From: Paracoccaceae bacterium
Lineage (GTDB): Bacteria; Pseudomonadota; Alphaproteobacteria; Rhodobacterales; Rhodobacteraceae
Assembly (NCBI GenBank): GCA_017510335.1
Contig: JAFWNM010000025.1
Location: 1-46,931 of the forward strand
DNA length: 46,931 nt
Direction: 5' to 3'
Shown one piece after another: positions 1 through 46,931 of this stretch; position 1 is the stretch's first letter, and each line of letters begins with the position of its first letter. The notes under the pieces are model-generated. The model was not told where the DNA came from, made no database searches, and saw nothing but the letters and a program-made list of their open reading frames with translations. The position numbers were made by a program, and so were the translations under genes.

Positions 1-192
1 TGCATCCGGTGACCAGAGGCCTTTCCGCTTCAGCTCATGACGCCACGCATAAATCTGTTGCCGGGTCACCTCGTAGCGCTGCGCAACCTGCGTCACCGTC
101 GCGCCGCCCACACCGACCGCGCTCACGATCGCCAGCTTCTCGTCGTCACCCCAATAACGGCGCCGCTCGACCCCCAGAATTTCGCCCCGCAT
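1..192 (-). CDS. IS66-type transposase accessory protein TnpA (orfA), 3' truncated by window
   Basis: The reverse strand encodes a small helix-turn-helix protein beginning MRGEILGVERRRYWGDDEK, followed by a segment containing VTQVAQRYEVTRQQIYAWR. This is the typical N-terminal HTH of the first ORF (TnpA) of IS66-family elements, which binds the element and supports transposition. The start at 192 is preferred because GGAGG lies six bases before it. An in-frame ATG at 207 is possible but has no ribosome site. The window ends inside the gene after 64 codons, so whether the element is intact cannot be seen. Confidence 0.7.
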   Translation of the reverse strand, partial: MRGEILGVERRRYWGDDEKLAIVSAVGVGGATVTQVAQRYEVTRQQIYAWRHELKRKGLWSPDA

Positions 193-294
193 AACCCCTC
201 CGCGCATAAGAGACGTCATTTGCGACGTCGCTATGCACGTGTCTTAGGCTATCAGCCCGCCTCCCGGCAGGCGGTAACAATCGGGCGGTTACGG
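1..294 (-). mobile_element. Partial IS66-family element, one end
   Basis: This is the end of an insertion sequence cut by the window edge. It holds the first 64 codons of an IS66-type orfA and about 100 bp of leader. The outer end is placed near 294 because the minus strand there begins GTAACCGCCCG, and IS66 elements commonly begin GTAA. No second inverted repeat or target duplication is visible, so the exact end is inferred. It lies only about 50 bp outside the leftmost tRNA-derived att copy. Confidence 0.5.
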
Positions 295-343
295 TCCACA
301 TTTGGACCTAAGCGCCAGTAAAATAATAGGAAAATAAACGCAG

Positions 344-359
344 TGGCAGCCCGTAGGGG
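344..359. repeat. att site, left copy (16-bp tRNA-Glu 3' end)
   Basis: TGGCAGCCCGTAGGGG is identical to the last 16 bases of the tRNA-Glu gene at 20813-20828 and to 12362-12377, all in the same orientation. This copy and the middle one also share the two bases AG before the core. Here the core runs into a dyad, GCAGCCC-GTAGG-GGGCTGC, possibly a pair of inverted core sites for the integrase. It marks the outer left limit of the tandem array. Confidence 0.85.
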
Positions 360-396
360 GCTGCGGAAACAGTGAAAAATCAAACACTTGAAGGAC

Positions 397-453
397 GTGG
401 GACAGTGCCAATCTTTCATCAGACTTCAAGATTTTTCAGGATATTTGTCCCAC
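397..453. promoter_or_regulatory. Element 1 left arm sites (inverted GTGGGACA pair)
   Basis: GTGGGACA occurs at 397-404 and its reverse complement TGTCCCAC at 446-453, starting 37 bp inside the left att core. The same pair recurs beside the other end of element 1 (12281-12288 and 12309-12316). Tyrosine recombinases bind arm-type repeats flanking the attP core, and the placement fits. An operator role for the primase gene just downstream is the alternative. Confidence 0.55.
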
Positions 454-486
454 CATTTCAGCGGCCTCTTAACAGAGGAAACGCAA

Positions 487-2808
487 ATGGAAATCCATCA
501 CAGTCAATTCGAAGACCTTTGGGGGGGTAGTCCTACAACGACAAAACCCGGCGCGCTGGCGGGCGCAACCGGGTCAGATGTCAAAAAGGAAGTCACTCAA
601 CTTCAAGGCGCAATATACCACGATCCCGATGGATTGCTAGGGGGCGTTTCGCCGCTTGATGCACCTATCGCAGTGACACGCTTTGCCAATGTCAGCGCCA
701 ATCGTTTCAGCACAGAAGCCATGAGTCTGCGCGCGCTTGCTGGTGTCATTCGTCAGATGCGCGCAGGCAGCAAAGCAACCTTGCCGCTGCTGAAACTGGC
801 AACCTTCGGAGATTTGCGGACCGAAAAAGGCTCGCTTCGACATGACGGCAACCTTGTCGAGATACATGGGATTGAAGGCGACTATGACGCCGGGGCCGTG
901 TCCACTGCTGAAGCTGTCCAGATGCTCAAGAACGCTGACATCGCGGCGCTTGTTTACACCACGCCGAGTCACACGCCCGATGCGCCCCGCTGGCGTGTCC
1001 TAGTGCCGGTGTCCGGCGCAGTCCAACCTTCAGAACGGGACGCCCTGTGCGCGCGTGTGAATGGTGCGCTTGGGGGTATCCTTGCAACTGAGTCCTTCAC
1101 ACGAAGCCAGACCTTCTATTTCGGGGGGATTGGCTGCGAACCTGAAGTGTTTCTTGTGGAAGGCCGCGCGATCGACAGTGCAACGGATCTGCCCGCTATT
1201 GGAAAGCGCGGGGCAGTCTTTGCCGATGATTCAGACATGTTTGCAGACATCCTTGGGGGTAGGCCGGAACGAAAGGGACAGGGCAAATGCGGGCAACCTT
1301 GGGATGTGATCGTTTCGGCGTTGTTCGCAATCCCAAACGATGGCGCGCCCGGCTGGATGGACTTTCGCGACATTGCCATGGGGCTTCACGAAGAGTCGAA
1401 CGGGTCTCAAGAAGGGCTAGACACGTTCTGCAAATGGGCAAAGCAAAACCCCAGTTACAGCAAGCGCGAATGCCTGAAAATCTGGCGCAGCTTGAAGGTT
1501 GGTCAGCCCGGAAATGTAGGCGGCGGAACTATCCTGCTACGCGCAAAGGCGTTCGGCTGGGAAGACCCCGGCGCATACGATAACCTTGACGGCTTCGAAG
1601 ACCAGCCCGAGGAGGCCACTGACAAGCCGGTAAACCCCACGCGCCTGACCTTGCTGACTCCCGCTGAATGCGATGCCGCCCCCGCGCGATCATATCTGAT
1701 CAAGGGGCTTATCGCAGCGGGGGACGTGGGGTGCATTTTTGGCGCGCCCGGTGCCGGTAAGTCGCTGCTGGCCCCTGCCCTGGGCTATGCGGTTGCGCAA
1801 GGGCGGGAAGCGTTCGGAATGCGCTGTAAGGCTGGTGGCGTCTTCTATGTCGCTGCTGAAGACCCCCACGAGATGCGCGGGCGTGTGAAGGCATTACGCC
1901 TTGCCCATGATGATGCGCCCGCCTTCCAGCTTGTCGAAGGCGTGTCGAACCTGCTGAAAACGGAGTCGCCTGATCTGGCGGCGCTGGTCGCGGCAGTGAA
2001 GGAGCGCCTGCCTAAACTAATCGTCCTGGACACGCTGGCACTGGCCTTCCCCGGCCTAGAAGAAAACAGTGCCGAAGCTATGGGGCGTGTCGTGGCAGTC
2101 GCCCGCAAGCTGACGAAATGGGGCGCGGCAGTCATCCTTGTTCACCACGACACGAAGGCGGAAGGCAACACGCCGCGCGGGCATAGCCTGCTGAACGGTG
2201 CCCTTGATGTCGCCTTGCACGTGAAGCGTGACGAGTCGGGCATCATCCGGGGCAAGCTGACAAAGAACAGAAACGGCACCTGTGATCGTGACATTGCTTT
2301 CCGCATAGCTGTCGAAGATGGCGGAACAGACGAAGACGGGGATGCGATCACCTTACCGCGTTGCGATGAACTGACAGACGATTTTGCAGAGCCTAAGATG
2401 AAAGCAAGCGAAAGAGCGGTTGTGAGGTCAGTAGAAGACCTTATTAGCGACGCCCAGCTAGAAGCGGAGTTCTCGGGCGAAGCTGCGCCGGAATCTATCC
2501 CGGAAAAGGAACTGCGCGACTTCTGCGCGTCGGATAGCCCGGACAAACCCGGACATTTGGTCGTGTCTGGGGCGCCAAACCGCGACAGTCGCGTAAAGGC
2601 TTATCGACGTGCCTTAGATAGCCTAGTCGGACAAGGCATTTTGTCCGGGTTTACCCATCCTGATAGCGGCGAAAAGCATATCAGCCCGAGTAAAATCAGG
2701 GCCTTGGGCGTGGTGGATAATCAGCCCGGACATACCCGGACAAAGCGGAAATGTCCGACCAGTGCAGCGGAGGGGGCAGCCCGGACAGACACGGACAACC
2801 CCCTATAG
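487..2808 (+). CDS. Satellite primase-helicase (AEP primase, PriCT-2, RepA-like ATPase)
   Basis: A 773-residue replication protein. Residues about 20-240 look like an archaeo-eukaryotic primase fold, with the acidic pair in GDYDAG near residue 131 and a later RWRVLVPVSG strand. Residues about 270-350 resemble a PriCT-2 domain. Residues about 400-650 form a RecA/RepA-type ATPase with Walker A GAPGAGKS near 418 and Walker B LIVLDT near 512. The C-terminal 150 residues look like a winged, possibly DNA-binding tail. It should prime and unwind the element's own origin. ATG 487 is chosen over the upstream TTG at 388 because AGAGGAA precedes it and the longer version would run through the arm sites. 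The gene's 3' end carries CCCGGACA iteron-like repeats. Confidence 0.85.
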   Translation: MEIHHSQFEDLWGGSPTTTKPGALAGATGSDVKKEVTQLQGAIYHDPDGLLGGVSPLDAPIAVTRFANVSANRFSTEAMSLRALAGVIRQMRAGSKATLPLLKLATFGDLRTEKGSLRHDGNLVEIHGIEGDYDAGAVSTAEAVQMLKNADIAALVYTTPSHTPDAPRWRVLVPVSGAVQPSERDALCARVNGALGGILATESFTRSQTFYFGGIGCEPEVFLVEGRAIDSATDLPAIGKRGAVFADDSDMFADILGGRPERKGQGKCGQPWDVIVSALFAIPNDGAPGWMDFRDIAMGLHEESNGSQEGLDTFCKWAKQNPSYSKRECLKIWRSLKVGQPGNVGGGTILLRAKAFGWEDPGAYDNLDGFEDQPEEATDKPVNPTRLTLLTPAECDAAPARSYLIKGLIAAGDVGCIFGAPGAGKSLLAPALGYAVAQGREAFGMRCKAGGVFYVAAEDPHEMRGRVKALRLAHDDAPAFQLVEGVSNLLKTESPDLAALVAAVKERLPKLIVLDTLALAFPGLEENSAEAMGRVVAVARKLTKWGAAVILVHHDTKAEGNTPRGHSLLNGALDVALHVKRDESGIIRGKLTKNRNGTCDRDIAFRIAVEDGGTDEDGDAITLPRCDELTDDFAEPKMKASERAVVRSVEDLISDAQLEAEFSGEAAPESIPEKELRDFCASDSPDKPGHLVVSGAPNRDSRVKAYRRALDSLVGQGILSGFTHPDSGEKHISPSKIRALGVVDNQPGHTRTKRKCPTSAAEGAARTDTDNPL

Positions 2809-2827
2809 GGGTGTCCAGATGTCCGGC
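2538..2827. repeat. CCCGGACA iteron-like array, candidate origin of element 1
   Basis: CCCGGACA occurs in direct orientation at 2538, 2548, 2725, 2735 and 2780. Inverted or near copies are TGTCCGGG at 2642 and TGTCCGGC at 2820, with looser GGACA/TGTCC copies between. Two pairs have 10-bp spacing. The array overlaps the 3' end of the primase-helicase gene and ends around a CCCCTATAGGGG palindrome (2800-2811). P4-type satellites replicate from iterons recognised by their own primase-helicase, so an origin is a reasonable inference. Part of the repetition is in coding sequence and could reflect the protein. Confidence 0.45.
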
Positions 2828-3036
2828 CCCCACCAGCACCCAGACAGAAGGGAAGCAACGATGATCAGGCTTAAGGTTAGAAGCATGTCGGTTGTGTGGT
2901 CGCACTTAGTAGCCAGCCAGCCCTTGCCGGTTGTGTGGTCGCTTGGGTCCTTCCCTTGGGGGCACGGCTTGCGGGGGGCTCTGACCCCGAAGGATTACGC
3001 TGCACAAGTTTTTTCAGAAATGGGGGTCCTGTTGTG
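2809..3036. other. Non-coding gap before terS, candidate packaging (cos) region
   Basis: About 230 bp without a credible gene between the primase gene and terS. It contains a 15-bp direct repeat, CGGTTGTGTGGTCGC, at 2891-2905 and 2930-2944 (39-bp period). In phages with GpA-type terminases the cos site with its small-subunit binding repeats lies just upstream of the small terminase gene. This is therefore the natural place to look, but no cos cut site can be recognised by eye. An in-frame extension of terS upstream to 2896 exists and is rejected. Confidence 0.35.
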
Positions 3037-3576
3037 ATGTCCAATTTTGAAATCTTTGGCGATCTGCTGGGCGACGAAATAAGCCCCGCTGAAGCCCCTT
3101 ATAACCTTTCGGGGGCAATCCCGCCGGAATTGAACGAGTCGGGACTGGCGACCCTGTTGGGCGTCGGCGCAAGCCGCATAAGAACCTTGGCCCGCGACGG
3201 CGTTCTAGTTCGCGGCGGAAAAGGGCGCTTCGACACGCGTAAATCGCTGCAAGGCTATCTGGAAAACCTGAGAGTCCACGCTGCCCGCGCTGGACGACCC
3301 TCAGAAGGCGGGGATGCTCTGAAGAAGGCTAAGACGCGATTAGCCGAAGAACAGGCCGCGAAAGCTGAACTTCAAAACGCTGCCCTTCGGGCTGAACTTG
3401 TGGAGTCGTCGGTTGTGCAGCGGGAATGGCAAAACATCCTTCGTGATGTGCGCAGCACAGTCCTAGCCGTTCCGTCCCGTGTCGGCGCGAAGCTGCCACA
3501 TCTTACTGCGCATGACGTGGCCGAAATTGACCGCGAGATTAAATCTGCATTGGAGGCGCTGGCAAATGGGCGTTAA
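3037..3576 (+). CDS. Terminase small subunit (Nu1-like)
   Basis: A 179-residue protein with an N-terminal helix-turn-helix (about 35-75, containing ATLLGVGASRIRTLARDGVL) and a long charged helical region (about 95-135, ALKKAKTRLAEEQAAKAE) that could form a coiled coil for oligomerisation. This architecture, and its position directly before a GpA-type large terminase, point to the DNA-recognition subunit of the packaging motor. It would decide which DNA enters the head and so give the satellite its own packaging specificity. The start at 3037 follows a weak ribosome site. The gene overlaps terL by 11 bp, implying coupled translation. Confidence 0.75.
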   Translation: MSNFEIFGDLLGDEISPAEAPYNLSGAIPPELNESGLATLLGVGASRIRTLARDGVLVRGGKGRFDTRKSLQGYLENLRVHAARAGRPSEGGDALKKAKTRLAEEQAAKAELQNAALRAELVESSVVQREWQNILRDVRSTVLAVPSRVGAKLPHLTAHDVAEIDREIKSALEALANGR

Positions 3577-5323
3577 AGAAATTCGCCGTGCGGCAATGCT
3601 TGCTCTGCGCCCGCCTGCTGACATGGCAACCGCAGACTGGATCGAAGCAAACATCTTCCTACCGCAAACCGCTTCTGCGCTGCCCGGTCGAATGCAGCTT
3701 TGGGCATATCAGCGCGGAATCTGTGACGCTGTTGACGATCCTGATATTGAACGTATCAGCGTTTTGAAATCTGCCCGTATCGGCTGGACGGCTTTGCAGA
3801 CTGGCTTTCTTGCGTCCAGCGTGGCGAACAGCCCCGCGCCAATCCTATCGATCCAGCCCACAACCGACGACGCGCGCGATTATGCCGTTGATGTCGAACA
3901 GATTTTCGATGCGTCACCGGCTTTGCGTGGACTCCTCTCTGACGATGCGGACGAAACGGGGCGCAGCACAATGCTAAACCGACGATTCCCCGGCGGTAGT
4001 CTGAAGTTCCTAGCAGCAAAAAGCCCTCGAACCTTGAGGCGGCACACGGCAAAAATCCTGATCATGGACGAAATCGACGGCTATGACGTTGGGCAAGAAG
4101 GTGATCCGATTGAACTTGCAACCATGCGGACTCTCACCTTCAGAGACCGGAAAATCATTGCGGGATCGACTCCGGTTTTCGATTACGGGCCAGCAACCCG
4201 GCTTTATAGCCAATCCGACAAGCGGATCTTCGAAGTCTGCTGCCCGTCTTGTGGCGATTTTTCTGAAATCAAATGGAAGGATATTGATTGGAATGAAGAC
4301 GATCCGGACTCGGCGCGATGGTTATGCCCGAAAAATGGCTGCGTGATCGAAGAACGATTTAAGCCTGAGATGGTAGCAAATGGCCGTTGGCGGGCAACTG
4401 CCCCAGATGTGAAAGGTCATGCCGGTTTTGCGATCAATGCGCTTGTAAGCCCACATTTCAATGCCCGTTGGGGCAAGCTGGCAGCGGAATTTCTGGAAGC
4501 CAAGAAGACGCCAGAAACCCTGCAAACCTTCACAAACCTTGTTCTGGGCGAACCGTGGCGAACGGAAGGCGAGGATCTGAGCGAACACGAACTGTTCGGA
4601 CGGCGCGAGTCGTTTGGCCTAACAGCCATTCCTGAAGATGTGCTGTTCATAACCGTTGGTGTGGATTGCCAAGATGACCGCTTAGAAAGCGTCGTCATGG
4701 GGCACGGGCGCAGCGATCTGTTCATTCTGGATCATCGAGTCTTCTGGGGGCCGATTGACGGGGAAGCCGTCTGGTCTGAACTCGAGTCCATGTTGCGCGA
4801 GACGTGGCAGCATCCCAAAGGCGGGACACTTCGAGTCGATGCCTGCTGCATTGACAGCGGCGACGGCGGGCATTCTCAGATTGTCCACGGCTTCACCAAG
4901 CCGCGCTTTGGGCGACGTGTCGTTAGCATCAAGGGCGTTGCCGGGTTTAGCCGCGCGCCCCTTCAGCGATCAGCGACGAAAGGGCAGATGCTTTGGCTTG
5001 TGGGCGTCGATGCTGTAAAGTCACAGCTTTTCAACCGGCTTGCGCGGGGGGTAGGCGTCCGTTTTTCGGAAGACCTAGAACCGGTATTCTTCGAGCAATT
5101 GACTTCGGAACGCCGGGTTGTGCGCTACACACGTGGCACTCCTCAGGCCCGATTCGAGCGGATCAAAGGCAAGCGCGCGGAATCGCTGGACGCAACAATT
5201 TACGCATGGGCTGCGCGTTCACTGATAGGTCAGAATGCAGATAGGCGCGACGAAGAACTTGCCAGTCAGGCCGTGCCGAAAAAGCCGCAATCTGTTATTC
5301 GGTCGAAGTGGTTAGCGGGTTAA
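3566..5323 (+). CDS. Terminase large subunit, GpA family
   Basis: A 585-residue packaging ATPase-nuclease. Visible motifs are a variant Walker A (LKSARIGWT, about residue 67), Walker B with catalytic glutamate (ILIMDEID, about 170), a CxxC...C zinc-like stretch (CCPSCGDF, WLCPKNGC, about 225-255) and the nuclease strand GVDCQDDRLE (about 365). Length is close to lambda gpA (about 640). It should translocate DNA into the prohead and cut at the packaging site. The ATG lies inside the end of terS, and it converges with a reverse-strand gene whose stop overlaps its own. Because satellites often rely on the helper's large terminase, having its own is notable. Confidence 0.92.
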   Translation: MGVKEIRRAAMLALRPPADMATADWIEANIFLPQTASALPGRMQLWAYQRGICDAVDDPDIERISVLKSARIGWTALQTGFLASSVANSPAPILSIQPTTDDARDYAVDVEQIFDASPALRGLLSDDADETGRSTMLNRRFPGGSLKFLAAKSPRTLRRHTAKILIMDEIDGYDVGQEGDPIELATMRTLTFRDRKIIAGSTPVFDYGPATRLYSQSDKRIFEVCCPSCGDFSEIKWKDIDWNEDDPDSARWLCPKNGCVIEERFKPEMVANGRWRATAPDVKGHAGFAINALVSPHFNARWGKLAAEFLEAKKTPETLQTFTNLVLGEPWRTEGEDLSEHELFGRRESFGLTAIPEDVLFITVGVDCQDDRLESVVMGHGRSDLFILDHRVFWGPIDGEAVWSELESMLRETWQHPKGGTLRVDACCIDSGDGGHSQIVHGFTKPRFGRRVVSIKGVAGFSRAPLQRSATKGQMLWLVGVDAVKSQLFNRLARGVGVRFSEDLEPVFFEQLTSERRVVRYTRGTPQARFERIKGKRAESLDATIYAWAARSLIGQNADRRDEELASQAVPKKPQSVIRSKWLAG

Positions 5324-5559
5324 ACGCTTCTCTTTACACTCTGTGTTTCTTCATCCCATACTATCGGGGGATCTGTAGACCATGATGATTGTGGGTTGAG
5401 CCATGGATTTTGTGGCACACATCCACATACGTGCCAAATCCCCGCAATATTTATACGAACCGAAGTGCCGCGTATTTCGACCTCAACAACCCCATGATCT
5501 TCAATAGCAACCTTCCAGTTACTGCTAACAAGACTGGTCAACGGATAACACTCAAGCAA
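5320..5559 (-). CDS. Hypothetical 79-residue protein, cargo block
   Basis: A short reverse-strand ORF starting with TTG inside the end of the upstream gene (5538-5861). It stops at 5320, overlapping the terL stop from the opposite strand. The protein has a compact, strand-rich look (VAIEDHGVVEVEIRG, then IAGIWHVCGCV with two close cysteines). I recognise no family. The overlap with its neighbour suggests coupled translation and possibly a joint function. The DNA around it is visibly richer in A and T than the head genes. Existence is moderately supported: the TTG start is the weakest point. Confidence 0.45.
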   Translation of the reverse strand: MLECYPLTSLVSSNWKVAIEDHGVVEVEIRGTSVRINIAGIWHVCGCVPQNPWLNPQSSWSTDPPIVWDEETQSVKRSV

Positions 5560-5861
5560 AAATTATCTTTCGTTCCCGACGAAATGAGGCGGGCAAGTGT
5601 GTCATTACCTTTAGAAATTGCCATGTACTTGGCCTTTTCGAAGCTAATACCTTCTTGATTCGCAAATCTCTGAATGTATGCCCCGGCAATCTCTGGCGGG
5701 AATGCCGTTCCCTGTCCGCAGTTGCGGGAGGCGACCACTATTCGCCCTAGAACTTCAATGCTTAATACTTCGGGCTCTGCTTCTTGCGCAAACGATGGCG
5801 CGGCGGCAGTCAAAGTAGAAAAAAATATCGCGGCAACAGTTTTCATCTTAAATGATAGCAT
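5538..5861 (-). CDS. Hypothetical secreted protein, cargo block
   Basis: A 107-residue protein with a clear Sec signal peptide: a lysine near the start, a hydrophobic segment VAAIFFSTLTAAAPSFA and a cleavage-like AQEAEP. The mature part (about 80 residues) has two cysteines, NCGQGTAF and FCLSVIR, that could form a disulphide. AAGGAAGG lies about 11 bases before the ATG at 5861. A second ATG six codons in is possible but lacks a ribosome site. It is encoded against the direction of the head genes in an AT-richer block, which suggests separately acquired cargo acting in the periplasm, for example on the host surface. That function is a guess. Confidence 0.6.
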   Translation of the reverse strand: MLSFKMKTVAAIFFSTLTAAAPSFAQEAEPEVLSIEVLGRIVVASRNCGQGTAFPPEIAGAYIQRFANQEGISFEKAKYMAISKGNDTLARLISSGTKDNFCLSVIR

Positions 5862-5917
5862 TCTTGATGCCCTTCCTTACCTTTGATTGAGTCAAAATCT
5901 CACACCGTGCGCGAACC

Positions 5918-6178
5918 TCAAAGCGATTCTTCAGTTATCCAGCGGTCAATGCAGAACTGATCTCTCGGGCCAAGCTGTTCAAGTGTTAGTTTGCGCCCAA
6001 CCGTCTCTGCACAAGCCCACCAGAACCTTGCATCTTCGTCAACCTGCCAGCGCCAAAAGCGGTGCAAATCTCGCCAAGACCTCTGCCAGAATGCACGCCG
6101 TTCCATCGGAATCCATGACGGCACGGGCGGAAGTCGCCGCGTGTTGAACCTGCATTTTGGTTCGATGATCATCTGCAT
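5918..6178 (-). CDS. Hypothetical 86-residue tryptophan-rich protein, cargo block
   Basis: A reverse-strand ORF with an unusual density of tryptophan and arginine (FWQRSWRDLHRFWRWQVDED, then FWWACAETVG). I cannot assign a family. The start at 6178 is chosen because GAGG lies eight bases before it. A GTG at 6244 would extend it by 22 residues but would run across the hairpin at 6191-6240. It is the first gene of the three-gene reverse cargo block, 56 bp from the secreted-protein gene. Opposite-strand ORFs over this stretch look like shadows. Confidence 0.5.
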   Translation of the reverse strand: MQMIIEPKCRFNTRRLPPVPSWIPMERRAFWQRSWRDLHRFWRWQVDEDARFWWACAETVGRKLTLEQLGPRDQFCIDRWITEESL

Positions 6179-6190
6179 AGGCATGACCTC

Positions 6191-6240
6191 AAAAACAAAG
6201 CGCCCCCAACTAGCTGTCCAATCAGCCGGTCGAGGGCGCT
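6191..6240 (-). terminator. Possible rho-independent terminator or attenuator on minus strand
   Basis: On the minus strand AAGCGCCC (6240-6233) pairs with GGGCGCTT (6206-6199), with a weaker inner stem, and is followed by TGTTTTT (6197-6191). This has the form of an intrinsic terminator, yet it sits just before, not after, the reverse-strand gene at 6178. It would therefore end a short transcript starting near the dyads at 6351-6422, or act as an attenuator of the cargo genes. Confidence 0.4.
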
Positions 6241-6350
6241 TCACCGCCGAGGGCGCAAAGGAGGAAACCGCCCCCGGTGGATCTGGTGGCCGGGCCGACC
6301 GAAGCCGCCCCGGCCTTTGGCTCGAACTGTGGACTACTCAACCATACATC

Positions 6351-6422
6351 TTGCTTCCGCTTGACGCAAGTAAAAGGTTGCGTCAAGCTGACGCAATTAA
6401 AGCTTGCATCCAGCGGACGCAA
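6351..6422. promoter_or_regulatory. Three 19-bp dyad operators upstream of head operon
   Basis: Three copies of a 19-bp dyad lie at 6351-6369, 6378-6396 and 6404-6422: TTGCTTCCGCTTGACGCAA, TTGCGTCAAGCTGACGCAA and TTGCATCCAGCGGACGCAA. All have the form TTGC-n-TC-n5-GACGCAA, with periods of 27 and 26 bp, about 2.5 helical turns. They lie between the divergent cargo block and the gene at 6451. They look like sites for a dimeric regulator controlling the head operon; the product of 6451-7026 is one candidate. No good sigma-70 promoter is visible among them, so an activator is possible. Iterons of a replicator are a less likely reading. Confidence 0.6.
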
Positions 6423-6450
6423 GATGTAGCGTCGAACGGAGGCAACCCTG

Positions 6451-7026
6451 ATGCCGGAGTTTAACATGACTGAATATGCCGCGACCCTTCGCCAGATCAC
6501 TGACGCGATTGCAGCTTTTCGGGGCCTATCAGACGCGGATAAAGAGCGCCTGTATTCTCGGGCACGAACGATGCGCGACCGGGGCCTGATCAATACAGCT
6601 TCTCCGAAAGCTCAGGGCCGTGAAATTCGGTATAGTGGCCCGGACATTGCTGCTGCCGTTGTTGCAATCACAATAAGCCTTAACGGCGGGTCCACCGGGC
6701 AGATCGAAGCCATCAATATGCGACTTCGCAAATTTGGCGCAGACTACACCACGACTGACAGCATCCCCGCCTACGAAGAAAACTTCGAAGCGATCCTATC
6801 CGGGCCGCAGATTTTTATTCGTTTTGATATGGTCCTTTTGTCTGATGGGGAATCCTCATTCAGTCAAACAGACACGAAAATGGGGGTGTTTGAAGACCTT
6901 GGTCTGGCCGACAGTTTCGACTCGGTCGATAGCTTTGGGCACCGCCGCATAGTCACACAGTCAAACCTTTTCCCAGTCTCTTCGCTAGTTCGCCCCGTGA
7001 TTGCCACTCTATTCTCTAAAGGCTGA
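6451..7026 (+). CDS. Hypothetical protein with MerR-like N-terminal DNA-binding region
   Basis: A 191-residue protein directly downstream of the three dyads and six bp before the portal gene. GGAGG lies about nine bases before the ATG. Residues about 25-85 have the pattern of a winged helix of MerR type (YSRARTMRDRGLI, then GREIRYSGPDIAAAVVAI). The remainder (about 90-191) is unfamiliar and may sense or dimerise. A regulator binding the upstream dyads and timing head gene expression is my inference. A structural role in the head is the alternative, given its place in the head operon. No database family could be confirmed by eye. Confidence 0.6.
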   Translation: MPEFNMTEYAATLRQITDAIAAFRGLSDADKERLYSRARTMRDRGLINTASPKAQGREIRYSGPDIAAAVVAITISLNGGSTGQIEAINMRLRKFGADYTTTDSIPAYEENFEAILSGPQIFIRFDMVLLSDGESSFSQTDTKMGVFEDLGLADSFDSVDSFGHRRIVTQSNLFPVSSLVRPVIATLFSKG

Positions 7027-7031
7027 TCCCC

Positions 7032-8387
7032 ATGGGCATCCTCGATCTGTTCCGCCGTACAGTTGAAAAGCCGACAGGCGTTCGCGCCTATGACGCTGCC
7101 ACGGCAAGCAGTTCCCGGTTCAACGCAGGGCAGAATAGATTTGCGAGCTATGGGCCGGAAACCATTGCTGCGAACCCTTCGATCAGAAGCCGCGCCCGAT
7201 ACGCTGCTGAAAATAACGCGCTTGCGGTTTCCGCTGTTGCGGCATGGGTGGACGCGACAATCGGCGCGGGTATGGTCCCGACCAGTCAGCATCCCGATCC
7301 AGAGACGCGGAAGGCACTGGACGCTTACTTTGCAAAATGGGCGAAGCGGGCAGATGCCAGCGGGCGCGGCGATTTCTGGGCGATGCAGGCAGCAATCGTG
7401 AAAGGGCAGCGGATCGATGGGGAAGCCTTCGCAATGTGGCGGGGCGAAAAGTTGCTGCAACTGCCCCCGGAACAGATTGCCGATCTGACAACGGACAACA
7501 TCGCAGCCGGTATCGAACTGAATGACGATGGCGCAGCCATTGCGTTTCATGTTCACCCGACGCGCCCGGATGCCATTCAGGCTACCTATGCGCCGCCCGT
7601 GCGAGTCAGCGCAGCCGACATGATGCATGTCTTTGAACCTGCTGGCCCCGGTGCCGTTCGTGGCGTGAGTCCCCTTGCGCCGATCCTGCTGGCCTTGTCA
7701 GAACTGGACAGCGCCGAAGACGCGCTGCTGACACAGACGAAAATCGCTGCGCTGCTGAGTGTCATTCTGACGAATGAATCCGATCACGGTAGCGAAGACC
7801 CGCTAGCCGATGGTCAGAGTCTAGAACCGGGCGCGATCCTGCGCTTGCCCGCCAACTATAAAGTGACGGCAGTTACCCCCCAGCAATCGCAACAAGCTGG
7901 TGAGTTCCTGCGACACCTGACACACCGCATTGCGTCGGGCGTGGGCGTCCCGGTCTGGCTGGTCACAGGCGATGTGTCGCAGGCCAACTATTCAAGCCTT
8001 CGTGCTGCCCTTGTCGCTTTTCGGCAACGTGTCGAACGCTACCAGTTTCAAACGCTGGTCCCGCAATTCCTTGATCCTGTCTGGCGTCGGGTTGCGACCA
8101 TGGCCGCGTTGGAATTGGGGTTAGAGATCAACGACGAACTGTTTGATGTGGAGTTTATTCCGCCTGCGCAGCCTTGGGTTGATCCCGCCAAAGATGCCCG
8201 CGCAGTAATCGAACAGATGGACGCTGGCTTGATGAGCCGCCGCCAAGCCGTCGCAGCACTGGGCTACAGCGTCGAAAAGCTGGACGCCGAAATCGCAGCC
8301 GACCGCGCGCGCGAAGCCAAACTGGGCCTTACCTTCAGCGCCGCCAGTCAACAAAATGTTGAACAAAAGGTAAACAAAAATGAATAA
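7032..8387 (+). CDS. Phage portal protein, lambda gpB family
   Basis: A 451-residue portal subunit. It has the lambda-family start (GILDLFRR), the early helical stretch SIRSRARYAAENNALAVSAV, the central WRGEKLLQLPPEQIADL strand region and the late LVTGDVSQANYSSLRAAL segment where portals of this family carry the wing and crown helices. Lambda gpB is longer (533), so the C-terminus is short. The portal forms the twelve-fold ring at one head vertex that docks the terminase and later the tail connector. The next gene overlaps it by 8 bp. Together with the capsid gene it shows that this element can in principle build its own procapsid. Confidence 0.92.
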   Translation: MGILDLFRRTVEKPTGVRAYDAATASSSRFNAGQNRFASYGPETIAANPSIRSRARYAAENNALAVSAVAAWVDATIGAGMVPTSQHPDPETRKALDAYFAKWAKRADASGRGDFWAMQAAIVKGQRIDGEAFAMWRGEKLLQLPPEQIADLTTDNIAAGIELNDDGAAIAFHVHPTRPDAIQATYAPPVRVSAADMMHVFEPAGPGAVRGVSPLAPILLALSELDSAEDALLTQTKIAALLSVILTNESDHGSEDPLADGQSLEPGAILRLPANYKVTAVTPQQSQQAGEFLRHLTHRIASGVGVPVWLVTGDVSQANYSSLRAALVAFRQRVERYQFQTLVPQFLDPVWRRVATMAALELGLEINDELFDVEFIPPAQPWVDPAKDARAVIEQMDAGLMSRRQAVAALGYSVEKLDAEIAADRAREAKLGLTFSAASQQNVEQKVNKNE

Positions 8388-10173
8388 GCCTGTAAAATTG
8401 ACGGCCAATCCTGACCGCGCCGCGCGTATTGCAGAACTGCCCGCACCCGGTGTGGACAGCACCGCAGGCGAACGGTTCACGCGAAAAATGCCTTTGGCCG
8501 GTGCCTTCGATAAAGAGGCCCTGACCGTCACGGCAGTCGTCGCAACGGAAACGCCAGTGCAGCGCCGCGATGCGCGTGGCCCTTTCTCGGAAGTTCTCAG
8601 TGCCGCTGGGCTTGTGACGGAAGAGGGCGCGGACGTTCCATTGCTTGAAGACCACACCCAAGCCGCCCGCAAGATTGCCGGGCATAGCTTTATTGTTGAT
8701 GGCCCCTCAGTGCGCGCGACTCTGCGCCTGTCCCAAGCCGACGATTTGGAACCCTTACGCCAGAGGATTGCGGACGGCAGTTTGCGCCACGTTTCCGCTG
8801 GCTATCAAGTTCTCGCATGGCGAGAGACCCGAACCCCTGACGGCACAAGGATCAAGACTGCCACGAAATGGCGGATCTTGGAGGTCAGCCTTGTTCCGAT
8901 TCCTGCTGACCGAAATGCAATCATCCAAAGGAGCGCAGAAATGCCTTTTGACCTTGAAACCCGAACTGCGCTAATCGCGACGTTGCGCAGCGCCTGCAAT
9001 CTGCCCGAGAACTGGGGCGAAGACCTGACCGAAGAAGCCGTGACTGATGAAGAAGTCCGCACGGCGGCGCGCGAAGCCATGTTGACGCGCCAAGCCCCGC
9101 GCATTCGCGTTCGTCAATCGTATGACGACCCGGCGCAAATCCAGACTCGTGCTGCTGATGCGATTGCCTTTCGCATGACAGGCGGGGAACTGCCGGAAGC
9201 CAGCCGCGAATTTGTAAATATGTCGCTTCGCGATCTGGCCGCCGATGCCCTGCAACGCTCGGGCGTTTCGACCCGTGGTCTGTCCGCAGATGACATCTTT
9301 CAACGGGCGCATAGCACATCTGATTTCCCGTTGCTGGTCTCTAACGCAATGGGCAAAGTTGCTGCGCAGGCATACCAAGCCGCCGAAAGCCCTCTGAAGG
9401 CACTGGCACGGCAGCGGACGTTGCCTAACTTCAAGACTTCGACCGCCATTCGCCTTGGCGAGATGGGGCGTCTTGAAGAGATGACCGAACAGGGCGAGTT
9501 CAAACACACAAGCCGCGCTGAAGGCGGTGAAACCATGTCGCTGAAGACCTTTGGCCGCGCAATCAATGTGCCGCGCAAGCTGCTGATTGACGACGATTTG
9601 AATCTGCTGGGCGATATGACCAGCGCCATGGGCCAAGCCGCCGCACAGACCGAAGCCGACGAACTGGTAAAGCTGCTGACCGGCAACCCCGCCATGTCGG
9701 ATGGCAACCCTGTTTTCCACACCAGCCGGGGGAATATCGCCACTGGCGCTGGCTCTGCACTGTCTGAAACTGCCTTGTCGAATGCCCGCAAGCATATGCG
9801 GACAGTCAAGGGACTCGACGGCAAGACGATCATCGACGCAAAGCCGCGCTATCTGATCGTGTCGCCTGATCTGGAAACGGCTGCTGAAAAGCTGCTGGCT
9901 TCGATCTATGCCACGACAAGCGAAGACGTGGCAGCATTCGCGGGCAAGTTGATCCCCGTGGTCGAACCCCGCCTGACCGGCAACGCTTGGTATTTGATGG
10001 CAGAGTCGTCGCGCATGGCGTCGATTCAATATGGCTATCTTGCCGCTGCTCAGGGCGTCCAGATTCAGCGCCAAGAGACTTGGGACACGCTGGGCATGAA
10101 GTTCCGGGCATGGCTGGACTTCGGTTGCGGCTGGCTGGATTGGCGCGGGGCCTATCGTGCGGCTGGTGCATAA
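8380..10173 (+). CDS. Prohead protease-major capsid protein fusion
   Basis: A 597-residue polypeptide with two parts. Residues about 30-185 resemble a U35-type prohead protease, with a candidate catalytic histidine in PLLEDHTQ (about 92), serine in RHVSAGY (about 139) and the following strand EVSLVPIPADRNA. Residues about 190-597 are a major capsid protein of the HK97 fold, including ESPLKALARQRTLPNFK, INVPRKLLIDDDLN and the C-terminal FRAWLDFGCGWLDWRG. Fusions of this kind are known in other phages: the protease end and adjacent delta-like helices act as scaffold and are cut off during maturation. AAAGG precedes the ATG, which lies in the portal stop region. This single gene supplies shell, scaffold and protease. 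Confidence 0.92.
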   Translation: MNKPVKLTANPDRAARIAELPAPGVDSTAGERFTRKMPLAGAFDKEALTVTAVVATETPVQRRDARGPFSEVLSAAGLVTEEGADVPLLEDHTQAARKIAGHSFIVDGPSVRATLRLSQADDLEPLRQRIADGSLRHVSAGYQVLAWRETRTPDGTRIKTATKWRILEVSLVPIPADRNAIIQRSAEMPFDLETRTALIATLRSACNLPENWGEDLTEEAVTDEEVRTAAREAMLTRQAPRIRVRQSYDDPAQIQTRAADAIAFRMTGGELPEASREFVNMSLRDLAADALQRSGVSTRGLSADDIFQRAHSTSDFPLLVSNAMGKVAAQAYQAAESPLKALARQRTLPNFKTSTAIRLGEMGRLEEMTEQGEFKHTSRAEGGETMSLKTFGRAINVPRKLLIDDDLNLLGDMTSAMGQAAAQTEADELVKLLTGNPAMSDGNPVFHTSRGNIATGAGSALSETALSNARKHMRTVKGLDGKTIIDAKPRYLIVSPDLETAAEKLLASIYATTSEDVAAFAGKLIPVVEPRLTGNAWYLMAESSRMASIQYGYLAAAQGVQIQRQETWDTLGMKFRAWLDFGCGWLDWRGAYRAAGA

Positions 10174-10388
10174 TGGCGAGTATTTCCGCGCTGCGGGATT
10201 TCCGCGAACAGCTTCAGGATGCCCGGTTCTCGGGCGTCCAAAGCCTGACCGATCAGAACGGCGAACGTGTCGTGTATCGGTCGCAAGCCGAAATTGAACG
10301 GGCCATTGCTGCCCTCGATTCTGAGATCGCACAACTTCAACGGGGCCGGAATGCGTTGATCCGGCTGCAAACCACGAAAGGACTCTGA
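10173..10388 (+). CDS. gpW-like head-tail joining protein
   Basis: A 71-residue protein starting on the last base of the capsid stop codon (TAATG), so translation is coupled. It has the gpW arrangement of two helices around a short hairpin: an N-terminal helix ISALRDFREQLQDARFSG, a VVYRSQAEIE turn-strand segment and a second helix ending in basic RNALIRLQTTKG. In lambda gpW enters the filled head and makes the site where gpFII and the tail bind. Its presence suggests that the satellite head is made ready to accept a siphovirus-type tail from a helper. Assignment rests on size, order and pattern. Confidence 0.8.
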   Translation: MASISALRDFREQLQDARFSGVQSLTDQNGERVVYRSQAEIERAIAALDSEIAQLQRGRNALIRLQTTKGL

Positions 10389-10391
10389 CCA

Positions 10392-10721
10392 ATGGCACGA
10401 AACTACATTCAACCCGGTGACACCATCACCATTCCCGCCCCGGCTGCTGTAGCAGGGGGCTTTCCTGTTGTGGCAGGTGACATTGTAGGCATTGCCCAAG
10501 GTGACGCGGCAATCAACTCCCCTGTCGATGTGAAGTGCAGCGGCGTTTGGGAACTGCCCAAAATTGCCGCAAACAACTTCGCGCTGGGGGCTGCTGTCTA
10601 TTGGGACGCGGGCGACGAACTGGCGACCACCACAGCAACCGACAACACGAAACTGGGCGCTGCTGTCGAAGCCGCGCCCGCTGACACGGCAAGCGTCCGC
10701 GTTCGCCTTTCTGGCTTCTGA
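10392..10721 (+). CDS. DUF2190-like capsid cement/decoration protein
   Basis: A 109-residue, almost wholly beta-strand protein (ARNYIQPGDTITIPAPAAVA, GDIVGIAQGDAAI, FALGAAVYWDAGDEL, GAAVEAAPADTASVRVRL). This is the usual look of DUF2190 proteins, found beside capsid genes in many phages and thought to be head decoration (cement) or stabilising proteins. It begins three bases after the gpW-like stop. It would bind the outside of the shell after expansion. The length is typical for the family. Confidence 0.75.
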   Translation: MARNYIQPGDTITIPAPAAVAGGFPVVAGDIVGIAQGDAAINSPVDVKCSGVWELPKIAANNFALGAAVYWDAGDELATTTATDNTKLGAAVEAAPADTASVRVRLSGF

Positions 10722-10729
10722 AAGGAAAA

Positions 10730-10930
10730 ATGACCATGGCTAAACTTTACTCAAAAACCAAGATCATCCGGGGGGATGAAGTAATTCCCAAGCAGACCGT
10801 CTTCGACGCCACGCCTTCTGAGGCAAAGCAATTCGACGTTCTGAAGGCCGCACGTCCAGCAACCGCTGACGAAGTGAAAGCCCATGCTGAAGCAGAAGCC
10901 AAGGCAAACGGCAAAGCGTTCGCAGGCTGA
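10730..10930 (+). CDS. Small hypothetical protein in head operon
   Basis: A 66-residue protein with AAAGGAA just before its ATG; a second ATG two codons later is equally possible. It begins AKLYSKTKIIRGDEVIPKQT, then turns into an alanine- and lysine-rich helix that ends KANGKAFAG. Short proteins of this kind often follow DUF2190 genes in head operons, but I cannot name a function. It is the last gene of the head operon before the excisionase-like gene. Confidence 0.65.
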   Translation: MTMAKLYSKTKIIRGDEVIPKQTVFDATPSEAKQFDVLKAARPATADEVKAHAEAEAKANGKAFAG

Positions 10931-10934
10931 TCCG

Positions 10935-11186
10935 ATGACCGCTGCCCGCTCACACAACACGCCGATTCTGCCACTGCCGACGCAGCGGGCCTTGTCGCGT
11001 TTGCGGGCAGCGGAATATCTCGACATGAGCCCGAACACCTTTGATCGCATGGTGAAGGACGGGCTGATGCCTGCGCCTATTGCGATCTATGGCAGAAAAG
11101 TTTGGGACGTGAGGGCAATCGACGCGGCCTTTGACATCTTGTCAGGGGTAGGCGACTCGCCCCATGCTGCAAACCCATGGGGCTGA
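10935..11186 (+). CDS. AlpA/excisionase-like HTH protein
   Basis: An 83-residue DNA-binding protein: RLRAAEYLDMSPNTFDRMVK forms the helix-turn-helix, followed by a wing-like stretch GLMPAPIAIYGRKVWDVRAI. This is the pattern of HTH_17/AlpA and excisionase proteins. AlpA of P4-type elements activates integrase expression and excision. Position just before the integrase gene fits an excision or integrase-control role. The start at 10935 lies four bases after the previous stop. An extended start inside the previous gene has no support. Confidence 0.75.
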   Translation: MTAARSHNTPILPLPTQRALSRLRAAEYLDMSPNTFDRMVKDGLMPAPIAIYGRKVWDVRAIDAAFDILSGVGDSPHAANPWG

Positions 11187-11202
11187 TCCCATGGAGAACA
11201 GC

Positions 11203-12273
11203 ATGAAAGTCAAAATCAAATATGTGGTGGAGGATACTGACCGGCATGGAAACGTCCGCGTTTACCTGCGCAAAGACGGTCGAAAAGTCCGCTTGCGCGG
11301 ACCGTTGGGCTCGCCCGAATTCTGGCGCGAGTATCATGCCGCGCTGAAACCGCCGCCCAAAGTCAGGGGCGAAAAGAAGGCCATTCCCGGCACGATCCAG
11401 AAGGGGACGATGCGATGGCTGGTGGCCCAATACACCGCGTCGGGCATGTTCAAGCAGCTTGGGGCCAAAACGCAGAAGGACCGCCGCGCCACGCTGGAAC
11501 GCTTTTGCAGCAATGTTCCCATTGGCGGCACGACGCCGGACGGTGAAAAGCCGTTCGACCTATTGCAGGCGAAACATATCCGCCTGCGCCGCGATGCGCT
11601 GGTGGCAACACCAGAGGCCGCGAACACCATGCTTAAGGCTATCAAGCAGGTGTTTAAGTTCGCGGTGCAGTATGAGCATCTAGACCGGAACCCGGCTATA
11701 GACGTGGGGCCGCTGAAGTCGAAAGGTGACGGCTATCATAGCTGGACGCTGGACGAAATCGAGCGGTTCGAGAATGCGCACCCGGTCGGCACAACGGCAC
11801 GGCTGGCCTTGTCTTTGGCACTCTATACCGGCCAGCGACGTTCCGATCTTGTAAAGTTCGGAAAGCAACATGTCCGCGACGGGTGGCTGGTCTTCACGCA
11901 GTTCAAAGGGCGCGACAACAAACCAGTCCGGCTTGAACTTCCGATCATCCCGGAACTGCAACGCATCATCGACGCATCCCCGACGGGTGATCTGGCCTTT
12001 CTTGTGACGGCTTACGGCAAGCCGTTCACAGCAGCCGGGTTCGGCAACAGGATGCGGGGATGGTGTGACAAGGCTGGGCTGTCCGATTGCTCGACACACG
12101 GACTGAGGAAAGCGGCTGCTGCAAGGCTAGCTGAACTCGGTTGCACTGAGTTCGAGATTATGGCGATCACTGGTCACCAGACCAGTAAGGAGGTTACGCG
12201 CTATACCAAAGCCGCATCGCAACGGGTTCGCGCGGCATCCGCGCTGGCCAAAATGTCCGGGGGCAAACCCTGA
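11203..12273 (+). CDS. int: Tyrosine-recombinase integrase of element 1
   Basis: A 356-residue site-specific recombinase. The N-terminal 90 residues are strand-rich (an arm-binding type domain), then comes a SAM-like core-binding domain (about 100-185) and the catalytic domain. Visible catalytic residues are arginine in TGQRRSD (about 211), the HxxR of HGLRKAAA (about 299-302), histidine in GHQTS (about 325) and the nucleophile tyrosine in RYTKAASQ (about 334). The start at 11203 is chosen for GGAG seven bases upstream; ATG 11191 is in frame but less well placed. It lies 90 bp from the att core at 12362 and next to two GTGGGACA sites, so it should catalyse integration into and excision from the tRNA-Glu end. 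Confidence 0.92.
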   Translation: MKVKIKYVVEDTDRHGNVRVYLRKDGRKVRLRGPLGSPEFWREYHAALKPPPKVRGEKKAIPGTIQKGTMRWLVAQYTASGMFKQLGAKTQKDRRATLERFCSNVPIGGTTPDGEKPFDLLQAKHIRLRRDALVATPEAANTMLKAIKQVFKFAVQYEHLDRNPAIDVGPLKSKGDGYHSWTLDEIERFENAHPVGTTARLALSLALYTGQRRSDLVKFGKQHVRDGWLVFTQFKGRDNKPVRLELPIIPELQRIIDASPTGDLAFLVTAYGKPFTAAGFGNRMRGWCDKAGLSDCSTHGLRKAAAARLAELGCTEFEIMAITGHQTSKEVTRYTKAASQRVRAASALAKMSGGKP

Positions 12274-12280
12274 ACGAAAG

Positions 12281-12316
12281 TGTCCCACTTTCGAACCAGT
12301 TTGACGCAGTGGGACA
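12281..12316. promoter_or_regulatory. Element 1 right arm sites (inverted GTGGGACA pair)
   Basis: TGTCCCAC at 12281-12288 and GTGGGACA at 12309-12316 lie between the integrase stop and the att core, which begins 45 bp further on. They match the pair at the left end of element 1, and no such pair was noticed in element 2. This is the expected place for the second arm of attP. Confidence 0.55.
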
Positions 12317-12361
12317 AAATTGAAGGCTAGGTCGCTGATATTGTTGGAATAAATATCAAAG

Positions 12362-12377
12362 TGGCAGCCCGTAGGGG
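12362..12377. repeat. att site, junction of the two elements
   Basis: The second identical TGGCAGCCCGTAGGGG copy. To its left is the element 1 integrase end with its GTGGGACA arms; to its right the element 2 integrase end with its own arm repeats. It is the hybrid junction expected when one element has integrated next to another that uses the same tRNA target. Confidence 0.85.
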
Positions 12378-12459
12378 ACCAAACCGCTTGTTTCATGTAA
12401 TGCCATGCAAGCCCGAAATCCCTTATTTTTAACAATAGTTTGCGATTTCACTTGTTCAC

Positions 12460-12511
12460 CGCCTTTCATGCCCTTACGTTGCAGAACATGACTAAGGGCA
12501 GAATGAAGGGC
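12460..12511. promoter_or_regulatory. Element 2 left arm motif (bipartite)
   Basis: CGCCTTTCATG begins at 12460 and TAAGGGCAGA at 12493, 33 bp apart. The same two words with the same 33-bp spacing and orientation recur at the other end of element 2 (20703 and 20736). Here the two halves also form a loose large dyad, since TGCCCTTA lies at 12469-12476. It lies 83 bp inside the att core and just before the integrase start at 12520. It probably is an integrase arm site, possibly also an integrase-gene operator. Confidence 0.55.
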
Positions 12512-12519
12512 GGGCCAAT

Positions 12520-13878
12520 ATGCCACCAAGAGCCAAGGAACTGACACCGGCGCAGATCAAGAACCTGAAACACCCCGGCGGGGAAAAGCCCGTCAAGGTT
12601 GCCGTGGGGGGCGTGTCTGGTCTGCATATCCAGATATGGCCTAGCGGGGCGAAATCGTGGGTATTGCGCACCCGTTACGGGGAATGGGCCGAAACTCGCC
12701 TTTCCGATGGCACTATTCAGCGCGGGCGCAAGAAACGCGAAATCGGGCTGGGGGCTTATCCCGACATCTTGCCCGGTGCAGCGCGTGACAAGGCCAGAGA
12801 GGCCAAGGCCAAGCTGGAAGCGGGGATTGACCCTATCGCAGAGAGAAAGGCCACACAGGCGGCGCTAATCGCGGCGGCGCGCCGGGGGATGACCTTTGCC
12901 GAGGCTTTCGACAAATACGCGGCGCAGAAGGTTAAGGAATTCAGCTCAGAACGATACAAGACGCAATGGCGCAGGAGCGTTGAAACCTACGCCTTGCCCG
13001 AAATCGGCAAGTTGGCCGTGCAGGACGTGACATTGCAGGACGTGCAGCGCGTGCTAGTGCCGATCTGGGAAAGCCACACGGAAACCGCGTCAAAGCTACG
13101 CCAGAAGATCGAGGGCGTTCTGTCATGGGCCACCGTGTCGGGCTATCGCAAAGGCGACAATCCGGCGCGCTGGTCTGGCAATCTGGAACTGGTCATGCCG
13201 AAAGCGTCCAAGGTGGCGAATGCACAGAATTACCCGGCGTTGCAGCTTGGGGACGTGTCGCGCTGGTGGCAGGCATTGCAAGCCCGCGATGGCATGGGGG
13301 CGCAGGCGTTGGCGTTTCAGGCGATGACCGCGACCCGATCCGGCGCAATCCGTTTTGCGACTTGGGGCGAAATTGACTTGAAAGCGAAGGTCTGGACGAT
13401 CCAGCCGGGGCGGCAATCGTCAAAGATACCGGCCAACGAACCTGCAAAACGCATTCCCCTGACCGAACCCATGGTGGCGCTGCTGGAAGCCCTGCCAAGG
13501 TTGGACGGTTCCGACCTTGTTTTCTGGGCACCGCGTGGCGGGGCGCTATCGGATGCGACTATGGGCAAGGTTATGCGCACGATCCATGAGGCCGATCAGA
13601 AAGCGGGCGGCAAGGGCTATGTGGACGCAAAGACGGGGGAACAGGCGGTTCCGCACGGGATGCGCAGTGCGTTTAGAACTTGGGTTGCAGAGCGCACCAA
13701 TTTTGACGGAGACTTGGCCGAGGTTGCTTTGTTTCACAAGGTGGGCAGCAAGGTTGCGCAGGCATACAACCGCGCCGAACAAGTGGAAAAGCGGCGTCAC
13801 ATGATGGCGGCTTGGGGCGAATTCTTGGCAGGTCGCAAACCGTCGAAAGTGGTGCAGCTACAGGGGGCGCGGGGATGA
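12520..13878 (+). CDS. int: Tyrosine-recombinase integrase of element 2, P4 type
   Basis: A 452-residue integrase of the P4 branch. The N-terminus (1-110) carries the DUF4102-type arm-binding domain (LTPAQIKNLK, GLHIQIWPSGAKSW, REIGLGAYPDI). A core-binding domain follows (about 125-215, TFAEAFDKYAAQKVKEF), then the catalytic domain with arginine in TATRSGAIR (about 271), HxxR in HGMRSAFR (about 379-382), histidine in LFHKVG (about 405) and tyrosine in AQAYNRA (about 415). P4-type integrases typically target tRNA 3' ends, which fits the tRNA-Glu copies. It is only distantly like the element 1 integrase, so two unrelated elements seem to share one target. ATGA overlap couples it to the next gene. 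Confidence 0.93.
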   Translation: MPPRAKELTPAQIKNLKHPGGEKPVKVAVGGVSGLHIQIWPSGAKSWVLRTRYGEWAETRLSDGTIQRGRKKREIGLGAYPDILPGAARDKAREAKAKLEAGIDPIAERKATQAALIAAARRGMTFAEAFDKYAAQKVKEFSSERYKTQWRRSVETYALPEIGKLAVQDVTLQDVQRVLVPIWESHTETASKLRQKIEGVLSWATVSGYRKGDNPARWSGNLELVMPKASKVANAQNYPALQLGDVSRWWQALQARDGMGAQALAFQAMTATRSGAIRFATWGEIDLKAKVWTIQPGRQSSKIPANEPAKRIPLTEPMVALLEALPRLDGSDLVFWAPRGGALSDATMGKVMRTIHEADQKAGGKGYVDAKTGEQAVPHGMRSAFRTWVAERTNFDGDLAEVALFHKVGSKVAQAYNRAEQVEKRRHMMAAWGEFLAGRKPSKVVQLQGARG

Positions 13879-14285
13879 TTTTGTCTAATCAATGGATCAC
13901 ACCGCTTGTTGTTCGCGCTGGGCGCGCGTTCATTGCCGCAAAAGGCAAAGACCCAGCGGTTGAGGGCGCAGCTTTGGCGGAATGGCTCAGAAGCGGCGCT
14001 GAAATTGGACCCGCTGAACGTGAAATGTTAGCCGACCTTGTAACAGGAGAATGGCGGGACCGAAAAGGAGCAAAGCCGCGCAAGTCACCGGGCCATTCGC
14101 GCGCAAAGGAAATCGTCGCAGACCTTAATTCCCGTTTGCAGAAATATGGTCCCAAAATGGGCGAAGCCGCAAGACAAGATACCGCTAATGCTTTCGGTAT
14201 AAGCGTTCGCACCCTCTCAAGGTATATGAAGGAAGCCAAAGAACTTGAGCAAGCGATAAAACGCGTCACGCCATCTGCCAAATAA
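13875..14285 (+). CDS. Hypothetical protein with C-terminal helix-turn-helix
   Basis: A 136-residue protein whose ATG overlaps the integrase stop (ATGA). The N-terminal half (LVVRAGRAFIAAKGKD, EGAALAEWLRSGAEIGPAER) is helical and unfamiliar. The C-terminal half holds a probable HTH, TANAFGISVRTLSRYMKEAK, of the kind found in small phage DNA-binding and Fis-like proteins. It may regulate the integrase operon or serve in excision; this is inference. Its stop codon lies inside a 9-bp hairpin that may terminate the transcript. Confidence 0.65.
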   Translation: MILSNQWITPLVVRAGRAFIAAKGKDPAVEGAALAEWLRSGAEIGPAEREMLADLVTGEWRDRKGAKPRKSPGHSRAKEIVADLNSRLQKYGPKMGEAARQDTANAFGISVRTLSRYMKEAKELEQAIKRVTPSAK

Positions 14286-14300
14286 ATGGTATTATTTGGC
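14277..14300 (+). terminator. Hairpin at the end of the integrase operon
   Basis: GCCAAATAA (14277-14285) and TTATTTGGC (14292-14300) form a perfect 9-bp stem with a 6-base loop, containing the stop codon of the preceding gene. The following sequence has only a broken T run, so it may be a weak terminator or a stabilising 3' hairpin. Confidence 0.4.
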
Positions 14301-14343
14301 GGTTGCTTCCTTTTGCAAAACGGAAATTCTTGCTCTTAATGGG

Positions 14344-14379
14344 TTGTTATCAGGTTATTCCAAGAAAGGCCGATAACAA
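14344..14379 (+). promoter_or_regulatory. 8-bp inverted repeat around the ribosome site of the AlpA-like gene
   Basis: TTGTTATC (14344-14351) and GATAACAA (14372-14379) are perfect inverted copies enclosing 20 bases that include the AAAGG ribosome site; the second copy reaches the first base of the ATG. It could be an operator for a dimeric repressor or an mRNA hairpin controlling translation of the AlpA-like gene. Confidence 0.45.
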
Positions 14380-14627
14380 TGCAAACACAGACCGAACTTT
14401 CCCGCGCGGCGTTCAAGGCAACGCATGGGCATGATGCGGGCCAGACATTCCTGACCGGGCCACAGGTGCAAGAGCGTTACCAGAAAAGCCATGTCACGCT
14501 TTGGCGCTGGATCCGCGACCCGGACCTTGCCTTTCCGCAACCGATGAAGATTAACCGCCTGAATTACTGGCGCTTGTCCGATCTGGAACAATGGGAAGCC
14601 GCGCAGGCCATGCAGGGGGCCGCGTGA
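14379..14627 (+). CDS. AlpA-like HTH regulator of element 2
   Basis: An 82-residue DNA-binding protein: FLTGPQVQERYQKSHVTLWR carries the helix-turn-helix and FPQPMKINRLNYWRLSDLEQ the wing, the AlpA/HTH_17 pattern. AlpA proteins of P4-like and phage-inducible islands switch on excision and replication genes. A strong AAAGG precedes the start, and the gene sits at the head of the replication module, 4 bp overlapped with the next ORF. It is probably the activator that launches the primase operon. Regulation by the inverted repeat over its start is likely. Confidence 0.8.
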   Translation: MQTQTELSRAAFKATHGHDAGQTFLTGPQVQERYQKSHVTLWRWIRDPDLAFPQPMKINRLNYWRLSDLEQWEAAQAMQGAA

Positions 14628-14827
14628 TGGATTGGCAACGCGAATTCACCCGCCCCGTGATGACCCGTTGCGCAGGCCATAGCGCCGCGCTGGTGCAGCT
14701 ACTTTGCGACAGGGCAGAAGATCACCCGGACCTTGCAAGGCACCTACTGGCCGCGCTGGACGATCTGCAACGGGCTTGCGATCTGGACCAGACCGGCACG
14801 CCAGAACCCGCGATCCTGCAAAAATAA
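14627..14827 (+). CDS. Small hypothetical protein of replication operon
   Basis: A 66-residue protein whose ATG overlaps the stop of the AlpA-like gene (TGATG), implying coupled translation. It is helical and rich in alanine, leucine and acidic residues (CAGHSAALVQLLCDRAEDH, LARHLLAALDDLQRACDLDQ). No family recognised. Position between the activator and the primase suggests a replication or regulatory helper. Confidence 0.6.
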   Translation: MDWQREFTRPVMTRCAGHSAALVQLLCDRAEDHPDLARHLLAALDDLQRACDLDQTGTPEPAILQK

Positions 14828-14928
14828 TCCCGCCCGCGATTGGCGCGCGGACGGGCTAAGATAGGCGATGCGGATTGCCTGAATAATAGCACGCTGTTGC
14901 GCCTTGGGCAAATGTTCGAGGCTATACG

Positions 14929-17517
14929 ATGCAGAACGAAATACCCGCCTTTGTTACGGGATATGGGCAAAGCGACACTCGCGCGCTTACCCTTTCCGAT
15001 GGCAGGCAAAACCCGCACGAAAGCGCGGGCGTGCCTTATGCGACACTTACGGGATCTGACATTGCCAAGCTGGTGAAAGAACCGCCGACCTATACAGACA
15101 AAAAGCACGGGCAATGGTTTATCCCGTCAACCTATGCAGACCATGACGCGCGAACCCATGACGTGCAAAGGGCGCGCGGGGCTTTCCGATGGCTGACCCT
15201 TGATGTTGACGAAAACAATCTGGCCCTGTCCGAGATTGACGCGGCATTGTCCAAGGTCATCGGGGATGCAACGCGCTTGATTTATTCAAGCCGGGGCGCA
15301 GTCGAAACGAATAGAAAATGGCGCGCGCTTGTTCCTTTGAAATCGGATGTTCCGGGGGCGGAATTCACGGACGTGCAAAACGCATTTTTTGACCTGCTGG
15401 AACAAGCAAGCGAAGGCGTCCTAATCCCTGACCGGGCTTTGTCACGTCCAGCGCAGCCCGTTTATCTGCCAAACAGGGGCGAATTCTATCAGCACCATAT
15501 CGACAAGGGCGCGGGCCTTTTGGAATTGACGCCAGATTGCGCGATCATGGTGCAGCGGGCAGGCATAGCCGCCGACAGGGCAAGGGCAGCACAAGAGGCG
15601 CAAGAGGCCAGAGAGCGGCGCGCAGCGCAGCGCAAAGCTACGGTGCAGGGCGATGACGTGTCGCCCGTGGATCACTTTAACGCGGCGCATACCGTGGCCG
15701 ATTTGTTGGCGCGCTATGGCTATTCGCAAGCGGGATCGACTAACGATTGGCGCAGTCCGTTTCAGTCATCGGGCAGCTATGCAACGCGCGATTGCGGGGA
15801 ATTCTGGATCAGTCTTTCGGGCAGCGATGACGCGCAAGAAATCGGGCAGGCCACACAGAACGGCCACCGCTTTGGCGATGCTTTCGACTTGTTCTGTCAC
15901 TTTGACCACGGGGGCGATTTTAAGGCCGCAGTGCGGGCCTATGCGCTGGAAGCGGGCCTCGATCGTCCGAAGCGCGAAACACCCACCACCGGCCAGCACA
16001 GCGCCGCGCAAGAACAAGAGCCTGACCCAGATGCACCAGAGCCGCGCAGTTTCGAGGAACTGTTAGACGCGGCCAAGGCATTGCAGCCGGGGCAGATCGA
16101 GGACATGGAAGCGATCATTACAGAATGCGCGGCGCTTAATCCCATGCGGGCGGATGCAGTCTTTCGCGCGATCAAGGATGCGGCCAAGGTTCCACTTGGC
16201 ACGATCCGGGCGCAGCTATCGCAAGAACGTGACGCAATCCCGGAGCCGGATCATCTGGACCTTGCACGCCTTACCCTGGACGAAATCGGGCGGCATAATG
16301 TGATCTGCACAGATGCTTTCGTTTGGCGCTGGCAGGCGCGGGGCGTCTGGACGCAACAGGATGACAGGGCAATCAAGCAAGCCGTGCAAGGGCGTCTGGA
16401 TGACGAACCCATGATTGATGTGACTGCAAACCTTGTGAATGGCGTGACTGATGTTTTCAAATCCGAGATTTACAGGCCAGAGCACGAATTCAATCGGGGC
16501 AATCCTGAAACCGTGAATTGCCTGAATGGTGAAATCGAACTGCATTCCGGTCGATGGCAGTTGCGCCCGCATTGCCGCGAAAACTACAGAACAACGCAAA
16601 TCCCGGTCGCACATGACCCTCGCGCAGATGCGCCCTTGTTCCGGGCATTCCTTGCGCAAGTGTTCCGTGACGATCCTGACCGCGATGACAAGATAGCCGC
16701 TATTCTGGAATTGATTGGCTACACCCTAATGAGCCATGCACGGCATGAAAAATTCATCATGCTTATCGGGCCGGGGGCCAATGGTAAAAGCGTGCTGCTG
16801 GCCATGCTGGAAGGTCTGCTAGGGTCTGAAAACGTCGCAGGCGTCCAGCCCGCAAATTTTGACAACCGCTTTCAGCGCGCGCACCTGCACCAGAAACTAG
16901 CCAATATCGTGACCGAACTGAAACAAGGCGAGGTCATCGCGGATGCTGAATTGAAGGCCATTACATCGGGCGAACCCGGCACAGTTGAACATAAGCACAA
17001 GAACCCGTTTGTGATGCGCCCTTTCGCTACATGCTGGTTTGGCACAAATCACATGCCGCACACGCGCGATTTTTCCGAGGCGCTTTTCAGGCGGGCCACG
17101 ATCCTGCAATTCAACCGGACCTTTGCCAAGTCAGAGCAAGACCCGCAGTTGAAAGACAAGCTACAGGCCGAATTGCCGGGCATCTTGAACATGAGCCTGA
17201 CCGCATACGCGCGCGCCCTTGTCGATGGCTTTACAGAACCGCAATCCAGCGAGGATGCAAAGAAAGAATGGCGACTGGAAGCCGATCAGGTGGCCTTGTT
17301 TGTCGATGACACTTGCCAGCGCGACACGGAAGCCAGAACCCCGGCGGGCGATGTGTTTCAGTCTTATAGATCATGGGCAGCGGAAAACGGCATATCCAAA
17401 ACCATGAGCCAGAAAGGGCTACGCGACAGACTGACCCGCTTGGGCTTTGGCGCTGACCGCGACAGAACCGCCCGATATGTTACTGGATTGCGCCTGTCAT
17501 ATTGGCCGGGGCCGTGA
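14929..17517 (+). CDS. P4-family primase-helicase
   Basis: An 862-residue replication protein. The N-terminal region carries an archaeo-eukaryotic primase-like module, with acidic motif LTLDVDEN at about residue 89 and later RKWRALVPLK. The middle (about 240-345) has a possible nucleic-acid-binding module (DWRSPFQSSGSYATRD). The C-terminal 450 residues match D5-N plus a superfamily 3 helicase: Walker A GPGANGKS (about 613), then NIVTELKQGEVI, and CWFGTNHMPHTRD (about 702) with the SF3 sensor asparagine. Like gp-alpha of P4 it should recognise iterons, unwind and prime. The iteron array directly after the gene (17514-17669) supports this. The start has only a weak GAGG upstream. Confidence 0.9.
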   Translation: MQNEIPAFVTGYGQSDTRALTLSDGRQNPHESAGVPYATLTGSDIAKLVKEPPTYTDKKHGQWFIPSTYADHDARTHDVQRARGAFRWLTLDVDENNLALSEIDAALSKVIGDATRLIYSSRGAVETNRKWRALVPLKSDVPGAEFTDVQNAFFDLLEQASEGVLIPDRALSRPAQPVYLPNRGEFYQHHIDKGAGLLELTPDCAIMVQRAGIAADRARAAQEAQEARERRAAQRKATVQGDDVSPVDHFNAAHTVADLLARYGYSQAGSTNDWRSPFQSSGSYATRDCGEFWISLSGSDDAQEIGQATQNGHRFGDAFDLFCHFDHGGDFKAAVRAYALEAGLDRPKRETPTTGQHSAAQEQEPDPDAPEPRSFEELLDAAKALQPGQIEDMEAIITECAALNPMRADAVFRAIKDAAKVPLGTIRAQLSQERDAIPEPDHLDLARLTLDEIGRHNVICTDAFVWRWQARGVWTQQDDRAIKQAVQGRLDDEPMIDVTANLVNGVTDVFKSEIYRPEHEFNRGNPETVNCLNGEIELHSGRWQLRPHCRENYRTTQIPVAHDPRADAPLFRAFLAQVFRDDPDRDDKIAAILELIGYTLMSHARHEKFIMLIGPGANGKSVLLAMLEGLLGSENVAGVQPANFDNRFQRAHLHQKLANIVTELKQGEVIADAELKAITSGEPGTVEHKHKNPFVMRPFATCWFGTNHMPHTRDFSEALFRRATILQFNRTFAKSEQDPQLKDKLQAELPGILNMSLTAYARALVDGFTEPQSSEDAKKEWRLEADQVALFVDDTCQRDTEARTPAGDVFQSYRSWAAENGISKTMSQKGLRDRLTRLGFGADRDRTARYVTGLRLSYWPGP

Positions 17518-17669
17518 CGCTTGTGACGCTTGTGACGCATTATCCTAATGCTCTTAGACTTGGGAAAATGAATGTTTTTGAATTCGTGACGTGTCACAGG
17601 GTTAAAATATGTTTTTTTGGGGATAGAGTGTGCAGTTAGAAAACGCGTCACATCCGTCACACCCGTCAC
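17514..17669. repeat. Iteron array, candidate replication origin of element 2
   Basis: Three direct GTGACGC copies begin at 17514, 17523 and 17532 (9-bp period). About 107 bp on, three copies in the opposite orientation (GCGTCAC at 17645, CCGTCAC at 17654 and 17663) also have a 9-bp period. Between them lies GTGACGTGTCAC (17586-17597) and A/T-rich DNA with T runs. Inverted iteron sets around an AT-rich segment beside a primase-helicase gene are the layout of P4-type origins. The first set overlaps the primase stop codon. The 365-bp space 17518-17882 holds no gene. Confidence 0.65.
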
Positions 17670-17828
17670 AGATGGAGACGTTATATCCTTGTGAACATAT
17701 CGCCCATTTTTTGGGTTTTTTCTGTCCAGATCGACCGAAAGCGCGGTTCGGTTCCCGATATGGCAACCGATGCAACAGAATGAAATACTGAATTCAAAGA
17801 CTTAATCAGCTATGCTTAGTCAATCCCG

Positions 17829-17849
17829 CCTTTAATCTGCCCTTATGGC
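17829..17849 (-). repeat. 21-bp inverted repeat, copy upstream of terS
   Basis: This segment is a perfect 21-bp reverse complement of 20732-20752 at the right end of element 2. Its core is TGCCCTTA (17838-17845), the same word found in the arm motifs. It lies 34 bp before the terS start. Together the two copies bracket the terminase module of about 2.9 kb. It may be a promoter or operator, a recombinase site or a packaging recognition site. Confidence 0.6.
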
Positions 17850-17882
17850 AAGCGCGGGGGCTTAGACAAGGTAACGCATAGC

Positions 17883-18254
17883 ATGGGCAAAGCACCGCCA
17901 CCGCCACAATTCAGCACCCGCCGGGGAACTGGTGCAATCGTGCTGGCCGGTGTTGATGGGCGCAGCATGATGGCGCGCCGGTTCCGTGAAATCACTAGCA
18001 CGATCGAAAGCGATCTGGGGGGCGATCTGACAGAGGCGCAGCGCCACCTTGTCGCGCGCGCTGCAACGCTGGCCTGCTGGTGTGAAGAACGCGAAAGCGA
18101 ACTGGCACAAGGTCAAGACTTTGACGCGCTGCAATACTCGACTGTTTCCAATGCGCTGCGCCGGTTGCTTTCCGACCTTGGGTTGCAGCGTGTCGCGCGT
18201 GACGTGACGCCAGACCTTCAAGATTACATCTCAGGCAAAGCGAGGCGCGCATGA
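17883..18254 (+). CDS. Terminase small subunit of element 2 (probable)
   Basis: A 123-residue protein overlapping the large terminase by four bases (ATGA). After a proline-rich start it has two helices, GRSMMARRFREITSTIESD and LTEAQRHLVARAATLACWCE, and a C-terminal helical part (FDALQYSTVSNALRRLLSD). This resembles small terminase subunits of small temperate phages in length, order and helical pattern; no clear HTH is visible. Assignment leans on gene order. Regulation may involve the 21-bp repeat 34 bp upstream. Confidence 0.65.
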   Translation: MGKAPPPPQFSTRRGTGAIVLAGVDGRSMMARRFREITSTIESDLGGDLTEAQRHLVARAATLACWCEERESELAQGQDFDALQYSTVSNALRRLLSDLGLQRVARDVTPDLQDYISGKARRA

Positions 18255-19636
18255 TTGATATTCGCCAAGCGATGACCGATCCGGCGCTATTTGGGCCGAT
18301 CTTTGGGGGCGATAGTTTTGCGGCATGGCGGGCGTTGCTTTCGGGGTTCTATGGCCTTGAATTGGACGCCACCGAACTGGCCACGTTCAAGGCGCTTACA
18401 GGACGCCAGAGCGCGCCACAGGGGGCCTTTGCCGAACTATGGTTAGCAATCGGTCGCAGGGGCGGCAAGAGCCATGCAGCCGCGTTTCTGGCCGTGTATC
18501 TTGCAGCGTTTCAAGATTACCGCGACAAGCTGGCACCGGGCGAAGTTGCCACTGTTATGGTTATCGCTGCTGACCGGAAACAGGCGCGCGCAGTCATGCG
18601 CTACACAAGCGGGTTGATGAATGAAAACCCGATGTTGCGGCGCATGGTGTTGCGCGAGAATTCAGAGCAAATCGAACTGAATAACCGCACTGTCATCGAG
18701 ATCACCACCGCGTCACATAGATCAGTGCGGGGCTATACGCTGGCCGCGTGTATCTGCGATGAAATCGCCTTCTGGCATGTGGAAGGCGCAAGCCCTGATG
18801 TTGAAATCATCGCGGCAATCCGTCCAGCCTTAGCAACGCTTGGCGGTAAGCTGGTGGCCCTGTCATCGCCCTACGCGCGCCGGGGCGTTCTATGGGACGC
18901 ATACAGGCGGCACTATGGGCAGGACAGCCCTGTGCTGGTGGCGCAGGCGTCCAGCCTAGTGATGAACCCGCTATTGCCGCAACGGGTTGTCGATGACGCC
19001 ATGAAGGATGACGCGGCGCGGGCATCTGCTGAATACTTGGCGCAGTTTCGCAGCGACATTGCCAGCTTGATCGACCCTGACCTGATAGAACAAGCGACCC
19101 GCCCCAAGCCCAAGGAATTGCCAAGGGCGTCCGGCTTGCGGTATTCGGCGTTTGTTGACCCGGCGGGCGGGGGCGCTGATGAATTCACCCTTGCCATAGG
19201 CCACCGGGAACGGGACGCGGTTGTGCTGGACCTTGTGCGCGGGATGACCGGATCACCGGCGCAGATTGCACAAGAGTATTCGGCAATATTGCTGGGCTAC
19301 GGAATTCACCAAGTAACGGGCGACCGATACGCGGGCCGCTGGCCGCGCGATGAATTCGCAAAGCATGGGATCAAATACGAAGTTTCCGAAATGGACCGTT
19401 CCGGCCTGTATCTGGAATTTCTGGCCGCGATCAATTCGGGTTGTGTGGAATTGCCACCAGACCAGAAACTTGCGCGCCAGCTTGTCGCCTTGGAGCGCCG
19501 CACTGGGCGCAGCGGGCGCGACATGATCGACCACCCGCCGGGGGGCCACGATGACCTTGCAAACGCTTGCGCGGGGCTTGTGGCGATCTGCAAGAAACCC
19601 CCTGCACGCTTCGCGACTGCAACCTTAAGACTGTAA
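18251..19636 (+). CDS. Terminase large subunit of element 2
   Basis: A 461-residue packaging motor unlike the GpA protein of element 1. It shows Walker A GRRGGKSHAAAF (about 68), Walker B with glutamate ICDEIAFW (about 168) and motif III-like LVALSSPYARRG. The C-terminal RNase H-like nuclease has aspartates in FVDPAGGGADEF (about 300) and GGHDDLANA (about 435). Length is normal for the T4/HK97-type terminase superfamily. Both active centres look intact. With terS it would cut and package element 2 DNA into a prohead made by another phage or island. ATGA overlap with terS; terS and terL form one operon with the genes downstream. Confidence 0.88.
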   Translation: MIDIRQAMTDPALFGPIFGGDSFAAWRALLSGFYGLELDATELATFKALTGRQSAPQGAFAELWLAIGRRGGKSHAAAFLAVYLAAFQDYRDKLAPGEVATVMVIAADRKQARAVMRYTSGLMNENPMLRRMVLRENSEQIELNNRTVIEITTASHRSVRGYTLAACICDEIAFWHVEGASPDVEIIAAIRPALATLGGKLVALSSPYARRGVLWDAYRRHYGQDSPVLVAQASSLVMNPLLPQRVVDDAMKDDAARASAEYLAQFRSDIASLIDPDLIEQATRPKPKELPRASGLRYSAFVDPAGGGADEFTLAIGHRERDAVVLDLVRGMTGSPAQIAQEYSAILLGYGIHQVTGDRYAGRWPRDEFAKHGIKYEVSEMDRSGLYLEFLAAINSGCVELPPDQKLARQLVALERRTGRSGRDMIDHPPGGHDDLANACAGLVAICKKPPARFATATLRL

Positions 19637-19646
19637 AGGACGGACC

Positions 19647-20351
19647 ATGCGTTATTCACACCCTATCGAAAAGATTGTCGAAAGATATGTCGAAAGAACC
19701 CAAGGCGGGCGCACAGACGCGTCCACTGGTATTCTTGGCGAACTAGGACGCCTACAAAGTGCGGTTCGGGCGTTGGAGAGTGTCGCCCTAAACCGCAATC
19801 CGGCGCATACGGACGCGGCGCATTTTAAGGCCGTGCATGATGCGGGCGGGCGATTGCAAAAGGCCGCGACAGCGACAAGACAGCGCGCCACCGAAATTCT
19901 GAATTCACAATCTGAGAAGTTACGGCAGGACTTGGCCGCGCGCACAGGCTTGCGCCCTGCTGCTGACCTGTTGGAAGCGACCACACAGGCAGAAATCCGC
20001 GCGGCGGTTCGGTCTATGGGTTCGCAAAAGCGGGGCGAATTATTGCAGCGTGCGGTTGAAGCAAAGGACGTCACGACCTTAAACGCGCTGCTGCATGGCC
20101 CTACGTTTCTGACGGGCTTGGATGACAAATTGTTAGCTGTGCAGCGTGAAAGATATGAACGCGCTGTTGCGCCCGAAGTGCTGGAAAAATTCGACGCGGT
20201 AATTGAAGCGGATGAGACTTTAAGCACGATCACCAAATTGGCGGAACGCGCTGCAAGTGAAGCGCAGGACGCAAGGGCGGCGGCGTCATTCATCGCGGCA
20301 GAAACGGCAGCAAGAGAGGCCAGCGCCACTTTTGACGCTGCATTGCAGTAA
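19647..20351 (+). CDS. Hypothetical helical protein after terL
   Basis: A 234-residue protein almost entirely predicted helical from its pattern (SEKLRQDLAARTGL, KLLAVQRERYERAV), with an alanine-rich C-terminal helix (RAASEAQDARAAASF) of coiled-coil look. No family recognised. It starts 10 bp after terL and its stop overlaps the next start. In satellites, genes at this place can encode capsid-size redirecting, scaffold-like or packaging-interference proteins, which are typically helical; this is only a hypothesis here. Confidence 0.7.
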   Translation: MRYSHPIEKIVERYVERTQGGRTDASTGILGELGRLQSAVRALESVALNRNPAHTDAAHFKAVHDAGGRLQKAATATRQRATEILNSQSEKLRQDLAARTGLRPAADLLEATTQAEIRAAVRSMGSQKRGELLQRAVEAKDVTTLNALLHGPTFLTGLDDKLLAVQRERYERAVAPEVLEKFDAVIEADETLSTITKLAERAASEAQDARAAASFIAAETAAREASATFDAALQ

Positions 20352-20503
20352 TGCCCGAACCTGCCCCGGCGCTGCTGATTACAGTAAGGCCGGGGCCTGT
20401 GCTGCATGTTTGGCGTGATGGGCGCGAGGTTGTCGCAGTGCCGCTAGATCGACACGCGGCGCTTGCTTTGTTGCGCGATCTGGCGGGGGCTATGCGATGG
20501 TGA
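20351..20503 (+). CDS. Small hypothetical protein (50 residues)
   Basis: A short ORF starting on the last base of the previous stop (TAATG) and overlapping the next start. The translation begins MPEPAPALLITVRPGP and continues with VLHVWRDGREVVAVPLDRH, then a helix with ALALLRDLAGAMRW. Strand-strand-helix pattern, no family recognised. The overlaps on both sides, in a run of tightly coupled genes, are the reason for accepting it despite its length. Confidence 0.55.
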   Translation: MPEPAPALLITVRPGPVLHVWRDGREVVAVPLDRHAALALLRDLAGAMRW

Positions 20504-20700
20504 ACCCTGAATTGCACCTATGGCGGGCCGTGCTGGTCGCGGGCCTGACCGATGCGGCCAAGGGCGCAGAACCCCAAGATGCGGCATGGCTACGGTCGCG
20601 CGACTTTGTGCAGGTCTGTCATCTTGCGCAGGTGGAACCGCAAGCCGTGTTGCGGGCGTATAGGCCGGAAAGATTCGCAAGGTTGCCGAAAGTGGCTTAA
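20497..20700 (+). CDS. Small hypothetical protein at the right end of element 2
   Basis: A 67-residue protein, last gene of the terminase operon, starting within the end of the previous ORF. It has a helical N-terminus (ELHLWRAVLVAGLTDAAKGA) and a stretch with an HTH-like feel (FVQVCHLAQVEPQAVLRAYR). No family assigned with confidence. It ends 112 bp before the tRNA-Glu 3' end, with only the arm repeat between. No terminator is visible, so transcription may run antisense into the tRNA gene. Confidence 0.6.
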   Translation: MVNPELHLWRAVLVAGLTDAAKGAEPQDAAWLRSRDFVQVCHLAQVEPQAVLRAYRPERFARLPKVA

Positions 20701-20702
20701 AT

Positions 20703-20754
20703 CGCCTTTCATGGTGTTGCTTTACAGTAACGCCATAAGGGCAGATTAAAGGGA
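20703..20754. promoter_or_regulatory. Element 2 right arm motif (bipartite) with 21-bp repeat
   Basis: CGCCTTTCATG at 20703 and TAAGGGCAGA at 20736 repeat the left-end pair (12460, 12493) with identical 33-bp spacing. The segment 20732-20752 is also the perfect inverted partner of 17829-17849. It lies about 60 bp from the att core in the tRNA. Probable integrase arm site. Confidence 0.55.
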
Positions 20755-20812
20755 TGGCCAAAATTCCAGCCAACCTAAAAATTTAACAAAATCAATGCTT
20801 TGCAGGAAAATT

Positions 20813-20828
20813 TGGCAGCCCGTAGGGG
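20813..20828. repeat. att site inside tRNA-Glu
   Basis: The third copy of TGGCAGCCCGTAGGGG, here the real 3' end of the tRNA-Glu gene: 3' half of the T arm, acceptor strand, discriminator G and encoded CCA. Because the tRNA is complete, integration leaves it functional and the other two copies are element-carried replacements. Confidence 0.85.
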
Positions 20829-20887
20829 AATCGAACCCCTCTTTCCAGGTTGAAAACCTGGCGTCCTAACCGATAGACGAACGGGCC
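20813..20887 (-). tRNA. tRNA-Glu (anticodon UUC), with encoded CCA
   Basis: The minus strand folds as a cloverleaf. The acceptor strand GGCCCGT pairs with ACGGGCT, with a G-U first pair. The anticodon stem CCAGG/CCTGG carries the loop TTTTCAA, giving anticodon TTC. The T loop is GTTCGATTC, followed by discriminator G and CCA. Length is 75 with CCA. It reads GAA/GAG glutamate codons. It is the integration target of both elements to its 3' side, and lies 87 bp downstream of recJ on the same strand, so co-transcription is possible. Confidence 0.95.
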
Positions 20888-20974
20888 ACGCTGGTGGTGA
20901 GGCGCTGTTTAGGCAAAGCTTGCGGGTAGCGCAAGGGGTTTTCTTGCAGTTTGCCACATGAAATGATCAGTTTT

Positions 20975-22741
20975 TTAGTCCAGACCCGCGCCGGGTGCGG
21001 CAGCGTCTTCCAGGCGCAGTTGCGGGGTCTGGCGTCCACCCCAGGTGTTAATCTCAATCTGGCCCGCCAGGTGCACGCTGCGCCCTTGCGAGGCAGTCAA
21101 AAACGGCCCCAACCCAGTTTCAAAGGCACGGAATGCGACGGCTTCCAGCGTTGGTCCCTGATCCGCACCAAAACGAAGCCGCAAATGTGATTCGCCCATG
21201 GGCCGCGTTGACCGGATGGCCATATCCGCGAAGGCGAAACGCGGGGCGCGCATGCTGGCGCCGAACGGTCCTGCTTGGTCAAGCTGGTCAATCAATTCAG
21301 GGGTCACAGCAGCAGGCATAAGCATGCCGTCCAGTTTCAGGCCGGACACTGGCCTGTCTGCGGCCCCCTGCCGCGCCAGAAGCTCGCCCAGCCGCGCCAT
21401 CGCGTCGCCCAGTTGTGCGCGCGCAACCGTCAGGCCCGCGGCCATTTTATGCCCGCCGCCCTTCAGCAGCAGCCCTTCATGCGCAAGCCTCTGGATGGCA
21501 GCGCCCAGATCAATGCCTGGCACGGACCGCCCGGACCCTTTGCCAATGTCACCATCCAGCGCAATGACAACGGCAGGGCGGTCGGTTGCCTCTTTCAGGC
21601 GCGCAGCGGCAATGCCTATGACGCCGGGGTGCCAGCCGTCTTCTGCGGCCCAGACCAACGGGCCGTCCAACCCGCGCGCTTCCGCCTGCGCCAGTGCGGC
21701 CGCACGCACATGCGCTTCGATCTCTCGCCTTTCGGCGTTCAGGGTTTCCAGCTTCTCGGCCAGCGCGCTGGCTTCGTGCGGGTCATCCGTGGCCAGAAGC
21801 CGTGCCCCCAGATCGGCCGCACCAATGCGCCCGCCGGCATTGACACGCGGCCCCAGAACAAAGCCCAGATGATAGGCCCTGGGCGCCGTATCCAGCCGGG
21901 CCATATCGGCCAAAGCGCGCAGCCCGACGCGCTTGCGGTCTGCCATGACGCGCAAGCCCTGCCGCACGAAAGCGCGGTTTACGCCAATCAGGGGGGCAAC
22001 ATCGGCCACAGTGGCCAGCGCGACCAGGTCCAGCATCGACATAAGGTCAGGGCCGGTCTTGCCTGCCACGCGCAGCTGTCTATTGCTTTCGACCAACATC
22101 AAGAACACCACTGCCGCAGCGCAAAGATGGCCCAGGTCGCTGGTTTCATCCTGCCGGTTGGGGTTCACGACGGCCACGGCGTCTGGCAGGGTTTCGCCCC
22201 CCAGGTGGTGATCCAGAACAATCACCTCCGCCGCTTTTGCAGCCGCGATCGGGCCATGGCTAAGGGTGCCGCAATCCACGCAAATAATCAGGTCATGCTT
22301 TTGCGCCAATTCGGCCATGGCCGCCTCATTCGGCCCATAGCCTTCGTCGATGCGGTCGGGAATATACAATGTCGCGCGCCGGCCCATATCGCGCAACCAG
22401 CAGATCAGCAGAGCGGCCGATGCGCCGCCATCCACATCATAATCAGCGAAAATCGCAATACGCTCGCCCTGTGCAACCGCCTGCAGGAAACGGGCAGCGG
22501 CCGCTTCCATATCAAGCAATCTGCGCGGGTCGGGCAAATGGTCGCGCAGCGTCGGCAAAAGATAGGTTTCCGCCTGCTCAGGCATAACCCCGGCACGCGC
22601 AAGGACCGCACAGACCGCGCGTGGCAAGGCGCTGGCCTGGGCTATGGTTTCGGCCAGCCGGTCGCACGCAGCATCCGGGCCAACCCAGCGCCGCCCTGTG
22701 GCCGAACAGCCAACACCCAGGAATGCAGGCGTTTCAGACAT
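20975..22741 (-). CDS. recJ: Single-stranded-DNA-specific exonuclease RecJ
   Basis: A 588-residue member of the DHH phosphoesterase family. RecJ degrades single-stranded DNA 5' to 3' in RecF-pathway recombination and mismatch repair. Visible are the first DHH motif FADYDVDGGASA (about 117), CVDCGTLSHGP, the signature VIVLDHHLGG (about 175) and VNPNRQD. The DHHA1 part follows (VIGIAAARLKEATDRPAVV, GSGRSVPGIDLGAAI, LLKGGGHKMAAGL), then an OB-like C-terminal domain. Length matches the family (about 570-580). The start overlaps the end of the upstream hydrolase gene by 8 bp, so it is translated from a polycistronic message. Confidence 0.97.
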   Translation of the reverse strand: MSETPAFLGVGCSATGRRWVGPDAACDRLAETIAQASALPRAVCAVLARAGVMPEQAETYLLPTLRDHLPDPRRLLDMEAAAARFLQAVAQGERIAIFADYDVDGGASAALLICWLRDMGRRATLYIPDRIDEGYGPNEAAMAELAQKHDLIICVDCGTLSHGPIAAAKAAEVIVLDHHLGGETLPDAVAVVNPNRQDETSDLGHLCAAAVVFLMLVESNRQLRVAGKTGPDLMSMLDLVALATVADVAPLIGVNRAFVRQGLRVMADRKRVGLRALADMARLDTAPRAYHLGFVLGPRVNAGGRIGAADLGARLLATDDPHEASALAEKLETLNAERREIEAHVRAAALAQAEARGLDGPLVWAAEDGWHPGVIGIAAARLKEATDRPAVVIALDGDIGKGSGRSVPGIDLGAAIQRLAHEGLLLKGGGHKMAAGLTVARAQLGDAMARLGELLARQGAADRPVSGLKLDGMLMPAAVTPELIDQLDQAGPFGASMRAPRFAFADMAIRSTRPMGESHLRLRFGADQGPTLEAVAFRAFETGLGPFLTASQGRSVHLAGQIEINTWGGRQTPQLRLEDAAAPGAGLD

Positions 22742-23300
22742 CGCACATTATCGCACGCGTGGACCGGGCTGTGACGAATTCACCATGCAGATGGGAAACC
22801 GCCATGTCATGAACCTGTTGCGGTGTCAGGCGCGGCGCATCAGGGCACCAACTGGTGTCGGCAGTGCTGTCAAACGCGGCGCAGGCATCATGCGCCAGCG
22901 TCACCTCAAACCCGAAATTGGCAGCCATACGGCATGTGGTGGACACACAATGCGGGGTGGTCAGGCCCGCAATGACCAACGCGCCAGTATCATGACGGCG
23001 CAACCAGTCCTGCAGCTCCGTCCCAATGAAGGCCGAATTGACGTGCTTTTCAAACACCGCCTCGCCCTGACACGGCGCAAGGTCCGTGATCCAGTCGGCG
23101 CCCGCCCCCGTCAGCGGGCTTCCAGCCTGAAGGCTTTTGTGGCGCACATGCACGACCTGCCCCCCCGCATCGCGCCACCCCGCAAGCAGGCATGCCGCAT
23201 TTTCTTCCGCATCCGGGTTGTTGCGCGCCCCCCATACGGGGGCAGAAAACCCTTTCTGGAAATCAATCAACAGCAAGGCCGCGTTCTGTGCCAGTTTCAT
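22734..23300 (-). CDS. Isochorismatase-family cysteine hydrolase
   Basis: A 188-residue hydrolase of the isochorismatase-like fold. It has the N-terminal aspartate strand ALLLIDFQKGF (catalytic D about 13), the lysine region VFEKHVNSAF (about 103) and the cysteine in GLTTPHCVSTTC. This is the Asp-Lys-Cys triad typical of nicotinamidase and related amidases; the substrate cannot be told. The start at 23300 is preferred to 23342, since family proteins begin just before the first strand. It sits between glpX and recJ in a tight run and overlaps recJ. Confidence 0.85.
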   Translation of the reverse strand: MKLAQNAALLLIDFQKGFSAPVWGARNNPDAEENAACLLAGWRDAGGQVVHVRHKSLQAGSPLTGAGADWITDLAPCQGEAVFEKHVNSAFIGTELQDWLRRHDTGALVIAGLTTPHCVSTTCRMAANFGFEVTLAHDACAAFDSTADTSWCPDAPRLTPQQVHDMAVSHLHGEFVTARSTRAIMCDV

Positions 23301-23352
23301 CTTGCGCAAAATACTCCGGGGGTGTGGGGGCAGCGCCCCCACCTGTCATCTC

Positions 23353-24315
23353 TCAGATCGGGGTGCGATAGCTCATGCGCCGCACCGATCCGGTTTTTGA
23401 CCGCATCAGCAACGTGTCTGTGGTCACCCAGCCCGGTTCGGTGCGGATCCCCTTGACGATGGACCCGTCGGTAACGCCGGTCGCGGCAAAGATGACATCG
23501 CCGGTGATCATTTCGTCGCGGGTATAAACCTTGTCCAGATCCTCGATCCCGGCGCGGCGTGCGCGCGCGATTTCGTCATCATTGCGAAACAGCAGCCTGC
23601 CATAGATCTGACCGCCCATGCATTTCAGCGCGGCCGCAGCCAGAACCCCTTCAGGGGCGCCACCGGACCCCATATACATGTCGATCCCGGTGATATCAGG
23701 TTCGGCGCAATGGATCACGCCGGCCACATCGCCGTCCATGATCAACCGGATGGCGGCCCCGGTGGACCGCAGGTCGGCAATCATGTCTTCATGGCGGGGG
23801 CGTTCCAGAACGCAGACGGAAATATCGGACGGGGCGCATCCTTTGGCCTTGGCCAGGGCGCGCACACGCTCTGACGGGGTCATGTCCATGGTCACAGTGC
23901 CCGGCGCGTAGCCCGGACCAATGGCCAGCTTGTCCATATAGACATCGGGGGCATGCAGCATGGTGCCGCGCGGGGCCATGGCAATGACGGTCAGCGCATT
24001 GGGGAAATCCTTGGCTGTCAGGGTTGTACCTTCCAGCGGGTCAAGGGCAATATCCACCTCGGGGCCGTTTCCGTTGCCCACTTCCTCGCCGATATACAGC
24101 ATCGGCGCTTCGTCACGTTCCCCTTCGCCAATGACAACGCGGCCTGCAATATCAAGCATGTTCAACTGGGTGCGCATTGCGTCGACTGCGGCCTGATCGG
24201 CGGCTTTCTCATCACCGCGCCCGACCAGCTTGGCAGAGGCCAGCGCGGCCGCTTCCGACACACGGGCCAGCCCCAACGAGAGCATGCGATCATGAAATTC
24301 AGGGGTGGTCGTCAT
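23353..24315 (-). CDS. glpX: Class II fructose-1,6-bisphosphatase GlpX
   Basis: A 320-residue metal-dependent phosphatase that hydrolyses fructose-1,6-bisphosphate to fructose-6-phosphate in gluconeogenesis; in phototrophs and CO2 fixers related proteins also act on sedoheptulose-1,7-bisphosphate. Signatures are VIGEGERDEAPML with its metal-binding residues (about 62), DIALDPLEGTTLTAKD (about 85), IMDGDVAGVI and YMGSGGAPEGVLAAAALKC (about 215). Length is that of the family. It follows hom on the same strand across 116 bp, so it may have its own promoter. Confidence 0.96.
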   Translation of the reverse strand: MTTTPEFHDRMLSLGLARVSEAAALASAKLVGRGDEKAADQAAVDAMRTQLNMLDIAGRVVIGEGERDEAPMLYIGEEVGNGNGPEVDIALDPLEGTTLTAKDFPNALTVIAMAPRGTMLHAPDVYMDKLAIGPGYAPGTVTMDMTPSERVRALAKAKGCAPSDISVCVLERPRHEDMIADLRSTGAAIRLIMDGDVAGVIHCAEPDITGIDMYMGSGGAPEGVLAAAALKCMGGQIYGRLLFRNDDEIARARRAGIEDLDKVYTRDEMITGDVIFAATGVTDGSIVKGIRTEPGWVTTDTLLMRSKTGSVRRMSYRTPI

Positions 24316-24431
24316 TGCAGGGTTCCTTTGACAAATGCGCTTTGGCGCTATCTAGACCCCGCCAGACACATGACACAAGCCTTGACTGGCGTGGTTGCGC
24401 GAACTGTGCTGCAGAAAACCGCGAAAACGAT

Positions 24432-25718
24432 TCAATCTTCCTCAATCGCCATGGCAACCGGCTCTCCGACAAGAACGCCGGTTCTGGCGGCCAGCGCGCA
24501 GGCGTGGTCAATGGCATCGCGCGTGGTTTTATGCGTAATGATCACGACAGGCGCGCGCGTATCCTGATGGCCGTATTGGCGCATGCGGTTGATGGACACG
24601 CCCGCATTGCCCAGCGCTTCGGCCACTTTTGCCAGCGCGCCGGGTTTGTCCAGAAGCGACATGCGCAGATACCAGGGCTTCGCCGCTGTGGCCTTGGCCG
24701 ATACAGCAGTTTGCAAGGTGGATGCAGGCTGGCCAAAGACCGGCAGGCGCATGCCGCGCGCAATATCGACCACATCCCCGATCACGGCACTGGCGGTCGG
24801 CCCTTCGCCTGCACCGGGACCGCGCAAGATGACCTGTTCGATTGCGTCCCCTTCGATGACGATCATATTCGTGCCCCCCTTCAACTGCCCCAGCGGGCTG
24901 TCGGCGGGCACCAGACAGGGCGACATGGACTGTTCCAGCCCCCGGCCAGTTACACGCGCCACCCCCAGCAGTTTGATGCGCAGGCCCAGATCGGCGGCGG
25001 CGCGAATATCCTCGATCGAGATACGCTCGATCCCTGATGTCTGGATGGCGTCAAAATCCGGCTTCACCCCGAAGGCAATGGCCGAAAGCAGCGTCAGTTT
25101 ATGTGCGGCGTCAATACCGCCCACATCCAGCGTCGGGTCGGCTTCCAGATAGCCAAGCTGGTTTGCTTCCTCGAACACGGTTTCATAGGGCAGGCCCGCA
25201 TCTTCCATGCGGGTCAGAATGTAATTGCAGGTGCCGTTCATCACACCTTTGACGCGGGTGATGCGGTTTCCCGCCAGCCCTTCGCTTAGCGCCTTGATGA
25301 CAGGAATTCCCCCTGCAACGGCCGCTTCGAACCTTAGCGCGACACCAGCGGCTTCGGCGCGTTCCGCCAGGTCCTGCCCGTGCAGCGCCAGCATTGCCTT
25401 GTTTGCGGTCACAACGTCCTTGCCGGCGTCAATTGCGGCTTCGGTCAGGGCCTTGGCTGGACCATTTTCGCCGCCCATAAGTTCGACCACGACATCCACA
25501 TCATCGCGGCGCGCAAGGGCTACGGGGTCATCTTCCCAGTCATAGGCCGAAATATCGACGCCGCGATTGCGGGTGCGGGATTTTGCGCTGACTGCGGAAA
25601 TTACAATCTTGCGGCCTGTGCGCAGTGTCAGCAAATCGGCATTCGTCTGGATAATCCGAACAAGCCCGACCCCGACCGTGCCAAGCCCTGCAATTCCTAG
25701 TCGCAATGGGGATGTCAT
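24432..25718 (-). CDS. hom: Homoserine dehydrogenase
   Basis: A 428-residue enzyme that reduces aspartate semialdehyde to homoserine with NAD(P)H, the branch point toward threonine and methionine. It has the N-terminal Rossmann motif GIAGLGTVGVGLV, the substrate region VVTANKAMLALHG, VMNGTCNYILTRM and EANQLGYLEADPTLDVGGID. A C-terminal ACT domain follows (about 345-425, MSLLDKPGALAKVAEALGNA), the usual site of threonine feedback inhibition. Full length. It is the first gene of the minus-strand run toward recJ. 122 bp separate it from the kinase stop upstream. Confidence 0.97.
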   Translation of the reverse strand: MTSPLRLGIAGLGTVGVGLVRIIQTNADLLTLRTGRKIVISAVSAKSRTRNRGVDISAYDWEDDPVALARRDDVDVVVELMGGENGPAKALTEAAIDAGKDVVTANKAMLALHGQDLAERAEAAGVALRFEAAVAGGIPVIKALSEGLAGNRITRVKGVMNGTCNYILTRMEDAGLPYETVFEEANQLGYLEADPTLDVGGIDAAHKLTLLSAIAFGVKPDFDAIQTSGIERISIEDIRAAADLGLRIKLLGVARVTGRGLEQSMSPCLVPADSPLGQLKGGTNMIVIEGDAIEQVILRGPGAGEGPTASAVIGDVVDIARGMRLPVFGQPASTLQTAVSAKATAAKPWYLRMSLLDKPGALAKVAEALGNAGVSINRMRQYGHQDTRAPVVIITHKTTRDAIDHACALAARTGVLVGEPVAMAIEED

Positions 25719-25840
25719 ATGCAGTGCTCCGGGCTGTGGATGAAAACCGACGTCCTGTTAGCGCCTTGTGCCCTGTCTTGCAATGCGGCACGGGGGGATT
25801 TCCGCAGATGTGCCCATCCCGGCACTGCGCGAACGCCATA

Positions 25841-28800
25841 TCAGTGTGGTGGCTTGCCCTCATGGAGTAACGCAAGGCCCAGCGCGTTCGAAAGTTCCGC
25901 GCTTTTGTAGGGTTTGCCAAGCACGGCCACAAACCCCTTGTCTTGATAGGTTCTGATCTGGTCTTGCATGATATTAGCTGTCGCCGCGACAACGCGGGGC
26001 GGTTCGACACCGTTTTGCGCGGCGCGCGCGCGCAGGCAGTTCAGCGCCTCGAAACCGTCCATGACAGGCATGGAAATATCCAGAAGCACAATATCATATT
26101 TCCCCGGATCCCAGCGATCACACGCTTCCTGTCCGTTTTCAGTGAAATCCGCCTGAACACCAATCTTGCGCAACATCGACTTCAGGATTGTCGCATTGGT
26201 CTTGTTATCCTCGGCGACCAGCACGCGCAAACCGGCGGGCAAGGCAGGTGTGGTGCGTGTTTCGCCCGCAGGCGATGTCACAACGTCGCTGGCAAGGGGC
26301 AAGGGCAATCGCAGATCGATGCGTGTTCCCTGACCGGGTGTGCTGTCAATATCTATGTGGCCATCCATGATGTTGACCAGTTTGCGCACGATCGACAGCC
26401 CCAGACCCGACCCACCGAACCGGCGGGTTACCGAATTGTCGGCCTGTTCGAATTCGTCAAAGACCCGCGCAAGCTGGTCTTGCGTCATGCCAATGCCTGT
26501 ATCGGTTATTGAAAATGCCACGTCCCTGTCAGTCACGGCCTGCGCAGCCAGATGTATGGTCCCTTCTTCAGTGAACTTGACCGCATTGCCCAGAATATTG
26601 CCCAGAATTTGCGCAAGGCGATGCGCATCCCCGATACGGGCCTTGTCCAGTCCCGGCCCAAGGTCCAGCTGCATGTTCAGGCCCTTGGCATGGGCGTTGA
26701 CGCCATGCAGGGATTGCATGCGGTGCAACAGTTTTTCGGGCAGAAACGGCACAGGATCAAGCGCCAGTTTGCCAACCTCGATGCGGGCAAGGTCCAGAAT
26801 ATCGTTCAGAATGGTCAGCAACGCGTCGCCGGATGTGCGGATCGTGTCCAGCATATGGGCCTGTTGGGATGACAAGGAGGTGTCGGCCAGCAATTCGGCC
26901 ATGCCCAGAATGCCGTTCATGGGCGTGCGGATTTCATGGCTCATATTCGCAAGAAATGCCGATTTCGCGCGGTTCGCAGCTTCTGCCGTTTCGCGGGCAA
27001 GGTGCAGTTCGGTCACATCCGTATGCAGGCTGACATGGCCGCCATCGCCTGTTGGCATGTCACAGACACGCAAAATTCGCCCGGATGTCAGCCGCTGTTC
27101 AAATACCCGTTGCGCGGTCAGGCCACGGCAACTGCGGCTGTGAAGCCAAGCTTCCTCGCAGCCTGCGGCGTCGGCTATTTCGCCAGCGTCAAGCGAGATA
27201 CGCAGCAAGTCCTGAAACCGCGCCCCTTCAACCATGGCATGCGCCGTCAACGGATATATTTCGCGGTAATGCGAATTGGCCAGAACCAGCCTGTCTTGCG
27301 CATCAAGCAGAACAAACCCGTCCTGAAGGGCCTCAACAGCGGAATACAGTTGCGCGCGCGCGGCCAGTGCGGCCTGTCCTGCCGCATGGGCCTGTTGTTG
27401 CGCGGCAATCAGTGGGGTGATGTCAGACCCGACGCCGCGATACCCCAGAAAAACGCCCTTGCTGTCATAAAATGGGACACCGCTAGCGCGCAGCCAGACT
27501 GTTTCGCCGGTTTTCTTGCGTATCCAGTAGACAAAATTGCTAAACGGTTTTTGGGCGGCCATCGTCGCCGTCAATTCAGCAATATCGGACTGCAGTTCGG
27601 GATCGCGATTTTGCGCATTCAATTCCACGCGTGTTTTGCCAATATGACTGGGCGCTTCGCCCACTGTCCGTTCATACCCGCCAGAAACATAGGTGAAGCG
27701 CTGCTGGGCATCCTGTTCCCAAAACCAGTCCGAACTGCTTTCGGTGATGTCGATCAGGCGTTTTTCGGCCATGTCGCGCGCATTCAGCGCCGTTTCTAGC
27801 GCGTCGCGGGCGGCCAGAATGGCCTGTTCATGTTCCACTTCTGCTGTCACATCAAGGGCAATGCCCGACATCAGCAAGGCGCGCCCGTCCGGGGATTGGC
27901 GCACGACATTTCCGCGCAGATGGATCCACACCCAATGCCCGTTGCTGTGTTGCAACCGCAATTTCTTGTCCAACTGGTTCGCCAGCCCTGCCAGAATCAG
28001 ATTGAATTTCTGCTCCACTCCGGGCCGGTCATCGGGGTGCATAAGCGCCCCGAACTGCCCCACCCCCAAGACATCGCCCCCGATATTACGCCCCAGCATT
28101 TCGCCCCAGACCGCGTTTACATGCGTTTCGCGCGTCTTCAGGTTCCATTCCCATGTGCCGACACGCGCGCCTTCGATCACCTGTTCCAGGCGCTGCTGGG
28201 CGTTGCGCAGTTCTGTTACATCCATGCGCAGCGTCACGCGCCCACCATCCGAGGTGATCTTTTCATGAACCCGCATCCAGCGCCCGTCGGACATTTCCTG
28301 TTCGGCCTCAAACTCTGGTTGGCGGCGTTCCGAAAGGCGCGCCGCTATCCATGCCTCCTTGTTGTCAATGGGGTCCATATAGTCGCCATGGTCCAGGCGC
28401 TGCCGCAGGATCTGTTCGAATGCCATTCCCGTTTTCATCAGCTTTCCCGACCCCGGGAAATGATCGCGATAGGGCTGGTTGCACAGAACAAGCCTGTCTT
28501 CGGGATCATAGATTGCGAACCCGTCCACCATTGCCTCGACTGCGGCAGTCAGGCGTTGCTGGGCATGCTCGGCCTCTTGCTTGCGCTGTTCTATCTCCGC
28601 CTCATGGGCGCGCCGGTCGGTCTGGTCATTCACGAAATGCCAGATCGCCGGACGCTCTGCGGTGTCGGTAGCCAGAACCCCGCTTAACTTGACATGTGCA
28701 ATGGACCCGTCGGCCCTGAAATACTGCTGATTGATGGGTCCATAGCGGCCGGTCTGGGTAACCCTCTGAAGTTGCTTGAACGCATCCTTCATCCCTTCGG

Positions 28801-29905
28801 GTGTGGTGATCTGGGACATGTTCAATTGCTTGAAGCCCGCCCGATCATAGCCTGACTCGCGCAAGAAGGCAGGATTGGCATCCAGAAACGCGCCCGTATG
28901 CAGATCGCTTTGCGCAATGCCGATGGGGGCGGAATCGAAAATCTGCTGAAGCTGCTTTATCCGCGTTTCTTCGCGGCGCGCGGCGTCATGTTCGCGTGTG
29001 ATATCCCGGATGATAAAGACATATCCGCCGGCTGTGTTGTGCCATTGCGCGGCGCGGGCCTCAAACCACCTGTCCTGTCCATGAAAGGGTATGGAATACC
29101 GCCGCGGCGTGATGGCTTTGCCGTCATCGACTTCGCGCATCAGGTCACTTGCCAGCCCGGCCACTTCGGCAGGCAGGGTTTCCACCAAAGACTTGCCCAG
29201 AAGTTGCTCGGCGGGCATGATTTCGATATGGTCAGCGGAAGGGTGAACCGTGCGAATAATACCGTGGCGGTCCACTTCCACGATAAGGTCGGGCATCGCG
29301 GCCAGCGTTGCGGCCAACTGGTCGCGGCTTTCGCGCAGGGCCTGTTCTGCCTTCAGCCGCAGGTTCAAACCGCCAATGCCATTCGCGACGGACCGCAACA
29401 GGGACATGTCATCTTCGCTGAAGTCGCGCGGGCCACGAACAGTATCATACCCGACAAACCCCACAGGCAGGCCGTTTTCCACCACCGGAACAACCAGCAG
29501 TGACACGATCCCTTGCATCTGCAGTGTTTCACGTTCGCTGATGCGGGCATCCGGCAAATCGTCAACCCGCGCGATATAGATCGATTCATCGCGCAAGAAA
29601 CAGTTATACCACGGCAGGACAACATCATGCGGCAGGCCCGGAAGTTCATCCTTCATGGGGGCAATCCCGGGCGCGACCCATTCATGGGTGTAATCCCAGT
29701 ATTCTTCGTCGCGCCGCCAGAACAGATAGGTTCTGTCCAGACCGGCCGCGTCCCCCAATTCGGCAAGGGCGGCATTTATGGTTTCATCCGCGCGTAAGGT
29801 ATTGACCCGGGCAAGCCTGTTCAGAAGGTCAATCGCACGCCGTTCCAGACTGCACGCCTTGGGGGCTGCGCTGATTGAAACACGTTTCCGGCCATTGTTT
29901 TTCAT
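25841..29905 (-). CDS. Multi-PAS hybrid histidine kinase with GAF and receiver domains
   Basis: A 1354-residue soluble sensor kinase with no transmembrane segment seen. Order: GAF-like domain (about 25-190), then about six PAS units (about 195-305, 315-435, 450-570, 575-690, 715-835, 850-965). HisKA carries phospho-acceptor His990 in [13 protein letters not shown], and the ATPase domain (about 1095-1205) has an N box at [10 protein letters not shown], a G1 box DTGIGM and a G2 box GGSGLGLSI. The receiver (about 1225-1345) has Asp1276 in [11 protein letters not shown] and Lys1331. The third and sixth PAS units resemble each other ([40 protein letters not shown]), suggesting duplication. Input may be redox, light or small ligands. 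No separate response regulator or HPt gene lies nearby, so its output partner is unknown. Confidence 0.93.
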
Positions 29906-29992
29906 GTGCGATTGTTGCTGTCCACGGGGGTATCAGTCAATCCTAGGTTGCAAATATTACCAATAATCTATTCCATGAGTGGGTTAACAGAG

Positions 29993-31228
29993 TCACCTAT
30001 CGCTGGTGTTTTTCAAAGTTCCGATCAGCTTATCGTGGGTGTCGCGCAGGTTGTGTTCCAGCGCGTTCCCCAACCGCGCCAGCATGTCCAGACAGCGCGC
30101 AAGCTGTTCAATTTCAACATATTCATCCGGTTTATGCGCCTGCGCGATGGACCCTGGCCCGCAAATGACGGACGCAATGCCAATGGACTGGAACAACCCC
30201 GCTTCGGTGCCAAACGGCACCAACCCCGTCCCGTTGGCCCCTGTCAGCGACATTGCCAGGGCACGGGCGGGGTTAACCAACTCCGGGGCTAGGCCCACAA
30301 CTTCGGCCACGATGTCGGTGGTGATGTCGGCTTCGGGGTGGATGGTTTGCATCTGTTCGCGCAACTGATCCACGAAGGCCGCCAGTTCCGCCTTGACGAA
30401 ATCGGCATCTGACACCTGCACCGGGCGCATTTCCCAATCAATGCGCGCGGTGCCTGCGATGATGTTGTGCACCTGCCCCCCCCGAAGCGCACCAATGTTC
30501 AGGGTGCTATGGGGCGGATCAAACGGGCAATCCGCAGGCGCGCGCGCCTTCAGGTCTTCGCGCAACGCCGTCAGTTTCAGCGCGATGCGCGCGGCATATT
30601 CCACTGCGTTCACGCCCAGATCAGGGCTTGAACCGTGCCCTTCCAGCCCGACAACATGGGTGGTGTATTCATAACACCCCTTGTGCCCGTCAATCACCTG
30701 CATCAGCGAAGGTTCCCCGATTATGGCCCCTTGCGCATGAAAACCGCGCGATTGCAGAAGCGCCGTCAGGCGTTGGGCACCGAAACAGCCGGTTTCTTCA
30801 TCATGGGTGAAGGCAAAATGCACAGGCCGCTTCAGGTCGCGCGCGGCAAATTCCGGTGCCAGTGCGACGCAGGCCGCGACAAACCCTTTCATGTCACAGG
30901 TGCCACGCCCGTAAAGCCGCCCGTCTGCTTCGGTCATGGCGAACGGGTCCGACGTCCAGGGCTGGTCCACCACCGGCACCACATCCGTGTGGCCCGACAG
31001 GATAATCCCGTCCCCGGTATCCGGCCCGATTGTCGCAAACAGATTGGCCTGCAGGCCAGTATCATCTGGCATGATCTCTACGCTTGCGCCGGCGGCTGTC
31101 AGGGCTTTGGCCAGATAATCGGTCACCGCGCGATTTCCGTCTGCTGAAACTGATGCAAACGCCACCAGATCGGCCAATATTGCCTTGCAACGGGTCAATC
31201 GGTCTGTTGTGTCCGCCTGGGTCATCAT
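29993..31228 (-). CDS. argE: Acetylornithine deacetylase (M20 family)
   Basis: A 411-residue zinc hydrolase, most like ArgE, which removes the acetyl group from N-acetylornithine in arginine synthesis. It shows the metal ligands in LSGHTDVVPV (about 79), the bridging aspartate of GRGTCDMKGFVA (about 111), the catalytic glutamates of THDEETGCFG (about 145), IIGEPSLMQVIDGHKG and the C-terminal CGPGSIAQAHKPDEYVE histidine. Length fits ArgE better than DapE (about 380). AAGG lies before the first of two adjacent ATGs. Other M20 deacylases cannot be fully excluded. Confidence 0.88.
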   Translation of the reverse strand: MMTQADTTDRLTRCKAILADLVAFASVSADGNRAVTDYLAKALTAAGASVEIMPDDTGLQANLFATIGPDTGDGIILSGHTDVVPVVDQPWTSDPFAMTEADGRLYGRGTCDMKGFVAACVALAPEFAARDLKRPVHFAFTHDEETGCFGAQRLTALLQSRGFHAQGAIIGEPSLMQVIDGHKGCYEYTTHVVGLEGHGSSPDLGVNAVEYAARIALKLTALREDLKARAPADCPFDPPHSTLNIGALRGGQVHNIIAGTARIDWEMRPVQVSDADFVKAELAAFVDQLREQMQTIHPEADITTDIVAEVVGLAPELVNPARALAMSLTGANGTGLVPFGTEAGLFQSIGIASVICGPGSIAQAHKPDEYVEIEQLARCLDMLARLGNALEHNLRDTHDKLIGTLKNTSDR

Positions 31229-31281
31229 GCGCGCCTTTTTTTATTTAGCTGCCAATGGCTATCGGGGGGGCGAAGGGTCGG

Positions 31282-31560
31282 TCAATCCGCTGCGGGTCGG
31301 TCGGTTTGGGGCGAGTCAATTTCGGCCAGAAGCCATTGCGCGCGGGCAAGCAATTGTTCCACGCTGGCCAGCTTGCGGGCCATGCGCGCAGCGTCCCGCG
31401 TTCCTGCCGCTGCAACCGCGTGTTGTTGCAGATCATCGCGGCGGGCGCGCAGCTTGGCGATAATTTTTTCCACATCGGCGGGCTTGATTTTCTGGTCCTT
31501 GCCTTGCCCAAAGCGGGAAAAGACCGCGCCCAGTTTCTTGGCCAGATCATCTGCAGACAT
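31282..31560 (-). CDS. Small helical hypothetical protein
   Basis: A 92-residue protein beginning MSADDLAKKLGAVFSRFG, then nearly continuous helix rich in K, R and A (DVEKIIAKLRARRDDLQQ, ARMARKLASVEQLLARAQW), likely a helical hairpin or coiled coil. The start at 31560 has AAAGG before it; an earlier ATG at 31584 would add eight odd residues. No family recognised. It lies 54 bp upstream of argE on the same strand and may share its transcript. Confidence 0.75.
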   Translation of the reverse strand: MSADDLAKKLGAVFSRFGQGKDQKIKPADVEKIIAKLRARRDDLQQHAVAAAGTRDAARMARKLASVEQLLARAQWLLAEIDSPQTDRPAAD

Positions 31561-31620
31561 GGGGCACCTTTGCAAGCAACACACCTGAAGACACCATACA
31601 CCAAAACCGCGATTGCCTCA

Positions 31621-33429
31621 TTATAATTCCGCAGGGTCCTGCGGGTTTTCCAAAAGGCGCTCAATCTCGGCCAGGGCAGTGTCGCGTTCACGCAAGCAGG
31701 CTTGCGCGGCATCCAGCAGGGACAGCAACAAATCCTGTGCATAGCGTGCATCATTCAGAAAAGAGGCCGCATTGGCCGCAGTTATCTGGCGGGCCTGCAG
31801 CAGCCTTTCGGCACGCTGGGCATGGGTTGTGTAGGTTTGCCCCAGAACCGCGCGTTCTTCCAGCAAGGTCAGCGCGCTGCGCTGGCTTTCCGGCAGGCGT
31901 TCCAGCCGATCTATTTCAAAGAACAATTCGCCAATTTCCGTGCGCAACCCGTCATACAGAACAGTTATCGCACCCGCATCATCGCGGCTGAAGCGCTGCA
32001 CATTCGGGCGCATGTGTTTGGCCGCCTTGACAGCGCGCACCAGTGCATTTGCCCCGTCGCGCAATTCCTGCAAACGGGTCTGGGCGGGTCTGGGCAGGGG
32101 CAAGCTGCCCTTGGTGGCGGTAAAATCCAGTATCGCGGCGTGCAGGGGCTTGATCTTGTCCTGATACCGGCGGTCAAAATCCACGCGTATAGCGTCACGG
32201 CTGCGCGAAACGGTCGTCGGCACATCCCTTGACGCGCGCAAATCCTCCAACCGCATGTTCAGCCCTTCACAGATCAGGCCCGCCGCGTTCCGATACAGGT
32301 GCCACACTTCATTTTGCAATGCGGTCACAATGGGCGCGGGAAAATCCCCCAACTGGGCTGAAATGAACTGCGGCTGGCTGATGCTGGGAACAGGTGTGGC
32401 GATGCGGCGTTCCAGCAGGCGTATCAACCGCGGGATCAGCGGGATCATCAGCGCGATCCCAAGCAGGTTGAACAATGTATGGAACACCGCCAGCCGCAAG
32501 GCAAAATCATCAGCACCAATACCCAGAATGTCGCTGAGTCCATCCACAGCAAGGTGCAAGGGCGCAATCAGAACCAGCGCGACACATGCTGTCATGGTAT
32601 TGAAGATAAGATGCGCCAGCGCCAGACGCTTGCCCTGATAATTGGCCGACCCCGCGCCGATAAGCGCGGTGACCGTGGTGCCGATATTGGCCCCGATCGC
32701 CACAGCAAGCGCATTGTCATAGCCAATTTGCCCGGCCGCCAGCGCCGTGATGACCAGCAGCATGGTGGCATGGCTGGATTGCATCACCACAGTCGCCAGC
32801 GCCCCAAGGCCCGTATAAACCACCAGCCCCACAACCCCGCCCAGCGCCAGCCGCGTCAGGTCAAACCCCGCGCTGTAGGCGTCGAACCCGTCCTTGATGA
32901 AGGCAATTCCCAAAAACAGCAGCCCGATTCCCGTCAGCACCTGCCCCGCCCCGCGGCTGCGGTCGCCGCGCTGGAACAACAGCACGGCGCCCAGCGCCAG
33001 CAACGGCAGCGCATAGGCGGCAATGTCAACCTTGACCCCCACCCCGGCAATCAGCCACGCCCCTGTCGTCGTGCCCAGATTGGCCCCGAAAATAATACCA
33101 ATCCCCGCCTGAAGCGTGATCAACCCCGCACTTAGAAATGAAATGGAAATGACCGACACCAGTGAACTGGATTGGGTGATCGCGGTTGCCGCCACGCCAA
33201 ACCCCATAGCGCGCGGCAAGGTGCCTGTCGCTTGTGCCAGCACGCGTTCCAGCACACTGCCGCCAAGCGCCTTGAACCCGTCTTCCAGCATCATCATGCC
33301 CAGCAGGAACACCGCAACACCGGCCGCGATGCGCTGGAAATCGGCATTCAGCGCAAACGCAAACACCAGCACCCCCAGAACAAGGGCAAGACGCAGGGAA
33401 GCGATGTAACGCTGGACAAAGGCTTTCAT
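31621..33429 (-). CDS. Na/Pi cotransporter family protein with PhoU-like tail
   Basis: A 602-residue membrane protein of the NptA/YjbB group, which moves phosphate with sodium. Two Na/Pi-cotransporter repeats are visible: QSSSLVSVISISFLSAGLI (about 90) and MQSSHATMLLVITALAAG (about 225), each with the QSS motif, among eight or more hydrophobic segments in the first 360 residues. The C-terminal 200 residues are a helical PhoU-like region (VWHLYRNAAGLICEGLN, QRAERLLQARQITAANAASF). The start at 33429 is chosen over 33747. The longer version adds 106 non-membrane, arginine-rich residues and would overlap the divergent uvrB start. Confidence 0.88.
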   Translation of the reverse strand: MKAFVQRYIASLRLALVLGVLVFAFALNADFQRIAAGVAVFLLGMMMLEDGFKALGGSVLERVLAQATGTLPRAMGFGVAATAITQSSSLVSVISISFLSAGLITLQAGIGIIFGANLGTTTGAWLIAGVGVKVDIAAYALPLLALGAVLLFQRGDRSRGAGQVLTGIGLLFLGIAFIKDGFDAYSAGFDLTRLALGGVVGLVVYTGLGALATVVMQSSHATMLLVITALAAGQIGYDNALAVAIGANIGTTVTALIGAGSANYQGKRLALAHLIFNTMTACVALVLIAPLHLAVDGLSDILGIGADDFALRLAVFHTLFNLLGIALMIPLIPRLIRLLERRIATPVPSISQPQFISAQLGDFPAPIVTALQNEVWHLYRNAAGLICEGLNMRLEDLRASRDVPTTVSRSRDAIRVDFDRRYQDKIKPLHAAILDFTATKGSLPLPRPAQTRLQELRDGANALVRAVKAAKHMRPNVQRFSRDDAGAITVLYDGLRTEIGELFFEIDRLERLPESQRSALTLLEERAVLGQTYTTHAQRAERLLQARQITAANAASFLNDARYAQDLLLSLLDAAQACLRERDTALAEIERLLENPQDPAEL

Positions 33430-33547
33430 CTTGGCATCAAGTATAGCAGCCCGCGCGGCGGGGTCTATTGGCCTTGCGCGCGCGAATGCGTCTTGAATGA
33501 CCGCGCCAAAAGGCCAAGTATGACGCAGACAGGAAACACATGACCCC

Positions 33548-35725
33548 ATGCCGCACAATAACCTGAACCAGCCCGCCGCCCGCCCCGATGTCCTGACCCG
33601 CCCGAAGATGGAGGGGGGCAAGCGCTTTCGCATGTCCAGCCCCTTCCTGCCTGCAGGCGACCAACCCACAGCCATTGCGGAACTGGTCGCGGGCGTGAGC
33701 GCGGGTGAACAAAACCAGGTGCTTCTGGGGGCCACCGGCACCGGCAAAACCTATACGATGGCCAAGATCATCGAGGAAACCCAACGCCCCGCCATCATTC
33801 TGGCGCCCAACAAAACACTTGCCGCGCAGCTTTATGGCGAATTCAAGGGCTTCTTTCCCGACAACGCCGTGGAATATTTCGTCAGTTATTATGACTACTA
33901 TCAGCCCGAAGCCTATGTGGCGCGGTCCGACACCTATATTGAAAAAGAAAGCCAGATTAACGAACAAATCGACCGGATGCGCCATTCCGCAACCCGCGCA
34001 TTGATGGAACGCGATGATGTCATCATCGTGGCGTCTGTGTCGTGCATTTATGGTATCGGGTCTGTCGAAACCTATTCGGCAATGACGCAAGACCTGAAAA
34101 CAGCCGAAAGCTATGACCCCCGCCAGATCATGGCGGAACTGGTCGCCCAGCAATACCGCCGCAATGATGCAGCATTCCAGCGCGGGTCCTTTCGGGTGCG
34201 CGGCGATGTCATCGAACTGTGGCCTGCCCACCTTGAAGACCGCGCATGGAAGCTGTCATTCTTTGGCGATGAACTGGAAGGGATCACGGAATTCGACCCG
34301 TTGACAGGGGCGAAAACCGACAGTTTCGAACAGATCCGGATTTACGCCAACAGCCATTATGTAACCCCGCGCCCGACCATGCAGCAGGCCATCAAGGGCA
34401 TAAAGCACGAATTGCAGCAGCGCCTTGACCAGTTGACCGCCGAGGGGAAGTTGCTGGAAGCGCAGCGGCTGGAACAGCGCACGAAATTCGATCTGGAAAT
34501 GCTGGAAGCCACCGGCGTTTGCAACGGGATCGAGAATTATTCGCGCTACCTGACCGGGCGCGCGCCCGGTGAACCCCCGCCCACATTGTTTGAATTCATC
34601 CCCGACAATGCAATTGTCTTTGCCGATGAATCGCATGTGTCCGTGCCCCAGATCGGGGGCATGTATCGCGGCGACTACCGGCGCAAGTTCACGCTGGCCG
34701 AACACGGGTTCCGCCTGCCATCGTGCATGGACAACCGCCCCCTGAAATTCGAGGAATGGGACGCCATGCGCCCGCAATCGGTGTTTGTGTCCGCCACCCC
34801 CGCAGGCTGGGAGATGGAACAGACCGGCGGCGTGTTCACCGAACAGGTGATCCGCCCTACGGGGTTGCTGGACCCGCAGGTGGAAATCCGCCCCGTGCAT
34901 ATGCAGGTCGATGACCTTCTGGATGAAATCCGCCGCGTGGCCCTGCGCGATTTGCGCGTTCTGGTCACTGTGCTGACCAAACGCATGGCCGAGGATCTGA
35001 CGGAATACCTGCATGAACAGGGCATTCGCGTGCGTTATATGCACAGCGACATCGACACTATCGAACGCATCGAGATTTTGCGCGATTTGCGGCTGGGCGC
35101 GTTTGATGTGTTGATCGGCATCAACCTGTTGCGCGAAGGGCTGGACATTCCCGAATGCGGGCTGGTGGCCATTCTGGACGCCGACAAGGAAGGGTTCCTG
35201 CGGTCGGAAACGTCACTGGTGCAGACCATCGGGCGCGCGGCGCGCAATGCCGACGGGCGCGTGATCATGTATGCCGACCGTATAACAGGGTCGATGGAAC
35301 GCGCGCTGAACGAAACGAACCGCCGCCGCGAAAAGCAGATTGCCTATAACGAAAAACACGGCATAACGCCCCAGACCGTGCGCAAGAATGTCGAAGATGT
35401 GCTGGCAGGCATGTGGCAGGGCGACACCGACATGTCCCGCGTGACCGCCAAGGTTGACAAGGTCAAACCCGGCGCGAACCTTGCGGCCCATCTGGACGCG
35501 CTGCGCGCGGACATGCGCAAGGCCGCCGAAAACCTTGAATTCGAGGAAGCCGCGCGCCTGCGCGACGAAGTCAAGCGGCTGGAAGCCGTGGAACTGGCCA
35601 TTGCAGATGATCCGCTGGTGCGCCAGTCAGAAGTGCAGCAAGCCGTCGAAGATGCCGCTGTCAAGGGCCGGTCCACTGCAGGGCGCCCCGGACAACGTGG
35701 CGGGGTGAAACGGCGGGGTCGGTAA
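33548..35725 (+). CDS. uvrB: Excinuclease ABC subunit B (UvrB)
   Basis: A 725-residue DNA-repair helicase-like protein that with UvrA finds damage and with UvrC makes the dual incision. It has Walker [13 protein letters not shown] (about 61), the beta-hairpin region [11 protein letters not shown] (about 114), DEI-like [12 protein letters not shown], domain 3 motifs [14 protein letters not shown] and [23 protein letters not shown] and a C-terminal UVR coiled coil (about 650-690, [19 protein letters not shown]) that binds UvrC. Length is typical plus a basic tail. Divergent from the Na/Pi gene with 118 bp between starts, which should hold both promoters. Confidence 0.97.
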
Positions 35726-35733
35726 GCATGAAG

Positions 35734-35764
35734 AAGCGCGGCGCACGCGTGCGGGGCCGCGCTT
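35734..35764. terminator. Hairpin terminator between convergent uvrB and lactonase genes
   Basis: AAGCGCGGC (35734-35742) and GCCGCGCTT (35756-35764) form a perfect 9-bp GC-rich stem with a 13-base loop. It lies 9 bp after the uvrB stop and 7 bp from the stop of the convergent lactonase gene, so it can serve both directions. T runs after the stem are short. Confidence 0.7.
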
Positions 35765-35770
35765 TATGCT

Positions 35771-36607
35771 TCAATCCGGCAGCCTGACACAAGCTTCCTG
35801 CAGGCCCTTGCCCGCATCACGCAGGCAAAACGTGGCCCCGTCCAGTGGCGTGGGCCGGGCAAGCCCTTCGCGGGCGGTCGTGCAATATAGGTCCGTCAAA
35901 TCCGGACCGCCAAACGCCGGGCACGACGTGTGCGCGGCAGGAAAAGACACGGCGCGCAGGAAATCCCCGTTTGGGGCATAGGCGGCCACACGCCCCGCCC
36001 CCCATTGGGCAAGCCAGAAATTGCCCCCCGCATCGAAAACCGCGCCATCCGGTTTATAAGGCGTGCCGCGCAGGTCCAGCCAGCATTCTGCAGGGGCAGC
36101 AGGCCATCCTTGCGCGTCCAGTGCCACGCGCATCACCTGCTGTGTCACAGTGTCGGTGAAGCAGGCGGAACGCCCGTCAGGGGCAAAACTGATGGCGTTG
36201 GGAATGCTGATTTCGTCAAACAGCTTGCGCAACTCCCCCCGATACCACCGCCAGATGGACCCGGCCCCTTTTTCAGCACGCTTGCCCATGGTGCCAATCC
36301 AGAACCCGCCATGCGGGTCGGCCCGCCCGTCATTGGAACGGGTGTGGGGCATGTCCGCTTCCAGCGGGGACAGGTCGCGCTGATGGCCGGTTTCAAGGTC
36401 AAATACAAACAGGCGGGTTTCAGACGCAATCAACATGGTGGCGCGATCGATCCAGCCTGCAGCCGATACCATTTCGTCAAATTCCCACGTCTTTGCCAGG
36501 CTGTGCAATTTGCATCCGATAATATCAAACCAGAAGAATTCCGCACGTTCGGGGTGCCATAGCGGCCCTTCCCCCAATGTGCATCTTGTGTCGTTGATTG
36601 GGGTCAT
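35771..36607 (-). CDS. SMP-30/gluconolactonase-family lactonase
   Basis: A 278-residue six-bladed propeller of the SMP-30/regucalcin group. Metal-site residues are seen in [18 protein letters not shown] (Glu about 10), [18 protein letters not shown] (Asn/Asp about 98) and [15 protein letters not shown] (Asp about 195). It should open a sugar lactone, here probably galactono-1,4-lactone, to the sugar acid. The start at 36607 has GGAGG eight bases upstream and overlaps the stop of dgoA (ATGA). Last gene of a four-gene sugar-acid operon, followed by a terminator. Confidence 0.9.
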
Positions 36608-37200
36608 TGTGCATCCTCCCATGCGGCGACGATATCACTTGCGCGTTTTCCGACATCTGCGGCGGTCATGCCCGGCGCATATAGTGCCGTCCCAAGGCCG
36701 AAGCCGGTTGCCCCTGCTGCCAGCCAGTTGCCAAAATCCTGCGGGCCAACACCGCCCACTGCATAAACCGGCACATCGGGCAGAACCGCACGCATGGCAC
36801 GCAGCCCCTGCGCCCCGACCAGGCTGGCGGGAAACAGCTTCAACCCTGTGGCGCCGGCGCGAATGGCGCAAAATGCCTCGGTCGGGGTCAGGATGCCGGG
36901 AAAACTGTCCATGCCGGCCTGTCGCGTGGCCGCAATGACGCCCGTGTTACAATCGGGCGAAACGACCAGCCGCGCCCCGGTTGCTGCAACCTGCGCGACC
37001 TGCTGTTCGGTCAGAACTGTGCCTGCCCCGATTTGCGCCTGCGTCCCGAACGCAGCAACCATGGCGGCAATGCTGTCCAGCGGGTCGGGGGAATTCAGCG
37101 GCACTTCGATACGGGTAATGCCTGCATCTATCAGGGCCTCGGTTACGGAAACAGCCTCTGGCGGGGTGATCCCGCGCAGAATGGCGATCAATGCGCGCAT
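36604..37200 (-). CDS. dgoA: 2-dehydro-3-deoxy-6-phosphogalactonate aldolase
   Basis: A 198-residue class I aldolase of the KDPG/KDPGal family, which splits 2-keto-3-deoxy-6-phosphogalactonate into pyruvate and glyceraldehyde-3-phosphate. It has [12 protein letters not shown] with the catalytic glutamate of [17 protein letters not shown] (about 33), [20 protein letters not shown] and the Schiff-base lysine in [14 protein letters not shown] (about 122). The SPDC and LNSP stretches favour the DgoA over the KDPG (Eda) branch, as does the neighbouring kinase. Its start overlaps the dgoK end by 13 bp. Confidence 0.92.
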
Positions 37201-38099
37201 GGGGTTTGGTCCTGTGGAAGAAAGGCACGCGCGGCAAAAAGCCCCGCAAGTGTCAGTTCGGTTGCATCATATGTGCCGACCGGCACCGATAGCCGCGCAA
37301 GCGCGGTGGCATAGGGGTGCGCGATGGTCTGCGCGCCGATCACGGCCACGCGCTGCCCCAGCCAATAGGGTTTGCTGGCCGCCAGTTCCGCCCCGATCAG
37401 CAGACCCGACAGGCGCGCGCGGGCAAATGCAGCATCCTGCCCCTGCAACAAGGTTTCGGCGCGGATCGAAAACAACCGCGCCAACAGCCGTTCGGGCCGT
37501 TCCATGCCCTGATCAAACCCGTGGACAAAGCCCTGCTCGTCCCAGCCCGAAACCGAATGGCGCAAAATCGAATGTTCGGACAACAGCGCGAAGATTTCGC
37601 CGGTCATGAAGGTCTGAAAACTGACCACCTCGCCTGCGCTGACATGCACCCATTTGCTATGTGTTCCGGGCAGGCAGATCACCCCGTCCCAGCCGGGATT
37701 GCGCGCCAGAAACCCCGCGACCTGCGTTTCTTCGCCGCGCATGACATCCGCAGGCGACAGTTGCTTCAGGCCCGGAACGACATGCACACTTAGCCGCAGG
37801 TCGCGCGTAGGGGCACAAGCCAGCGTGTTGCCCAAAGGCACACAGGGGACCGTGGTATATGGGGCCTCGACCCAGCCTTGCTGACTGCCCAGCATGCCGC
37901 AGGCCACAACAGGGGTAATCCGGTCTTCGGGCAGCCAGTCGCTGGTCAACGCCAGCAAGGCCGGTTCAAATTCCGCGCGCGTCAGGCGGGACATGCCCTG
38001 GCCCGACTCTGCGGCGTGCACAACCGTGTCACTGGCCATACCCCAAACGCGCAAATGCGATGTGCCCCAATCCGCTGCAATCCAGTCAATCATGGTCAT
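37188..38099 (-). CDS. dgoK: 2-dehydro-3-deoxygalactonokinase
   Basis: A 303-residue kinase of the ASKHA-type DgoK family that phosphorylates 2-keto-3-deoxygalactonate. It begins [16 protein letters not shown] (phosphate-binding loop), then [37 protein letters not shown] (about 153) and [16 protein letters not shown]. Length is typical. It starts four bases into the end of the SDR gene and ends inside dgoA, so the operon is tightly coupled. A second ATG two codons on is equally possible. Confidence 0.92.
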
Positions 38100-38860
38100 C
38101 CTGTTACCACCACACCACCATCAATAACCAAAGATTGGCCTGTCACTGCCCGGCTGGCGTTTGACGCCAGAAACAACACCCCGCCCGCAATATCTGCAGG
38201 CGACAGCGTATCAGGCAGGCATTGCTTGGCCAGATGCGCGTCCAGCCCTTCGGGCGTGACCCATTTTTCCAACTGTTTGGGTGTCATCACCCAACCCGGT
38301 GCCACCGCATTGACGCGGATGCGGTCCCCGCCGAATTCGCGCGCCAGACTGCGGGTCAGGCCATTCAGCGCGGAATTGGCACTGGTATAAACGGGGTAGC
38401 CCGCCTGCCCCATCATATAACTGATCGACGTCATGTTGACGATCGCGCCAGCGCCCGCAGCCTGCATCGCAGGAATGACCGCCTGACAGGCGTAGATGTA
38501 GGATTTGAAATTGATGGCCAACGCCCAGTCCAAGAAATCCTCGGTGACATCGGCAAGGCTATGGCGTTGGTCATTGGCGGCATTGTTCACCAGAACGCGC
38601 ACCGGCCCATGCGCCGCCGCGGCCTGTTCAACTGCCCCAACAAGCGCGGCACGGTCGGTAATATCGCAGGGAATGAAAAGGGGCCTGCGTCCGGTCTGTT
38701 CGGCCATCATGTCGCAAAACGCTGTTGCGTCCGACCGCTGCACGAAAGCGACCCTTGCCCCCTGGCGCAAGAAAGCTTCGGTCAGTCCGGCCCCGATACC
38801 GGAACCGCCCCCTGTAATGAAGACCGATGCATGTTCAAGGTCTGGGTAAATCGGGGTCAT
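38096..38860 (-). CDS. SDR-family sugar dehydrogenase (probable D-galactose 1-dehydrogenase)
   Basis: A 254-residue classical short-chain dehydrogenase: cofactor loop ITGGGSGIGAGLTEAFL, CDITDRAAL, NNAAND, catalytic serine in MTSISYM, Tyr-x-x-x-Ser/Asn site in YPVYTSANSALNGL (the usual lysine after YxxxK is replaced by N in the row as I read it, worth noting), and PGWVMTPKQ. Basic residues after the second strand (QRSDA) could allow NADP or NAD. The operon context suggests oxidation of galactose to its lactone as the first step. The start at 38860 has GGAG six bases upstream; the longer start at 38911 has none. Confidence 0.82.
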   Translation of the reverse strand: MTPIYPDLEHASVFITGGGSGIGAGLTEAFLRQGARVAFVQRSDATAFCDMMAEQTGRRPLFIPCDITDRAALVGAVEQAAAAHGPVRVLVNNAANDQRHSLADVTEDFLDWALAINFKSYIYACQAVIPAMQAAGAGAIVNMTSISYMMGQAGYPVYTSANSALNGLTRSLAREFGGDRIRVNAVAPGWVMTPKQLEKWVTPEGLDAHLAKQCLPDTLSPADIAGGVLFLASNASRAVTGQSLVIDGGVVVTG

Positions 38861-39144
38861 GCCATGCTCCGGGGTTGACGGCTGTTTCGGGGTAGGTTGG
38901 CCAGCCTGCATGCGCAGACAACCGCGAAAGCGCGCAGAACTTCCCCTGATGGTCCAGTATTATATCTTCGCGCCGTGTGGTTCCGTTCTTTGAAACCCTT
39001 TTCAGGACCCGGAAAACATGGTGCGAGTTGCCGCCCGTTGTCAAGACGCGGTTTTCCAACGGGATACCACATCAGTGCAGCGCGGCGGCGGGCATGGCCG
39101 GCACATCAGGCAACGCCCCGCGCGCTTTACTGCAAGACGGCGCA
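38861..39144 (-). promoter_or_regulatory. Intergenic region carrying the sugar operon promoter (candidate)
   Basis: About 280 bp without a credible gene, upstream of the dehydrogenase. On the minus strand a TATAAT hexamer lies at 38964-38959, about 100 bp before the start codon, but the matching -35 is poor. A TTGACA lies further up, near 39034, without a good -10. A regulator-assisted promoter is likely; no operator could be recognised. Confidence 0.3.
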
Positions 39145-39993
39145 TTAAAGCGAGTCGCTGTTCAGTATCTTGCCCAAGGCGCGCCCCACACGTTGGGACA
39201 AGTCCACAAACACATCGTCAAATGCCTGAAACATGGCACGGTTGAACGCAACACCATGCGGGCTGGCGGAATAGTCTATGTAGTCTTGCAACTCTGCATC
39301 ACTCAGCGGTTGATAGGCCATAAGAAAATAGGATTCGATCCAGTCCGCCACATCGCGCCGTATGTCCGGTTCCTGCGCCTGCACCAAAGAAAGCAGATCC
39401 TCGGCATTCAGTCCGACAGTCGCGCTTTCAGACAGCATGCCCCGGTAATAGGCGAAACTTGTGTTCATCCCAAGCGTGACATTGAATTCGATCAGGTCAT
39501 TCACATCAATCCGATCCTGGACCATGCCCAACCGATCCGCCCCTTTGGCGTCCTGCTGGCCCATGCGGGCCTCCAGCAAGGCCAGGCGCGCCAGTTCATC
39601 CACTTCATCTTGCAACAAGGCCTCGCGCGCTGAAATTTCCAGCCTCAGGACACGCTGCCCCAGATCTGTTGTTGCGAAACGAATTGCATCCACCCGCGTC
39701 TGGGGGTGTGGTTCAAGCGCCTTGTCCAGCGCATCCACAAAATCCGCGAGCATGCGCGCAGGGTGGTATATTTCGTCCAGCTCCGTGCGCAAGATATCCA
39801 TCTCTCGATCAGACAGCGGCGCGGCGTTGTCCTGCCCGATCGCTGTTCTGCCTTCAATGGCCATGACCTCGAACAATTCGGGCAACAGGAACGCATCGGA
39901 CAGGTCTTCCGCGTGGCTAGCGCGGCCCAAGGATATCAGCGCTGTCGCGACGAACAGGACAATAATGCCTGCATGCCTTGCCGTGGTTGCCAT
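39145..39993 (-). CDS. Secreted protein of unknown function (DUF2059-like pattern)
   Basis: A 282-residue protein with a signal peptide (HAGIIVLFVATALISLGRA, cleavage near SHAEDLS), so exported to the periplasm. The mature part is acidic and helical (MDILRTELDEIYHPARMLAD, EDLLSLVQAQEPDIRRDVAD). The C-terminal third, YQPLSDAELQDYIDYSASPH, then FNRAMFQAFDDVF, has the pattern seen in DUF2059-type proteins. Function unknown. The start at 39993 is chosen because GAGG lies seven bases before it; ATGs at 39999 and 40062 are in frame. It reads toward the sugar operon across 280 bp and is probably independent. Confidence 0.8.
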   Translation of the reverse strand: MATTARHAGIIVLFVATALISLGRASHAEDLSDAFLLPELFEVMAIEGRTAIGQDNAAPLSDREMDILRTELDEIYHPARMLADFVDALDKALEPHPQTRVDAIRFATTDLGQRVLRLEISAREALLQDEVDELARLALLEARMGQQDAKGADRLGMVQDRIDVNDLIEFNVTLGMNTSFAYYRGMLSESATVGLNAEDLLSLVQAQEPDIRRDVADWIESYFLMAYQPLSDAELQDYIDYSASPHGVAFNRAMFQAFDDVFVDLSQRVGRALGKILNSDSL

Positions 39994-40169
39994 TCTCATA
40001 CCTCGCTGGATCCGTTCATTCCCTGTGGTTCTACCCGTCCTATGCTGCAGCGCAAAGAACATTCACGCGATCCGGTGCCGCCCTGTGCATCCGCGCATCA
40101 AAATTTCCGCCCCGACCAATATTCCGCTTGCAAGCCGCGCCTTACCACAGTAACCACCGATCCGATCAC

Positions 40170-40259
40170 GGAGAGGTGCCGGAGTGGTCGAACGGGGCGG
40201 TCTCGAAAACCGTTGTCCCTTTACGGGGACCCAGGGTTCGAATCCCTGTCTCTCCGCCA
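40170..40259 (+). tRNA. tRNA-Ser (anticodon CGA), with encoded CCA
   Basis: A 90-base class II tRNA. The acceptor strand GGAGAGG pairs with TCTCTCC. The anticodon stem GCGGT/ACCGT with loop CTCGAAA gives anticodon CGA. A long variable arm (GTCCCTTTACGGGGAC) is diagnostic for serine, and GGTTCGAATCC is the T arm, then G and CCA. It reads UCG codons. The DNA beyond its 3' end changes character (island-like genes, IS element), so it may have served as an integration target, but no repeat of its 3' end is visible within the window. Confidence 0.95.
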
Positions 40260-40458
40260 TTTACCTTCCGGTATCGTGTTGAATTGATTGCATTATTTGA
40301 AGCCTTTCCCTTCGCGGGGTAGCGAACGGGGTATCATCTTGCGTTTACCCCTTTGTCGAAGCATCGACGCTCGGCGCACTACACTGTTGTTTTAGCTGGT
40401 TCGCATGCAATCCCCAAGAGTGAATTGAAACGCTTCACTGTCGGACAAAGAACCGGCT

Positions 40459-42582
40459 TCACCTCGGCTCGAATGGGATGATGCCGTCGCGCGTGGTCGT
40501 GGTGACGGCTGCAAAACAGGCGAGCTCGCGGATCCTGGCGACCCAAGCCGTCAATACCCCCCCTGTCATTTCGCGCGCCTGCAGCAGGTCTTGCGCCAAG
40601 GCGTCGACAGTGTAACGATTCGTCGAAATGATGGCGCGGGCCTGAGAGTCGGCAGTCTTAAGGAGCTGGTCAAGCTTTTGGGGCAGCCATGGCACATGTT
40701 GCAAGGAAATCGGCATGCCGGGATGCCAGATCAGTCCGCCATCACCCATGCCCCATTCGGTCTCGATGCGCCGGGCGAGCAATGTGGCCTGGGCCAGATC
40801 GCTCTCTGGTCCGACGCCCGCGCTGCTGGAGAGCGCGCCAAGAAACACCTGCTCGGCAGCGCGCCCGGCGAGCAGCATGCGCAGCTCGGCCAGAGCACTG
40901 GCACGAGTGTGGAGCGCGATTGCAGGCCAGTGGACCGCGCCGCCATTGGGTGTCAGGCGCACGGCGGTAGGCGCGGCCATACCTGACAACAGGCCCACGA
41001 TGATATGTCCGGCTTCATGCAGCGCGATGTGGCGCTGGTCGGCGGCGGCAATTGCAGGATGGCGGATCTCAAGCTCGGCCAGCAGCGCTTCGGCCAGCGG
41101 GCTATTCGTTTCACGCTGTCGAGCGCGGGCGGCGCGGGCCAGCGCGGCGGCCGCAGCGCCACTTGTCCCCACCAGCCGCGCGGCCGCGCGGGCGACCGCA
41201 TAGGTCAGGTCCGGGGCGTCTGTGGCAGCAAGATGATGATGCAGGATCTGCGCGATCCCGGTGCGGTCAGGGGCGGTGATCGACAGCTTGCTGTCAAACC
41301 GCCCCTCCCGCTGGATGGCAGGATCGATCGCGGACAAATCGTTTGTCGCGCCGATCAGCACGACGCCGTCCGTCGCCATGAGCCGGTCGAGTTGACGCAA
41401 GAGGCCAGTGATCACGGCGCGAATGTAGCTTTCGTTGCGAGTCAAGCCTACGCCTGTGCGCACATTGAAGCCGTCCAGTTCGTCGAGGAAGAAGACCGCA
41501 GGCGCCCGGGCCACGGCTTCGGCCACTGCGTGATCAAGTGCGGCGAGCATGTCCCCCTGATGGCCGAATTTCTGGCACTCCGCATACGACGTCGCGATAA
41601 GCGGCAGGCCAGTCTCGGCGGCGAAGGCCTGCGCCATCATACTCTTGCCAGTGCCGGGAGGGCCGTGGAAAATCATGCTGCGCGGCATGGCTGACCAATC
41701 AAGCGCGCCAGCGCGCCAGCGGTCGATATCAGCCGCTAGCCTGCGCAGCATCGCCACGGCGCCCGCCTGCCCGGCGATGGTGTCAAGCCCGCGCAGGCCG
41801 CTGGGCTGGGCCGCTTGCAGCGCTGGTGCGCTCAGACGGTGCAGCGCGGCCAGCGCATCACCGATCCCGTGCGCATGCAGCGCGCTTGTCAGTTCCAACG
41901 GCGTCAGTCGGGCGAGGGCTTCGTCGGATGGTAGGGCGTCCGGCATCAGCTTATCGAGCCCCATTGGAAAGAGCAGCGCCAACAGGGCCATAACCATTGC
42001 GCGGTCTGGGCGCGGCAGGTGCAGTTCCATGGCGCAAAGGCGGCGCAGCTCATCCGTCACATCGGCGGGTGCGGCATTGAGCACGACCACCCCTCTGCCG
42101 CAGATCAGCGCCTTGCTGATCTGCTGCGCAAGCGTTCTGCGCCGTTCCCCCTGCCCGCGGGCACCCGGGTTCTCCCCCTCCAGTTGAAGGATCTTTGGCC
42201 GCTCGGGCACAGTGTGCAGAAAGGCACGCTCAAGTGCCGAATGGAGAAGAAGATCCAGCAGTGGCGACATCGCTGCAGCCCAGCCATGGACAAGGCAAAG
42301 CTGCGCCGCGGCACCAAGCCGGGCAACGCCGCCACGCGCAATCGCACGCGCGAATGTCAGGATCAGCACCAGATCCAGTGGCAGGGTCTTGCGCGACACA
42401 CGGACGGGACTGCGATCATCGAAAAACTCTTCGATATCCCCATCCTCCGACAGCGGGGACCGCTCCGTTGTCGAGTCCAGCGCTTGGGAGAGGTTGGGCT
42501 TGTGGCGGATGTACCAGTCCTGCGCTATAGCAAAGCCAGGATGCGTTTTAGTGTCGGACAGCGGGATTGACTTGGCTGGCAT
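40459..42582 (-). CDS. AAA+ ATPase-M41 zinc protease (FtsH-like, no obvious membrane anchor)
   Basis: A 707-residue protein joining a AAA+ ATPase to a metalloprotease. The N-terminal 280 residues are unlike FtsH and unfamiliar, with a helical, fairly hydrophobic stretch (about 68-115) but no clean transmembrane pair. ATPase: Walker A GPPGTGKSMMAQ (about 307), Walker B VFFLDELDGFN (about 360), sensor GATNDLS and arginine region IQREGRFDSK. Protease: zinc motif HEAGH (about 522), then GRAAEQVFLGALSSSA with the distal acidic ligand area. It should unfold and degrade proteins using ATP, probably in the cytosol. It is the last gene of a three-gene module with a GIY-YIG-like protein. I know no named system with this composition. 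Confidence 0.85.
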   Translation of the reverse strand: MPAKSIPLSDTKTHPGFAIAQDWYIRHKPNLSQALDSTTERSPLSEDGDIEEFFDDRSPVRVSRKTLPLDLVLILTFARAIARGGVARLGAAAQLCLVHGWAAAMSPLLDLLLHSALERAFLHTVPERPKILQLEGENPGARGQGERRRTLAQQISKALICGRGVVVLNAAPADVTDELRRLCAMELHLPRPDRAMVMALLALLFPMGLDKLMPDALPSDEALARLTPLELTSALHAHGIGDALAALHRLSAPALQAAQPSGLRGLDTIAGQAGAVAMLRRLAADIDRWRAGALDWSAMPRSMIFHGPPGTGKSMMAQAFAAETGLPLIATSYAECQKFGHQGDMLAALDHAVAEAVARAPAVFFLDELDGFNVRTGVGLTRNESYIRAVITGLLRQLDRLMATDGVVLIGATNDLSAIDPAIQREGRFDSKLSITAPDRTGIAQILHHHLAATDAPDLTYAVARAAARLVGTSGAAAAALARAARARQRETNSPLAEALLAELEIRHPAIAAADQRHIALHEAGHIIVGLLSGMAAPTAVRLTPNGGAVHWPAIALHTRASALAELRMLLAGRAAEQVFLGALSSSAGVGPESDLAQATLLARRIETEWGMGDGGLIWHPGMPISLQHVPWLPQKLDQLLKTADSQARAIISTNRYTVDALAQDLLQAREMTGGVLTAWVARIRELACFAAVTTTTRDGIIPFEPR

Positions 42583-42663
42583 GAGTGGTCTCCCAAGAAA
42601 TCAGGATAAAGGATGAGCTGTCCCCGCCATGAGAGGGGGACAGACAGAGGGGCGGAGAAGGTG

Positions 42664-43671
42664 TCAGCTCTCAGGGTGATCCCGTGCGATCTGGTCGAGA
42701 CGGTCCTGGATGTGATCGATCAGATCCGGGTGGTAGATTTCAGTCACGACATTGATCAGACCCGCGAAATCAGCCGGGGGGATTACACGATCTGGAAAGC
42801 GTTTGCGCAGATCAGCATGGGCCTGTTTCTCAAGCGCGCAGGCGCGATGGCCCGTCGGCAGTGTGACAGTGCGCAGCATCTCGATCCGCGCAGAGGGACC
42901 CAGCCCCAACTGATGCCGAAAGCGTTTCGCAGGATTCGCGCTGTATCCCAGCTTGATGACAGACAACCTTCTATCGGGCCAGGTGATCCGGACTAGATAG
43001 ATAAAGGATCGTCTCGCCGTCCAACTCGACCCGCAGCGCGCGCAATCGACCTGCCCCCATTGCATGTTGACCCGCACAACACGCTGCTGATGCCCGCAAG
43101 CATGTTCATAGAACCGGTAATTGTGATAGCCTTCAGGATCACAAGAGATCAGGGTCCAGCCCTGTTTCCGGGCGCCTTCTGCGTCGCGTAGATTGAGGCA
43201 ATCTTCACAGCGGATATCGACCTCGCCGCGCATAACGCGTTCAATGAACCCGAAATTCCTCCGGACGATATGGCCGCACGCCGCGCGGTAATAGCCGTGA
43301 TGGCGGTGTTCCGGATCGCGATGGAGGAAGACAAGACCTGCCCCTAGCGCGTTCTCGATGCGAGCGCGGTGCTGACAGCCACCACAAGCGGGGTTCGCCG
43401 TGCGCAGCGTGTACAGCTTATGCGCGGTCAGTGCGGCGCAGATATTGCAATCCAACACGAGATGCATCCGGTCGCGGATTCGACTGTGAACCTGGAAGCC
43501 TTTCCTGTCGGCCAGGGCATGCCAGTCCGGCTTGATCGGGCCCGGATATAGGGTCCAGTCCCGCGCGGGGACATGACGGGACCGATGCGGGATATGGAGC
43601 GGCTTATCGAGATGCGGTGGTGACAAGAACCACGGACTCGCCCCGCCGCGCGACAGGTAATCTTTGGGCAT
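42664..43671 (-). CDS. GIY-YIG-like nuclease with CxxC zinc-finger repeats
   Basis: A 335-residue protein. The middle (about 95-235) has three related cysteine-histidine units: DCNICAALTAHK...ACGGC, AACGHIVRRNFGFI...CEDC, and HACGHQQRVVRVNM...CARC, likely zinc fingers for DNA or RNA binding. The C-terminal 100 residues resemble the T5orf172/MUG113 branch of GIY-YIG nucleases: SFIYLVRITW, VIKLGYSANPAKRFRHQL and glutamate in ALEKQAHADLRKRF. The N-terminal 60 residues are rich in P, H and W. AGGAG precedes the start at 43671; an extended start at 43836 runs over the next gene. It sits 81 bp upstream of the protease gene. Confidence 0.75.
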   Translation of the reverse strand: MPKDYLSRGGASPWFLSPPHLDKPLHIPHRSRHVPARDWTLYPGPIKPDWHALADRKGFQVHSRIRDRMHLVLDCNICAALTAHKLYTLRTANPACGGCQHRARIENALGAGLVFLHRDPEHRHHGYYRAACGHIVRRNFGFIERVMRGEVDIRCEDCLNLRDAEGARKQGWTLISCDPEGYHNYRFYEHACGHQQRVVRVNMQWGQVDCARCGSSWTARRSFIYLVRITWPDRRLSVIKLGYSANPAKRFRHQLGLGPSARIEMLRTVTLPTGHRACALEKQAHADLRKRFPDRVIPPADFAGLINVVTEIYHPDLIDHIQDRLDQIARDHPES

Positions 43672-43750
43672 GCGCGATGCTCCTGTTATGTGAACAGGGG
43701 ACGGGGCGCGGAGCCCCGCGCCCTCAAGGATGTTGATGCGTTGGAAATGG

Positions 43751-44272
43751 TCAAGCCGCGGGGGCGAGCCCTTCATCCGGAAAAAATGGCGGCTGCGGCG
43801 CCTCAAGGGCCACCGCCTCACCGTCGATGAAGTCATCTTCCAGCGCGCAGTAGATTTCGAGCTGGTCGAGCGCCCGGTGGATCATCTCATTGATGATCGC
43901 GCCCATCCGGTCGTCCCCCTGCACCAGAAACGATTCACGCTGATGGGCTGCGCGGTCGCGCATCTCGGCGCATGCGTCAGGATCATCCGAGGCCATCACG
44001 CGAGCGAAGAGATCCCCGACAGCACCAAGAGCCGTCCCGGAGGCGACGCCCCTGAGATCACGCAACCGCGCCAAGGTCGTCGTCCGTGCCGCCTCGGCCG
44101 CTGTGACCCACTGGTCAAGCGCCGGATCCTGACCGGACATGCCGACCATATCACGGTCCGTCTCGATCAGATCGGGCAGGCTCGCGAGGAGCTTCGTGAA
44201 CAGGAAAATCAACAGGGGGGAATGCGCGGCATTGATAGCGCCCGCGCGGGCGCGTAGATAGGCGTTAGCCAT
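43751..44272 (-). CDS. Hypothetical helical protein, first gene of island module
   Basis: A 173-residue protein with a basic start (ANAYLRARAGAINAAH), one moderately hydrophobic segment (PLLIFLFTKLLASLPDLI) and an acidic C-terminal half (YCALEDDFIDGEAVALE). Pattern is all-helical; no family recognised. GAGG lies eight bases before ATG 44272; the longer start at 44344 is unsupported. As first gene of the module it may be a sensor, adaptor or substrate of the protease downstream; this is speculation. Confidence 0.65.
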   Translation of the reverse strand: MANAYLRARAGAINAAHSPLLIFLFTKLLASLPDLIETDRDMVGMSGQDPALDQWVTAAEAARTTTLARLRDLRGVASGTALGAVGDLFARVMASDDPDACAEMRDRAAHQRESFLVQGDDRMGAIINEMIHRALDQLEIYCALEDDFIDGEAVALEAPQPPFFPDEGLAPAA

Positions 44273-44344
44273 AGCGATGACCTCATGCGTCGTCGTTGTG
44301 GTCAGGGCGGGGTGGAGATTGCCGTCTCCGCTTCGCCCGCACAT

Positions 44345-45423
44345 TCGGGCGCCCGATAACCGTGTTGTTCATAATAGCCGCTTTCGAATCACTATTCAAG
44401 TTCAGATCCGGAATAAGCCAGGAATGTCAATAAAATTTATTCGGATTAATTGAGGCTGATGACGAATGGCACAAAATCCGATAGCGACTGCACGTCCTAG
44501 GCCTGAGTCGTTGGCCTGATGAAAGCATGCTGACATTTCCTTCAACTCACAAGCGACACAAAAATGCAAAGCCCTGTCAAGATTCCGCACTGCCTCGCAC
44601 GCCCCCCTCGCCTTGGGGCGGGCTGAGCATGACCTCCGGGCAGTCAACCCGGATCAGGACACGCTTACAACCAAGCCAAAAATCAGCAAAAGTTCTTCAA
44701 CGAAATACACCCCTTGCGAGGGTGGCAACAGGATCGACGCAGTCGGCTAATTCTGTTGAAAAACTCTGCTTGATTGGTTGGCGGATTGCTGATTCACTTT
44801 CTTCAGGTTTGGCGGAGATGGACGGCGATGATGGGGCCGACTGCAGCAGGATGGGCTGATGAGGTTGTCTAATCGCAAGCGATACGTCAACAGATAGCTC
44901 TTAAGTTGAAACGACGCGACCGGGTGGGCGTGATGCACCAACATGTCGAGGATCGCATCGGCGAAGGTTGGGTCTTAGATGCGAACTTCACCCCGCAGAA
45001 ACGCGATTTGGCGGGGGTCGCTTTTGTGAAGAAACTAACTTGACTCAAGAGGCCCTGTTACAGAAGTGACAATCAACACTCTGGCTGCTTGTCGCCGCCT
45101 GTTCCGACAGTTCTGGTGATGGCCCGGCCTGACACGCTCGGCAAGACTCCGACAACCGAGTTGTCTTCCTTTCTCTCCAAACCTGTTACTGCCGATCAAC
45201 TGGTCCAAGCGGTCCGCAACGCCGTATTGTGACACCCCGAACAGTTGTGCTACGGCACGCTTTCAGAAAAACTGTGCGCGACCTCCCGGAATGCTACCTC
45301 ACGAGAACAGCTTTTCGCTGGTAACGGTGACGCTTCTCAAAAGAGATAGTCATCACCCATAAGGGGAATTGAAAGATGTACCCACCCAGCCAATCTTTGG
45401 CTAAAGATAAACTACTTATCTAA
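44345..45423. other. Gene-poor stretch between island module and IS element
   Basis: Almost 1.1 kb without a convincing intact gene. The part nearest 44345 is A/T-richer and should hold the promoter of the minus-strand module. Short ORFs on both strands lack ribosome sites and protein-like composition. A fragment at 45130-45232 looks like the end of a receiver domain. Around 44752 the words CTGTTGAAAAACTC resemble insertion-sequence ends. The stretch is best read as debris of past insertions. Confidence 0.5.
45130..45232 (+). pseudogene. Receiver-domain C-terminal remnant
   Basis: Plus-strand frame ending TGA at 45230-45232 reads ELSSFLSKPVTADQLVQAV and a few more residues before the stop. 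FLSKPV followed by an amphipathic helix is the ending of CheY-like receiver domains, with the conserved lysine. No start or upstream receiver sequence is in frame, so this is a broken leftover of a response regulator or hybrid kinase. Confidence 0.45.
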
Positions 45424-46790
45424 CAGGCCGCTGAAAAAGTCCAGCCTCGACAGTGATTTGCGAACATGATTCACCCTTTGCACGGCTACTGCGGGGGTGA
45501 AGATGCGGGGGACGGACAAGGCGAGCGGGTCGCTGTTCAGCTATGTTGATCTGGAGGAGCGTATCCCGCTGCAGCATCCGTTGCGCAAGATCAGGCAGGT
45601 GGTCAATGACGCACTCGCCAGCCTCGACGCCGAGTTCGACGCGCTTTACACCGATTTCGGTCGCCCTTCGATCCCTCCGGAGCGGCTGATCCGTGCGAGT
45701 ATTCTGCAACTCCTGTTCTCGGTCCGCTCCGAGCGCCAGCTGATGGAGCAGATGGATTACAACCTGATGTTCCGCTGGTTTGTCGGTTTGGGCATCGACG
45801 ATCCGGTCTGGGTGCCGACCGTTTTCACCAAGAATCGCGACCGGCTGCTGAGCACCGAGATGTCGCGCAAGGTGATGGCGGCGATCCTGGCGCATCGCGA
45901 GGTCGCGCCGCTTCTGTCGGACGAACACTTCTCGGTTGATGGCACGCTGGTGAAAGCCTGGGCTTCGATGAAGAGCTTTCAGCCCAAGGCTGATGCGGCC
46001 CCTCCTGACGATGAAGGGCCCGGCGATTCGCCCGCTCCGGATACCATCCCTGAGACCGCGCCTTCCGAGACCCCAGCCGAGACCGACCCGATGCCCCGCA
46101 ACTCCCACCGCCACCGCAATGCCGAGGTCGATTTCAAGGGCGAGAAGCGCTCGAACGCCACCCATGCGTCCAAGACTGATCCTGATGCGCGGCTTTACAA
46201 GAAGTCCCCCGGCACCGGGGCGATGCTATGTTTCATGGGGCATGCGCTGATGGAGAACCGCAACGGCCTGATTGTGCAGGGCGACCTGACTCAGGCCGAC
46301 GGGCATGCCGAGCGCAAGGCCGCCCTCGATATGATCCACCGCCATTCCCCCGGATCGACCCGGCGACTGACGCTGGGGGCCGACAAAGGCTACGATGCGG
46401 GCGGGTTCGTTTCCGACCTCCGACAAGCCTGCGTCACACCACACGTCGCCCAGAAAACAAGACACTCAGCAATCGACGGCCGAACCACCCGGCATGCGGG
46501 CTACGCCCTGTCCCAGAAGCACCGTAAGAAGATCGAAGAGGCATTTGGCTGGGCGAAAACCGTCGGCGGCATGGCCCAGACCATGTATCGCGGTGTCGAG
46601 CGCGTCAGATCACGCTTCATCCTGACCATGGCCGCCAACAACCTCGCCAGATTGCCCCGGTTGCTGACCGTATGACGCAGCAGAACGCCACCAACTCCAT
46701 GCGTCAAACGCACCAACGGGCATCGCGATCAAACCACCAACCTCTGATGACGGAACAGCGTTCCGGCTCGGGGACTATTTCAGCAACCTG
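45424..46790 (+). mobile_element. Complete IS5/IS1182-type insertion sequence
   Basis: A 1367-bp element. The left end CAGGCCGCTGAAAAAGTCC (45424-45442) and the reverse complement of the right end, CAGGTTGCTGAAATAGTCC (46790-46772), match at 16 of 19 positions. Flanks are CTAA before (45420-45423) and CTAG after (46791-46794), a near but not exact 4-bp duplication. One intact transposase gene fills it. Confidence 0.85.
45503..46675 (+). CDS. IS5/IS1182-type DDE transposase
   Basis: A 390-residue transposase. The N-terminal DUF772-type region is seen (LFSYVDLEERIPLQHPLRKI, QLLFSVRSERQLMEQMDYNL), then the RNase H-like DDE domain with aspartate in FSVDGTLVKAW (about 153), aspartate in LGADKGYDAGGF (about 294) and glutamate in RKKIEEAFGWAKT (about 347). 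The linker about 165-205 is proline- and acid-rich. Frame is open throughout and all three catalytic positions are present, so it is probably active. ATG 45503 is chosen; a GTG two codons earlier would add two residues. Confidence 0.92.
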   Translation: MRGTDKASGSLFSYVDLEERIPLQHPLRKIRQVVNDALASLDAEFDALYTDFGRPSIPPERLIRASILQLLFSVRSERQLMEQMDYNLMFRWFVGLGIDDPVWVPTVFTKNRDRLLSTEMSRKVMAAILAHREVAPLLSDEHFSVDGTLVKAWASMKSFQPKADAAPPDDEGPGDSPAPDTIPETAPSETPAETDPMPRNSHRHRNAEVDFKGEKRSNATHASKTDPDARLYKKSPGTGAMLCFMGHALMENRNGLIVQGDLTQADGHAERKAALDMIHRHSPGSTRRLTLGADKGYDAGGFVSDLRQACVTPHVAQKTRHSAIDGRTTRHAGYALSQKHRKKIEEAFGWAKTVGGMAQTMYRGVERVRSRFILTMAANNLARLPRLLTV

Positions 46791-46931
46791 CTAGACCACG
46801 GCATAATCAGAACCGCGTCCCTAGGGGACCTCAAAGGCCTGCGTTCAGACAGGCAACGGCTGTAATTTCGATACGTTAAGCTGCGTGTTGCGGCGGGATA
46901 TCCGACTGGAAGTCAACATCATCCACCCACA

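Follow-up and report, generated by a model that had tools for sequence, protein, structure and literature searches.

A putative capsid-forming phage satellite in Rhodobacterales with a lambda/GpA-type head module

Borders and gene content of element 1

Element 1 occupies positions 342-12377 (~12 kb) of the window, the whole 46,931-nucleotide stretch of a Rhodobacterales contig that was analysed, and is flanked by 18-bp direct repeats. The left attachment repeat (342..359), a copy of the 3′ end of tRNA-Glu, is identical to the right one (12360..12377), in agreement with the coordinates proposed in an earlier note on this DNA (344..12377). A third copy, matching in 16 of 18 bases, lies at 20811-20828 and is the 3′ end of the target gene, tRNA-Glu (TTC; 20813..20887, minus strand), so that the att core sits in this gene's end. 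Element 2 separates the gene from element 1. The contig ends 341 bp to the left of element 1, at the start of the window; since both repeats are present, this edge does not cut the element. Integrase genes are found near the same tRNA-Glu in several congeners. A search for an empty site revealed none, the 341-bp left flank being unmatched in all 16 regions compared, and terminal repeats, sought as a sign of the excised form, are absent from all 79 viral contigs. Four of these contigs (L106, L117, L146 and L158) show rotated gene orders and may represent other architectures. Plasmids yielded no near DNA match to element 1; at the protein level, the portal matches 8 plasmid records at 1e-40, with 32-41% identity.

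The leftmost gene encodes a primase-helicase (PriCT-2 and AAA_25; 487..2808, plus strand; PF13481 6.1e-34, PF08707 6.8e-11, phrog_906 9.4e-43). Its frame is open from 388, with an ATG at 487, and the product gives one weak PADLOC match (0.0085). The end of the gene contains iteron-like repeats (2535..2798), six copies of CCCGGACA distributed over both strands, a number reached by 0 of 200 dinucleotide shuffles. These repeats are a candidate replication origin. In 15 of 25 elements, the repeats preceding TerS are similarly rare by chance (≤1 of 200 shuffles as high), and in the remaining 10 the same test detects no clear array.

The head genes, all on the plus strand, begin with a Nu1-like small terminase, TerS (3037..3576; phrog_57 1e-28; PF07471 8.1e-5, below cut-off; frame open from 2896, ATG at 3037), and a large terminase of the GpA type, TerL (3566..5323; PF05876 7.8e-73, PF20454 2.1e-76; frame open from 3479, ATG at 3566). 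Further downstream are a portal of the lambda family (7032..8387; PF05136 9.9e-70), an S78 prohead protease fused to the major capsid protein (MCP) through a short junction (8380..10173; PF25209 2.5e-46, PF10124 8e-10, PF04586 1.3e-5, phrog_4523 4.3e-146), a gpW-like head-tail adaptor, Ad1 (10173..10388; phrog_2545 1.8e-8), and a head decoration or cement protein (10392..10721; PF09956 1.9e-27). These profile matches bear out the head set listed in the earlier note: TerS, GpA-type TerL, lambda-type portal, protease-capsid fusion, gpW-like joiner and cement. The capsid family PF05065 was also considered and ruled out, with no match at E<=0.1. Against sequenced phages, all 752 TerL records lie below 60% identity (maximum 36% among the best 10 of the 752), as do all 114 capsid records (maximum 34% among the best 40 of the 114).

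At the right end, on the plus strand, lie a small conserved protein (10730..10930; BLASTP homologues in L002, L004, L006, L008 and L010, no Pfam match), an AlpA-like excisionase or regulator (10884..11186) and a tyrosine integrase (11164..12273; PF00589 3.2e-16). The integrase and primase named in the earlier note are thus confirmed (PF00589 and PF13481), and its AlpA-like protein is matched better in PHROGs (phrog_66, 3.2e-5) than in Pfam, where PF12728 gives a weak 0.0032, below cut-off.

Between TerL and the portal lie a variable slot (5324..6450) and a fast-evolving candidate for a MerR-like regulator of 191 aa (6451..7026, plus strand), the latter directly upstream of the portal. Neither the slot nor the regulator figured in the earlier note. 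The slot holds two minus-strand ORFs, 5538-5861, which looks by eye as if it encodes a signal peptide, and 5918-6244, which has a homologue in L004; neither has a Pfam match or a PADLOC match at 0.01. Of 33 elements, 30 have an ORF at the place of the regulator. The AF2 model of the window's protein (pLDDT 85.9) finds its best PDB match in CvkR (7xn2; E 1.1e-3, prob 1.00), and the counterpart in L059 matches PF13411 at 9.2e-6; for the window's own copy, neither Pfam nor PHROGs gives a match. The predicted structure suggests that the product is probably a MerR-like DNA-binding regulator. Since it is so predicted, the claim in the earlier note that the element lacks a repressor is doubtful.

Related elements and the search for tail genes

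We compared 44 loci, namely the window, 6 from a scan of named genomes and 37 from the same bacterial family. The order TerS-TerL-portal-capsid-adaptor-cement-AlpA-integrase is kept in all six named-genome relatives (Gemmobacter, Celeribacter, Martelella, Rhodovulum, a Paracoccus MAG and Mangrovicoccus), and the layout recurs, at similar size and at different tRNAs, in many genera and in many Alphaproteobacteria. Repeats bound 15 of the 26 loci tested, and 13 of these 15 have an ARAGORN tRNA at a repeat end; with the window included, the repeat-bounded elements (n=16) span 10.2-12.6 kb.

Tail genes were sought with 43 tail, lysis and neighbouring phage reference proteins at a cut-off of 1e-4. 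No match was found in 43 of the 44 loci, and all five controls matched, two of them being themselves sources of references. Among the 79 viral contigs, many of which are partial, there was one match, a weak one (3e-5) in L131 that lies antisense within the capsid gene of that contig. Profile search recognised no tail or lysis family in element 1, and the 88 non-core ORFs of 16 elements yielded 9 Pfam families, none of them tail or lysis, and no tail-named family among the PHROG families listed (25 of 39). The sole exception in the reference search, L075, is a decayed locus in which a truncated portal is joined to tail-gene fragments. Additionally, L201, a relative placed within the clade by its capsid (SH-aLRT 99), has a tape-measure-like gene (2.4e-18).

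In a capsid tree, 51 capsids from loci and viral contigs group on a single branch, separate from the capsids of 14 tailed phages (SH-aLRT 98). Full-length genes are present for MCP in 43 of 44 loci, for the portal in 42 of 44, and for TerL in 37 of the 40 loci where it was found; dN/dS in three close pairs is 0.04-0.20 for TerL, portal and MCP. Signs of decay are seen in L055 (MCP), L052 and L053 (short TerL) and L057 (portal match in two pieces). The head genes are under purifying selection and mostly intact. The earlier note had reported no tail or lysis genes and had pointed to homologues as the place to check for a conserved gene order without tails, for continuation into tail genes and for broken head genes; the data above support it, with the tail-gene fragments of L075, the tape-measure-like gene of L201 and the few decayed head genes as exceptions.

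These observations bear on whether element 1 is instead a defective lambda/Mu-like prophage from which tail and lysis genes have been deleted. Its head genes are phage-like, L075 is an actual case of a head/tail deletion junction, and L201 retains its tape-measure-like gene. However, elements of this layout and of similar size sit at different tRNAs in many genera, purifying selection acts on head genes that are for the most part intact, the capsids form a single branch, and the gpW-type adaptor follows the capsid gene, whereas in the Rhodobacter phage RcKemmy it precedes the portal. Because the same deletion would be needed in dozens of hosts, we regard a defective prophage as very improbable. 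RcKemmy and the Paracoccus phages Pben1 and Psul1 do resemble element 1 in having TerS, TerL, gpW, portal, protease-capsid fusion and cement-type genes, but they are full tailed phages of 38-41 kb, with capsids ~31-32% identical to that of element 1, a longer protease-capsid junction and gpW before the portal.

Comparison with other satellites, plasmids and gene transfer agents

Several known systems resemble element 1 in part. P4-like satellites are of similar size, with their own primase-helicase, a repeat-type origin and tRNA integration. P4 is not known to have a capsid of its own, and takes and resizes that of its helper; element 1, with its own MCP, portal and terminase, was therefore rejected as a P4-like satellite. 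Gene transfer agents (GTAs) contain tail genes and are not known to have integrase or att sites, and their portals generally belong to a family other than the lambda family. Element 1 has an integrase, att repeats and no tail match, and was likewise rejected as a GTA.

It is also possible that the particle is self-sufficient or differently dependent, either a tailless virion or heads that take the tails of a resident GTA. The host genome lacks a match to TMP_3, the one tape-measure family tried in looking for a resident helper, and it has a GTA_TIM match ~7 kb from its PF05065 capsid, a distance that makes the locus look like a GTA. We nevertheless give this idea very little credence: no lysis gene was found, the portal (lambda family) and the gpW adaptor indicate a neck of the lambda type, and elements co-occur with tailed prophages bearing related capsids in 14 genomes against 5.2 expected (n=394, Fisher p 1.5e-4), the classes having been assigned by the shape of the matches, with genome and prophage load as confounders.

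Comparable in economy is the capsid-forming PICI (cfPICI), described as an integrated satellite with integrase, AlpA or another regulator, primase, TerS/TerL, portal, protease, capsid and adaptor, and no tail (PMC10690885, PMC11389934, PMC13230959). A cfPICI is induced by a helper, packages its DNA in heads of its own and uses the helper's tails, and the published capsids fall into three radiations. Element 1 likewise has MCP, protease, portal, adaptor, TerS and TerL without a tail, and it shares the integrase, primase and AlpA or Stl-type regulator, AlpA being weak here. That it is an ordinary member of the published family (same economy of integrase, AlpA, primase, terminase and full head without tails; PMC10690885, PMC13230959) is nonetheless very unlikely. 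The 900 published capsids used in PMC13230959 are PF05065, whereas the capsid of element 1 matches PF25209 and is fused to its protease; that set, as described, was gathered by PF05065, so published cfPICIs with other capsids may be missing from it. Compared with cfPICIs as known by description, element 1 also has a GpA-type TerL, a MerR-like regulator before the portal and no HNH endonuclease; this gene, part of the cfPICI packaging module, was found neither in element 1 nor in any of the 88 non-core ORFs (16 elements, 1e-3).

Other published elements also share features with element 1, as far as the accounts cited describe them. The Streptomyces satellites MulchRoom and MiniFlayer have their own capsid and packaging genes and a presumed helper tail, but differ in their virulent helpers, direct terminal repeats, lack of an obvious replicase and hosts; they are described as having no significant homology to cfPICI (PMC10690885). 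The Vibrio satellite-plasmids cf-PISP and PISP (15.8 and 11.1 kb) lack tail genes, and PISP, for which disruption of helper head assembly is suggested, encodes capsid protein E, a protease, a small terminase and a regulator of MerR-like type; by that account, however, both are plasmids with PF05065 or PF03864 capsids (PMC13230959). Wolbachia plasmids such as pWALBA1 are alphaproteobacterial and carry TerL, portal and possible coat genes, with tail genes not detected, but they are plasmids for which the authors leave packaging open (PMC9560607). Charybdis elements, 4.6 kb and described without capsid, terminase or portal, are on that ground unrelated (PMC12324425).

Proposed life cycle, head size and cargo

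Taken together, these findings make an integrated capsid-forming phage satellite the very probable identity of element 1. This supports the reading of the earlier note, with the separate capsid branch and the 43 of 44 loci without a tail match behind it; the function is putative. Most likely, its family is widespread, builds small heads of its own and borrows the tails of helper phages, and the best reading is of a separate lineage, cfPICI-like in its working but not cfPICI by its parts, since no PF05065 capsid and no HNH were found.

On this reading, infection by a helper phage would cause the AlpA-like protein, together with the MerR-like regulator encoded at 6451-7026, to release the late genes and excise element 1. 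The primase may then replicate it from the iterons, and TerS/TerL would package the 12-kb genome into heads made from the protease-capsid fusion, which are probably smaller than a normal head. A tail supplied by a helper siphophage could then join the element's own portal and gpW-like adaptor. The helper, the small particles and the mobilisation are all inferred from sequence.

The protease-capsid junction may bear on head size. It is much shorter in tailless elements than in tailed phages, a finer measure separating the two groups, which nearly touch on a coarse one (171 vs 172 residues). Three of the phages (L044, L171 and L173) may, by eye, have another protease type, and the junction alignment is unsure in these because of it.

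Gene exchange in Rhodobacterales is usually credited to GTAs. We see about an even chance for a fuller account, of an old, separate capsid-forming satellite lineage that is frequent in Rhodobacterales and also occurs elsewhere in the Alphaproteobacteria. This lineage would have arisen from a lambda/GpA-type head module, independently of cfPICIs; it would make small heads because the protease-capsid joining stretch (presumably a built-in scaffold) became shorter, and would use siphophage tails to carry restriction-modification genes from host to host. If so, another bacterial class, using another head module, also came to combine its own head with a borrowed tail, and the shorter junction offers a testable case of satellite control of head size. 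It would also put a name to a large family now placed among viral contigs and supposed incomplete prophages. A literature search found no capsid-forming satellite described in Rhodobacterales, the two main cfPICI papers lying outside that search.

Finally, the slot between TerL and the portal is best read as an exchangeable cargo site. In a sister lineage the same slot holds restriction-modification genes, which it could move between Rhodobacterales. Among the 88 non-core ORFs of the 16 elements, four PADLOC models have one match each: PDC-M36A (2.5e-11), PDC-S14 (3.9e-8), a control protein (1.4e-6) and IetA (3.8e-4).

Anatomy and relatives of a tailless element

Element 1 (342–12377) is a real mobile element, conserved among relatives, that carries head genes and lacks a tail; our confidence in its anatomy and family is high. 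On the plus strand it encodes, in order, a primase-helicase, TerS, a GpA-type TerL, a 1.7-kb stretch (small minus-strand ORFs and one plus-strand regulator), a lambda-family portal, a protease-capsid fusion, a gpW-like adaptor, a cement protein, a small conserved protein, an AlpA-like protein (an assignment weak by Pfam, better by PHROGs) and an integrase. The earlier note had described a full head set lacking tail and lysis genes, and this is borne out by gene-family scans, which find no tail or lysis family in element 1; a very small holin could slip through them.

With the capsid fusion as query, a scan of genome contigs gave six loci (76–56% identity) and one of viral contigs gave five, of which L009, L010 and L011 at the least duplicate genome loci. 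All six genome loci carry TerS, TerL, portal, capsid, adaptor, cement, AlpA and integrase, in this order. Element 1's primase type precedes TerS in four of them; the L004 primase is related to that of element 2, the adjacent element, and L003 has a Prim-Pol/VapE-type protein as its replication gene. Within the same bacterial family, 112 of 394 genomes have some match, tailed prophages among them, and 40 regions were fetched: 37 candidates, several cut by contig ends, and three phage controls. The tail test used as references 43 tail, lysis and neighbouring proteins from seven phages, at a cut-off of 1e-4. No tail or lysis match is found in 43 of 44 loci (the window, the six named and the 37 from the family), and all five controls match, two of them trivially, as reference proteins come from these. 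The sole exception, L075, is a decayed junction, where a piece of the portal is joined to the beginning of a tape measure, with tail fragments next to it. A broader profile of the capsid (A1, 29 rows) matched at least 593 viral-contig stretches, of which the best 80 were kept; 78 of the 79 new ones, many short and some possibly duplicating genome loci, have no tail match, and the single match in L131 is weak and runs antisense to the capsid gene there. At class level, 15 of 385 genomes reach 1e-60 or better against the capsid profile, and at phylum level 36 of 398; judging by the part matched, many of them resemble tailed phages, and nine were fetched.

Direct repeats of at least 15 bp flank 15 of the 26 loci having an integrase after the capsid, and a tRNA gene (Ser, Tyr, Arg, Phe, Met, Glu or Cys) lies at the repeat-bearing end in 13 of the 15. 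The repeat-bounded elements, 16 including the window's, span 10.2–12.6 kb. Their 88 non-core ORFs yield nine Pfam families (VapE, Prim-Pol, PriCT-2, DUF5906, MerR, gpW, HTH_36, RAMA and DUF2971), none of them tail or lysis, and 39 PHROG families; among the 25 listed, none is named as tail and one is a "virion structural protein".

Two side observations concern viral contigs and plasmids. Four viral contigs (L106, L117, L146, L158) show a rotated order, with portal, capsid and cement ahead of the terminase, and represent either other architectures or excised forms. Portal relatives (H41–H48, 32–41% identity) occur in eight plasmid records of Azospirillum, Paracoccus and Pseudorhodobacter, and may mark such elements on plasmids.

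Capsid phylogeny, head genes and helper

In a capsid tree, 51 sequences from loci and viral contigs are split from 14 of tailed phages and prophage controls by one branch (SH-aLRT 98). A second tree adds nine loci belonging to further families within the class. Three without a tail match (L198, L199, L200) group with the tailless set, and the tailed L202, L203, L205 and L206 group with phages, as does L204, an unsure case with a weak distal-tail match. L201 falls within the tailless group, which is itself supported at SH-aLRT 99. In this locus, the cement gene is followed by a gene (9086–11659 of contig C6, genome G717) for an 857-aa tape-measure-like protein (phrog_9483, 2.4e-18; no Pfam match), and the next three ORFs have no PHROG or Pfam match. 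L201 is the strongest finding against a clade that is tailless throughout; it could also be a satellite that determines how long its borrowed tail grows. In sequenced phages, identities among the matches listed are at most 34% for the capsid and 36% for the terminase, and no match of either reaches 60%.

The homologues mostly do not run on into tail genes, and a search for inactivating mutations in the relatives' head genes found these mostly intact. Of 44 loci, 43 have a full-length capsid gene (it is split in L055) and 42 a full-length portal, counting L057, where some 2.6 kb separate the two parts of the match; TerL is full length in 37 of the 40 loci having one, with one of the three short copies cut by a contig end; L050, L058, L064 and L075 have no TerL match. 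TerS is short only in L052, among 39. For TerL, portal and capsid, dN/dS is 0.04–0.20 in three close pairs. Identity to the window varies independently from gene to gene (in L006, portal 78%, capsid 56%, TerL 47%), a pattern that suggests module exchange among such elements.

Across 22 aligned fusions, the protease-capsid junction (W176–W200 in the window's protein) is 24–50 residues long in nine tailless rows, 54 in L201, 55 in L204 and 66–118 in eleven tailed-phage rows. The genome ratio of the 12-kb element to the tailed Rhodobacter phage RcKemmy (41.3 kb) is 0.29, near the 0.28 expected by volume for T=3 versus T=7, T=7 being assumed for such phages. We hypothesize that junction length sets head size, a relation that may rest on a single evolutionary change.

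Our confidence that element 1 borrows tails is moderate. It would work in the same manner as capsid-forming PICIs (cfPICIs) but differs from them by its parts, with neither their capsid family nor HNH found. In the literature, 900 published cfPICI capsids are shown in a PF05065 tree, a set assembled in a way that would miss capsids of other types (PMC13230959), cfPICI capsids form three radiations (PMC11389934), and the cfPICI gene set is described (PMC10690885). Some of the present elements may already be listed among published cfPICI or SatelliteFinder sets. In the search for a helper, the element's own genome shows no TMP_3 match. That genome has one GTA-like locus (contig C36, 1747–10017, minus strand), with GTA_TIM and a PF05065 capsid about 7 kb apart, which is probably a gene transfer agent cluster. 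Among the 394 genomes, elements occur in 47 and tailed prophages with related capsids in 44, classes that we set from match shape; 14 have both, versus 5.2 expected (p 1.5e-4). This fits a helper of the tailed-prophage kind, and fits prophage-rich genomes too.

Replication region, regulator and cargo slot

Repeats gather between the primase end and TerS, where the window has six copies of CCCGGACA. Related CCGGACA repeats are present in L002, L007 and L056, and in L061, there not beyond chance; L003 and L060, where the replication gene differs, have different repeats. The top 8-mer count is reached in at most one of 200 shuffles in 15 of 25 elements, and in 3 to 200 of 200 in the other ten. 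We infer that these repeats would serve as a replication origin recognised by the primase that the element encodes.

Of 33 elements, 30 have an ORF of 152–305 aa whose end lies no more than 160 bp from where the portal gene begins (a count by position alone, without shuffle control). The 18 copies that were aligned share 9–37% identity with the window's, whose structural model (pLDDT 85.9) has the MerR-type CvkR as its best PDB match (E 1.1e-3, probability 1.00, TMq 0.43), with none in the PDB reaching 0.001; among viral models it matches a MerR-type protein (E 0.031). The L059 copy matches PF13411 above cut-off, and those of the window, L007, L047 and L077 have no Pfam match. We read this protein as a putative switch answering the helper, as repressor or as activator.

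In most loci the TerL-portal slot measures 0.6–2.8 kb; in a sister lineage, which has an RcKemmy-like TerL, it reaches up to 3.8 kb. Ten of that lineage's slot proteins, picked for large size from five loci, were scanned. Methyltransferases occur in four loci, accompanied by HNH or BsuBI/PstI-type restriction enzymes in L066 (3800–7463), L067 (3894–7337) and L070 (12113–14699) and found without them in L072 (11762–13384); L074 has neither. The window's slot has no PADLOC match at 0.01.

Insertion site

Identical 18-bp repeats lie at both ends of element 1, and a third copy (16 of 18 bases, 20811–20828) forms the 3′ end of tRNA-Glu (20813–20887). Since element 2 (12378–20828) sits between element 1 and this tRNA gene, the two elements share one attachment site as a tandem pair. 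Although the window begins at the first base of its contig, the contig end does not truncate element 1, since both its repeats are present. L056 and L061 also adjoin tRNA-Glu, with integrases 62–63% identical to element 1's, and L056 shares 17 of the 18 bases of the attachment repeat as well. Integrase genes of congeners lie at or near the same tRNA-Glu (L180, L183, L186, L189, L192, L195), which makes the site an integration hot spot.

Element 2 (8.4 kb) encodes an integrase, an AlpA-like HTH_17 protein (below cut-off), a D5-type primase and a weak terminase-like protein (18251–19636; Terminase_6N 0.0035, below cut-off); its seven scanned ORFs include no capsid family. It is possibly another satellite type. 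Elsewhere in the window, the ORF at 45497–46675 is presumably an IS transposase, which it resembles by eye.
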